A stretch of DNA of 64,000 bases from Tomocerus qinae (Eukaryota; Arthropoda; Collembola; Entomobryomorpha; Tomoceridae): positions 4,092,001 to 4,156,000 of the forward strand of contig CM034546.1 of assembly GCA_020055645.1 (NCBI GenBank), read 5' to 3'. Position numbers and translations under genes: made by a program. A model generated the notes under the pieces. That model searched no databases. It saw only the letters and a program-made list of their open reading frames with translations, and was not told where the DNA came from. This document shows, one piece after another, positions 1 through 64,000 of this stretch (position 1 is its first letter; the number at the start of each line of letters is the position of its first letter).

Positions 1-2844
1 TTGGGGAATTGTGTAGTGACACAAGGTCGCAATAATTTTATTGGAGCAAGGCAGTAAATTGGGGAATGACTTAAAAATACTGTCATAATTTTTTTTGGGC
101 AGGAAATAGGTAGAAAAAGGTATTTTTGTGGGTCGCTATTGCGTAGGTACTGTTCGGAGGACATTTTGGGGGCGTTAGGGAATTATTTCGACAAAATACC
201 TTTACATTTCTTATTTGTAATACTATTTCTGAATTACTGGGCATGAAAAATTCAGGTTTAAATTGATTTTTTCAAATTTTTGGTAAATATGGGTACGTAT
301 ACAGTTCCAGGGTTTCCTTGGCTGACATTTTTTTAATGGGTTGGATTATTGGGTAAAATTCATTTTTTAAATAGGGAAAAATTATTTTATGTCAGGATTT
401 CATGGGAATGTCTATTACTAAAATTCTACAATTAAAATTAAAGGCATTTTGTTGAAAATTTTGGAAACTTATATTTAATTAAGTAGGGACTGTATTGTTC
501 CAACGAGTGAACCTTGGTACATGTATCCAAATGTATAAAAGTGTGTAGTAATGTTTCTTATTGGGGTGGTAGCTGCGGAGCGATGCTAAAATCTCTCATG
601 GCTAAGCGATAATTCTAGTAATTTATGTTGATTTGTGGCGACAGTCTAGCACGTCCAACTCCTACTTTATCTTTCGTTTTACAATGTGGAATGCCAGATA
701 AAATAGGAATATGAATGCTTAATTAGCTAAAAGGACGCTCATGACTACATAATTGAGGTTAACGTCTGGCCACATGTTAATTATGTAATTTCTTTATCTG
801 TTAAAAAGTTGAATGTGTAATTGTTTGTGTGTAATCTAGGCATAACTAGTGGAGAATAGATAGTTTATTTTAATTTTAGAAGGGAGTTTTCTAGAAGTTA
901 AACAAATTCAAGTCTGTGTGAAATTAATTCAATTTTCTTTCTTTGAGATAATCTTTGTTCTGAGACTATGATTGGCGACGAGAAAAATGTGAATGCTAAT
1001 TATTCGGGCGACGACAGTCTGAAGGCCAATTGGACATTGTCCTCCAGCCACTAGACACGAGAGGATTCCATGATCAGACACTGACCGAGACAGACGTAGA
1101 GAGACGAGCTGCGGTGACGAACAACGAAGTCCACCATGGAGAGTGACGATGAAGAACATTCTTTTTTGAGCAGCCTGAGTCTTGGTTTATGGGTTCTTGG
1201 TTTCAATTTTATTTGATTATTTGAAATTTATTTAATTTTCATTGAATTTATTTGGTATTTTGAAGGCATTGGCATTTGAGTGAAAATAATTGGGCATTTA
1301 GAAAAAACTTTGAAAATTATTTTATCGTTTTGGCAATTTTTGGATTTGATTTTTGATTCTTTTTGATTTCTTGGAATTTTTATTTAAATTAATTTGTTGT
1401 AAAATTGAAATGAATTATTGAATTTGGAACGTGTTTTGTACATAAAAGGGGTGATGTGTGTTGAGTGAGAGTAGCGTAGTACACATACAAGTACAATCAT
1501 GAGTATCCGAGTATTATGTTTGATTTTGATTTTGTTTTGAGTAAAATTAGGAAGGTTTGGAATACTACTGTTTCTGAAATATGGGCACAATACTTTATAA
1601 ATGTTTAAAGGAGATATAATTTTGATTTTGTTTGAAAAAGTAAATGAGTAAAGATTTTTTGGATTTTCAATTTAAAAAAAGTTAAGAATAATTGGACAAT
1701 TTTGGTACAAATTATAGAAAGGGAAACTAAAGGCTGATTGGGTTATATTATTTAGTGCAGTGAGGTTTGAATTCTTCGATTGTCTATAGTAGCCATAAAT
1801 GGAGGAATATTGTCGAAGTTCTAATTGAATTCGTTTCCTTGGCATGGTGAAACATAGGAATCTTGAGAAAGAAAAAATAAACTTTTGCGACTAATAAATC
1901 CTTTTGGTCATTTTTGTATTGATTCAGTTTCCTAAAAATTCCTAGCGGTGCAGAAAGAAAGAACAGTTAAGTTTTAATGGCATTATTTTTGTTTTGAAAA
2001 GTTTGAGTGTTTTAAAAATAATTTCGTTAAAGTTTTAAGTATTGGGAGAATAGTAAAGTCAATTTAATTGGGGAAATTGTTTTTGAATTTGTTGATTTTA
2101 GAAAAAGGTGTGAATTGTTGTAAAGAGTTAATGAAATTGCGTATTTGATAATTCAATGACTGATTACTACCTAACTACCTAAAGAAAAAAGCTTGTTAAA
2201 TCTAGTACCAGCAGAGATAGAGGACCCTGGGGTAAAATTAGGTGTTGATTCGCCACACCCTTCGGTTTCTTTGTGCATAGTTGCTTGAAGGAATTCTAGG
2301 AGCAAAGCACGTACTAGTTAGCTAAAGGTCAGAACACAATGGGTATTAGCTTACCTTGTTCCCGTGGCCATACTAACATCCTTAATTCTTCAACTTGTAC
2401 TAACATTACAGTCACGAATTAAAAATAGTTGTCTGCTAACATCTGTTGAAGGAGTACAATAATTCTACCTAATTAAGTTCTTTGATTTAATTTTGATTTG
2501 AAATTGGGAATATATTTGATAAATTGTATGTTGGATATTGACTTTATTATTATTTAGTTTCAGAAAGTTTAAATTTATTTGGGGAAATGTGAGAATGCCA
2601 CTAAAATGTTATGTTGTATGGAGTAAGTATTTGCTATTGGAATTTAATTCTAATCCTACTTTGCTGACGAGTAAAAAAGGATTTATTATGTGTTTATTGT
2701 TTGGAAGTGCATATAGTTTATAGGAAAATTTCTGTCTGTCGTTTCCGAAAAAAGCCTTGGGAATTATTCACGTTCGGTGAATCATTCGAGCTGAAAGGAA
2801 AATGAGAGGGGGGAATTACATAATTTAGAGTTAGTGTGAGTAGA

Positions 2845-3000
2845 AATCCTGAGACCTACGGGGGGTAAATCCTGAGACCGACGGGCGGTGAATCCTGAGT
2901 CCTACGGGGGGAATAACATACCGGTCGAAGGAAGGCCGATGGGAAAATACCGGTCGAAGGAAGGCCGAAGGGAAAATACCGGTCGAAGGAAGGCTGAGGA
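2845..3000. repeat. Two adjacent short minisatellites
   Basis: Two tandem arrays of roughly 27-bp units sit side by side. About 2845-2915 carries three copies built on AATCCTGAGACCTACGGGGG with point changes. About 2930-2998 carries three copies built on ACCGGTCGAAGGAAGGC. Both are much more GC-rich than the surrounding DNA. Confidence 0.75.
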
Positions 3001-4499
3001 ATATAGATTAGGATAAAGCCTGAAGAGTATACCAGGGTAGGAATGAGGTCTGAAAGTTTAAGTATTTCTGGGAAAAACAAAGAGGATTACCACAAAGTGT
3101 CATACGTAAGGATTATTTGAAGCAAGGGATTACCCGGAATTGCATTGGTCATTGTTTTCGTGGTTTTTGGAAATATTTTTATTTGCGTGCCAATAGGACC
3201 TGTAGTTAAGAATAGTTATATGAAATGTGTTTGTTTGATGTAAAGAAATACATTATTAAAGGGGGAAGTAAATAAAAAGTAATTTTGAGTTTAAAATGTT
3301 TTAATTTTGATGATTATAGTTTTGATTTAATATTTTTGAATAGTAAAATGATGTAATTTTGAATTTTGTTGAAATGAAGAGTACTCCAAGAAGTAAGAAA
3401 CAGTAGGTATTGAGTAAATGGTATTGACTAAAATAGAGTTTAAAGTTTTAAAACGTTTATGATTTAAAAAAGGTTTATAAAATGTGTTGTTGATGTACTA
3501 ATTGGAATTTATGCTGAATTTTAGTTTGGGCGGAGTAATGATGTGTTTTACTGTCTTTTTGCTGAATGTGTCCTGTCACGATAAGAGCAAGGGAGAGAAT
3601 GAGAATCGGTGAGATCGAGGTCCAGTGACCACAGACGATAGCCGATGTGGCTCCTGGGGTCTTTCTAAAGATCCGAGCCGAAGACACAAGAGAATTGTAA
3701 ATCGACATGGAAAAGAACGAACGAGAATTTCAGCGAGTGCATTAAATTGTTTTTGGAATTGATTGATATTATATGGATTGAAATTATTTTGTTTTGTAAT
3801 TATTTGGTAAGAAGTTATTATAATTATTGGCTGTGTTTTAGAAATTAAGGATTACGATTATGAGTATTTTGTACTGTGCATTGTAGGAAATGTGTGAAAT
3901 GAATTGTATGAGAGTTTCATAGTATAATTGTCTAGAGGTATGATATTATTATTTGATTTGTATTTTAAATTTTTGGTCATTTTGATTATTTAATTTGTTA
4001 AATTCACTATTATTTTAGATAATTGGAATAGTACGAGTAATTCTGAATATTATAGAGTTAGCTAATATTATATAATGTACTGTTTAGACTGTAATTGTAA
4101 CTTAAGTTTATTCAGGGGTTTCTATTTAATTGTTTTGGGGTCTTTCTATTCTACCTCCTTTTTCTTGGTAGGGGGGAAAAGCTGGGGACAGCTTTAAAAT
4201 AAAAATGGGGCATATGTAGTAGTTGTAGAGACTCTATTGTAGAGAGTCATAGAGTAAGTATGCTAAAGCGGGTTAATGGGATATTTGAATGTTGGTCAGC
4301 CAATCCGCGAGAGTAGAAGGAACGCACATTCTCTGGGAGAATGGTTAGACTGGAGAACAGAGCGGAAAACGAGGCAGTGTGTTTTTGGGCTTGAGTCGTG
4401 CGTGTTGGCTGATGGGCTAAATAAAGTGGGATTGGATCTGGACTTCGGATTGTGTTTCCTTGTGGCATCCAGCATACGGGCAGTTCAGGACAAGCATGC

Positions 4500-4556
4500 C
4501 AGGACGGGCATTTCAGGACTAACGGGCATTTCAGGACTAACCGGCATATCAGGATC
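4500..4556. repeat. 18-bp minisatellite, about 3 copies
   Basis: Tandem units of the form CGGGCATTTCAGGACTAA with small changes. The open frames that cross this stretch on both strands are by-products of the repeat. Confidence 0.6.
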
Positions 4557-4699
4557 AGGACTATTCGGGCATCCCAGGTTCGGTCGACTCTGACAACGTG
4601 CAGGCTTACCGTCTGAGGCGCATCCACCGGAACCATAGCACAATATGAAATCTATGTATCTGAAATGCATTCTACTCATCTTACAATAATTACTCCCTT

Positions 4700-5699
4700 A
4701 GCATTATTTAAAACAGGACCTGAGTCCTTTCACTGGCTGAATTATTACTTTTCCATTGTGGCACATACATACTTATGCTAACACTTGTGAAGAAAATAAA
4801 AAAATAGATTAATAGAGACAATGGTACAAACTAATTACTCAAATTAAACTTGACCATGCTTCTACTATAAATTATATTTGTTATCGCTACGATATCATTG
4901 TTATATTTCTCAAAGTTACCAAATCATCATCTTACATGGAATACACTTTCAATATATTTTTGCGAGTTAAAACTTGTTGGATACCATTTCATTAAATATA
5001 TTAATATACTGAAAGGGGTGTCTTAATAATTCAGACGCTATTATTACTTAGAAAAATATAGAGTAGTAGAGGCCAGAGGCACACGAAGGAATACTCGAAC
5101 ACACGAAACGAAATAGTTAAGACAGCGTAGCAATATGGAATGACTACTTAAAGATCATACCAATACAATTTAGCGTCATGTAATGGCGACTTTACTTGCT
5201 GACAATAAAGGGCTATGGTAGAGGAGATAAAAGCTTTGGCTGGTATTTAAATATTTACTTTTGCGTTAGAAGAAAAAACCTTTTAAATATTCACGACGGA
5301 TTTTCCAGTGTAAAATAATATTTTATTCAGGTGTTCTGCGCCGCAATACTTATATACATCGAGTCTTTATTTATTCACAATTGAATATCTAAACCTACTC
5401 ATTTGGTCTTACAGAAAAACATCATATTTATGTGTTTCAATAATTGTCAAGTAAAAAAATCAATATTCGGACAACTGTTTTTATCTTTTGCTACTGAGGA
5501 AAAAATCTGTTGCTGTGTCCTCTATTCTGATTCAAAACTCATAGAGCATTTATATGAGTTTTAGTTTTTTCCATTCTCGTTCTATGTGACAAAATGTAAA
5601 AAAAATTTAAAGAAAGGAGAGTTATAAATAAACCGTTGCAAAACGGAGTATAACAGCAGAGGAGTTTGGCGTTCCAAAGTATCACCAATTGAAATTTAT
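4700..5699. other. AT-rich spacer, nothing recognised
   Basis: About 1 kb without a convincing gene, repeat or RNA. Short open frames are AT-driven. Confidence 0.5.
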
Positions 5700-6160
5700 T
5701 TGAGTAGTTTAGGTATAACCGTTCCAAAGTTATCGCCAATTGAAATTTTCAACCCTTTCCCCCAGTCAGGGGATGTGACCAATCCTGCTCATATACGAAC
5801 TCAGACCTACATTTTACCTCAATATTGTGGTCTGAAAATTTGAGCAGTTTAGGTATAACTGTTCCAAAGTTATCGCCAATTGAAATTTTCAACCCTTTCC
5901 CCCAATCAGGGGATGGGACCGATCGTGCTCATATACGAACTCAGATCTACATTTTACCTCAATATTGTGCCCTGAAAATTTGAGTAGTTTAGGTATAACC
6001 GTTCCAATGTTATCGCCAATTGGAATTTTCAACCCTTTCCCCCAACCAGGGGATGTGACCGATCCTGCTCATATACGAACTCAGACCTACATTTTACCTC
6101 AAGATTGTTTCCTGAAAATTTGAGTATTGTAGGCGTAACCGTTCTAAAGTTATCACGTAT
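5700..6160. repeat. 140-bp tandem repeat, 3 copies plus a partial
   Basis: Units begin at 5700, 5840 and 5980, each 140 bp and highly similar, starting TTGAG(T/C)AGTTTAGGTATAAC. A shortened fourth unit starts at 6120 and runs into a GGAC/AGAC microsatellite (about 6161-6212). A tandem body followed by a short simple repeat is common at the ends of SINE- or Helitron-type elements. The 140-bp unit has no evident coding content. Confidence 0.85.
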
Positions 6161-6212
6161 AGGGACGGACAGACGGACGGACAGACAGAGAGACAGACAG
6201 ACAGACAGAAAG
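6161..6212. repeat. GGAC/AGAC tetranucleotide microsatellite
   Basis: A run of GGAC changing to AGAC units directly downstream of the 140-bp tandem repeat. Confidence 0.8.
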
Positions 6213-6374
6213 GGTAAACGCATACATCGGAGTAAACTCCTCTGAATAACTAGTAAATATACGGTCATTATGTTACAAAACTATATAGCTATGTATACAA
6301 TGCTTTAAACAACATTCTAAAAAGTGAGTACGTTTTAAATAAATTAAAGTGAATTTTGGAAACCCTGACTTGAA

Positions 6375-8865
6375 ATGCAGCTATCTTGTACAAAACTCCA
6401 TAGTGAACAATCGATGTGCAGTTTTAATATGATATGGTTTTTAGTCTTAGTACTGTTTATTGTCCAATTGACTATTGGCTGGAAATTGTCAGAAATTGTA
6501 CACTTAAATACCAACTGTTACACTAACATAATTTTCAAACATGATAATTTTGAAACACATTTAGTGGATTTGCAGGATACAGAATTACCCAATATCCTGG
6601 TTCCTTACGCATTTAGCAATCACAAATATAATGGAAACGAACATTTTTGTACACCAAATAACGTATGGGGTTGGCATGATTGGGGAAAACGTTTTTACAA
6701 AAATGTAGAAGAGTGGGGAAGCAAATGTTTTGATAAATTGAAAGTGACAAATGTCAGTGTTTTATTATCATCTCCTAAAATAGGAAGCCGATTTAATTAT
6801 GTGGCACATTTCGCAGTTAATTTTAACCCTAATATTTTGGTGGACCTGTTATTAATCAATCAAATTAGTGAAGCTGCCTCAAGCAGAAGTAATATTTTTT
6901 GGCAGAAGCCTTTTTGGATCTCTAATAGGTGGTATAATTTCGTACAGTATTCTTCTGTTTACTTGCTTATGAACAAAACAAATTTGCCTAAGTTGCAGAC
7001 AAAAAGAACGAGTTCCTCTTTTATTTTGGAAGGTTCAACTAAGTTCGGCAAGTATTCGAATGTAGTGCACAAACTACTGTGGAAAAAGCCTTGGTTTTTG
7101 CTTTCTAATACAGTTGAAGGCGAGATCTATTTTATCTGTCCACAATTGGATAAAAGTTATCAACATAGTTACACTCTAGAGCTCTTATGTGCTCAAAACA
7201 ATTGCTTCCATCATCCACTGCACTTGATGGCTATGAAAATGTTTAGTGAAACGAGCACAGTTGTTGAAGCTTTTGTTCTATTTACACAAGTTGATAGTGA
7301 ATTGGGGATAAAATCTTACTGTGGACCACCAATTCGGAATAATTATTTCACCGGCTCCCAAAATTCTCATCTTCTTGTTCCTTCTATTATCGCTGAGAAT
7401 TATAAAAATTCATCAATAAGACTAGAATACAACCTTGATCTTTGTCCTGACGACTATCATCAACCACTCCATGTAATACATCAGAAATATGTGTATCTAA
7501 ATATTGAAGAAACATGGAATCAATTTCGAGACATGAGCCAATATTTTGTTGTCATTCAACCAAAGAAAGATTCTTACAATTTCATCTCTTGCGTCGTTTT
7601 GGAAGATGAAAATCTCTCTTTTTATGGATACATTCGTCCCTTCCGACTTGAAGCTTGGCTGGGAATAATCATTTCTATTTTCATGGTAATCGTATTCGTC
7701 AATTGTGTAACATTTTGCAGGAAAGAGGAAAGTATTCCAATTGTTTGGATTTGCTACGCTTATTTGCTAGAAGTAACTTACTCGTTATCAACAAAGACTA
7801 ACAAATTAATCTGGATCAAATTAGTGATTGGTCCGATGTTGCTCATGTTCATTGTATTGACAAATGGGTACAAGGGAATTGTTACTACAGATTTAGTTGA
7901 ACCACGCCCAGTGAAAAGAATTGAATCCATCGAACATTTGGCAAATCTGTCAAATTTCATGGCTCTTAGCGAATTTACGTTAGCGAGTGCATTTGAACCT
8001 TTTTATATGATCCCTTTATTTCAATACCACGTTATTGAGTGTCACCGATATTGTGACAATAATAACAATACCCAGTTATGTAACGAATCAATACTCCTTA
8101 GTGAAAAAACATTCGATGCAGTCTTGGCAGTAGCATACGAAACGGGTTAAACAAGTCATGTGAGTACAATGGCCTCCCCACAAAGATCGTAATATTTCCA
8201 CTCTTAGGTGTAATCTCTCGGTTACGAGTATTGTACAAAAACACTGGGTTGGATTTACTGGATAAGATTTGGAAACTTGTGAGCTTTCCTCCTGATTTCC
8301 CTTCGACGAGTGCTCAACAATGGATTGCACAATGCAATAATTCTGCTCTGATTCTCATTGGAATCCCCGTAATGGTGGAGTTGAACCGAAAAAAACGTTG
8401 TATTATGGAAATGAGGATAAATCCCTCTTTTCGTTAAACGTCCATACCACTTTCGATAGTTATAGCATTCCTATGATTTTCCCGTATTTAAAACAAAGAT
8501 TTTTTGCCCTTAGTGATTCTGGAATTTATCAGAAATGGTTAGAATATTCCAGGGGAAATAATTTTACCTAATGCAAAACTTGCTGGAAGAGAAATCTGCC
8601 ACGGCCAATAACATTTAGCAATTCTAACATTTCGTCGATATTTTTGATCAGCTTCTGCATTGCGCTGATATATTTCACAGCATTCTTGTGGGAAGATAGA
8701 AAGAATGTCCTAAAGATGGTCAAATTACTTGTCTTTACTGTTTGGAGTATTATTAAAACTGCCAAAACTAAATTGGAAAACAAATTAAGGTCCACATTTT
8801 CTCGAGTAAACGCTATTGTCTCATTTTCATTTATGAAATTAAAAAGCTTGTTTGCTACCACTTAA
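6375..8865 (+). pseudogene. Divergent ionotropic receptor (IR-like chemoreceptor), disrupted
   Basis: This looks like an intronless ionotropic-receptor-type chemosensory channel (iGluR superfamily, plasma membrane of sensory neurons). From the ATG at 6375 a hydrophobic leader (about residues 19-36) precedes a long divergent ligand-binding region. TM1 follows near residue 425 and TM2 near residue 490, ending in NGYKGIVTTDL, the usual IR position. The frame meets TAA at 8148. Reading continues in the next frame (8150-8437, including an S2-like region with FPPDFP). It shifts again near 8425 and runs on as FPYLKQRFFALSDSGIYQKW, a typical iGluR S2 segment. It then crosses an in-frame TAA (8569-8571) and ends with TM3 (LISFCIALIYFTAFLW) and a basic tail to 8865. 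Two frameshifts plus one stop indicate a pseudogene. Homopolymer errors in the assembly could explain the shifts but less easily the TAA. The family is assigned from topology and S2 motifs. Confidence 0.75.
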
Positions 8866-9226
8866 ACTTTACATTATAAAACTCTGAAAATGAATTGTAA
8901 TTAGCTGTCAATAGTAACATAGATTACCATTGACATACGGTTACTGTATTTTGTAGATTTTATTGCAGCACCCTAACAAATTAAATAAATTTTAATACTT
9001 CGTCCTGATGATTCACCAGAAAAACCACAAACATATTTAAAAGTTATATTTATACTCTAATTCATTTTTTGCATTTTAATGTCTCAGTAAGAGTATACTA
9101 TATTTAAGAGAATCATTTCAATTAAGTAGTATATGGAATTCTAAATTGTATATTATGCAACTTATGCAGACTAGCATTTTGATCACTAGTTATTGCTCTG
9201 GAATAGCATACCTATATATATTTTGC

Positions 9227-9625
9227 TTAGGGGTGATCCACATATTACGTCAACATGTTAAGGGGGGAGGGGGTACAGGGAAATGCTTACGCTTGTTGAC
9301 AGGGGGAGGGAGGGCGTCGAAACTTATGATTATGTCATCAACAGAAATAAAATTGAAAAAATTAATAGTAAAGAATCGGGTAGAATTAAACCAAAAACTG
9401 AAAATAAACATTCTGATTCAAATTAATTCTGGATTTTACCCCTTGAATGCTTTAATAAATAAAATTTTAGGCCTTCGAATTGAATTGCTTTTATCTAAAT
9501 TTCTTCTGTAATGTTGACATAATATCATAGGCGGGTCCGGCAAATGTTGACATGTGATGACAGAGGGGGGAGGGGGTCCAAAAAATCGCGATTTTTTGAT
9601 TACGTAATATGTGGATCACCCCTTA
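9227..9625. mobile_element. PIF/Harbinger-like MITE with TTA target duplication
   Basis: The ends at 9230 and 9622 are inverted repeats of about 21 bp (GGGGTGATCCACATATTACGT and its complement), flanked on both sides by TTA (9227-9229 and 9623-9625). A 3-bp TWA target duplication with G-rich ends is the hallmark of PIF/Harbinger elements. The 393-bp interior has no transposase and contains two further G-rich inverted blocks (about 9258-9313 and 9540-9582). Confidence 0.8.
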
Positions 9626-9939
9626 GGTGGATAAAACAGTTAGTTAACAAACCACAAGCTGTAACAAAAAATGGATTGACTAAACCAATTGGTCTTTCGT
9701 GCATTGTTATCATCCATCATTAGCAATAGCAATATATTACTAATTATTTAGTAACACAAATGTAATTACTAATTACATTCTATGTTGGTTTTAACTGATA
9801 TTTGCATGATAACTGATAACACATTTAACTGCTAATTAGGAATTTCTGAGGAAGACCACCATTCATACCGTATACAGATTATTATACTTTCGATTTACTG
9901 TTTAATTCTCTGAGGTTGTCATTTTGAGGGTACTGGAAA

Positions 9940-10270
9940 TCAGTTTACGCCGAATAGAAGATAGCCGAATTGGAAAATTTCCGAAGGCGAACTGAAATTT
10001 ACCGACGTAAAATTTAGCCAACGTCGAATTGGAAAGAAGCCATCCCCAAAGTAAAAATTTTATCGATGTCAAAGTAAAAATTTAGCCGACGCCAAAGCAT
10101 TTGTTGGGAAGGGAAGCCTATTTACAAATTGCCCAATGAAGAAGAGAAAACAGCCGACGCTGTCGAAGTGAAAAGAAGCCGCCACTAAGGAGAACCGACA
10201 CCAAGTTATGATTTAGCCGATGCTTAAGTGTAAAATGGCCGACGTCGAGGTTGAAAGCAGCCAACAACGA
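9940..10270. repeat. Degenerate GCCGACG-rich short repeats
   Basis: Motifs such as AGCCGACG and GTCGAA recur irregularly every 25-40 bp, often followed by GAAAAGAAGCC. The open frame 10220-10450 begins inside this stretch, lacks recognisable domains and is not called as a gene. Confidence 0.5.
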
Positions 10271-10852
10271 AATTATAAAGTAGGTAATTTCTATTCGACT
10301 TTGGTTAAAATTTCATTTCGGCAATGGCTATTTACTATTCCACTTCTGGTGTATGCTATCTTCTATTCGGCGGAAGCTGATTTCCAGTACCCTCATTTTG
10401 ACAAAAAAATGGATTATCAAATTAGTAATAGTACATGCAAAACTCTATAAATGGTACACCGTTTGTAACAAATATTATAAATTTAAGGTACAATACATAT
10501 TATAGTGATAATATTAATGAAGCCTGCTTTCTGAATCATGAAACCAATCTTGCAAAAATAGTCCACCAAATATGGTCCTACCGAGAAATAATTCATGACC
10601 TAAATTGATAGTCAAGTCAAATATATGTAGGAATGTGAATTGAACATGTCATTTAAAAAAATTGTTTAGAATGTCGGCCATAGAGAATTGCCTGTGTGTT
10701 TCAATTCGTAAATAAAATAGCAAAAGATTAAATAATTTTAATAGTAATTAATTAACACATATATGGGATACTAAACATACTCTAATTAGTGAATTTTTAT
10801 GCCACAAGGGAAATAGGGTTTCCATATCAGGATTTCCTTTTCATGCCCCATG

Positions 10853-10860
10853 TATAAAAG
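10853..10860 (+). promoter_or_regulatory. TATA box of the C-type lectin gene
   Basis: TATAAAAG lies 159 bp upstream of the lectin start codon at 11012, leaving room for a 5' UTR of about 125 bp. Position and sequence fit a core promoter. There is no transcript evidence. Confidence 0.5.
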
Positions 10861-11011
10861 TCGTTGGTTTACACCTTACATATTTAAAAATGTTGGTGAG
10901 ATAGTACGTGTAACAAGTTTTTCTAGACCCATCTGTCAAACGATTGTTGAAATTTACCATTCGAACATTTTTATTTGGCATTATTTGCACAAAAACACAA
11001 AATCAACCAAA

Positions 11012-12019
11012 ATGGTCTCAACTTTTCTGTTTTTAGCACTTGTTATTTGTATCGCCAATAACTTTGCTCAAGCAACTCTTTGTGGACTTATTCCAAAAGG
11101 TAATTTCAAATTAAACTTTTCAATCCAATTTCCACAAAGTTTCATTGCTTGCGAAACAAACATTTTACTTAAATAATTTTGCTCTCCGTAAAAGATCTAA
11201 TTAAAAAAATTCTCCTAGCTCAAGGTAGTAAACAGAGTTGTTTTTCAGAATAATTTTCATTCATTTTTGGATTAAGTTAGTTAACACTGAAAATCAGTGA
11301 ATCATTTAAAGCTAGTTGGTTCTAAGTTTTTTTAAAACTTACAAGCAAATGAAACTCAGTAGATACAGTTATTGACAGAAACCCAATAATCTGTCTTTTT
11401 GGGTTGGGGTTTTTGGGTATCAAGTAGCAGAAATTCTAAAAGCTGGGATTTTGTGAATAAAATAGTAAATACCTTGGGTTTTACATTCCTTAATTATTCC
11501 ATAATTTTGTTACATGTGATTGTAGGTTGTTGCCATAATAGTGGCAATGGAGAATTTATTTACAGTAAACCGCTTGGCGGGAAGATATTCATGATTCCAA
11601 CTAATGGGGCTCAAAGAAAGGGAGATTGGACAGAAAATTTTGGTTTCTGTAAAAAACACTGCGCGGAGATGGTGACCATACAATCTGCTGGCGAAAATAC
11701 ATTCTTTTTGGACTTTGCTCGAAGCTCCGGCTCAGTGACCCATCCTGGTGTTTGGCTGGGAGGAAGATTTCAAAATAAGTGGAGTCCTCTTGAATGGGCA
11801 AACGGGGAAAGGGTCGTCTACTCTCCTATGGTCAACGGGGAACCTAATGAGCCAGGATTTACTTGTCTTAATGCCGCATGGGACAACGCAGGGCGTAACT
11901 ACTACAAATGGAGAAACGACTACTGCAAGAGAAACAAATATGTCATCGCTTGCCAAAAAACTGCAAACACAATGGCATGCTGTGGGGCAATTCCGAGGCA
12001 TTTTTCTACCAAACACTAA
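11012..12019 (+). CDS. Secreted C-type lectin, two exons
   Basis: Exon 1 is 11012-11099 and exon 2 is 11526-12019, with a GT-AG intron in phase 1, giving 193 residues. Residues 1-20 form a signal peptide, so the product is secreted. The rest is one C-type lectin domain: WLGG core, four Cys at the canonical places (FGFC, FTC, DYC, IAC), the EPN motif in NGEPNEPG (mannose-type calcium/sugar site) and a WRND variant of the WND motif. EPN lectins usually bind mannose-like sugars with calcium; an immune or mucosal role is inference. The downstream ATG-less open stretch at 11399-11525 is intron. A TATA box lies upstream and AATAAA follows at 12180. Confidence 0.9.
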
Positions 12020-12179
12020 TATTAATTAAACTCCCTAATTAAATTCTACTGAGTTATGCGGTTACTTAATGGTTGCGGTTTTACTATGCTTACTATACGT
12101 TACCACACATTATCTCACACACAGTATTTCAAGCACTATGACATTAATATCACACATATTCTCGTGTCGTAAGTTTCCA

Positions 12180-12185
12180 AATAAA
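12180..12185 (+). terminator. Polyadenylation signal of the C-type lectin
   Basis: AATAAA about 160 bp after the lectin stop codon. Confidence 0.55.
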
Positions 12186-12240
12186 TATAGAAAGATATCC
12201 TTATAATGCACTGCTGTATTTGTCAACAGGAAAAAAGCTT

Positions 12241-12456
12241 CTATTCTCTACACTTTTTACACGCTTTCCGGGCTTTGCCTGTAGTACAAAATCGCTTCCA
12301 TATAAATTTATTACATTGAGAGATACGGTTATATCCCTTCAAGGTTTTTCTATTTCTATCATATTGACAGATACACAACACGCTTCTTAGCTTTGCAGTT
12401 TTGATGGCAATATCGATAAAAAAGATCCAGGTTACTACACAAATTGGAACATCCAT
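12241..12456 (-). CDS. Possible small Cys-rich protein
   Basis: A 71-residue frame with a true ATG at 12456. It begins with a hydrophobic stretch (VVTWIFFIDIAI, possible signal or membrane segment) and ends in a basic, Cys-rich tail with FCTTGKARKACKKC. No family is recognised. It lies convergent to the C-type lectin and has no visible intron. It may be a chance frame. Confidence 0.2.
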   Translation of the reverse strand: MDVPICVVTWIFFIDIAIKTAKLRSVLCICQYDRNRKTLKGYNRISQCNKFIWKRFCTTGKARKACKKCRE

Positions 12457-12459
12457 AAA

Positions 12460-13060
12460 TTGAACAATAAAAATTGCAGTTTTAAAGATTATGCAATAAA
12501 AATGAAAATCATTTATTCACAAAGGTATGTATTTTTAATATTAGCTTGCATATCTAATTCAAAATTGACTGAAATAAGTTTAGAATTTTTGTGTGCAGAA
12601 ACAATTCATGTATCTGTTAATATATACATCGAGCTGTTTGACGTACTCAAAATCATAAAAAACAAAAAAAAATATAGGGTTATAAAGTTAACTCATACAA
12701 TTCATACATACGAAACGAAACTTACTCCAATTTGAACCAGTGTGTGCATTCTTCAATCATAATGTTACGAAATCGTCTCACAGTTGTAGTTTAATAGGAA
12801 GTGTGTAAATGGTATCATAAATGAACTAGGCCTATTAAATGAAGTTTCTCAAGGCTATTGGGATATGGGCAGTATAATGTAGTACTATACTCGCATACTA
12901 CAAGTAAGTATTTTATTTGTTGCACACGGTGTTATCTATTGTACTATATTTGCCTCCCATACTCAATATTAACGAATAAAGATTTACAAATCAAATGCTA
13001 TCCATTTTACGAATTTATACTTTTGTAAATTTATTACTTGTGCTGAATGACAATTCTTCC
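12460..13060. other. AT-rich spacer, nothing recognised
   Basis: No supportable gene, RNA or repeat. Confidence 0.5.
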
Positions 13061-13064
13061 AAAG

Positions 13065-14350
13065 CTGGTGTACTTTGGGTAGGGATTTACGGGGCTGTAA
13101 AAGAATTAACTTTGGCAGTAAAAAAGTCTTTTGGGCAAGGGTACAATATGCATTAAAACTTAGTATTGACCGCAGTAATTAATATAAAGAACGAAAGGCA
13201 GTAATACGAGTATTAGTGGCTGTAGCACAGAAATTAGCACAAATTAAAAGACTTAAGGCTTTGAATACTCCTTGAGCATACAAATGAATGCACTTCAACG
13301 TGACATAGTGCGATACAGTGATATCTTGCTATCTAATTTACGTCAGATAAGAAATTTAAGGTGTAATTCATTATTTCGTTGGAGTTGGCTTGTATTAGAA
13401 TGTTCCATTAATTCTAAGACTCAGACTAGACTCAGATGTACACTCGATACTTATACTTTACTGAGTTTACTTAGTAGACTGAGTTTTAGTAGAAAATGGC
13501 TTCCCAACTCGCTTATTCTTCCAATTCTGACACAGATTCAGAAATTAAAAATAGTAGCAATAATACCACGAAAAATACTAAATTCACCTGGAAACTTTAA
13601 AAAATAATTAACTGGAAAAAATTGTGATAACAATTCTAAAATACAAAATTTTCTTCCTTTTGCGACTTACGCGCAGCTGAGACATTTAACCTTCAGGTTA
13701 ATGCATATCATTTGGGAAAAAGCAAACCATTTATATACTCACCGAGCCGTCGTCCGGCAACACCATCCTCTACTTTAGCGCGCAGGATGAATCTAACATT
13801 ACAAACAACATGATGTCCACACATTAGAGGTCGTAATCATTGGTACAAATGGACAAAATTTAACGATATTTTGACCTCAGAAACCACAATGTAACACCCA
13901 TGAAAATTATAAAACCTAAACATGTACTTGCCCAATTTACCTAAAAAACTACATGTGTAAGCATACCATAGGTATAGCCAGGATGAATAAATTTCCAACA
14001 ATTCCCCCCAGTGCTAAACAGACACCAATTGCTATAAAACGCAAAGCAGGAAGACCTCGAGGTATACACCTCAAGGTCTAGTGAAGCCCTAGTAAAACCA
14101 TTAATTCAGAACCATTACATTTTGAAAAACGATACTGATTTGACAACAGATTTAATTGTAATTTAATTTTGACTAAATAAAGATCATTTTTGTTACAGCC
14201 ACTACTACTCGTTTTACTGCCTTTCGTACTTTATTTTACAGCCCTGAAAAATTAGACGTACTGCCTATAGTACCCTTGCCCAAAAGACTTTTTTCTACTG
14301 CCAGAGTTACTTCTTTTACAGCCACAAAATCATTAACCCGTGTACTTTAC
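13065..14350. mobile_element. Internally deleted DNA transposon with about 170-bp inverted ends
   Basis: The left arm (about 13065-13240) and the complement of the right arm (about 14165-14350) share long matching blocks, such as GTCTTTTGGGCAAGGGTAC, GGCTGTAAAAGAA and GGCAGTAA. The interior keeps scraps of coding sequence on the + strand. At 13496 a frame starts MASQLAYSSNSDTDSE and ends in FTWKL, like the start of a Myb/SANT-like protein. Near 13983 a 32-residue frame ends in KRKAGRPRG, an AT-hook. This fits a non-autonomous derivative of a transposon carrying a Myb/SANT accessory gene. Target duplication and exact tips were not defined. Confidence 0.7.
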
Positions 14351-14424
14351 ATATACTATCACAGATTTTTTCGGATTCTGATTGAACAAATGATTTCCGT
14401 TACTTGAGGCTTGTCTTTTAGACA

Positions 14425-14533
14425 TGTACAAAATACTATTTACCACTTATAATTGCTAAGTGGTTTTTAATAATATTAAATGCTATTTACCACCACCTAA
14501 AAATTGGTGGTATAAATGAAACTATTTTGTACA
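14425..14533. mobile_element. Small hairpin or MITE
   Basis: The ends TGTACAAAATA (14425) and TATTTTGTACA (14533) are inverted copies around an interior containing repeated TTTACCAC. Length is 109 bp. No target duplication was confirmed. Confidence 0.35.
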
Positions 14534-14977
14534 CTGACTACATGATTGGGGGTAGCAAATAGATTATCGACACAGTGTATGTTATTGTTATGAGTCATTT
14601 TTTTACGACCTATCTGAACTTCTGAAGGGTATGCTATTCTAGTGTATTACTGATTGCTGCTACAGATAAGATGAAACATCAGACTCTTTTGTCTTTTTCT
14701 AACTCCTTTCTCGTTCTTTAGTTTATAGCATTTAAGCAAGCCCAACAAAAAGGATAATCTTTTTTAGAAGAAATACTTCAAAGAGTGTCTAATAATTGTG
14801 GTGATTGTGAGAATAACAGCGAATAAAGATATTTATTAGCACTTTCAGTACATTTAATTGACAGTCAAGTTATATCTGCTTCTTTGTAAATTACATTCAA
14901 TCAACAAAGTTTATAGCTTAAAGTGTATAGCATACCTGTTATTATTATCTTCATTGGGTATTCTAAATTTAGAAAAA

Positions 14978-15879
14978 ATGGATCGTTATTGTTGTTGTTT
15001 AAGTAGTACGGCAAGAATGGTATTTGGAGGTCTCGAAACGCTAAACAAAAGTGTATATTTAGTTATTTCTGTTGTGTTACAGGCAGGGTACGTGCAATTT
15101 ACTTTTTTAAATATCCATTTAAAGTACGTAATGCATAATTATGGTCCTGCATTTTTACCTTTGGTACAGCTCGGATGGATAATTTTAGGGAATGTTGATA
15201 TCGTTTTTTGGGGAGGAAAAACGCCTCTAAAGGGGGAGTGTGATTCTGAAGCGCCTAATAATACAACTAATGAAGCAATACAGCCTGAAGGTTTAATTAA
15301 TATTGACATTAATTTAGTTGTTTATAACAGTTATTTTCTGTTTACTAAAATTTTTGATTATTCGACTTAATGATCATTATTTCAAAAACAAAAAAATTTG
15401 ATTAATATTTTTTTTAAATTTCAGATGAATGCAAAATTTACTTTGTGCCGATTTTTTGCACAGCCTTCCTGATAATGTGTGTCTTGCAAGCCGTGATGTG
15501 CTTTGTTTTGATTGGGGAAATTCGGAAGGTAAATATATAATATAGTTAACTATTATTTCTCTTTTATTTATGTCACCGTCCCTTAAATCTATTTGTTTTT
15601 TCCTCTTTGACTTAATTTTGGACGTCTATACAGAAATCAAGTTGTGTAATTACCAACTGGACGGTTTTCAAAGCTATTTCTTCAGTAATCCTGTTAATTG
15701 TGGCTGGGATCCAATACTATTTTGGAGTATCTAGGGAACAAGTATTTCTTCTTATGGTCGCAATTTTTTTAAATGGCATTTCAACTGTGGCTGAAGATTG
15801 CACGTTTCCTCACCAAAGTGACCCTAATGCATTTTTAACCCATGCAGTATCACCAGGATTCTATCTTATCCCCTATTAA
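14978..15879 (+). CDS. Small multi-pass membrane protein, three exons
   Basis: Exons 14978-15290, 15425-15528 and 15634-15879 join in phases 1 and 0 to give 220 residues. The protein starts MDRYCCC, a Cys-rich cytosolic tip that could be lipidated. It has about four membrane segments: near residues 14-38, 56-78, 112-134, and 152 onwards in exon 3 as one or two helices. A charged, Asn-rich loop lies between the second and third. It resembles the loose group of arthropod tetraspan or MARVEL-sized proteins of unknown function, but no family motif is decisive. The exon 1 donor was chosen at GAAG/gtttaa because it restores frame to DECKIYF; a donor at 15325 is possible. AATAAA occurs at 16137. Confidence 0.7.
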
Positions 15880-16990
15880 TTATTTAATAGCAAGTATGCT
15901 TTAGTTTCAAGAAATTGTTTAAACTACAGTTAACAGAATATATTAATACTAATATTGTAACAAATGATGAAACAAATGATTTTTACTATTTGTATTTAAT
16001 ATTAACAACATGTTTGAGAATATTCATTTTTCCAAATCTAATGACTTATTGACTTATTCTTATTCCTGCAGTGTCAAACCACGAGAAATAATGCCATCAA
16101 TTAAAACTATGTTGTTATGATTTTCAATTTATACATAATAAATTAGTATAGGTACTGGATTTGAGTTACCATATTATGATGATTTATAGAAATTCAATCG
16201 AGTGAAAGACGTTGGAAGTTGGAAGTAATTAATCTTTACATTGTATCGACATAATATTTTATAATAGTTACATTAATTGTAAAATATTGTAATAGATAAA
16301 TAAGGAGACTAATACAATATTATTAACAGCAGACAACAGAAAATTTCTCAAATTTCCTCAAATTATTTATTGCGTTTTCAGACAATTTTTACACATACAT
16401 AAAAGTCAATGCATAGTAAATAATAAGCAGTTAATAATTTTCCGAAGTAATATTATTTGTTAATCATTATAACATATACTAATAGTGGTTTGGCTCAAAT
16501 GTTTGTTGGCCTATGGCTAAAATGGTGTAAAATGGCAAAAATCAAAAATTAACTCTAAGAAAAGCAATTTTGTCCAATAATAACAGTTAGGTGGCGGCTT
16601 AAGTAGTAAGAGTACAAATACAAATCCATTTTGTAATCACCCAACACTTTAAACTCAAAGGTAATTAAGGGACTACTTCGGAAAGTGGTTTTCTTATACT
16701 GTGCCCATTGAGGTATTTAGTAAAGACTCTGCCATTCTCTGAAGGCAAAACTGACAGCGAAAGTCAACCACAGTTAGTGGCTGGCAATAAAAATTTTCAC
16801 AAATATAAAGTCCAATTTTCTGACTCGATAAGAGTAAATCAGCCGGTATGTATTGGAAATCTGACTTTTCTAGTGGAAATCAAACTATACAAAAATTTAT
16901 TTTATTTTTATCAACTCCAAATCTTTTACCTGTGCACATCCATCCACAAGTAGGTATAGAATCTTCTAAAACTTCAGGTCTCCCTTCATG
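15880..16990. other. Convergent intergenic region
   Basis: Holds the AATAAA of the membrane-protein gene (16137-16142, + strand) and that of the fibrinogen-domain gene (16896-16901, read on the - strand). Nothing else is seen. Confidence 0.5.
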
Positions 16991-16993
16991 GAA

Positions 16994-18955
16994 TCAACAC
17001 AAAGGACGAATCTTCATCTCCGTTCTTTTTAACTTGTGCCATCTATTAGAAAACCAAGTTATTCCAACCACACTTAATGGTGACTTTGTCTCTGGGTGAC
17101 GACTGCTTGGGTACATTCCATTAAGACTGACCTACAAAACATGAATTTATTTACCTCTAAAGTAACCGATATCTACTAACAGTGCAGCCGGTAGCTTCAT
17201 TGTACGCGAATCGTTTCTTGAAATAAAATATTTAGGAAGGCCCCTTACCCAATAGCAGTGTCTGAACCAAAATCCATTTGCCTTGTAGTCCACTGAACAA
17301 CTTCCTCCCTCGTCTTCATCATTGTCTGTCTCCGTTGTAGAAAAATTTGCTCCGTTGTGGTATTTCAATCTATTCTCCAGTGCTGAAATCAATTCATTGA
17401 TTAATTTAAATGAGGATTACTGTTTGTGTTAAACTGTTTTGATAGTAAAATCAGAGCTGATGAAATGACTGACTAGAGTTCCATCCGACGTAGCCATCCA
17501 CTGTCAACTTGAAATTTTCTTCCTCTGAAGACACACCGAAAGTGGAGTAATGTGCTTGAAATGATCCGTAGCTTAGTTCCGTGGCTGTGACCAACAGTTC
17601 GTGATTGCAATTTTTAGTCAAATGATGGATGGAATTCAGTCCTAGAGATTATGGGGCAATCAAATAATTTAAAGGAACCAATTAAAAGAATATCGTTCAT
17701 TTTAAAAATGTTTTATTTTTTTCTAAGTTTATTTTTTCCGATCGATGCTGATTTTAATGCTTTTTATCAAAGCTTATTTTATTTTCAACCAAGCTTTTTT
17801 AATAATTACAAATTATTCAGTTCCTTTACTTACCCATCCAATAATCACTATTTGGGTCACCGAACCCGTTTTTGTATCCCGACCAAGTTGTATTGAACAT
17901 GTCCGATCGCTCAGTTTCGGACAAGTTTCCGGGTATTCCCCGTCTTTGAAACACAGTCCATCCTCCACCATCTGTCTCCATATCGCAGTAAACATTTATT
18001 GATTCTCCACTAAATGTTCCATTGTGGAAGGGATATATTTTATATACTCCATTACGAGAATTTTTCAATTTCCATTTGATTTCGTAGCAAGAAGCTAATT
18101 CATTGGTTAAAAGTTCCGCTTCAAACAAGAATTTCAGGTATTACATTATTCTACTGATTTACAAAGCTCCTTCAGTGATATTTGCAATAATAATATCTAA
18201 TTTTTGTCATTAATCAAATAAATAAATGTACCAGGAAAAGCGGTTCCTTTTGGAAGAAGTTCCTGCATAGCAAATATTAAAACAACTGCCATTAGTGTAT
18301 TATTACAAGTATAAATCCATCAGTGTATTAGCTATCAAATATTTTGCATTGTTTGCCAACCGTCGTTTTAGCGAGGGGAATTTCAGAAGTTTCTAAGTTT
18401 GTAATGTTTGCCTCTATGATAAGAGTATTAGAATCCATGTAAGGAATATTTTCTGTGGTATTTTCTACTTCTGATTCTCCGCTTTCCAATTTATTTTTAA
18501 TGTGGTAGCACATTGTTGTCTCCATATTTCCTATGCTGGAGTCTACAATTCTTATTTTGGTTTTCATGTCAACAAAATTTGAATCAGTACATTTAACTGC
18601 AGCTGACTTGTCAATTTTTGTTTCCATCTTGTCCAACTTGACAAATATATTTTTTATTTGATTCTGTAACTCATACATGACAGCTAAAATGTCGTCATTA
18701 GTCGGGCACATCCTACCAAAAGAATCACAACATTTTTCTGTAAATCTGAGTTAGATAGGAATGAATGTGTTGTTCACCATATCATAGCTTTGTTTTTAAA
18801 AAATGAATATCTTAGTGAATATTTATAATACAACAACTGATTTACGTTTTATCTGAGTTTGATGGCAAATTTCCTTGATGATCGGTTACTTGGCCTGACG
18901 TCTTTTGCATGCACCAAACAATGTAGAAAACATAAAGGAGTATTTTTAGTCCCAT
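16994..18955 (-). CDS. Secreted fibrinogen-related lectin with coiled-coil stem, seven exons
   Basis: Exons in order: 18846-18955, 18361-18712, 18232-18262, 17834-18118, 17474-17641, 17249-17382, 16994-17131, for 405 residues. Exon 1 encodes a signal peptide. Exon 2 encodes a helical, heptad-like stem (about residues 38-154) that probably oligomerises. The last five exons make a full fibrinogen C-terminal domain, with the first Cys pair at ASCYEI and VYCDMETDGGGWTVFQRR, the FWMG-like WMGLNSIHHLT, YHNGANFST, the calcium loop DNDEDEGGSC with its paired Cys HCY, and the ending TEMKIRP. Ficolin/tachylectin-type domains bind acetylated sugars, and in arthropods such proteins serve immunity; that role is inference. 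All phases agree. The exon 2 donor (ACG/gttggc) is weak and the 31-bp exon is the least certain part. The same stretch also reads openly on the + strand (16708-17099), but that is a shadow. Confidence 0.85.
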
Positions 18956-18959
18956 ATTC

Positions 18960-21460
18960 TTTTCAAATGGAAACGGAGCAGAACAACAATCTAAAGTGTA
19001 AAACTAAAATTAATTAAAATTAATTAAGTTTCACATTTTTAGCTCGCCTGAGGAAGCGAGCTTATTTGTAATGTGAAGAACTGCCTTAAATTCAATCTCG
19101 AATGTAAAACCTTACAATTACAATACAACAAAACAAAACACAACGAACTCCATCTCTCATGCATGTAGTTATAATTCTGAATTACTGCAGGACAGGCAAT
19201 TTACACATTTATTTAGGGTTCTGTTTGAAACTCAACAGCATACAACAGTATCAGCCAATAATCAAATAATCTACTTTTTGAATGTCCGATGTTTTTTATG
19301 AAATGATGCATAAAGTAGCACTTAATTTGAAATTAACAATTAAATCAAAATCAAGAATTTTGAGCTATATTAACATTGGTTTGAATCATTGAAAAAGTAA
19401 TATTGGATACCATGTCACAAATTGACAATTTACTTTTAATTACACGTTAATAAATTTTTTTTAAAGTTCAATGGATTAATTTCTAAATCATTTCTAAAAA
19501 CGCAAAGAAACACATCATAATTTTTTTTCGCCCATTCCTACAAAACAAAATAAAAAAGATATGCTAGGTACAAAATTTGGAAATAAAATGTACAACCTCT
19601 ATTGGCTTATACGATTATTTTGCTATGCCATATGCCACCAGTGTGAAATAAGATTTCACTGCTTTAAGGTTTTGCCAATAAAATAAAAAAATTGCTTCTT
19701 ACGCTTTTATTGTAACGTGCTACTTTCCCTTTGGATTTGTAAAACAACACAATGGACAATATCGGTTTAACACAACGTAGTCACAGCGTATTTTTTTCGT
19801 TCTGCAACTAAAATAAACAAGGCATTCACTGAAACTGACATGACAGATAGATTTAATGATTTAAGCTGATAAGAGTCATAAAATAGTTATACATGGAAAA
19901 GACGATGCGATGGGTTGATGAACGATGAACCTGACCCCGGACATTATGAAGAGGAGACAACAAGATGCTATAAAAACTAAAGCCTTCAATGCACTTAAAT
20001 GCACATCCCCCATTTCAAATCACTTAAATGTATATCCCCCATTTCAATTCACTTAGATCCAAAACCATTCATGTTACCAATTCACTTAAATTTAAATCTA
20101 GCCATGTCCTTAATTAAATTAAATAATTTTCTCCAAAAATTAAGCCGTTGCCAATATCGCATCAAATGTTGTGCAAATTCTGAGAAATTACAAATGGAAT
20201 AAAATACATAATTGACGAAATGATAAATTTTGGTTGTAGTGACATGACGACCAAATGTCAATTTTAGTGAATATTTTATTATATTTTAAAGGAATGTGAA
20301 CAAATCACCAATAAAGACAACGGGCCCCCTTGAAATTTTGGCATCCAAAAGCAAAAATGGTTGTCTATTAATTTTATTTCGATTACGTGACTGAATGTGA
20401 ATGGAAGCATTGCAAGACTCGGAGATACAGAACTTAACAGCTGCATAATATATGATTTATATTACATTGGACTAGGGCAATAAAGACCTTGACAGCTAAC
20501 AATTAAAAGTTATGGTACATAATAAGGATAAAGGTCATTAATAAGAGTTAAAGCCAACCAAAGCTAAATCAATGTGTTCTTCGCTCATAGCAATGCACCA
20601 AAAAGGTCAAATCATTTTGCTCGCATTCCCACCAACATTGAATTGGCAACTTTTTCCAGATTAAATGCTTGAAGCCTAACTGCAAACTGCATTGTAGTAG
20701 TGATTGTTGTCGTAGTAGTTATTGTTATAGTCAACCGACAAAAATTAGCAACGATATTGGATTTTTCTGTTTCAAAAATTGTTTACATTTGAACTGGGAG
20801 ACATTTACGGCAGAGAAACAAAAATCTGTGTTATCCTAACAATAAAATTTAAACTTATTTTTTATTACAGCATAACTCTTCATCAGAACAGAAGACAGTT
20901 ACGACTATTGCAAATTAATTTGCATTCATAATTTGTTCCTTTTTATAGTGTGTACAATTTAACAAACCTAACCTGGGTGTAAAAGTAAAATAACGACAAG
21001 TTTTTTTTATTAAATATAATGTGAGTTTTCATTTGGAGTAAAGTAAGGATCCGGTCGCATTGCATTGGTGAAAAATTTGTCAATAATTGTGTTCCTATAA
21101 TTAGCTACGATCTTACTAGTAGGCGATTAGTAAATTTTAGAGCATGAAATCGTCCAAAGCACGTTCATAAAATATAGATAGCTGTTTGCCTTTTCGCTCA
21201 GCTTTTTTTGCAAATCAACAAAAATAAACTGATTTGAATGAAATAGTTCGATCTGATAAAAATTTCCAAATGTAATTTATTGAGGTCTGTAATGAATTTG
21301 CACTATTTTCATATTTGTTATTTGCAGCATTTTAACTATGCTTTGTAAATATTATATACTCAAACAGAACAATATAATGAACGAATCTAGCAACAAATTA
21401 ATAAAGAATATGAAATTGAGAAATTAAAAATATTCAAATCAAATGACATCAGCTAAAGGT
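18960..21460. other. AT-rich intergenic region, nothing recognised
   Basis: About 2.5 kb without a supportable gene. A short direct repeat built on CACTTAAATG plus CATCCCCCATTTCAA occurs at 19990-20060. Confidence 0.5.
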
Positions 21461-21463
21461 AGG

Positions 21464-22288
21464 TTAAAATTGTCGAGAAGGAAATCGTCGTTGATTTTGT
21501 GAGTTTGTGTTGGCGAATGGTATTAATTGCAATTGGAAAACTTGAGGAGAAGAGCTTCGGCGCCCCTCACTTCTAAATGCAGGACTTCTCTGATTTTGTC
21601 TCCCACTTGAGGGATTTAAGTAGATTGTTGGGTAGCCTTGCCCGTCTTCTTCAGTAAAATCGTCGCTGTTGAATACCCGAATATTCAGTGGCACTGAATT
21701 AGAGAATGATTGTGGATTTTGTCGACTGAACCCATTATTGCCCCTCCCTCTTGGTCGATTTTGTGGCTGGTTGAAGGGCCTTGCGGTTTGTCCCCTGGGA
21801 AAGAATTGGGTTTGTTGCTGGGGAAAGGGTCTTGCAGTTTGTGCCCTGGGAAGGAATTGATTTTGTTGTTGGCCAACGGGGTTTGTTTGTCCCCTTGGGA
21901 AAAATTGATTTTGTTGTTGACCAATGGGGTTTGCTTGTCCCCTGGGAAAGAATTGGTTTTGTTGCTGGCCGACTGGGCTTGCGGTTTGCTCCCTGGGAAC
22001 AAATTGATTATTTGTAAAGGGTTGGTTGTTGGGAGCTGGTTGAAATTGAGACGGTTGTGCAGGTTGTGCAGGTTGAAATTGTCCTGGGAAGTCTTTAAAA
22101 CCAAAAAATCATTTGTTTATAAAGTTGTTTAAGGTGTAACACTTTTTAATAACAGTTCTTGAAATTTACAATTAATTATTTTTAAACATACCTGATAAAC
22201 CGTTACCGAATTGGGTTTGTCCGTCATCGAATTGTTGGGATAAAGCGTGCCCACACAGGGACAGCAGTATACAAATTGCAAACTTCAT
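21464..22288 (-). CDS. Secreted Gln/Asn-rich tandem-repeat protein, two exons
   Basis: Exon 1 (22192-22288) and exon 2 (21464-22092) join in phase 1 to give 241 residues. Residues 1-17 are a signal peptide (MKFAICILLSLCGHALS). After QFQPAQ-type repeats come about five imperfect 16-17-residue units of the form PRGQTNPVGQQQNQFF (about 21745-22010), then an Arg/Gly patch and a mixed Ser/Gln-rich tail with a short acidic SDDFTEEDG segment. There is no globular domain. Such composition occurs in extracellular matrix, silk-like, cuticle and mucus proteins; the function is unknown. The start at 22288 was chosen because the signal peptide begins there; an ATG nine codons upstream is in frame. Both strands of the repeat are open in several frames, which are shadows. 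Possible AATAAA on the - strand at 21276-21281. Confidence 0.8.
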
Positions 22289-22713
22289 GTTAATTGATAA
22301 TGACCAACTATTCATGGAAAGATCTTCCAAGAAACTGAACAAAATAGTTGAAGGGAAATTCTTTATATACAGTAGATTGATCAAAGCAAGACAAAAAAGT
22401 GCTTGGAAATAAAGTCCAACATTCTCTAAATAAAAGCAATAACTATAATAGTGTAAAATATCAAGTTTTTTACGGGCTCCGGCTACATTCCACTTTAATG
22501 CATAAATTTATGCTAAATTATTGTACGCATGCAGTAAGCAATTCAATATCTTCCTATTTTGGCATCCCTTTCATTTCAGGTTCACGAACGATATCTCTGG
22601 TTCTCCTTGAGATGGTAAGCCCAGTTGACTTTATTACTTTTATTCGCCCAGGAAGGCATTTCAGTTGATCATATTTCAATATATTTACATTATATTATTT
22701 ATTAATTATTCAA

Positions 22714-22911
22714 TTAATTATTACTTTTTAGCTTATTATACTGCTTATAAATATAGGTAGTGTTTATTGCATCTGTAAACTTTTTGGTCTCAGAAACTGG
22801 AAGTACCACTTTGCGGTGATATACCTTATTCGAGTGACTACCCAAATCGACATTTATGAGGAAGTTTTGATATACGTATTGAATGACAGTAAATGTATTA
22901 AAAATTTTCAA
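22714..22911 (-). pseudogene. Possible cystatin-like fragment
   Basis: A 65-residue frame contains VIQYVYQNFLINVDLG followed by VYHRKVVLPV. It loosely matches the inhibitory QVVAG-strand and following hairpin of cystatins (Q-x-V, then a strand ending V-D-x-G, then y-h-x-x-V). The central QVVAG is altered to QYVYQ, no flanking exons were found and the frame could be coincidence. Confidence 0.2.
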
Positions 22912-23084
22912 AAATAAAAAGGAGGGATGGTTTTGACACTACGTGAACAATGTTGGAAGCATCCAAAAAAGATCTATTAAAGATTGTGAGACTTTTAAGT
23001 AAATAGTTAATTAATAAATTAATGTTTGTTCATTTTTTCGTATCAGCAAAAATACTGAAATTTGGACAGAAGTTTTAAATGGTT

Positions 23085-23500
23085 GTAAGGACGCTCATCG
23101 CGCCGGGTTTAGCAACCACATTATGGAACTACCTAAATGCATGTTAAAAATTTTTTACAACTGGCTCTATTCCTCCCGAAGGGTAAGTCCGATTTTTATG
23201 GGACTTTAAATTTTTAATTGTGGACTATCGAGGAACACAAAAGAGCGGCTGGATTTTTGATATCGTTGTTTTTAATGCTTTAAAAAATCAAAATCGGAAA
23301 TACGGTGAGTCAGTTTTAGTTTTTATAAAACGATTTGACGTCCTTGCACCATTTATAGCAACGATTTCAAAAATTTCAGTCCCATAAAAATGGGACTTAT
23401 CCTAAGGGAGAAATAGAGCCAGTTGTAAAACATTTTAATCATGCTTTTGATAGTCTCAAATCCCATGTGGTTGCAATGCAGGCGCGAAGAGCAACCTTAA
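23085..23500. mobile_element. Foldback/MITE-like element with about 115-bp inverted ends
   Basis: The left arm (about 23085-23206) and right arm (about 23380-23500) are imperfect inverted copies. Matching blocks include GCTCATCGCGCC against GGCGCGAAGAGC, GCAACCACAT, and TTTACAACTGGCTCTATT with its complement. About 170 bp lie between the arms. No coding content. Confidence 0.7.
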
Positions 23501-25037
23501 TATCAATTAATACTTTTTATTTTCGATAATTTTTATTGCCAATTTATCGTCAATCGATCATCATCAAACATGTTTTGATTATGGTGACGGAGATAAGCTA
23601 TACAATGGTCATTTCATTTGCATAAGCAAGCTTCGGCTGCAGAGATCTACCGGGTTAAATCTCGGCATTACTAATTTTCTCACTTTTTTTTTATTTTTGG
23701 AGACTTTTTGGAACCCCATATTTACAAAGGATATTACTCATTAATGTAAGGATGGTCTATCGAATGGTGTACATCGTTTTACATTGGTACTTCCACTTGA
23801 TAAGATCCATACGTTGAAAGATGAAATGAAATACCCTTTGCAGAACATGTTTTGTATACCTGTAAATTCTTTATTACGACTTATACTACTCATCATTATT
23901 ATGGATGACACAGATCATGAAAGAAACAAAGCAGATGTTGCATGCTCGCATGACATGTACCATAATTACAATCAATGCTATATAATAAGCAGATGTCTAA
24001 TAAAAGTTTAACAAATGACGCACAGCATAAATAAAGGTAACATAAATTTAACTTCAGCCAGTCAGACTGGACGATAATAAAATATTATAACTTACAAAAA
24101 GAATTTATGCTAATGAAACGCATCTTCCAAGAATCTCTAAAGAAATTATAAACAACTGCTACTTGAACATCATCTTCAGGATCTCACTCGTTTACCGAGA
24201 TACACAGAAATCAAGTTTACTTGGCTGAGATCCAAGTAGACTGAATCTGCTTCTTAATATTTATTTCTTTAATAATAACAAATATTCAGATTGCTTAAAA
24301 AATATGTGTACCTATATATTAAAGGTAGAATAATTTTTACACTAAGTTTTTAAGCCTACTAATAGTTATTAAAAGAAAATTTTTATATTCAAAGCATTTA
24401 CATTGTTCCATTTAGGCAAGTCCTCAAAGTAATTTACTTTTAAGACTAGGTCAAGGCCACCAGTTCCTTCTTCGGCACATAATAGATTAGAAATAGAAAC
24501 CCTAGAGGAGGATTGTAATACAAGCCACTACCAAGTTTGACAATGTTATCATTGCCACAGCACAGACAACTTTGTATGACACAGAGAAAGGTTAAACATA
24601 TTTATCTAATCTGTTATCGATTGGTAAACGCAGAATATGTATGAGCTAAATTTATAAACTTCCCTTATATACGCATACAATAACTATATTATGTTCTCGA
24701 CCCACATAGATATGATTAAAACATGTACACGTTTTATCAGTCATCCCATTTCCAACTGAGTTTCAATCTGTTATGCAGATTTCTCAGTTCAGTACAATTT
24801 TGAGTTCACTTGACTATTGGCCTGCATAATGTGGACTTTATTTGTTGAAGAATTTTAATCTAAATCGTGTAGTTTGAATAATATTAGCATTTTGTGGAAA
24901 TCGTCAACTACTTTTAAAGTAAAGTGAAAAAGAAATTATTTGCCTGTGCAAAACAAAAATGGTCGTGCTAGATACATGCAAATCAAGTGTGATTATATTT
25001 AATCATAAATCCCAAACATAACGCAACGTGATTTATA
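23501..25037. other. AT-rich spacer upstream of the DUF229 gene
   Basis: No supportable gene or repeat. The promoter of the DUF229 gene should lie near the right end but no clear TATA box is seen. Confidence 0.45.
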
Positions 25038-27521
25038 ATGTGGACAGTTCGAAAATTATTATACTTGACATTAATGGTGTCAGTCTTTTCGTCGGCAATT
25101 TATTTTGAATTATTACAAAAAGCAATTTGTATTTCTTCCTTTGGCGATGGAAATTCTTGTCAGTTTTCGCATGACACGTGTCATATTCCAAAACTCGACC
25201 CTTACGATTTCTCCATTTTGAAATATCTAGAAGAACCAGATCCCATCGACTGCACTGGAGACTATCTCCCCATCTTCTATACCGATATGGATTCAAATCT
25301 ACTATTTAATGAGACGTATGAAAATCTATTTAACGTTACCGAAGATTGCTGCTACCGAGATATTATGAGGGGGGACAAGGATGATGATTTCAGGTATCTG
25401 GGATTATAAAAATTTTGAGTTAGCCTGACATTCAAGTCTTTGTCACTGTTTTTGTTCAAACAATTGTTGTAGTAGTTCTAATGAGAAATTTAATTATAAA
25501 AATTGAAAGCTATTTTCATTTTGTAAGTGTAAAGTAGATTAGGAATTATGATGGACTGAAAATTAATTATTTAATTCGCAATTAAATTGTTGTAGGTCAA
25601 TTTGAAGAAAGAAATTGCTAATGAATGTTATGATAATTTTTTCAGTTAATCAATTGATTGCGGATGTTTTAGATTATCAACCGAATGCTATCCAGTGAAA
25701 GGTCAAACAACAAAAATACCAATATCATCGGATTATATAGCCGTTTACTGTACTAATTCGACAACTTTGGAGAAAGACGTAATTGACATGTTTGGGTTTA
25801 TTCACCTCAAAGAAAATGTGGAACAGCGACTTGCAAATATTTCTGGAACGACTGACAATAATGAAAGTGTGAATGTTGTTATACTCGGACTCGATGGAAT
25901 ATCCCACATGAATTTTATTCGCACAATGCCCAGAACCTATTCATTTCTTAAAAACAATCTGTCAGCGATTTCAATGAATGGACTTACAAAAGTTGGAGGT
26001 ACAATTAAATATTATATATATCAGTATATTTACCATTCCAAAAGCAGATATTGCAGCATCCCACATTAAATTGAAAGTTAATTTTATTGTTTTTTTGATG
26101 ACAGGTGTACAGAAATTGTTATCGTCAATTTTGTTTTAAGAAAATGAAAAAACAACATTTTTTTTAGTAAACCTTATTATTTTTTCTTATTTTTGTTGCC
26201 AGATAATACCTACCCAAATGTTTATCCCCTTCTAATGGGTTTAAGCAACAATGCAGTAAATTGGGGTTGCGCCTTGATGAATACTTTCGATTCTTGTCCG
26301 ATTATCTGGAATCTCTACTCCTCTTTGGGTTACAGAACGGTACATTACGAAGACGGTCATAAACATGCAACGCTGTTCAACACGCACCACGGCAATGACT
26401 TTATTAAAATCACCAAAGTGTTTAACACAGTCCACAAAGGATTTACCACACCTCCAACAGATTATTATCTGCGACCTCTATTTATTGCCCAGGACGAGTT
26501 ATTGGGTCATCATCGACTTTCCGGCCACTACCGAGCATGCTTGGGACCAAGACTGGGTTTTGAATACATGTTGGACTATTTTAAAAAGGCTGCTTACACT
26601 TTTGGAAGAAATAACAAGAAATATTTCCAATTTGTCTGGTCTAATGTGCTCTCCCATGATTTTCTAAATCTTCCTAAGTTGGGTGACCAACATGTTTACA
26701 ATCTTTTGGAGTTTCTTCATTCAGGAAATTATTTAAACAAAACAGTCTTCATTTTGATGAGTGATCATGGAATCAATGTTGGAGCAATGAGAGCCAACAC
26801 ATACCAAGGCAGTATTGAAAACAAAATGCCTTTCATGTACTCCATAATTCCCCAGTGGGTTTTGGAAAAGTATAAATCTGCATTTGACAATTTTCGAAAC
26901 AATTCTGAAAGGTTAGTGACTAATTTCGATATTCATGAAACTCTTAAAGACTTGGCCAATTTAGAAAGCATCCAAAGCGAAAAAATTCGGCAGCGATCTC
27001 ATGAACTAGAGAAAATTGATTTTGATTCGCCATTTAACTGGAATGCAAATCGAGGGATTAGCTTATTTTTACCAATTCCTAAACACCGAACTTGTGATCA
27101 AGCTGCTATTCCCAACCAGTATTGCATTTGTCACTCGTTCAATGAAGTACAAATTCAGAACTCTAGTGAAGCCACACATTTAGGCGAAGTAGTTGTGATG
27201 GCTATTAATAAGATTCTTTCTAAATCACCGGAATGTGCTCCTCTAACATTGGTGGACATTACGAGACTACAAAAATCAACACAGGAAGAAAATGAAGGTC
27301 CTCATTTGGCAATAATCAATTTTATTACTGCTCCAGGTAATGCAAGTTTCGAAGGTACTCTAATAAAAGGGTCTAGTCAAAGTTGGACAGTCGATAATCC
27401 AACGACTATCAGCAGAACTAATACGTATGGAAATCAAAGTCATTGCGTAAGCAATGATGATGACTTGAAGAGATTTTGTTTCTGTCTAAACAATGTGGAA
27501 AGTGTGGAAACAAAAAACTAG
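25038..27521 (+). CDS. DUF229 protein (alkaline-phosphatase/sulfatase-like superfamily), three exons
   Basis: Exons 25038-25393, 25673-25998 and 26203-27521 join in phases 2 and 1 to give 666 residues. An N-terminal hydrophobic segment (about residues 8-24) suggests a signal peptide or a signal anchor. The core begins VVILGLDGISHMNF and MPRTYSFL and runs through NGLTKVGDNTYPNVYPLL, then LMSDHGIN, FMYSIIP and FDIHETL. These are the recurring blocks of the DUF229 family. In the superfamily the Asp after GL and the SDHG Asp/His bind metal, so a hydrolase acting on an extracellular or lumenal substrate is plausible; no substrate is known. The C-terminal third is Cys-rich with scattered N-glycosylation sites. 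Length is typical. AATAAA follows at 27653. Confidence 0.9.
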
Positions 27522-27652
27522 TGGAAAACCAGAAAATGGATTAGATAAACTTATTCAAAGACCTAAAATTGCATCATTACTTTTTGTAGGAATTTACTAC
27601 AATATCAATTAAAGGCATTTACACAACGTTGTATTAAAACGTAGATGTTGCA

Positions 27653-27658
27653 AATAAA
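27653..27658 (+). terminator. Polyadenylation signal of the DUF229 gene
   Basis: AATAAA 132 bp after the stop codon. Confidence 0.55.
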
Positions 27659-27659
27659 T

Positions 27660-28535
27660 ACGTCTAAATCATAAATGTTTGAATCCGCATTACAATAAAG
27701 CTAAGAAAAAATATTTTCAAATACAAAATATTTTATATTATTTTTTTAAAGTGACTATACTAATTCAAATCATTCTAACCTCAAGGATTAGAATATTCCG
27801 CAAGTATTTAGTCAAAAATCATGTTCGTGGTAGGAGAGACAACTAATAGTTAATGCTATACTGACAGTAGCTAGTCTCAATGTCTAACACAAAATATAAG
27901 CATGCAATGTATTCTATTTAAAGCTAAAAATTTATAAAATTGAACTAGTACAAGGTAAGGTCATATTATTCGTGAAACTAGTGTAGGGATACTATTTGCA
28001 TTAACTGGGCTTCACCAGAATTTTCAATATTTTCCTAAAGACAAGCACAAGATAGTTAAGACCCACTTGATGTATAATAAATTAAATTCACGTCTTGCGT
28101 CAACCTCAACCAACTTGGACAGGAAAGTTTATGTGAGTCGTTAGTAAAAGAAAATCCGAGTTTTACGTCACGTGAAAAAATTCTTGGACATAAGCTAGAG
28201 TAGTTAGTCCCTGTGGCACAATAACTCAGTAGTCAGGAGTTATTTATCATGCATTGAGACACCTTTCCTAAGAAATTAAAATCATTTCAGGCAACGGAAA
28301 TATTTAGTGCATTGAAAACATTTATTCTGTCTTATGCAAAATAAATATTTAATTACGTCTGATTTTAAAATTTCTTCAAAAAATGAAAGAGGTCAAATGA
28401 AGCCAAAATATTAGTATTAGTCATGTGTTGTCATTTATTGTATAATGTCTTTAATTGTGGACACTGGGATATAAATTGTCCGAATTAATGTATTTGGAAA
28501 GAGCAGACTGTTATATATATCAATCTTCTTTTTCA
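27660..28535. other. AT-rich spacer, nothing recognised
   Basis: No supportable gene or repeat. Confidence 0.5.
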
Positions 28536-28542
28536 GCCACAG

Positions 28543-29020
28543 TGGGTCTTCTATTTAAATGTAAACACAGAAGTACAGAGCTAATATCACGACAGATAAT
28601 AATTCTATCATATTTAACGCTAACAATGAACAAAAAATTATTTAAATGGTTAATCAGTGCACTCATGAAGAAATAAACAAATTAAAAAATATATCAAATT
28701 TATTTCCATTAGCCAAATTGAATTGAATGGACAGTGCAATCACCAATTGCAGTTATTACTATACATATTATTATGGTATGGTAGTAATCCATGTTTACTT
28801 TTATAATAGAAGAAAAACGGACTATTGCTAAGTTTCCACCAATTTACGTATTATCTGTAGGTTGTAAAATGTTTGTGGTTAGATAATAAGATAATAATAT
28901 GAGAAGGGAAGTAAAATGAAGTTATTATGTTTGTAATTTATGGAAGTAATTGACATGAAATCTTAAATCAAATGTGATATGTGAAATAGAAAATGAAATT
29001 TCTCCGTTACCATATTACCG
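28543..29020 (-). pseudogene. Duplicated P450 promoter and first exon, decayed
   Basis: This stretch matches 62222-62680, the first exon and upstream region of the complete P450, in the same orientation. The copied ATG is at 28609-28611 and starts MIELL as in the intact gene. A frame change then leads to TAA (28555-28557) where the intact gene encodes the linker before its Pro-rich hinge, and the exon-end splice site is gone. The upstream TATA (complement of 28798-28805) and the block GAAATTT..CCGTTACCATATTACCGCAGCA are conserved in both copies. No further P450 exons lie nearby, so this is a 5' fragment only. Confidence 0.75.
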
Positions 29021-32000
29021 CAGCAGCACAAAGCGATCAAATGGATTAGGATGCGACAAAAGTATTTTAAGGCACAATCAAAGCCTCTGCCTTCTGCTTC
29101 AGGCCTTGTCCCACATACAATACAAGCAAAACTGTAGCGCCACAGACCTGAAGTGGTTAGTCATTCACGCCAGGAAATATAAACACACCAATCAAGATGA
29201 TAAGTGGAGTGCAAGTTATAGTGTTCTATTGTATAGATTTGTTTCATTATTATGTCCCCCACTTCCCACTTCTGGTCTGTGTCACTGATCCGCAATCTCG
29301 TTTACCGCGTCTAGTCTTATATATTAACACTCATCTATTTCTGTGGGCACAATACAATTTCTGAGGCCTAATAGATTTTCAAAAAGAAATGTTTATGTAA
29401 GACTTCATCAAGAAATAAAATATGTTTTAAATTTTTGCATATATACATTAGTAAATGTGTATGTACTGAAAAGATTTTTCTGAATCCAAACAAATATAAA
29501 ATAGTCAATTAGATCCCAGCCCATCCTCATAGTTCTCTGAGTTGACAGTATCGAATCAAAAAAACACGCAATGCATTACTTGAAAACAATTAGGGTAGCT
29601 CATGTGCCAGTACACTAATAAAATAATTACTTTTAAAACAATCATTTCCCCAAAATGTACGAATGCATGCAAATGAAATTAACAATAAGTTATTAATACT
29701 ACTTAATCTCTTTAATATTTCATAAAAATTTATGACAACAGGACTTTTATTGTTTCCTACTTATTATCTCCATGTATACTATCAGTCAAAAATTCTTGCT
29801 TATTGCGAGTTACGTAGTGCAATTGGTTGTTAAAAAGTTTTGGTTCTCCTTAAAATGTGTTTATATGTTAAGCTTAAATAATAATTACTTGTAAATTTTT
29901 CATCACTCGTCTTCGTTAAAGCCCATTCCCTTTGACATTTAACACTAACCTTCCCATGGCAATACGATTTTCGATATGCCATAGTATTTAGAGACAATAA
30001 ACGCCCGTTTCATTTTCCGAGAATAGCAATTTGTATATATAAATTGGTGTGAATGTGAATATGAAGTAGAAAATCCCAAGCTTTTTATATTTCTAAGAAA
30101 ACAGCGCTTTTAGTAAAGCAGAACTGGTCTCATCACCATTAAAATTGCATAACACATAACAATAAGTTAATGGTGTGGTAGAAACATCAAACAACCTTAT
30201 CTTATCATGTACCATGCGAATCTTCGGGATTCCTTCGAGCTTTAAGATATTATGTAGTCCAGCACAGAATACAAAACAACTAATAACAATTTCAAAACAA
30301 AATCTCAAACACTACTTATCAACATCAACGTTTCATTTGAGGGATAGTTCCATATTATACTATTTTTATGACTCCTACATGGACACAGTAGCACTGTGTG
30401 AAAAGATTGAGATAAAACTATACAAGAACTAAACCAATTACGTTGTAATTATACTTCTGGTCGCACGGCCTTTCGCAATGTCGATAAAAGAGGCCAACAC
30501 CAAAAAAATATCTTCGTTAATTTTTCATTCTATTATTCATCTACTTGTGTCCAACATATATCTTTTGTCCATCTAAACTATAGGGTTTGGACTTATCATC
30601 CTGCCATACATTTTCGGTATAATGACGTGGGGTAAGCTAAATATTTTGATATTTTTCATAGACTTTTAAATTTAATATTTAGAATTACTACTTATGATGT
30701 AAATGGTAATAAGCTTTTATAATTTTAAATCTATTTCAACGACTGATTTTCAATTCATTTGATCAGTAAGAATAAATATTTTTCATTTTCGTACATTTGA
30801 CATTCCATTCCATTACTTCAATATGGGGTTGGAAGGTCTCATATTTTCGGGGTGTACGAAGTGAGGAGTAGAGAAAATCCATATGATATCGAGCAATGAA
30901 TAAAATCGACATTTTATATTAACTTAAAAAATAGTCAGTAAATCAGAAATGTCTAAAATATCATACAAAGTGGTTTGAATTTTCCAAGTCTCTGTTCAGT
31001 TCATCTCAGTAAAGGCAAATATTATCATTAAGGAATATTTTTTTAGAAAATCAAGGGAATATTGTAGATTGGTACAGTATAGCAATGTTTGAAATAAGAT
31101 GAAAATTTTCAAAACATTTTCAATTGAGAATAATACAAAAGCGCCAAAATATCCCACACAAGTTAGACTTCTATCAGGAGCACAGGATTCCGACGAAACA
31201 CACGCAATTTTTTCCGCCATTGGATCTTTTGACGCTTTTAAGATATGGAGGTCCAAATTTTGTCACAATATTACCATTTTTAATGCAATTACGTGCAGGG
31301 TTTCATTAAGGGAGCTCTTCACATACGTCGGGACACTATAATTCCACTGTGGTCAAACTTTGGCCAATGTAGACTTTAATTTTTAGGATTTAACCATAAT
31401 AAATATTCTCCGAGTTCTCCAATGGCTCACTGTCAATATCACTTACGTTCGTTACGCACTGGTCGGGCCCCATTTGCTATCAAACATCAATTTCCAATTC
31501 AATTGGATCCAGTGATCAAGATAGATAATAAAAGAAGGCGGTACGGTAGACATTACGAACAGGCAGACGACATAAACACCAAGAGAGAATAAAAATATGG
31601 AAGCATCGAAAGGAGGCTTACAGCTTGACCTGTGGAACTCTTGCTGTAGGGTACCGGGATCAATCTCTCTTGCAACTCACCACCTATGACCTTCCACACT
31701 AAAGGGCAGTGCGGTGAGACATAAGTAGTATTGAACTTTCAAGTCAAACATTTATAGGGGCATCTGGCTCAGAAGATTCAGGACACTTTCGGGAAATGCA
31801 GAGGGGAGGAAGTACTTCCAGAGTGCACTCTTTTTCATTAGAGTCACCCTTATCGGAGGAAGGTATGGGGAGGGACAATGTAGAGCAGTTTTGAATATTG
31901 ATTGCACTGCTTTAACCTTTCCAATCCCTCACTGCACTCTCTGCATGGTTTAAAGGCAGCGATCAAATGGTCTTTCATAATACAACTTTTCCGTTTCCAT

Positions 32001-32389
32001 TCCCTTATGCCTTTCGATCAACTCGTAACTGTTTACTGGCGCTGGTAATGGAGACGTCTTCACTTAGTTTGATAGAATTCAGTTTAAAAGATAAATTTCG
32101 AGACACATAATAATATGCTCTGGGCCTGTTATGTTTTCAAGTGACGTTTTTAATCAATTTTTGGGTCCTTTTAGCTGTAAACATTACAAAAACCTCAAAT
32201 TTTCATTAATTAGTAAAAATACATCATGAAAATGGCCAAAAAATGTTCTTAAGATTTTTCTATTCTAGAAAATATTAGAAAATTTCTTTTATTTGAAAAA
32301 ATACTTACTAAAACTTTAGAATTTTTAAAGCCAAGAAATGTAAAAAAGTTTTTTAACACATTTTTTTAAATCCTATTTTTACGTTTCAG
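29021..32389. other. Long non-coding stretch before the GT8-polyketide synthase gene
   Basis: No convincing gene. It may hold the missing first exon(s) and promoter of the downstream fusion gene. One splice-bounded open stretch (30582-30634, hydrophobic) and a short ATG frame (from 30478) were noted but cannot be tied in phase to the later exons. 31500-32000 is less AT-rich and contains partly inverted short motifs, possibly an old transposon. Confidence 0.4.
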
Positions 32390-32518
32390 AAGGTTTGGAG
32401 TGGATTGGGAGGTGTCCTAATAATAATGTTTATAGATAACTGGCAATACGCAATAATGTTTTTCCACCTTCAAAATGACCACCTTCAAAGCTCCAAATCA
32501 ACTCCAAGTCGTCTCAAT
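32390..32518 (+). other. Candidate upstream exon of the fusion gene (weak)
   Basis: A 43-codon open stretch bounded by a good acceptor (acgtttcag) and a plausible donor (AAT/gtacac), phase 0 at both ends. It joins in frame to the candidate exon at 32797. It encodes a hydrophobic run (GGVLIIMFIDNW) that could act as a membrane anchor. No homology is recognised. Confidence 0.2.
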
Positions 32519-32796
32519 GTACACGTACAACAAATTTTAAGCCTTTTTACTGGATTTTTATAAAAGAGAACACGCTATAATTGACCTAGTCGATTTACCT
32601 TCACTTTATCTGAGAAAGTAGTTATAATAGTTGTTTTGTTGCGATTCCCCATTGTTGTAAACAAAAAAGATTAACGAAATTTAATAATTTTGTTTTCTTA
32701 TCTTCGCTGAACTCTATCATTTGTATCAATCCGCGATGAATTGTTCGTGAGATATTATTGAAAAATAAAAAAATGACCTGTTTTTGTTTTCTATAG

Positions 32797-32973
32797 CGTT
32801 TATTTGATATAACTTATAAATATGTAGGAAAAAGGAAAATTGCTTGGATTACTGCAGCCGTGGACGAGGAAACCGCTTTACAGGCAATTGTGTTGGCAAA
32901 ATCTCTGGCCAGAGTTGTCACAGAAGCTGACACTGTTGTTTTGGTATCTGAAGATGTTCCTAGCCAGCTTTGC
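32797..32973 (+). other. Candidate exon for the N-terminal part of the GT8 domain
   Basis: After a strong acceptor (ttgttttctatag) the frame reads through KIAWITAAVDEETALQAIVL and VVLVSEDVPSQL. This matches the first Rossmann strand, helix and second strand of glycogenin (xAxVTxxxNxxYxxGAxVLxxSL, then VVLxxxxV). The next exon (33556) continues with what follows in that fold. However, a stop (TGA, 32974-32976) comes before any GT donor that would give the needed phase 2. Either the exon has decayed, a non-canonical donor is used, or a small sequence error lies near 32970. The opposite strand is also open (32814-33032), but only the + reading fits the neighbours. Confidence 0.45.
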
Positions 32974-33555
32974 TGAGATATTTCACATTGAATAATTACC
33001 TCATCATCGGAACCTAAAACTTCGATTTTCATAAATTATTTGGTACATTGATTAAAAAAATAGGTTACCATTTAATTCCCCACGGGGGACCTATTATCAC
33101 TGTGTGCGTGTTGCTTATCGACGAGATAGCCTTAACTATTCAACCAAATGTTAAAGAGCTTAGTCACTTTTTACAATTTTTATTTCTAAAGTCATTAGTG
33201 AATATCAAAGTCTTACTCATCATTTCAAAATTCTATTTCAAGAAGTTTTTCTTTCAAAATGAAATATTTGAAATAAATATGCATGCGCAGTTAACTTGAT
33301 TGAAATAATGGAAATAAATACCGTGTACCCTATATTTCATTTATTTCAAATATTTCAATTTTCAAGGAAGGTGGAGGTAGAATATTTTGCGAAATATTTC
33401 AAATGTCATGTCTACGTGTGAATATGGCTAGTTCTTGCATATGAAATATGTTGCGCACTTAGTTTTCTGAATCAAACTAAAGCAGGTCAATGATGGAATT
33501 TTATTACATTTATTATTACATAATAGTTTTATGGTTGTACTTTTTTGTTTTTTAG

Positions 33556-36500
33556 TATACTTTTAACAAATTACTTCGACTCCGCCTTATCAGTTCACCT
33601 GGAGTTGAAAAATTCAAAACTTCCAAAGAACGAACTCATTATCATTCAAGCCTGGAATGTTAGCACACATGACAAATGTGTCTTTCTTAATCCAAATAAA
33701 ATGGTAACAAATCTCTCTCATTTTACATTATCAATCAAAATACTGTGAAAAGAGCATTAACACGTGTTTATAAGACGCCCATTGTCCTTAATTAAAATGG
33801 AGAACAGTTATGTATAAGTAAAGTAGACGTCATCTGTCATCTGCTGACGGTTAAATAACCACTGCATGCGGCAAGCCATTTTGTCATAATTCGAATATAT
33901 GTCACAAGCAACATTTTTGATTAACTTGAAAAAATTTTCCCCAAAAAAGACATTCTTTCATTCATTTCAAATTTTTTCTTAACTTACCTGAATTATTACC
34001 ATATAATTACTTACACTTATTTAGTAAAAGTAATGATTAATGAAATTAGAGTTAAATTAATAGGTCGTGAAAAAATGTGATGAATTATTTCAAACGGAAG
34101 ATTGTTCTACAATTTGGATAAGGGAAACTGAAAAACAGCTTGATGTGTCGGTTATGGTAATCAAACCGGGATATGAAGAATTCAGGAGCATAAGCAAGTT
34201 GGCTATGGGCAGTCAATACAATTTTTGTAAGTCTCCTCTCCTTCCTTACTCTGATCCAAATTTGCATACATGTATTGTGTCAGTTAAAATTAATATCAGT
34301 GTGCAAAGTTTACCACTTTTTAGGCTTTTTTTGGTAAAAATGCACTTAATGGAAAAAATGCATTTAATAGTAAAAATGGTAAATGGCGATTAATTAGGCA
34401 GATTAGTACAGGTACACAAGACGTATTAAATATAAATTTTACTTTATTTTCTATGAAACATTTCCAATTAGCCCCTTAATTAATCAAATTAATCATATTT
34501 ATTTGATTGTTAACCGAAAGCTGTAAATACTAAAACTAAGATTGCATTTGGAATCGTCAATTTAAAATTGATATGAATTTAATGGCAATTCATTTCTCAA
34601 TCGGTAAAAAAAACGTTTAGTGTCTCAATTCGTTGAGTCCAACTCTGATTGATGTACACTTTATGGATCATTTTGTGACAACAATCGTCAGCTGCTAAGC
34701 TATTTCCTACTGTGATAAAGAATTTTATTCAAAACCACGAAATTTAAAGTATACTGTTTTTACCACTTACCACTCCTTTTTCGGTGATGTTATTTAACGT
34801 TAAATACCATTAAAAACCACTTACCACTTGCAAGTGGTAAATGGTATTTCTAACACTGGTTAATATAATCAGTGGAGCGCATGGTGCTGACCGAAGATGC
34901 TGTTGTTTCATTATTGTTATTATCTTTTGACTTTTCAGTGTCGGAGGTCTTAAATGATCATTTTCACACTGGCAAAATAGGAGAGCTGTCTGAAAGTTAC
35001 AATTTTTATCTCTCAAGTTCTTCTGAAATGTAAGCAACCAAACGTGTATAAAAACATTTCCAACTGAGCCACTTGAAACATAGGGTATGTGTTACAGGAA
35101 GTTTGTACAGAGCGGATATATGCAAAATGCCTAGGATACATGTAATGTGAAAAATCAATATTTTGATGTTTAACGAACCTAACTTAATTTAATTCAATCA
35201 AATTTACATGAAAGTATATTTGACAGTCATGAAGTTGTATTATATAAGGTTAGGTTCGTTAAAAATCAAAATTTTGGTTTTTCACTTATGCTAGGCATTT
35301 TGCATAAGAGTTTCTTTTGTAAAATAAAAAAATTGACCATACAATTGGATGGTCGGTTGCGACTTAGTGATATGTGTAGATCGAATATCAAAATTTCTAA
35401 GGTTCGATTCCTGATTTGACCATCAAATAATTTTTAAATTTATTTAATACACCCGATGGCTTAAATACTTATCCCTGAACGTAAATACATATATAGTTCG
35501 ATATGCATAAAAAAATTTTGTAAGTTTTAATTTATAAACACATCGTACGTATTCACTGTACACAAATATATATGTAAATGTCTGTCAACATATCTATGTA
35601 TGTAATTGAATAATAATAAATATGTATTGTATGATTCTGTAAGGTTTAACAGCGACGTGTTAAATATCAAAATTCTATCCGGCCTAGAAAATACAGAGAA
35701 TAGCTCTCAGAAAAACGGAGTTTTCACAAATGGCGTGTCTCCAGACATATTCCAGGTAGTTATGATAACGAGCATGGGGGACTCAAATTATTTTTATAAA
35801 TCCTAAATAAAAAGTAAACAATTCTATCCAATGTATTTACTCTAGAAATTATTGCCAGTTAACGTGAATGGGGTATCTGTAATGATGTTAATTAAATAAC
35901 TTGAAATATATATAAATATTAAACTTTGACATGTAAGTAAAGGAAAGATTTTTTTAAACCCAAGTAATAAGATTTAATTCCAGATTCAATCATTTCCTTA
36001 TATACAAAGCTCAATTTATTCATAACGTAGGCTATGATACTGATCAAATTTCTTGGTTGGTATTTGGAAACTAGAGCTTAGTTAAACTTTTCTTTCAATC
36101 AATTAATTTGGACGTTAACACGCAATAGTAATACTTTATAGCTGGAGTAAGAAAATTCATTCCAATTAAACTTTTGTAACATAAGCTTTCACGTTATCTG
36201 TTAATATACTTTGTTAACAGAAGGTGTATACTTTATGGAGAACTTGGACATCGGAAACAGAATTACATAAAAATTTATGCGGCAAAGATGCCTCTGGATT
36301 TAAGAACAATGGCCATTATAAAGATTCCATTGCCATTATTGGACACAGCTGTCGATTTCCTGGAGCCAACAGCATTGACGAGTTTTGGGAACTGATAAAA
36401 AATGGAGGAGATGGAATCCGATCCGTTCCTGTAGAAAGACTTTCCGAAAATCAGCTTAACGATGTCAAATACACGGAATCAAAAGCTGGTTTCCTCAAGT

Positions 36501-39500
36501 GCCCGATTGACGAGTTCGATGCCAAGTTTTTCGGAATCAGTCCTCGAGAGGCGGCTTTTATGGATCCACAGCAGAGGCTTGTGGCTGAAGTGGCTTGGGA
36601 AGCGTTGGAAAATGCGGCAATCGATCCACATTCTTTGAAAGGGAGTAACACGGGAGTATTTACTGGAGTGTGGACACACGACTACGAAAGAGTGATTGCC
36701 GAAAACTCAACTGCACAAGATTTCCACCATGTGATCCTTGGAAACGCCTTTTCTGCAACATCCGCGAGAGTTTCTTACTTCTTGGGTCTCAATGGACCGA
36801 ATGTGGCTACAGAGAGCGGCTGTTCCTCTTCGATGGTGGCTCTTCACCTGGCTTGCGACAGTCTCAGGAAAAGGGAAACCAATTTGGGTTTGGTGTTGGG
36901 GGCTAACATAATTATTCTGCAATTGCCACTCGGGGATATTCCAATTCTGGCCAAAGATGGTCACTGTAAAACTTTCGATGAATCGGCGGATGGGTTTGGC
37001 CGAGCAGAAGGAGTGGCCGCAATTGTTTTGAAAAGATTGCCAGATGCAATTAAAAATGGTGACAGGATTATGGGCATTATTAGAGGGACAGCAGTGAGTA
37101 ACGAAGGAACATCTTCCAATTTCGGAACTCCGAGTAAACTCTGTCAGCAAATTGCTATAAATCATGCTTTGAATAATGCACGAGTCAAGCCAGGAGATGT
37201 TGATTATGTAGAGGCACATGGAACTGGAACCCCCATTGGGGATCCCATTGAATTCGCCGCCATTTCCGCCGGCTACACTGGACCAAGGGAAAAACCACTT
37301 TTAATCGGTTCAGTTAAAACAAATATAGGTCACACAGAATCAGCAGCTGGGTTAGCGGGTCTGATGAAGGTTATTCTGGCGATGGAGCATGAAGAGATTC
37401 CTCCACATAGAAATTTCACTAAATTAAATCCAAGTATTGACTTGGGCGTTCTTCCCACCATTATTCCGGTTGAACCTACACCATGGTTAAAAAATTCTGA
37501 AAGAACTCGAATTGCAGGCGTGAGTTCATTTGGAATAAGTGGAACCAATGTCCATGTCGTGGTCGAGGAACCTCCATGTGATATAGATGCCCGCACTTTA
37601 GAAGTAAATGTTCTAGAGTCTGAAAAGTCTCATTATATTCTAACGCTCTCTGCAAAATCAGAAAATGCTCTCAAAGATTTGACCAAACTTCATGCTAAGT
37701 ATTTGAACAAATACCCGTCCGTTAGTATCAGTGACCTCACTCACACCTGTAATACAGGACGGGCCCATAACAAGCACCGTCTAGCAGTTACTGGAACATC
37801 CGTGACTGACTTTCAGAAAGCTTTAGAAAGTGATGTGTATGTTCCAACGACACTTAATGATAAACCCAAAGTGGCCTTTCTTTTCACTGGACAAGGTTCG
37901 CAATATGCGGGCATGGCAAAGTCTTTGTTTCAGTCCAATTATGTGTTTAATCAAGCTTTCACTGAGTGCGATAATATCATAAAAAATAATATTGACATTT
38001 CATTGAAAGATGCTTTGTGGAAAGACTCAGTTTGTAATTTATTAGATCAAACAGTTTGTAGTCAACTTTCTATCTTTGCTGTGGAGTACGGTCTTTTAAA
38101 ATTGTGGGAAAGTGTGGGAATCGTTCCTGATATCGTTCTAGGGCACAGTGTCGGTGAATTTGCTGCTGCGGTGGCTGCTAAGATAGTTAATCTTGAAAAT
38201 GCTTTAATTTTGCTTACTGAACGTAGTAGACTAATTCAGAGTCTCCCACCAGGTGGAATGATTGCTGTTCGTTCACCAAAGGAAAAAGTGTCTAAACTAA
38301 TTTCGGAATTTTTAAGTGTCCATTCGGATATGTGGTTGGATATAGCTGTTATCAATTCCGAGGAAGAAGTGGTAGTAGCTGGTAACAAAACTTCAATTGA
38401 AACGTTTAAAATGTTTTGTGAACATAATGAAGTGAAAATTCAGGTTCTCGCAGCTTCTCATGCTTTTCACTCTCGAGATATGGACAAAATTATGAAAGAA
38501 TTTGGAAAATTTACAAGTAAATTGTCTTACCAATCTCCGAAATGCCATTACGTATCAGGAACTACAGGTGAATATCTGTGTAGCAACGAGATGGAGGATG
38601 GGAGTTATTGGGTACGACATGCAAGGGAATCAGTCAATTTCCAAAAGGGTATGTGCACACTGGGAGATTTAGGCTATAATGTTTTTGTGGAAATTGGAGC
38701 ACATCCTGTATTGTTGGCATTAGGAATGAATAACTTAAACACATCAGGAAACGAACTGTGGGTTCCTTCTTTAAGACGAAATAAGGACGACTGGGAAACT
38801 ATTTTGAGCAGCATGGGAACATTATATATAAACGGGATAAATATTAATTGGGAATCTTTAGATAGATGTTGGACTCGGAAAAAGTTGCAATTGCCAACTT
38901 ATCCTTTTCAACGTCAAAAATATTGGACTGAGGTATCTAATGACAGTACAGGAAAGATAATCCATCCTCTATTAGGTAAGAAAGTGACACTAGCAGATTT
39001 CTCTCATCATGTGTACAAACACACTTGGAGTTTAACAGATTTGCAATATATTAAAGATCACCAAGTAGCACATGTAACTGTTTTACCGGGTGCAGGATTT
39101 TTAGAAATTATTTTAGCTGCAGGAAAAGATATTCTACTTAAAAACAAAGACGGTGATGTAGGTTTACTGACTGTAGAAGATTTTGTTGTAGAATCTCCAC
39201 TGGAGATGGAGGAAGGAAAGAAATACAAAATTCAAGTAGTTGCATCTCCTGTAGAATTAAATCCGAATACTTTTCATGTTAAGGTATACATGTTTAGAAA
39301 ACTTAATGGTTACAATGACAAAAAAGGTTGGAAACGTTACTCGAGTGGGAACGTCACTCTTAGCGAATCTGTTATCTTGCCATTCAACGATACTTCCGTT
39401 GAAAAAAATATTTCGGAGGATAAAGAAACCAAATCAGAGACAACATTTCTGCCTGAAGAAATGGCCGAAGTTAAAAGTCGTTGTCCTACCGAACAAGATT

Positions 39501-42500
39501 CAAAAGAATTCTATAAATTGGCTCCAGAAATTGGAATATTTTTTGGCGAGACTTTCCAAAGCATAGAATCAGTTTGGGTAGGCGAAAATGAAGCGCTAGC
39601 TTTAATTCCCGCCCCTATGAAAGCAGGTAATTTAACCGAATATGTATATCACCCAATAGTTTTGGACGCCATGATACAATTGTTTGGATTGAGTATCGGC
39701 AAGGATAACCTTGACCTTTATCTGCCGATTGGAATTGGACGAGTTTATCTTGTAAATGATTTAAAGTCGCAAAATTTATTTGCTCATGCAAAATGGACGA
39801 AAGAAAAGTCTGAAGGGACAGTTGGTCTGTATAATGACAATAATGCTCTACTGGCAGTTATGGTGGGTATTAGACTGATGAAGACTTCTGTCAGTTCTTT
39901 CTTAAATGTGATTAATGCCCACAAGAACATGTTACCCGGAATGTACCAAGAGGTTTGGAGGCAACGAATCGGGCCTGTCCAGTCGCGAATAGACGTTAGG
40001 AAAATTGTTGACACACACGATATCCTTGAACCACTCGCTGTAAGTATGGAACAGCACATGCATTTGTTTGAGATGGAATGTTCCGTTAAAGGAAGATATG
40101 CTGTACTATTAGGTGTAATGAAAATGTTTAAACTCAACCGATTTTCACCAAAAGAAGGTCAAGTTTATTGCATCGAGACTTTTTTTCAAAATTATTTAAT
40201 CCACCTCGAACATCGTAAGTTTATTAAACGTTTATTCGAAATATTATGTGAAGATGGTTACGGTATCGAAATCAACGAGGGATCTGGATTTATGGAAAGC
40301 TGGAAATGTATTAAAGAATTTCCTACTCTTGAGAAACTTGAAAAGGAAATGTCAGATATTAACGTTTATTTTCATTCCGAGGGTGCATCAGTGGGTCGAA
40401 CCATAACTTTCGAAATTTTCTTAAAATGCTTGGCCTATACGTGGGATGTTTTGACCGGTAAAAAGACGGCTGTGTCTGCTTTATTCGGAACAGAGGATTT
40501 GGACCCATTAGATATATACACAAAGAGTAATGAATGTGTTGTAGCCAATATACGAGCGGGTAGATATCTTGGACTTGCACTGAGAGAGTTTAAATCAGAT
40601 CCAAAAAAAGAAGACTCCATTGTTAGAATTATTGAAATAGGAGCTGGCAGCGGCGCTACGACTAAAGAAATTTTGGCAGTTTTAAAAAAAGAAGAAATTC
40701 CATTTCGTTACACATTCACAGATATCTCTCCGCATTTCTTTGAAGGAGCCAAAGAGAAGCTTTCTGCATATAATGGAATAGATTATAAGATTTTGGATAT
40801 CGAAAAAGATCCTTCGACGCAAGGATTTTGTCCGCATTATTACGATGTTGTAGTGGCTGCTAATGTTATTCACGCAACTGCAGATATAAAAAATTCTTTA
40901 GGTAATATCCATAAACTGATCTGTCCTGATGGCATTGTGCTATTAGAGGAGATAACTGATCTTAGCAGGCCCATTGACTTCATATTTGGAATTTTAGAAG
41001 GATATTGGAAATTTACTGATTACAATTTACGATTTCGTCACCCGATGATTCCGCATCAAGTTTGGAGCAAAGGTTTTGTTGAAACGGGATTCACTAAAGT
41101 TACTAATGTATCTTCGAAAAATGAATTTATTACCGTTTTAACATCACGTGCTATAAACGGGAGAGAAAAAACAGGAGAGATTAGAAATATTTTGAATAAA
41201 GAAAACCAGAAAAAGCCTTTATGGTTAATATTTGGTGAAGAGACAGATTTCTCTATTAAAGTTCAAAATAGACTTTTAGATGTTTGTGAAGACGTAATCT
41301 TAATTAAAACAGATTCCCAGAATATAAGTATCAGTAATCAACATGTACTCCATTGCGACCTAATTAACGAAAACGCTTTTAAAATAACTACTAGAGAGTT
41401 GTTGGACAAATACCAAGTTAATGGTGTAGTGTATTTAGCAACCAACATTAAAAACGAAAATAGTCAATTGACATATCAATCTATATTAAATGTGTTTAAA
41501 TTTACTACAGAAATAGCCCATCACAATTTGCAGTTCATCATTGTTACAAAAGGTATATATTACATTCAAAATCAGAAAACAGTGTGTCCGTTCAATGCTG
41601 TCATTTGTGGGATGGCCAAAAGCCTGGTAAACGAAGTATCAAAATTGCAACCGAAAATGATTGATCTAGATCCAGACGAATCTAATTATTCAGTCGATAT
41701 TGAACAAATATTTTTTGAAGTTTTTGAGAAGGAGGACACTTTGGTTTGTTTTAGAAATAAGAAAAAGTTTGTTTCAAGGGTTATAGAACTACCGAAAACA
41801 TTAGCTCCATTAACGCTTCCAAAAGGACGATACACAATTGACATTCCTAAATCAAAAAAAATTAATGATGTAAGTTTCTCTTCAATGGGGAAGGACACTC
41901 TTAGTCCTAAAAATATTGAAGTAATGGTGAAAGCTGTAGCATTGAATTTTAGAGATATTTTTGTGATTCTCAAGCCACCTATGTACACCACTTTAAAGGA
42001 AACTATTGGGTCAGATTTTGCAGGTATCGTTACTAATATTGGTTCAGAAGTCACTAAAGTTAATATTGGGGATGAGGTTTACGGAGTTTCAATTAACAGT
42101 AGTGTCGCTAGTCACGCCATAACACATGAAGATATTGTTTTACATAAACCAAGCGAAACGACATTTACAGATGCTGCAACTCTCCCTTCCGTTCTAATGA
42201 CGGCTTTTTATTGCATTGTGACTATAGCCGATTTAAAAAAGGATGAAACTATTTTAATTCATGTTTCATCTGGAGGTGTTGGACTAATTGCCATTCAAAT
42301 AGCTGAACATATTGGAGCTAAAATAATAGCGACCGCCGGATCTCATCGAAAGAGGAATTATCTTCGAAGTTTAGGTATTGAGCATGTATTCCATTCCCGA
42401 GATTTGACTTTTGGAGATGAAATAGCTAGAGTCACAAATGGACGAGGTGTAGACATGGTTATCAATTCTCTGACTGGACACGGATTCAAAGAAACAACTC

Positions 42501-45244
42501 TGAAGGCTTGTGCACAAAATGCACGTTTTGTTGAGATTGGGAAAGTAAATATCTGGAAACCAGAAGAAGTTCTGGAATTTCGACCAGATGTCCAATACAC
42601 AATCGTTGATTTAGAGAAATCAACAAGCACAGAAATTGCGAATTTATTACACAAAATAAAATGTCACAATAAAGGGGATTACAAACCGTTGCCTTATTCC
42701 AGATATGACGTGGTTAATATCAGAGATGCCCTAAATTACTTCTTGAAAGCAAATCACATTGGAAAGATTGTTGTCACTATGCCCAATATAACCGAAACTG
42801 GATATCAATGCATCAAAAAGGATTTGATGCTCAGTTCTAATGCGACATATCTGGTTACTGGAGGTTTAGGTGGAATAGGACTTGAAGTTGCAAAATGGAT
42901 GTCTGATTCTGGATGTAAGTATCTAGTTCTGGTTGGTAGATCTGCACCAAGTGAAGCTGTCTCACAAGTATTGAACAGCTTGAGAGCGAAAGGTTGCAAA
43001 ATCTGTTCATTCCAAGTCGACGTTGGAAATTGGGAGCAGTGCAAATCTCTATTCGAAACGATTTTGTCTTCCGATCTTCGTCTTCCTCCTCTTAGAGGAG
43101 TGATTCATTCTGCTGGTGTTATATCCGATGCCATTTACATGAACCAAACTTGGGAGAAATATCAAACCGTCTTCAATGCAAAAATCGCCGGATGTCTCAA
43201 TTTGCATGAATTAACGAAAGATTTACATTTAGAACATTTTGTTTTATTTTCATCCATGGCTGGCTTAGTCGGTCCAATGGGGCAAAGCAATCACGCCGGG
43301 GCAAACGCTTTCCTAGATTCATTTGCCAATTATCGGTATTCAATTGGTCTTCCAGCTCAGACAATCAATTGGGGTGGATGGGCAGAAGTCGGAGCTGCTT
43401 CTAATACAGCCTACGGAAAAGAAGGTTTATTTGGCGTCAAGCCTTTCACTCCTAATCAGGGCATTGCATCTTTAAAATTTATTATGGGTAGACCTGACTT
43501 GCTTCAAGTCGGCGTTGTGCAAATTGATTTGGAAGAATTTAAACAGTACGTTAACATTAGAAATGTACTGTCTGAATTATCATACAACAATGAGTCTGTA
43601 GAATCTGCTTCTACTTCTATCCAGTCAGAGAAGTTTTGGGCTGACATTGAGCCTCTCAGTTCTGATGAAAAACAGTCTTATATTAAAGCAAAAATTATTG
43701 CCATTATTAGAAAAACGTTAAAATTGCCGGAATCAGAATCGATTGACGAATTCCAAACATTCCAAGAAATGGGCTTAGATTCTCTAATGGCTGTCGAAAT
43801 GAAAAATAAACTTCAATGCATCGTAGGGAAACGAATAACTTTAAATGTCACAGCAATGATGGACAACCCAACGATAAATTCTCTCAGCAAATATTTAGTA
43901 GAGCAAGCAATAGCAACAGAAACCAATTGCAGTATTCAAGGTCAAACAAAAACTAAAGGGAAAACTGAATTTAAACTAGACGATATGTACGAATTAGTAA
44001 AGCATGATTCAAAGTTATCGGAAGAAATTCAGGCCACAGTTAAATACGATCGCCAGTCTAAAATAACTAACATATTGTTAACAGGTTCAACAGGTCACCT
44101 TGGAGCATACCTGTTAAAAAATCTAGCAAAAAATGAGGGAGTAAAAATTGTTTGCTTGATTAGAGGAAAGTCGCCAGAACTAGCGCACAAAAAATTAATA
44201 GCCAATTTGAAAAAGCATGAACTGTTAGATGGTATCAATATGGATAATATTTCTATTGTTGTAGGGGATATTACGAGTGACAATCTAGGACTACCAGTCG
44301 ATGACTATGTACAACTTTCTTCAGTAACTGATATGGTGATCCATCTAGCTGCAAAAACAAATCATGTAGAAAAATATCAGATCAACAATGTTAATAAAAT
44401 GGACATTCGGTCCGTCGATGTATTAGGAACGGTTAACATTCTTAAATTTGCGACCATCATTAAAACAAAGCGCGTTGTATTCCCATCTTCTTTTTCGTCC
44501 ATAAATCGTCTAACAGATGAAGGATTTATTTATGAAGATTTTCCAGAAGATGAGAATAATGCCGACGATCTCACAATGGGATACTCGGTTTCAAAGCTTG
44601 TCTGCGAAAAGTTGTTACGTCAAGCAAACGAGAGAGGGATTCCTTGTACCGTAATTAGATATTCAAGTCTTTTGGGGCACAGCGAGACCGGACTTTTTCT
44701 GGGAAACACAAACTCCTTAATTAATCAATTACTCATTTCTATTCGTTTCGGCATGATTCCAAACATAGAAGGCGGTTGTTTCGGAATTCCAGTTGATGTG
44801 GCCAGTGAACTAACAATGGAGTTGATATTCAATGACAAAGCCCCAACTGGGGTTTTCAATATTGTCCAACCAGTTCCCATGTATGTCAAGGATTTTGTTT
44901 TGGTTGCTAAAAAAATTGGGTATGATGTGAAAGTGGTGAGCCTGCAGGAGTACGATGAAAAAATAAAAAAAGAAGTAGAAACTGACAGTTTTTTGACGAT
45001 CTTTAAAGATAGTTATGCTGAGGGTGGGATTGCATCATATTCAGAGGCGTCAAAGACCCATCCGAAATTACGCCAGTATTTAGAAAGTGGAATTAACATA
45101 AACAAAATTAGTGACAAATGTAGGGAACTAATACCAGACATTGATGAACGAATACCACATCCTCATGGAATTTTTATTTCCTACTTACATTTTGCTGATC
45201 GTTCGGGAATTTCTGAGAAGTTTGGATTGACTCGTAAACATTGA
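33556..45244 (+). CDS. Glycogenin-like GT8 domain fused to reducing polyketide synthase with terminal reductase (5' end incomplete)
   Basis: Exons 33556-33703, 34064-34226, 34939-35029, 35644-35755 and 36221-45244, phases 0, 1, 2, 0. The last exon alone encodes 3007 residues (numbered here from 36221). KS: about 35-460, active site Cys201, His333, His371. AT: about 550-880, Ser643 in GHSVGE and HAFH, predicting malonyl-CoA. DH: about 910-1215, His947 and Asp1149. C-methyltransferase: about 1405-1630, EIGAGSG at 1472. Degenerate pseudo-KR: about 1660-1850. ER: about 1880-2185, SSGGVG near 2016. KR: about 2205-2440, GGLGGIG at 2214, Ser2345, but His2358 at the Tyr position. ACP: Ser2521 in GLDSL. 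Thioester reductase: about 2618-2935, TGSTGHLG and YSVSK. Family knowledge predicts an iterative cytosolic synthase making a methylated, reduced chain released as aldehyde or alcohol. The exon has no ATG before the KS and a stop at 36215-36217, so the upstream exons are required. AATAAA at 45538. Confidence 0.9.
35119..35306. mobile_element. Intronic MITE with about 55-bp inverted ends
   Basis: The left end TATGCAAAATGCCTAG and right end CTAGGCATTTTGCATA are inverted copies. The similarity continues to CGAACCTAAC on the left and GTTAGGTTCG on the right. The element is 188 bp and lies in the last-but-one intron of the GT8-polyketide synthase gene. Confidence 0.7.
35348..35424 (+). ncRNA. tRNA-like sequence (tRNA pseudogene or SINE head)
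   Basis: A 77-nt stretch has a perfect 7-bp outer stem (GATGGTC with GACCATC), a good B box (GGTTCGATTCC) within a T-arm having one mismatch, and a TTAGTGATATG region resembling an A box. Three extra bases separate the T-arm from the acceptor stem and the anticodon arm is not clean. It is more likely a tRNA-derived repeat than a working tRNA. It lies in an intron of the fusion gene. Confidence 0.35.
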
Positions 45245-45537
45245 CATCAACTTGGCAATGATTGGTGGATAGTAGATTGACTGTGTTGAACATAAATTAG
45301 GATTACGTCATGGTAGTTTGGTGATTTTTTTAGGTTATGCTTAGTCGAGTTATCGGATATTACGGCAGATTGACATTTGTCCAAATGCATTTGCTGCATT
45401 TTAATGATATTAATAATGTATTTGAAAATTGTCAATTTTGTGATTCCAAGCATTTTTTAAAAATAGCCACAATTTTTTTTATTTTGAACTCCTATATTTT
45501 AATATTTCATTAATTCGCAAATATTAATGTTTGATTT

Positions 45538-45543
45538 AATAAA
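45538..45543 (+). terminator. Polyadenylation signal of the polyketide synthase gene
   Basis: AATAAA 294 bp after the stop codon, the first on this strand. Confidence 0.5.
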
Positions 45544-45544
45544 G

Positions 45545-46900
45545 CTCGTTTCTTTCGTAGTTTTAAAAATTCTTAATATGTTGAATACCTTACCCTCAAG
45601 GTGTTTTCTTTGCTTTCCTACTTGGATTTTCGTCAACCGTTCGTTTTCTTACAAACTAGCTCATTATTTACAAATTAAAAATTATGAAATAAATGTACTT
45701 TAAAGTATGTATTGTTAGACAATATCTTTCTTGTAATAGTGACGTTGATATTGGATGCAAAAGAAATGATATATTTAATATTATATTATGATATAAAGAA
45801 ACATGATATTTGCTGGATGTAATAAATACTTTCCAAGGTATACAACAATCGGCTTAACGTATTTCTGTATACTATGTATTTGCAGGAGAATAAATTAAAT
45901 GATGCTCCTGTCATATTCAAAGGCTGTTTTGCAATTCTGTCATATATACTTAGCCATAATATGTATTAGGGATCCTTATAACAACCGAATTTAAAATTGT
46001 AAAGAACTCCCTTTGTCGAAAATGAGTTTTAGTCACAGATATTATCGCGAAGAGTTAAATGTTAGAAGGCTTTTGTCTCTATATTCCTTTCCTTTGAATA
46101 TTGTTCCATTTGAAATAATTAATTCTATGGTTAGTAGATAAGATTGGTTTATTATCTACCACTTTATTTCAGAGTTTGTGTCCGATGAATCCTTATAATG
46201 GTTGCATATAATCTTATGATAAAGTAGTAATGGCTTACATGTATTATATCCCATTTTCTTATGACAGTTTCCATTTGGCTGTTTGTAGAATGAAATTTCC
46301 TATTGCTTTTGTAGAAAATAAATTTTACTGTGCATTACAACCACTACATACTGGCCGTTTACAAGTGACTGACTCATGTATCGGTAAATGATTTCGCCCT
46401 TTGCATATCCAATTGTCTGTTTATTATTTGTGGCGGTTTAATTTGGTCATCTATATTACGTTTTATATTTATAGGTAGATTCTTTTAATTGTGGATTTAT
46501 TTTGCCAAAGGAGCTTAGGGGAAAGGTAAAGAAACTTTGCCTAAAAATTTGGACATGGGCCGATAAACGAAATTGAACCAAAATTTAACCAGGCCTAAAT
46601 TAACCTTTTAAAAATCATATGTGATTTTTTCAGAATTATTCTATTTTTTGTTTCGGAGATATTGGGGTCTGAATGGACAGTGTTTCCCCATTTGAAATGC
46701 ATTGCATGTACATTCGGATTAACAAATGGCCACCGGCCGATAAACGTAGAACCTTGAAAATGATACCACACTTAAATTGGCTATTCAATAACATTCGGTA
46801 TTTTTTTTAGAATTATGCTATGTTTTGTTTGTCATTTATAGAATTTCGAAAAAAAAAATTCGATTTTGAAAAACCTATGCATATAATCTAACGCAGGTAT
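45545..46900. other. AT-rich spacer, nothing recognised
   Basis: No supportable gene. The sequence GGCCGATAAACG occurs twice (46558 and 46736), possibly from an old repeat. Confidence 0.45.
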
Positions 46901-47019
46901 AGCAAGCTAGTATACCACAAGTCTCGTAGTACGAATGAACTATGACCGTTACCGTTACTAGGGTATACTAGTAATGGGGCCCGTCCTCCTGGAGGGTTCG
47001 TAACAGGGCTCGTAGCATA

Positions 47020-48090
47020 CTAAGTATACTTACAGTAGGATCGACAATAGAAACTGATACTTTGGGTAAGTCGCCGACTAGTCTAAGCATAGTCTACGAC
47101 TTAACTTTGATTTTGTATCGGCAATGAAAATGGCAAGTTCACTAAAGTTAGCATGACTAACATTAGTCAAGCTAAGCTATTAACGTGGGAATTTTAAATG
47201 TCATACATCCATGACAGTATCCTAATCCGAACACGTATCGTTGTGTTATAAATATACTACATCTGCGTTTTCAATCCATAATTTCTAAAAATGGATCTTA
47301 CTCCAGAATCTTCCGAAGTCGAAAGTGATAGCGGCAAAGCAAGTGAAGCACCAAAAAAGTCCCCAGCATTCACGTCTTATGAAAAACAACTTCTTTTTGA
47401 CTTTGTAAAGCTGTACAAGAACAAAGATGGAGATCCCGATGATCCTGCGACTGCAACTAAAATTGTCCAGCCTAGCAAAGATTAAAATCCCCCTGAAGAA
47501 AAACATAATGAACAAAGTGTCTCCAACAAACGGAAGCACAAAGATCCCCGATCGTCACTCGTAGACATGGAATATGAAGAGCATTTAATGCGAATGCGCA
47601 TCCTCTCGGTGAAAATGGGAAATGCGGTCTTGAAAAAGAATCTTCTTGAATCTCACTTTAAACTGCTCAGCGTTACAAAATTCTAATGGGTTTTGCCTGT
47701 CCCTTAACCGCTTATGAGGAATACGAAATATTCGGGCTCTGCGGTCAAGACGATCTTCTAATCGTTCCAACCTTGAAAATGACATTTTAAAATTTGCAAT
47801 GAATATTCAAACAACTGTTGCAATATAAAATGCCGATTAAACACATTGAAAATTTGGATAAGTCTACCCCAAGACCAGACTTGATTTTCTTTAAGTTTTA
47901 TATGAAGTAGTACGCACTAAAAAATCATTGCCGATACCATTCCTAAGTGGGGGCACAGGCTTGGTCTAAAATTAAATATAGTCATAGTTACGACTTAGAT
48001 TTTCCATTGCCGATACCAAAATTGCAAGTCGTAATCGTTACTGCTACTTTAGCAACCATTGTCGATCCTACTGTTATTGCTAATGGTCAC
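47020..48090. mobile_element. Decayed DNA transposon around a Myb/SANT (zeste-like) remnant
   Basis: Imperfect inverted repeats flank the coding remnant. The complement of 47030-47130 shares CATTGCCGATAC, AAGTCGTA and ATTGTCGATCCTACTGT with 48005-48076. The central spacing differs. Tips and target duplication are not resolved. Confidence 0.5.
47291..47683 (+). pseudogene. Myb/SANT- or zeste-like DNA-binding protein remnant
   Basis: From ATG 47291 the frame reads MDLTPESSEVESDSG and YEKQLLFDFVKLYKN, like the first helix of Myb/SANT-like domains found in Harbinger-type and zeste-like proteins. TAA follows at 47483-47485. The same frame then continues with a basic stretch (NKRKHKD) and a heptad-like helix (MEYEEHLMRMRILSVKMGN) typical of the C-terminal tail of such proteins, to TAA at 47681-47683. 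The middle of the DNA-binding domain is missing, so this is an internally deleted, stopped copy. Confidence 0.5.
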
Positions 48091-48565
48091 AGGGTTTGGT
48101 ATTGCGGAGTTGCACATGTAAAAGTGCCCGAACTAAGACACTTGTTCAGGCACTAAACGTGCAATTTCGGATTACCAAACCTTGTTGGGAGTAATTAATT
48201 AGGCAGTATACTATACTACCATGGATCGTTGACCACCCGGTTAAAATGGCCACCCGGTGGTTTAAAACATTTTTAAGCCAGTGACTAAAATGGCCAAATG
48301 GGGTTATTTTAAATGAAATTCAATAAATGACGAGATTGTTAGCCATCAAAGCCACGAGCTACTTAAGTCAACTAGGTGGCCAAAATAATTTAACAGATTA
48401 AAATAGAACAGTGTTCAACATTGTGGCTCATATATGGAGCGCTAACCTAATCAAACATTTCTTTCCACATGTATGTCACATTTTCATGGATGTGGAAATT
48501 GGAGATAATGACGTCAGTTGTGTGGCATGTATTTATTAAAACACTTCATAAAACATTGACCACTT

Positions 48566-49240
48566 TTGAAAAATTGCGAATCTTTTCGACCAATTTCGAA
48601 CTTCTTCGACTAATTACGAATCATTTTGGTTAATTTCGTATGTCTTTGACTAATTTTCAATCTTTTCGACTAATTTCGAATCTTTTCGACTAATTTCAAA
48701 CTTATTTGACCAATTTCGAATCTCTTCGACCAATTTCGAATTTCTTCCACCAATTTTGAATCTCTTCGACCAATTTTGAATTTCTTCCACCAATTTTGAA
48801 TTTCTTCCACCAATTTCCAATCTTTTCGACCAATTTCGAATTTCTTCCGCCAATTTCGAATCTCTTTGACCAATTTCGAAAGTTTTCGCTAAATTTTGAA
48901 TTTCTTTGACTAATTTCGAATCTTTTCGATAAACTAATCGAAAATGTTTGAAACTAGTCGAAGAAATTCGAAACTAACCGAAGAAATTGAAAATTAATCA
49001 AATATATACGAAATTATCCAAAACCATTTGAAGTTAATCGAAGAAATTCGAAATTAGTAAAAGAAATTCGAAATTAGTAGAAGAAATTCGAAATTAGTAG
49101 AAGAAATTCGAAATTAGTAGAAGAAATTCGAAATTAGTCGAAGAAATTCGAAATTAGTCGGAGAAATTCGAAATTAGTCGAAGAAATTCGAAATTAGTCG
49201 GAGAAATTCGAAATTAGTCGAAGAAATTCGAAACCAATTA
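48566..49240. repeat. Inverted satellite: 20-bp units in opposite orientation
   Basis: The left arm (about 48566-48935) repeats units like GACCAATTTCGAATCTCTTC. The right arm (about 48936-49235) repeats units like GAAATTAGTCGAAGAAATTC, the complement of the left unit. The array therefore forms an approximately 670-bp palindrome at unit level. Open frames of about 67 residues on the - strand come from the 20-bp periodicity and are not genes. Confidence 0.85.
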
Positions 49241-49375
49241 GAAGCATTTGAAGTATTCAAAAAGGGGCAATACCGAAGTTTTTTATATTCGAAATTAGCT
49301 TAAAAAATATTGGTTTCTCTGCTACCATTCTTAAGTCAGGAAAATTATATTGTTAATTACGTGGCCAAGGTTTCG

Positions 49376-49616
49376 ACTGGGAAATACCACTAACGGGAAG
49401 CTTCCCATTTCCCACTGGGAAATGTGGGTATCAAAATGGAGTGGGAAATGGGTAGTGTGGGAAATAGTGGCAAATAGAGCCAAAATAGCGCCAAAATTCA
49501 AATTTTTGGGCATTATTTCCCATATTTCCCACTAATTCCCACTATTTCCCATTTACCACGATTTCCCGCATTTCCCGGACGTCCAACAAAGTGGGGTGGG
49601 AAATGGGAATATTCGC
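49376..49616 (+). mobile_element. GGGAAAT-rich dispersed repeat, copy 1
   Basis: This 240-bp element recurs inverted at 56352-56590. Shared landmarks include CACTAACGGGAAG, CCCACTGGGAAATG, TGGGTATCAAAATGGAGT, TTCAAATTTTTGGGC and GGACGTCCAACA. The interior is full of GGGAAAT/ATTTCCC inverted motifs. Confidence 0.75.
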
Positions 49617-49716
49617 AACTCTGTACGTGGCCTGTCTTTCCGCGAAAGCGCGATAGCTCGACTATTCTTGCGCCATATGCAGACTATAATCTTTCGTCGA
49701 TAGAAATCTCTTTTTG

Positions 49717-49910
49717 ATGGTAACTTGCCCCTTAACTTTTGACGATAACTGGCCCCTTAACTTTTGACGATAACTGGCCCCTTAACTTTGGACGATAACT
49801 GGCCCCTTAACTTTTGACGATAACTGGCCCCTTAACTTTTGACGATAACTGGCCCCTTAACTTTTGACGATAACTGGCCCCTTAACTTTTGACGATAACT
49901 GGCCCCTTAA
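49717..49910. repeat. 25-bp satellite, nearly 8 copies
   Basis: Near-identical tandem units of GATAACTGGCCCCTTAAC plus TTTTGAC. Only the first unit and one later base differ. The low divergence suggests recent expansion. Confidence 0.9.
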
Positions 49911-49919
49911 ATGTAGCTT

Positions 49920-51340
49920 TCCAAAATCCTGAAACTGTGAGTTGCTACGGGTAAAATTATTAAAAATGACGTCATTTTCGCAGGCCATATTGCAAATCAT
50001 TGAAATTGGTCTGATTTAGCCGAAATTGCTATTCTTACACGATAAGATCCTTTATATAATCTGTACAAAAAATCCGAAATTATTTTTCCTGCAAATGATA
50101 GATTTCTAGTTTGTACTCCAAATATCTAAACAATGCCATAAGCCATGAAAACAGGAAAACGTATAACTGTTTTAAACTGAATTTTAATTATCTTGAAATA
50201 GCTATTGTCAAAATTTAGAGCGAGGATCCCAAGGCTAACAAACGTCACATTTTCGAACCTTGGAAGTATCATTGGCAATTTTCCAAAAAAATTATAATTT
50301 TTGGCAGGATTGGTTAATGAATATTTTAACAAATAACTAAAATCCATGTTAGAGAAAACGTACCCTTTTGTTGTCTCCCCGCAGGTTGTAAGAACAGTAT
50401 CAAAATCAACAGAAAATCAAAATAAGTTAATATTGGCTGTCAAAATAAAAATTCGAAAAATGTATATTTGGCTATCAATTTGAATATAAATGCGAAATAG
50501 ATTTATTTCCGTCCCATATTGTTTATTTTCCAATTTTATTTACATTATTACAAAATCTTAAAAGTAAAATATTGTTAAATACTATTATACGCTAACATTA
50601 CACTATACACATTACACTATATACATTATATACTATACACTAACAATTCGTAGGAAACTCAATTGAAATTTTTGTGGCCCATTTTCTGCTTTGACTATCA
50701 AATAAAGACAAAGTGAGTTCGCGGTATCTCAGCAACTTATGAACCGATTTGAATATTTGAACCAAAATCAATAGGGTTCGTCACCAGTCCATAGGCAGTG
50801 TTTATGCCTAACTTTGTCAACTTCATTCAATGCGTTCGAAAGTTATCGTGGGGCCGGACAGTCCGGACAGACTCTACGGATCTATAAGCTTAAGGTTCTA
50901 TAAGGGTTTGAAATCCTAGTTTTTCCTTATCCTTTCCATGTTAAAGTAAGACTTTCAAACAATAAAACGATTTCTATGAAACTTAAATGCAAATATGAAA
51001 ATGCTCATTTGAGTTTCTGACTATGAGAAGTACATGCAGTAAAAATTTCAACCGTAATTAGACCACTTGTGCAACTCCGAGATGGAACACAGTATAGGCT
51101 CTAGAAAAACAATTTATAAGGTAGATCTGTACCAGGTTCAGTTCCATTTGCGTTTGTAGTGTTACGAATCAAGAAAAAAACTGATGAGCAGATGTTTATG
51201 GTGAACATAAAAGTGTTGAATATTTCATTAGAACCTTGACTTATCCTTGAACATGAACTATAGGCACATTAAATTAATTACCATACAGATGTCCACCTGT
51301 CAGCTCAGAAAAATAGTTGTTCATCGAACGCCTCCACGTC
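49920..51340. other. AT-rich spacer with an old repeat
   Basis: No gene is supported. 50580-50650 has short ACATTACACTATA-type repeats. 50690-50890 resembles the tail of a dispersed repeat (GTTCGAAAGTTATCG followed by CCGGACAG repeats), similar in style to 6120-6212. Confidence 0.4.
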
Positions 51341-51343
51341 AAC

Positions 51344-51741
51344 ATGGTCTCCCTATCAGTAGTGTCAATATTAATCCTTTTAGTTCCTTTCGTCTTTACC
51401 GACACGAAAAATACTTCTTCCATCAGCTTATCTATACAAATTCCAGTATCTGTCAATACAACTAACTCTACATCGGTAAGTAAATTTAACATCTTTAGCG
51501 AGTAATAATAACATAATGGACAAAATTAACACTATTAAAATTTTCAAAGGTAAATAAATTGAGGCAAGAGGATTTTGAAGACAACGAAGGCTTAGTGGCA
51601 GGGCAGAAAGGAGTCGAGTTGGGCGTGGGAATCGTGAAGTTGATAATAGACGGATTTTTTGGAGGAGGATTTGGAGAGAACCAAATGGCCGCTGGTGCTG
51701 CAAAGACCCCAACTGCCACCGCTGAAAAACCTTCAAAATAA
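51344..51741 (+). CDS. Small secreted protein with Gly-rich amphipathic segment, two exons
   Basis: Exon 1 (51344-51475) and exon 2 (51550-51741) join in phase 0 (TCG/gtaagt, caaag/GTA) to give 107 residues. The start encodes a clear signal peptide (about residues 1-18). A Ser/Thr/Asn-rich segment with several N-x-S/T sites follows. Exon 2 encodes a charged turn, then VELGVGIVKLIIDGFFGGG, a Gly-rich amphipathic or membrane-active-looking helix, and an Ala/Thr/Lys tail. No family is recognised. The pattern is reminiscent of some antimicrobial or mucus peptides, but this is only a resemblance. Confidence 0.6.
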
Positions 51742-52580
51742 TTTAATTGTCATGAAAAAAGATTTTAATTATATATTCATGTCAATTTATTTTGCACCAA
51801 CTTGTTAGAATTCGAAAATCTGTAGTAAAATGCAGCAAACATAATGAGCATTAAATATAAATTAAAATCGCATTCACTTCATTTGACGTTTTTTCAAAAA
51901 ACTGCAAACAAAATGTCCTTACATAGGTGCATGTGTTTTGTCTTTATAGTCAACAGCATTACAGATTTCCATATATGACTTTCATAAACCCCCTTCCCCA
52001 ACCAAGGAGTTTAATGTTAAAATGTGGTTCATTGTACAATAAATGCTTTAATACTCAATGTATTATGAGTCTGCCGCCGTTCTACTACAGTCACAGCAAA
52101 CTCATAATGGTTTTAATAGATATGTGTAATATATGGCCATGGCTGTGGAGTGTAAATATTTATAATAGTGAAATTATGAATGTGTGAATAATATTGATCT
52201 CGAGGTTATTTTTCGTGCTTGCCCAATCTTCCCAAATGCCAAGTGACTTCCATAAACAATTTAAAGAGGCACAATTTTGATTGACAGAATTAGTTAAATG
52301 AAATATTTAAAGAAGGTTTATGGCTCCCAATATTAGTCCAATGATGGACCGAATGGAAGTGATGGCTGCTCACAAAGTCCACTAGGGACGACCCGACAAT
52401 GGATTTCATATTTTCTTTGCTGTAGGAATAAAGCGCACTGAAGACTGTTTGCTCCTAGTGTGTGAATTGAATTTTAGCGTATGGGAGCTCTGTTCACTAA
52501 CAAATGTACCCAATTTTACAAAAAGGTCTTCAAAGCAAGCTTTATTACAGTGAACATCAAGACTAAACCACGAAGAACAT
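51742..52580. other. Spacer, nothing recognised
   Basis: No supportable gene or repeat. Confidence 0.45.
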
Positions 52581-52582
52581 CA

Positions 52583-53075
52583 AAGCCTTTTCGAGTAAAT
52601 TCGAAACTTTTCAAGCTTATCGAGTAAATTTGAAACTTTTCAAACTTAACGATTAAATTTGAAACTTTTCGACTAAATTTGAAACTTTTCAACTAAATTT
52701 GAAACTTTTCGACTAAATTTGAAACTTTTCAACTAAATTTGAAACTTTTCGACTAAATTTGAAACTTTTGAAACTGTAACCTTTCGATTAGAAGCGAAAC
52801 TTTTCAAACTTTTCGATTAGAAGCGAAACTTTTCAAACTTTTCGATTAGAAGCGAAACTTTTCAAACTTTTCGATTAGAAGCGAAACTTTTCAAACTTTT
52901 CGATTTGAAGCGAAACTTTTCAAACTTTTCGATTAGAAGCGAAACTTTTCAAACTTTTCGATTTGAAGCGAAACTTTTCAAACTTTTCGATTAGAAGCGA
53001 AACTTTTCAAACTTTTCGATTAAAAGCGAAAGTTTTCAAACTTTTCGATTAGAAGCGAAACTTTTCAAACTTTTT
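52583..53075. repeat. Composite satellite: 20-bp then 29-bp units
   Basis: 52583-52775 holds 20-bp units of TTCGACTAAATTTGAAACTT. 52785-53070 holds about ten 29-bp units starting CGATTAGAAGCGAAACTTTT. Both share the core GAAACTTTTC and differ from the 48.6-kb satellite in sequence but not in style (TTCGA motifs). Confidence 0.85.
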
Positions 53076-53538
53076 AAGTAAACGTTTTTCAAAAGCCGGC
53101 ATAGTTGATTCCCTCAAAGAGCTTTCACGTCGTATATATCATAACAAAAAAACCTAAAAGGGCACTTGTTAGCATGTTTTCTTCATATAGGTTGGGTTAA
53201 CCCTGTTATTATGATGTCTGTATGAATGAATTTATTAGTCGAACATGGGTCCCGACCGTCGCCTCGGTTAGATTGAAGGCTATCTGCTGTTGCTTGATCC
53301 CAAATGTGCTCCATATTTATAGCTACAAAGTATTGTCTCACCTGGCTAATATTATAGTGATTGGTGCAAGCTATCTACAAGTCGTATACTCATCACCCAT
53401 CCAAACATTGCTCAGAGGGCAACTTAGCTTAACCTCACCTTTCAGTTGACTGCTTTGGACATTTGCTACCGTGCCTTGCCAGCTTGCAGTACATATAAAA
53501 GTAAAGTGTACTCACTCATCCTCCAAATCTATTACACA

Positions 53539-54226
53539 TAAGGTGTCAGGGCATGAAAACGGCAAAAAGCTACCTTTTTGCCTTTTTGCTTGCCTTTTTG
53601 CCTAGCAAAATCAGCAAAAAGCTACCTTTTTGCCTTTTTGCCTTTTTGCTGTCAAATGGGGTAATTAGCAATTGACATGTTGACAACCAAGGATGTGAAC
53701 AAGAAATACGATTTTAAAAAACAGCAATTCTTACTTATCTTAATCTTCAATAATTCGGTCATTCATTGGTCAATAAAACAATCGAAAACAACAAACTACC
53801 ATTGTAAGCAATTTTAAAAAACATGAGGAAAAAAACAAGAACCAAGAGCTGTTCCAACCAGTGACAGTCAAATACTGGATATTTTGCTTGACCTGATATA
53901 TCTCATATAATATTGTACACAATACGCAGATGTTCGACCTGGTTCATTTTTTATTATACGGTTTGTCACAAATACATTATAGTTCATTTTGAATTGTGTA
54001 GTATTAGTAATAAATAGTTTAATAATCAAAAAAATCTAACTAGCATCTGCAATTTATCTGAATATTTGAATGTGTAGGACGGGACAGTATATAAAAGTTA
54101 GCTTTAATGAAGTATCACAGGTGGCGATGACTACTCCAAAAAGGCAAAAAGCACAAAAAGGCAAAAAGGTGGCTTTTTGCCTTTTTGCTAGCAAAAAGGC
54201 AACCTTTTTCATGCCTTGTAAGGTGT
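53539..54226. mobile_element. hAT-like MITE with 8-bp target duplication
   Basis: The element spans 53547-54218. Its ends are CAGGGCATGAAAACGG and the complement of CAAGGCATGAAAAAGG, flanked by identical TAAGGTGT (53539-53546 and 54219-54226). An 8-bp target duplication with CARGG ends is diagnostic of hAT elements. Both subterminal regions contain clustered AAAAAGGC/GCCTTTTT motifs. There is no transposase. Confidence 0.85.
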
Positions 54227-54559
54227 ACAACCAAATTGGATGCTCATCGACCAAAGATGAAATCAATTAATACAGGCTATTAAGTGGCTGATCTAGGAGC
54301 AACGGGGGAGGGGGCAACAGAGGCAACGGGGGCAATTGAGGCAACGATATCCCGCTGACTAAATCTAGCCCTATGATCAATCTGCATTAATCTACAGCAT
54401 TATAAATACTTTGACATTAACATTAACGTTTACAGGCCAAAAATAGTTTGTTTGAATTATACTTTCTTTCCAAAAATATATGCCCAACAGTTATGAAAAC
54501 AGTATACAACATTGATTTATCTAAACACTGTGCGACATTCATCATTATTTGTCAACGAC

Positions 54560-54800
54560 ACATGCAAGGAAAAAAGGTGCTCCTTTTTCACAAAGAAGAA
54601 AAAAAAGTATAAATATGCTACCTTTTTAAAGCAGTAATTTTTACCTTTTTTGCCTTATTTACATTTAAAGTGTAAGTAAATGGGGCACGCTTTTATATCT
54701 GAAGGGACTGCTTTTTTTAAAGGAGTACTTTGTTACTTTTTAAAAAACAATTAGTACCTTTTTTGTGCCTTGCCTTACCAGGGCATGAAAAATTACACCT
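54560..54800. mobile_element. Related hAT-like fragments
   Basis: About 54564-54775 runs from CAAGGAAAAAAGGTG to CCTTTTTTGTGCCTTG, weak inverted ends without matching target duplications. Directly after it, CAGGGCATGAAAAATTACACC (54779 onwards) looks like a broken end of the same family as the 53.5-kb element. Confidence 0.45.
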
Positions 54801-54948
54801 TTTTGCACTTTTATTGCTATAGTAATCGCTACACGTGAAAGCTGTATTCTTATAGAATTTGAGGTAGTTACAATTTTCATTTTCAAAATAAAATTAATAT
54901 TGCCATTTTCTATATATTTTATAACATATAATAGCATACAAATTGCGA

Positions 54949-54954
54949 TTTATT
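54949..54954 (-). terminator. Polyadenylation signal of the P450 gene
   Basis: AATAAA on the - strand, 116 bp after the P450 stop codon. Confidence 0.5.
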
Positions 54955-55069
54955 CATTTAATTTCTATAATAACCAAAACAGCAAAATTTTGCTAATTTC
55001 AAATGTGGCAGTTGTTACTGCATAAACAATTTCGTGCCGTTTTGTTATTAACATTAAGCTTATGCAGGC

Positions 55070-58000
55070 TCAAGTTTCCTTGAATCGCTCCGAAAATATA
55101 ACTTTGTGTTCGACTGGGCCAACCACCAAACCAGCAGGACCAGTTTTGTCTAATGATGGTATCGGCAATGATGGGTCGAAATCTACTCTAAAAAACTGAA
55201 ACAGTCGCATTGTGATAAGAAATAATTCATCTCTGGCCAAAGACTCTCCTGGACATACTCTTCTTCCAGTGGAAAAAGGAATAAAAGCTGGGTGACGAAT
55301 AATTTCCGTTTCGTGTTCATTTAAATATCTTTCAGGTCGAAAATTTTCTGGGTCTCCCCAGACTTCTTGGTCATGGTGAACGCAGTACAAGTTAGCAATT
55401 ACGAAAGTGTCTTTCGGAATTAAATATCCGTGAAATTGGACGTCTTCAGTAGCTTTATGAAAAATACTAACCGGTAGTATCGAAGAAAACCGCAATACTT
55501 CCATGATCACAGCTTCGATAAATGGCAGTCTAAATATAAACCACATATTAGTTTCAGAAATCTTTGTCTAAATCTTAGTCTTAGGAATTAATGTTTTCAA
55601 TAATGTAACCGAACGCATACCTTCATGTGCTAAATTTAGTATACGGAGGTATGTGTAGGCCGTAGGGGTACATTATTGAAAACATTAATTGTAACAATAA
55701 TACATTTACATAAAATAATACTTTAAAAATCAATTATTTCAAACAATATTAAATAAAAACACGAAGCAAATCAACGAAATAATGTTAACATTTGCTAAAA
55801 AATAATTCTGGTTGAAGTTTGAGTATAGAAATGACACGTAAAAATTTCATTGAAATGAAAAAAGCCATTAGCGCGGCCAGCTACGCTTTTCAATATATTG
55901 TTAGCTGCATAAGTGCTTTTCTTAAAAAGCCGTTTACTATACTGTAGTAAAAGTAGAAGTGGTCGAAATTTATTTTCCTGATTATAAGATGTGATTTTAT
56001 AAAATAAATCCTAGGAAAATCTATTTCGATAATGCATTGTTAATTTTCTTTTTATTGCGTCACAAACTTCCACATCGACATTTTCAGAGTCAATCCCAAA
56101 GTATGTACTACAAACAAAACACTTTACGCAACTCCCCTATTATTCACAAGCCATTTCTTCCCCGAATGTAGACCTTACTATCTTTAGTTTGACAAAACAA
56201 TTTTTTTTGTAAAATTACCCTTGGGTATGTAGTTATGTATAGTTTAGAAAATTGTGTTTCGGTAATGGGTGAAGTTTGCAATATAACATTCATAGTAGTT
56301 TGTATAATGTATTATTAATGGCAGCATACAAAAAGACAAGAGTTTGGAATACCCCCATTTCCCACCCCACTATGTTGGACGTCCAGGAAATGTCTATGGG
56401 AAACAGTTTGAAACTGTGGGAAATAGTTTGAATAAGTAGGAAACATGGGAAATAAAGCCCAAAAATTTGAATTTTGGCGCAATTTTTGCTCTATTTCCCA
56501 TACTTTCCATTTTTAACTCTATTTTGATACCCACATTTCCCAGTGGGAAATGGGTAACTTCCCGTTAGTGGCATTTCCCATTCGAAACCTAGAAAAAGAA
56601 TTTCCTTAAGTCCTACTAAGGGGGCCACTGGTCAAACCTAACCTGATTTAGCATAACCTATCAAGCACGTATCCAGAAATTTGACCAAGAGGGGGCCCAC
56701 CAAAATATAATATTGGTAAAATAAAGACATGTTCGCGCGAAGCGCGAAATTTTTTTGCACTTTTTACCTTTTTTGACAAAAAAATCGCCTTTTTCTGAAA
56801 ATTTAGGGGGGGGGCCCGGGCCCCCCGCCCCCCCCTCTGGATACGTGCGTGTAACCTATAATCTAATTACAAGGTAGATGTTATGCCATAATTAAATAAT
56901 TTATAGCCTCCAATTTAACTATGTAACTAAATTAATATAATCTTCTGCCTTTAGTTAACACTAAAGTCCAAAATACGTTGTAAATTGTAAACCCACTTTT
57001 CTAAACTGATATGTTTTAATGCAATCATTAGCCAAACTGGTCACAAACTTTTTGCCAAACTGGCATTTGTCAAATGGCAGACACCTTTTTACATTATAAC
57101 AATTGTTTATTTTACTTACTTTTGTCGATCTTTTAGAGAAGGTTGATTAACACTTTGCATATGCAAGGAAATTATGTTGCTCAACTTTTGTTGTATTTCT
57201 GGGTAATGGGCCATCAAAAATATCAACCATCTTAAAGTCGTTGAAGATGTTTCAACACCTGCTACAAAAATGTCGTTAAGTCCGAAACGCAAGTTTTCCC
57301 CTGAAATAAGTTTATATTATAGTAGGTTAATTGGTTCCACTTCAATAATGACCTCTTTATCAATTTCAATCGCGATTTCTAATCGATAACTCCCCGCAGA
57401 TCAGACCGATACAGTCTTTTTAGAATTTTCATCTATTTTGTTGCCTCAGTCTGGGGATTACGAAAATCGAAAACTCTGTAATAATATGATAAGCATACTA
57501 AAAAGTAGGAAAATAAACATCACATACATACCTCCAGTATTCCCATAAAATGGGGATTTCTCATCTGTTGTGGAGCCAATTTTCTGTAAATAGTAATCAA
57601 TCAAATCCCTTTGGGTTCCATCCTGATAAGTTTCCCTGTGGCGATTGACAATGTTCTGCATGTAGTCAAGAACTTGAGTTATGTTGTACAGAAAATGGTT
57701 GTATCCCAACAGTCTCGGGAACATTTTTGCCCATTTAAAGAAAAATAGAAGAATGCCTTGTCCGACTGGTGATGCAGTACACCTTTAGAAGAGTAATTTT
57801 ACAATATTACGATACAAAGTGCAACATGTTTTCAGAAACATTACTTATTACCAGAGCCGTGATATTTAGTTGAAAACATGTTTTTTATCTTTGGTCATTC
57901 AATCCTGAGACTTAGGATGTCAACGTTTCGCAACTTTTCAAGCATTTTGACATCCACTTTATTTTACATATATTGGGGTTTGGAACCTAAAAAATATTTT

Positions 58001-61000
58001 CATAGATATTTTGGGAATTAGAACATTGTGTCCATATGTTGGCTTTTTTGCCAATTAAGCCTATATTTTAACACAAAGTAGACACTTTGTTTTTCCTGGT
58101 AATTTAGAAAAAATAAAGTTTTCACGATTTGACCAATTACTATAATTTTCCTAGGCCTTTTTTGTCACATTATCGCAAAAGCTACCATTTTTTGTCCTTT
58201 CATTTTTAGGCGGTCGTATTAACGTTAACTATCGCTAAAATCCAGTTAGACTTGTGAAGGCGATAATTGGTCTGAAATACATGTAATTAGGCCGCCCCTT
58301 TTGGTTGTCAATGTGGTCACACTTTATTGAATTGAAAACCTAGCTTCAAAATCGTGTTGTAAAATACAATTCACTGTTAGTATTAAAATACAAGTTATTA
58401 AGTTTTTAAACTTTAGTATGAGAGTTTGAAAAACTATATTTTTCAACATTATTTTGTTAGCCTCATAAAAGTCTACATATAAATATTTCTAAAATCATAG
58501 GAAAAAAATTCAGCAAATAAATCTGGACGAGAGAAATCTTTACCGTATTGCATATATAGCTACAACGACCAAACTTACAAATTATTATTAAAATATTTTT
58601 ACTCATTAGCATGATCCAGAATTTTCCAGATTTTAGGATCGCTCTGTTCATATCTTTCTCCAGCAACGATTCCCCATATTACATTTAATATTGGGATATT
58701 AAATATGTGTACAGTGGATATCGGTTTTCCACTATTTTTCCTCAAATGCTCAGTCAGTTCATTTGCTTCATGCAGTATTAAATTTTCGATTGGCACTCCA
58801 TTACGAAATCCAGACTGAATATACGAAAAGGCAAACCGTCGTTGTTCCATTCCGACTTTGCCGGATACCATTACTATTCCTACAAATTAAAATTTCAATC
58901 AGATATATAGTTTACTCAAGAGGAAGTGTAATGTTTAAATTAAGTACCTCTCATATTTCCATTTATTGAATAATGAGGAAAAAAAGGTCGCCCGCAGAAC
59001 GGAAGCATATTAAAAGCCTCCTTAATAAGTCCATAGTCGTTAATGAACACCGATCTGAAATTCATAATTTGTTAAATAACTATGATTTTATTGACTCCAT
59101 ACCAAGCAGGTTGCCAAAAATTTTCGATGCTTGACATCCAGACATTGTTTCATTCGGAATTATTTAATGCGCATATTTTCACGGAGATTAATATTTCTGC
59201 TTCACTATTATTGCTTATTGAGTCTCACAGAGAACTGACTTTTCTCGAGAGACGCAGAGAATAAGCTTTTTTGTCTTCTTATTTTATATAGTGAACCCAG
59301 CTAAAAGGAGTGAACCTAGCACTCAAGAGAAATTCAGCAGGCCACCCATCACAGTAATAAAAACAATTCCGAAAATATCATCGGTATTTCCCTTAAGTTA
59401 TTATGTTAACTTTGTAAATACAATATCTTAAATATACTTTTCTACAATTTTCTACAGCGGTTGGAAAAATGCCAACTTTCTGTTCAAAAGGAAGTTCCTA
59501 AACAAAAATAATAACTGTAGGTAGATCGTAATCGTAGCACCAAATACAGGCAATAATGAAAGACTCCATTTTTAATAAAGACTCCAAAAAGTTCACATTT
59601 AAAATCAGAAAAATAAGATTCCCTAGATTTTAGAAAAATGTACAAATCCAATGAGTACACTATACGAATAAATAGTGGTCCTCAGTTATTTAATTCTGCA
59701 AAAAGGTGTACAAACTGGCACGAAGAAATAAAGGGGGCAGTAAAAAGTAATATCAGCTCTATTAAAAAATGGGACATAAATTTGTCGATATATAGAGCAG
59801 AACCAATTTGGATTAGTGGTTTTGAAATATGCTAATTAATACGCCTAATATTTTGAAATGTCCCCTTTCGCTAATCATCTCCATTCAATCACCAATAATC
59901 ACCTTATGTAAATTTCTATTATGTTTTGATGTTATAATATTTTGAAACGACTCATTTCAGTGATTAAGAGGAAGTGGCATGCATACGCATCTTGCTTTTA
60001 AGGAGCGTGCATATATTACGTGTGCAGTTGATGGGAGGAAAAGTTACCCAAAAGTGGCACAATAATAACTAACCAAATGAATAATTTCTAACAGCTATAA
60101 CAGATAAGCTTGAAATAGATAATAGGTTAAATAGGTACCAATCAGCGGCAGTGTTCAGTTTCAATTTCAGTCAGATCAAAATATCAATAAGAAGCTGAGA
60201 ATTTTTCCTTTTAATGAAGAAACAGCAGATGCACTTAGCTTGTATCTTTATTTCTTAAATCAAATACCAGAATGAACTAAAATGGTGGTGAATGTAAATC
60301 GTAGCGGTCAAAAAGGAAAATTACAATTTCACCACTCACAACAGAGCAGAGCACTTTACACGCATTCGAAATTGCTGAAAATTAGGGTGGATTAGTATGA
60401 AACCACTCGCACTTATTTCGACAGTTTAGAGGAAGTGGACATGCGCATTTTTGTTTCTAGGGAATGTGCATATATTACGCGTGCAGTTGATGAGGTGCTG
60501 CAGTCAGCACTTGCGTTGCACATGGGAGAGTGGGTTTTGCATTACGCAATATATGCAGGTTCCCTAGGATGTCCTACCAGACATAGCTACATAGATAGAT
60601 AGATTGGTAAGTTTTTTTCCTTCTGTGTTTATTATATAGAGATCTGTATGTAGCTAATTGTATGGGTGATGAATGAGATGAGATAGAAGGGACGATAGGA
60701 ATCACAAAATTTGTAATAATATAATATGAGGGAAGTGAAATGGGAATATAAATCAGTGTTGAAATTGGAATTCAAGGGTGAAAATGAAAAAAATGTTAAA
60801 CTGATTTTGAGAGAGGCTTTACAATGGAGATTAGGGTTTCGAAAATGAGATCTGATGGCGAAAATACAATTTGTTGGGGGAAAATGGAGATTTCGGACGA
60901 TAGTTGTTTTCCGACCGAGTACTGTCTAGTCATGATAAAAGTCCTAATTAATTTTTGTTAAGTTGAATTTCATTCTGAAAAATAACGTTAAAATATTGTA

Positions 61001-62293
61001 TTGTGATACGTTCTTATCAAAAGAATATGTGAATTGCCCATTTGTGTCAATATCAGAAGAACTGCAGCAAAAATAAATGACTTTTGGAGGGGGGAGAGCA
61101 CCGAAAAAAAAGTAATTTTCGCAAAATGTTGTGTTTTTAAACAAAAATTTGTTTGTTTTATTTTTTTCGATTTCGAAGGGGGACGTGCCCCGCGATGCCT
61201 GGTCAATATGGGATGTGCATAGATTACTGGATCACTATCCTAGTTTTATTTTATCACAAATTGTTAAGGATACTGGATTTTCTAACTTTTTAGATCCAAG
61301 TTGCAATCCAATAATGTTTCCATATCGGTGCTTCATAGCCATAACGTTTTTATGAGGTTCCAATCCCACATTTAAAAAGTTTCCTAAAATTGGCCAACTA
61401 AATGGGCCTATAAACATGGAATAAATTAATATTATGTAAAGTAAAGAACATTCCTCTAAAACCATATCAGCTGAATAAATCTATAGACTTAACTGCAATG
61501 AGACAAGCCATTTCATCAAGAGATGCACAATGGGACAAGTTATAGTTTCACTAACGACTCTACCACTATAGTGCGACATACCATTATATAATAAAATGGG
61601 ACAAGCAACGTATTTGACGAAATGGACGAGAATTTTCAATAAGAGCGTATTATTTTGAATGAGTGGTCAAATTTTCATATAAAGAATTTACAGGGTTTTA
61701 ATGTTGTTTTGAGTTTTGACAACCAAATTGTTTATATACGTTAATGTTTCAAACCAATATTCAATGAATAGTTGCAGATCTGTCACAATGCGCTAGTAAA
61801 ATGGTGGAATAAGTAAATTTCTAGCTACAGCGATTTGGCTCGCCTTTCATCGATACACCTTATTATTTAGTGGATCAATGTTTGAAGCCTACTAAGCGTG
61901 TTGACATGTAAAACAAAATCAGTAATGGTAGTGTAGTCCTTACTCATTGCAAAACGACACGAACATACATACATACAAACATTTATACAGAATACCGACA
62001 GAATTGCTTGCGCATTTCCTACTTTAGGTTTGTGTATTAGTAAAGATGCTAAGAAATTTTTATGAAGTTTTTATTTTGTGTTTCCTGAAAAATTTTATAG
62101 TTGGGACTTGTTACATTGTAGACCAGTTAATGAAATGGCTTATCACACATTAGTCAGATGATATGTTTAATGGGTGATAATTTTTAGTATCAGTCGTTTA
62201 CTTGCCTGGAGGAAATCTTTTTGGTCTTCCATTTAAATATAAACTCAGAGGTACAAAGCAGAATATCACGGCAGCTATTAATAATTCTATCAT
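55070..62293 (-). CDS. CYP2-clan cytochrome P450, seven exons, complete
   Basis: Exons in order: 62206-62293, 61287-61407, 58948-59054, 58603-58879, 57532-57782, 57120-57300, 55070-55529. All six junctions agree in phase (1, 2, 1, 2, 1, 2), giving 494 residues, a normal P450 length. The product is a haem monooxygenase anchored in the ER membrane. Visible features: N-terminal helix (residues 2-20), RPKRFPPGPFSWP hinge, EQRRF of helix C, I-helix AGVETSST, ExxR in EVLR, PERF-type FRPERYL and the haem loop FSTGRRVCPG. Hinge style and EQRRF place it in the CYP2 clan; substrate unknown. Oddities: intron 1 uses a GC donor (CAG/gcaagt), the exon 2 donor is weak (AAA/gttaga), and the helix C Trp (WxxxR) is Gly (GKVGMEQRR). 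Intron 2 is large (59055-61286). TATA at 62445 and AATAAA at 54949 bracket it. Confidence 0.93.
56352..56590 (-). mobile_element. GGGAAAT-rich dispersed repeat, copy 2 (inverted)
   Basis: The reverse complement matches 49376-49616. It lies in P450 intron 6. Landmarks are GTTGGACGTCC, CCCAAAAATTTGAA, GATACCCACATTTCCC and CCCGTTAGTGG. Confidence 0.75.
56665..56848. mobile_element. Short GC-rich-tipped inverted-repeat element
   Basis: The ends GCACGTATCCAGA and TCTGGATACGTGC are perfect complements enclosing 184 bp with G/C homopolymer runs and GCGCGAAGCGCG. It is in intron 6 of the P450. Similar AACCTAT motifs lie on each side but a target duplication is not proven. Confidence 0.7.
59055..61286. 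other. Large P450 intron with a 70-bp direct repeat
   Basis: No gene is supported. Two similar segments, about 59967-60035 and 60430-60495, share GAGGAAGTGG, GTGCATATATTACG and GTGCAGTTGATG about 460 bp apart. Confidence 0.5.
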
Positions 62294-63430
62294 TTTTAAC
62301 GCTGAAAATTAATGAAAAAAATAATTTAAATAGTTAATAAGTACTCTCATGAACAAATAAACAAAATTAATCAATTAATAACACAATTATTTCCATGAAC
62401 CAAAAGAAATTATATTGTAATGTAATGCATGTTTAGAAATATTGTTTTTATAATCGATAAAAAACAGACTAAATTGCTAATTAAGTTGTAAAAATTTTTA
62501 AGCAAAGTTGTGTAGTTAGATAATGATTTATATTTTATGTAGTTTTCTAATTATAAATTTAAAGGGGAAATACAGTTATAGTTATTTAGTTTGTAATTTG
62601 GAAGTGATTGAAGTTAAATCTTAATTCAAAAGTGATTTTTAAAAAAATTTGAATGAAATTTACCATTACCGCAGCAAAAGTTGGATTCCTTCGAATTAGT
62701 GCTAGTAATCTTCACAGTTTCCAGGCAGATAGATAAATGAGCAGAAAGAAGGTGATCTAGTATCTACGTGCAGATTGTAGGCTTAACAGCGAAAAGTAAA
62801 AAGTGGTTATAAAATTTTTAGCAACAACAATTTTTTATATGTTCTGACGAGAATGCAAAAGAGCGAGATCATTAGTTTCGATGCATACTGCAGAAGATTT
62901 TTGTAGTCCGTAATCTCGTCAGTAACCAGTTCTCCAGGTTTTCTATCTACCTCATTGACGCAGAAATATCAGGGTACAGTAATAAATCACTGTACTTGGA
63001 TAATTGACTACTACTCCAGTAGTGCCTACGTATAATTTTGCGCCGACCAGTCTGCAGCTAGGCATGACAAGCAAAATTAGCAAAAACCCGGGTGTCTGGG
63101 TTTTTGCTTTACAATGAGACATTGTGGGAAACCAAGGATCACAGCTGCAATTTTAAATATATTCGTTATTTCAATTCATCAATCAACGTAATAAACAAGT
63201 GACACAAGTATTTATTTGTCAAAATATTGAGATACTAGTAATATGCCCGTTCTCCGAACGGGAAATGGGTAATCCCTCAATGGGGACGGTAGGTCATGAG
63301 TATGCATTATGCATTAAAAAAAGTATGAAAATTAACAGATTAAAATGTTTAAAAAATTGCTTGCTGCATTGCTACAACATCCAACCGACGGGGAACAAAA
63401 TACAATGGTTATCGAATCAACATAATAATA
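62294..63430. other. P450 upstream region
   Basis: 62294-62680 is shared with the duplicated copy near 28.6-29.0 kb. Beyond 62700 nothing is recognised. A short CCGTTCTCCGAACGGG hairpin lies near 63248. Confidence 0.45.
62445..62452 (-). promoter_or_regulatory. TATA box of the P450 gene
   Basis: TATAAAAA on the - strand about 150 bp upstream of the ATG at 62293. The same site survives as TATAAAAG in the duplicated fragment (28798-28805) at a similar distance (about 187 bp), supporting its identity. Confidence 0.5.
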
Positions 63431-63431
63431 G

Positions 63432-64000
63432 TGAACGACCCCGTAATTTAAATAGACGTCATTGTAAATGACCCCCTCATTTTAAATAGACGTCATTGTA
63501 AATGACCCCCTCATTTTAAATAGACGTCATTGTAAATGACCCCCTCATTTTAAATAGACGTCATTGTAAATGACCCCCTCATTTTAAATAGACGTCATTG
63601 TAAATCGACAGTGCCCAAGCCCCCCAAAATCGAAGAAAAGAAAGAAATTTTTGTCTTAAAACCAAAAATTTTTCATAATATTTTCAACGATAATTTGTCC
63701 TAAATTTTTTTCTGGCTGCGTCCCTGGCAAATGACCCCGTCATTTTAAATAGACGTCATTGTAAATGACCCCCGCATTTTAAATAGACGTCATTATAAAT
63801 GACCCCGTCATTTTAAATAGATATCATTTTAAACAGACGTCATTGTAAATGACCCCGTCATTGTAAATGACCCCGTCATTCTAAATAGAAGTCATTGTAA
63901 ATGACCCCGTCATTTTAAATAGACGTCATTGTAAATGACCCCGTCATTTTAAATAGACGCCATTGTAAATGACTCCACATTTTAAATACACGTCATTGTA
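63432..64000. repeat. 34-bp satellite running off the window edge
   Basis: Tandem units of AATGACCCCCTCATTTTAAA plus TAGACGTCATTGTA, with CCCCC or CCCCG variants. The array is interrupted by a unique 120-bp segment (about 63606-63727) and continues to the last base of the window. Each unit junction contains the perfect inverted motif GTCATT-GTA-AATGAC. Confidence 0.9.

Follow-up and report, generated by a model that had tools for sequence, protein, structure and literature searches.

A probable fusion of a glycogenin-like domain with a reducing polyketide synthase in a gene family of the springtail Tomocerus qinae

Glycogenin is the protein that starts glycogen, and it ends in a tail that binds glycogen synthase. 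Polyketide synthases (PKSs) of type I have been described from springtails: in the passages covered, 30 of 36 clusters of Folsomia candida are type I PKS clusters (PMC5490193), and the F. candida protein OXA62418 is called horizontally acquired (PMC10764717). Glycosyltransferases are found among the carbohydrate-active domains of transferred genes, without a tie to PKSs in the covered passages of the former paper (PMC5490193). The word glycogenin is absent from the main text of both papers, and no report of a glycogenin joined to a PKS was found in the literature.

The window, which is the whole stretch of 64,000 nucleotides of T. qinae DNA analysed here, contains such an arrangement. In a spliced alignment, five small exons (32828-35755) coding for a glycogenin-like domain are joined in frame to a 9-kb exon (36221-45244) that encodes a reducing PKS. 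Judged from the sequence, this glycogenin-PKS fusion is very probably real. The gene consists of the following parts:

32828..32972, + strand: exon A, glycogenin-like domain (KRKIAWITAAVDEETALQ..., KRKIAWITAAVDEETALQAIVLAKSLARVVTEADTVVLVSEDVPSQL); phase 1 in, 2 out; from spliced alignment
33556..33703, + strand: exon B (ILLTNYFDSALSVHLELKNSKLPKNELIIIQAWNVSTHDKCVFLNPNKM); phase 2 in, 0 out; site of the lost DxD (NPN); from spliced alignment
34064..34226, + strand: exon C (VVKKCDELFQTED...VMVIKPGYEEF...); phase 0 in, 1 out; from spliced alignment
34939..35029, + strand: exon D (SEVLNDHFHTGKIGELSESYNFYLSSSSE); phase 1 in, 2 out; from spliced alignment
35644..35755, + strand: exon E (FNSDVLNIKILSGLENTEN...PDIFQ); phase 2 in, 0 out; the HFxGxxKPW motif has been lost here
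36221..45244, + strand: giant exon; what remains of the C-terminal glycogenin helix (KVYTLWRTW...), followed by the reducing type I PKS; 3007 codons and a stop
36323..37417, + strand: ketosynthase (KS), Pfam PF00109/PF02801; active-site Cys in TESGCSSS
37877..38842, + strand: acyltransferase (AT), Pfam PF00698; motif GHSVGE
38963..39883, + strand: dehydratase (DH), Pfam PF21089/PF14765
40631..40936, + strand: C-methyltransferase (cMT), Pfam PF08242; motif EIGAGSGATT
41906..42775, + strand: enoylreductase (ER), Pfam PF08240/PF00107/PF13602
42842..43387, + strand: ketoreductase (KR), Pfam PF08659; GQSNHAGAN where Tyr is usual
43691..43897, + strand: acyl carrier protein (ACP), Pfam PF00550; motif MGLDSLMA
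44078..44809, + strand: terminal thioester reductase (R), NAD_binding_4, Pfam PF07993; motif LTGSTGHLG

The sequence-only reading had proposed four small exons with donor phases 0, 1, 2 and 0. These were confirmed by spliced alignment, with GT-AG introns, and exon A is an additional exon that had been overlooked. Exon A has paralog matches of up to 92% identity. In the window copy it is followed after position 32972 by CTGAGA, with CT replacing the canonical GT donor. This donor is GT in 18 of the 19 paralogs having the intron (among L016-L035), the exception being L025; L033 has no intron after exon A. Lacking the GT donor like L025, the window copy may yield a shortened product or be decaying. 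No exon with a start codon was located upstream of exon A. A start exon in the conserved stretch at about 32680-32755 (with ATGAATTGTT) was rejected because of its wrong phase, and the start-exon consensus candidates at 30622 and 31686 were rejected as unsupported.

A frame check of the window gives an open frame of 3008 codons at 36218-45244, whose first codon lies inside the splice acceptor: a stop, then CAG, then K36221. Both this stop and the absence of an ATG before the KS, reported earlier for the giant exon, are seen in the sequence. Pfam gives the domain order KS-AT-DH-cMT-ER-KR-ACP-R, with NAD_binding_4 as the terminal reductase. The presence of KS, AT, DH, KR, ER and ACP in a single chain, together with the KS Cys, AT Ser and ACP Ser motifs, places the protein among the type I reducing PKSs; the TGxxGxxG of the terminal reductase is present as LTGSTGHLG. 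The catalytic Tyr of the KR is absent, the corresponding fragment being GQSNHAGAN in the window and GQSNHAAAN in L029 and L032. A His at this position is not rare among PKS ketoreductases. The sequence-only reading had proposed an extra, inactive KR between cMT and ER; Pfam KR matches two stretches of the giant exon. The single set of domains suggests that the module may be used iteratively.

The protein coded by the small exons is homologous in sequence to glycogenin, a member of the GT8 family. In a search of PDB sequences the window copy alone matched glycogenin with E=1.8e-7, and a profile of 11 fused copies did so with E=2e-34. The Pfam GT8 model gave no match on the window exons and matched only 4 of the 11 fused copies, weakly (best 3e-4), the window not being among them. 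Thus the sensitive GT8 profile search, set beforehand as a check, was negative for the window copy with Pfam GT8 and positive with glycogenin structures. Since the standard model misses the domain of the window, annotation would overlook it. The sequence-only reading had placed the final glycogenin helix inside the giant exon, and this is clearer in divergent paralogs than in the window: the helix at the joint is LWLTIFSEDVHPTL in L037, WMNIFNDDIHPKL in L039 and LWLEIFMDEVVREL in L034, and its glycogenin counterpart is LWWNIFTTNVLPLL.

The native glycogenin gene has introns of phase 2 at residue 48, phase 0 at 106, phase 1 at 161 and phase 2 at 203 (human residue numbering). The fused copy L039 matches all four in residue and phase, which indicates that the domain is derived from the host's own glycogenin gene. 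In the window copy the phases 2, 0, 1 and 2 occur in the same order, followed by 0. Other divergent copies share part of the native introns, L034 being without the one at 106 and L033 without the one at 48. The sequence of the native gene also allows a phase-1 intron ahead of the second exon (ATGCCAG/GT), as exon A needs. Inspection by eye of the open frames of at least 22 codons in the 3.4 kb further on revealed no last exon of the native gene, although a shorter one could escape, so the fifth, phase-0 joint has no native counterpart for comparison.

What had been described as a new chimeric enzyme is a glycogenin-like domain joined to a PKS, as claimed, but it is one of a large gene family rather than a single enzyme. 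GT8-like exons are located upstream on the same strand at 77 of the best 100 KS loci, and these 77 include all of the 46 best-scoring ones. Among the matches listed, 151 of 165 GT exon matches have a KS downstream on the same strand, and 0 have one on the opposite strand. In these lists one gene may give several matches, the window's own matches are counted, two split KS pieces were merged, and neither the native gene nor three doubles are included. Fourteen listed GT matches have no listed KS: five are in L033, L038 and L039, loci that do have a PKS, and nine, from six places, lack a known neighbouring KS among the matches listed.

The phase pattern 2,0,1,2,0 into the PKS exon, with the joint in frame, is found in 10 of 21 modelled loci (the window, L016, L017, L018, L019, L022, L025, L026, L027 and L029). 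L028 shows the pattern too, but exon C there contains a non-GT gap of 41 bases. L035 also has it and was left uncounted, its last intron having 40 bases, the shortest that the aligner allows; the joint of L021 was not counted, its PKS being outside the modelled stretch, and the models of L023 and L030-L034 are poor past exon C. Recurrence of the same exons and phases at paralogous loci is not to be expected by chance. An assembly artefact, for which nothing more than the odd arrangement would speak, has a negligible probability: the arrangement recurs in numerous diverged loci, spread over C1, C2, C4 and C5, whose KS sequences are 53-97% identical to that of the window, and this contradicts it. 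The remaining 23 of the best 100 KS loci have no GT8 exon match. Two of these, L044 and L045, have a Met ahead of the KS; when 3.1 kb of these loci was searched by tblastn with every fused and glycogenin row, nothing fell below E=0.2, and in the same search three divergent fused loci reached E=1e-17 or lower. These loci indicate that the PKS can exist without the glycogenin domain.

The broken donor after exon A in the window copy, and a Met between the joint and the KS in five copies (L017, L022, L027, L029 and L035), would agree with two adjacent genes, or dead glycogenin exons stranded before a PKS, being misread as one. However, the joining intron is of phase 0 and in frame in those 10 copies, eight copies have no Met ahead of the KS (the window, L016, L018, L019, L025, L026, L028 and L030), and the final glycogenin helix is within the giant exon. 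The dN/dS of the GT exons is also well below 1, with a median of 0.25 and a range of 0.15-0.52 (45 pairs, 10 copies), which indicates purifying selection on them. The PKS part gave a median of 0.18 and a range of 0.09-0.50 in the same comparison, over a partial length that amounts to 741 bases for the pair of the window and L027. Exons A-E contain no stop in 11 copies, as aligned by a program that penalises stops. Misreading of separate genes is accordingly considered highly improbable, and a single fused gene is preferred.

The residues of the fused domain do not bear out its description as a sugar transferase that may prime the synthase. Native glycogenin keeps 19 of 19 checked positions, whereas the window copy has lost both DxD aspartates, Lys86, Asp163, His212 and Tyr195. 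Of the 24 fused rows, L030 (DSD) is the only one with an intact DxD pair (Asp102, Asp104), which is NPN in the window; taken singly, Asp102 survives in 5 and Asp104 in 7 of the 24. Lys86 is kept in 8 of 24 rows (I in the window), Asp163 in 0 of 24 (a gap in the window) and His212 in 1 of the 15 rows with a letter there (I in the window). The auto-glucosylated Tyr195, in a region of loose alignment, is kept in none of the 15 rows that have a letter there. All 24 rows have a deletion at Arg77, and Asn12 and Tyr15 are kept in 1 and 0, respectively, of the 22 rows with letters there, while Gly215 is kept in 15 of 16. In this table L030, L031, L032, L033 and L035 are limited to at most the first 155 residues, and L020 and L023 to 153. 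With the residues of sugar transfer largely gone, the fused domain appears to be a pseudo-glycosyltransferase, and it is likely to be catalytically dead. An active transferase that glucosylates itself or the polyketide, as the priming idea implied, would find agreement in the glycogenin-like sequence and in the DxD of L030, but the residues for metal, donor and acceptor have been lost together in almost every fused row, which makes it very improbable.

A domain without sugar transfer might still bind a sugar nucleotide or glycogen and act as a sensor of carbohydrate supply or a tie to glycogen stores. Exon A, which we take to be the N-terminal Rossmann piece that contacts the nucleotide in glycogenin, shows the strongest constraint among the five, with a pooled dN/dS of 0.13 versus 0.22-0.33 for the others (11 of 21 modelled loci; 12 were named and L024, with only four introns, was dropped). 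The retention of Lys86 in some rows and of Gly215 in nearly all also favours binding. However, the deletion of Arg77 and the loss of Asn12 and Tyr15 argue against it, and on balance such binding seems unlikely.

The explanation that we favour, with fair though not high confidence, is that a duplicate of the host glycogenin gene was joined in frame to a reducing PKS, which is in a single exon here, that the joined gene was then multiplied to dozens of copies, and that the dead fold persists as a non-catalytic scaffold. The protein would have a glycogenin fold at its N terminus and then KS-AT-DH-cMT-ER-KR-ACP-R. The fold would occupy the place of the docking or loading domain in other PKSs and could be a dimer cap, a site of partner docking or an anchor; for this scaffold or docking role in itself the chances are about even. 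The iterative synthase may make methyl-branched reduced chains, released as aldehyde or alcohol, for example precursors of cuticular lipids. In the passages of PMC11321324 covered, the surface lipids of springtails include polymethyl-branched esters with 2,4,6-trimethyl chains, found in Neanuridae and in no other springtail studied, and linear compounds are attributed to the fatty-acid pathway. For trimethyl chains of this kind, a PKS equipped with cMT, ER and R would be a candidate synthase. It is a speculative and improbable extension that a founding fusion gave the family, with the dead domain regulating polyketide assembly in response to carbohydrate or by tethering to glycogen, and with one copy per lipid product, driving the diversity of springtail surface lipids.

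The fusion would join two textbook systems, the starter protein of glycogen and the polyketide assembly lines. Here an animal appears to supply a PKS with a front domain of its own making, and the birth of the chimeric enzyme can be traced, the parent gene being still in the genome. Bacterial reducing PKSs (Lysinibacillus L041, Paenibacillus L042 and Aliikangiella L043) are homologous over most of the length, with 32-36% identity in the best segment, in a scan by six short peptide patterns; these three matches are distant and indicate no bacterial donor. The type I PKSs of F. candida, in the passages covered, are similar in being numerous and large in a springtail. The arthropod AFPKs with R domains (PMC10764717) are also animal synthases, a few of them ending in a reductase. 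In the covered passages they are described as FAS-like with a TE, and the PKS of the window is set apart from them by its domain content: an intact-looking cMT motif, the R end and the glycogenin domain. Glycogenin itself (GT8; human GYG1, PDB 3q4s, 3t7m) shares with the fused domain sequence homology over chain residues 4-157 as judged by the profile, the intron places and phases of the host gene, and the C-terminal helix visible in divergent fused copies. The window copy differs from it in the loss of the DxD pair, the donor and acceptor residues and Tyr195, and the fused domain, instead of ending in a tail, is joined to a PKS.

The window (G000:C1:4092001-4156000) was taken from a 334-Mb assembly. 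The gene structure of the window copy and its neighbours is as follows.

Exons and neighbouring genes in the window (exons A-E by custom spliced alignment, neighbours by Pfam)
32828-32972: exon A, glycogenin-like
33556-33703: exon B, glycogenin-like
34064-34226: exon C, glycogenin-like
34939-35029: exon D, glycogenin-like
35644-35755: exon E, glycogenin-like
36221-45244, (+): giant exon, polyketide synthase (PKS)
11390-12019: neighbouring gene, C-type lectin
26148-27521: neighbouring gene, DUF229 protein
55070-55567, (-): neighbouring gene, cytochrome P450 exon

The giant open frame (36218-45244) comprises 3008 codons, along which Pfam places a ketosynthase (KS), acyltransferase, dehydratase, methyltransferase, enoylreductase, ketoreductase (KR), carrier protein and terminal NAD-binding reductase, in this order. 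An in-frame stop lies immediately 5' of its acceptor and no methionine occurs ahead of the KS, so the PKS exon of the window copy cannot start alone with an ATG, as the sequence-only reading had held. The four small exons of that reading are present upstream, but a fifth, belonging to the same set (32828-35755), had been missed. The intron phases after exons A-E are 2, 0, 1, 2, 0 in the spliced alignment. The window reads CTGAGA after exon A, where the near relatives L016-L018 read GTGAGT; a GT donor is found in 18 of the 19 paralogs having this intron among the first 20 fetched loci (L016-L035), the exception being L025. The window copy may suffer from poor splicing, exon skipping, a sequence error or incipient decay at this donor. 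The claim of a fusion is carried by the family rather than by the window copy alone.

Elsewhere in the window, a 593-codon open frame (6369-8150) has no Pfam match; from membrane-like segments seen by eye, its product looks like a relative of ionotropic receptors. The GC skew of positions 1-4000 is strong (0.33-0.39 in 2-kb steps) and above that of every other step in the window. Tandem arrays with short periods, mostly of 18-60 bases, are located at 48572-49238, 52587-53074 and 63447-64000.

The expansion of the PKS family in this one genome is extreme, with at least about 100 KS loci that are 53-100% identical to the window KS, many of them having open frames near 3000 codons. Genome searches gave at least 154 matches to the window exons and at least 102 to the window KS. 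Among the matches listed, 77 of 100 KS loci, including all 46 of the best-scoring ones, have a glycogenin-like match no more than 25 kb upstream and in the same orientation, and 151 of 165 glycogenin-like matches have a same-strand KS downstream; an opposite-strand KS is downstream of none. The KS loci are concentrated on contig C1, for example at 0.4-0.8 Mb, 3-6 Mb, 28.2-28.4 Mb, 57-58 Mb and 72 Mb. Both parts occur in order in 16 of the 20 stretches first fetched; in L020, L021, L023 and L024 the genome search places the KS past the end of the fetched stretch. Of the 21 loci modelled, 10, including the window, have the full phase pattern 2, 0, 1, 2, 0 into the PKS exon. Exon C of L028 can be modelled only with a 41-base non-GT "intron" (reversed stretch, 1630-1670), so an indel or decay is probable there.

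The joined window exons match glycogenin in the PDB (phmmer, E=1.8e-7), and a profile from 11 copies of this genome matches glycogenin-1 over chain residues 4-157 (E=2e-34). The predicted GT8 relationship is thus upheld by glycogenin itself but not by the Pfam GT8 model, which does not match the joined window exons and is reached, weakly, by four of the 11 profile copies. The domain border was correctly placed inside the giant exon, which in divergent copies opens with LWLTIFSEDVHPTL (L037), WMNIFNDDIHPKL (L039) and LWLEIFMDEVVREL (L034), resembling the last helix of glycogenin, LWWNIFTTNVLPLL. Beside these, the KVYTLWRTW of the window looks like a worn form of that helix. No methionine lies between the joint and the KS in the window, L016, L018, L019, L025, L026, L028 or L030; one is present in L017, L022, L027, L029 and L035.

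The genome has one ordinary glycogenin gene (L036, C1:83795026-83799697), with 45-67% identity to human glycogenin across five exon matches; the remaining 18 of the 23 matches in that search lie at other places. The gene is interrupted at positions matching human residues 48 (phase 2), 106 (phase 0), 161 (phase 1) and 203 (phase 2), and all four introns recur in the fused copy L039 at identical residues and phases. The first four introns of the window show these phases in the same order; by alignment, introns 1-2 stand at matching residues, and introns 3-4 fall where the alignment is loose. Divergent copies other than L039 keep only some of the four (L034 is without 106, L033 without 48). The first exon of L036 allows a phase-1 end, which the start of exon A requires. 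The shared intron positions and phases, together with this possible end, are strong evidence that the fused domain descended from the host's own glycogenin gene.

Not every PKS of this genome appears to carry the domain. In L044 and L045, chosen from 23 KS loci with no glycogenin-like match, a methionine occurs shortly before the KS, and tblastn with 24 fused rows (aligned domains of fused copies), the native and the human protein found nothing below E=0.2 across their 3.1 kb, while three divergent fused loci run alongside gave 1e-17 or better. These two are possibly the unfused form.

Nei-Gojobori counts on paralogs, which are rough and open to conversion between copies, gave dN/dS of 0.15-0.52 (median 0.25) for the glycogenin exons and 0.09-0.50 (median 0.18) for the PKS part (10 copies, 45 pairs each). 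Pooled over 11 copies, the values are 0.13, 0.33, 0.22, 0.32 and 0.32 for exons A to E. The rows of these 11 copies contain no stops in exons A-E, the aligner penalising stops. The low ratios indicate that the glycogenin domain is kept by selection, exon A above all.

The native glycogenin has the human residue at all 19 of the 19 ligand and catalytic positions checked. Both DxD aspartates are kept in only one of the 24 fused rows (L030), and the window copy has NPN in place of DAD. Singly, Asp102 survives in 5 rows, Asp104 in 7, Lys86 in 8 and Arg77 in none; among rows with a letter there, His212 is kept in 1 of 15, Tyr195 in 0 of 15 and Gly215 in 15 of 16. From these residues we read the fused domain as a pseudo-glycosyltransferase.

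By its domain order (KS-AT-DH-cMT-ER-KR-ACP-R), the fused PKS would be expected to produce a reduced, methyl-branched chain and to release it as an aldehyde or alcohol, although the KR motif in all three copies viewed (42842-43387 in the window; L029, L032) reads GQSNHA(G/A)AN, His replacing the usual Tyr. Chains of this kind occur among springtail surface lipids: Neanuridae have 2,4,6-trimethyl esters, and Tomocerus vulgaris has 9,17-dimethylpentatriacontane (PMC11321324); we infer a link to the fused PKS. That paper derives the linear compounds from the fatty-acid pathway and never uses the word polyketide. Type I PKSs have already been described in springtails, in a paper that also names glycosyltransferases among the domains of transferred genes (PMC5490193). 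Among the papers listed from mostly open-access literature on PKSs, glycogenin, glycosyltransferases, springtails and arthropods, no title or abstract opening reports a glycogenin- or glycosyltransferase-PKS fusion.

The fold had been proposed to anchor, prime or dimerise the synthase. Priming is unlikely for a pseudo-glycosyltransferase; anchoring or dimerisation is possible. The place taken here by the glycogenin fold is, in many PKSs, that of a docking or loading domain, and glycogenin itself is a dimer. By this analogy, our best guess is that the fold would serve as a scaffold or docking domain.
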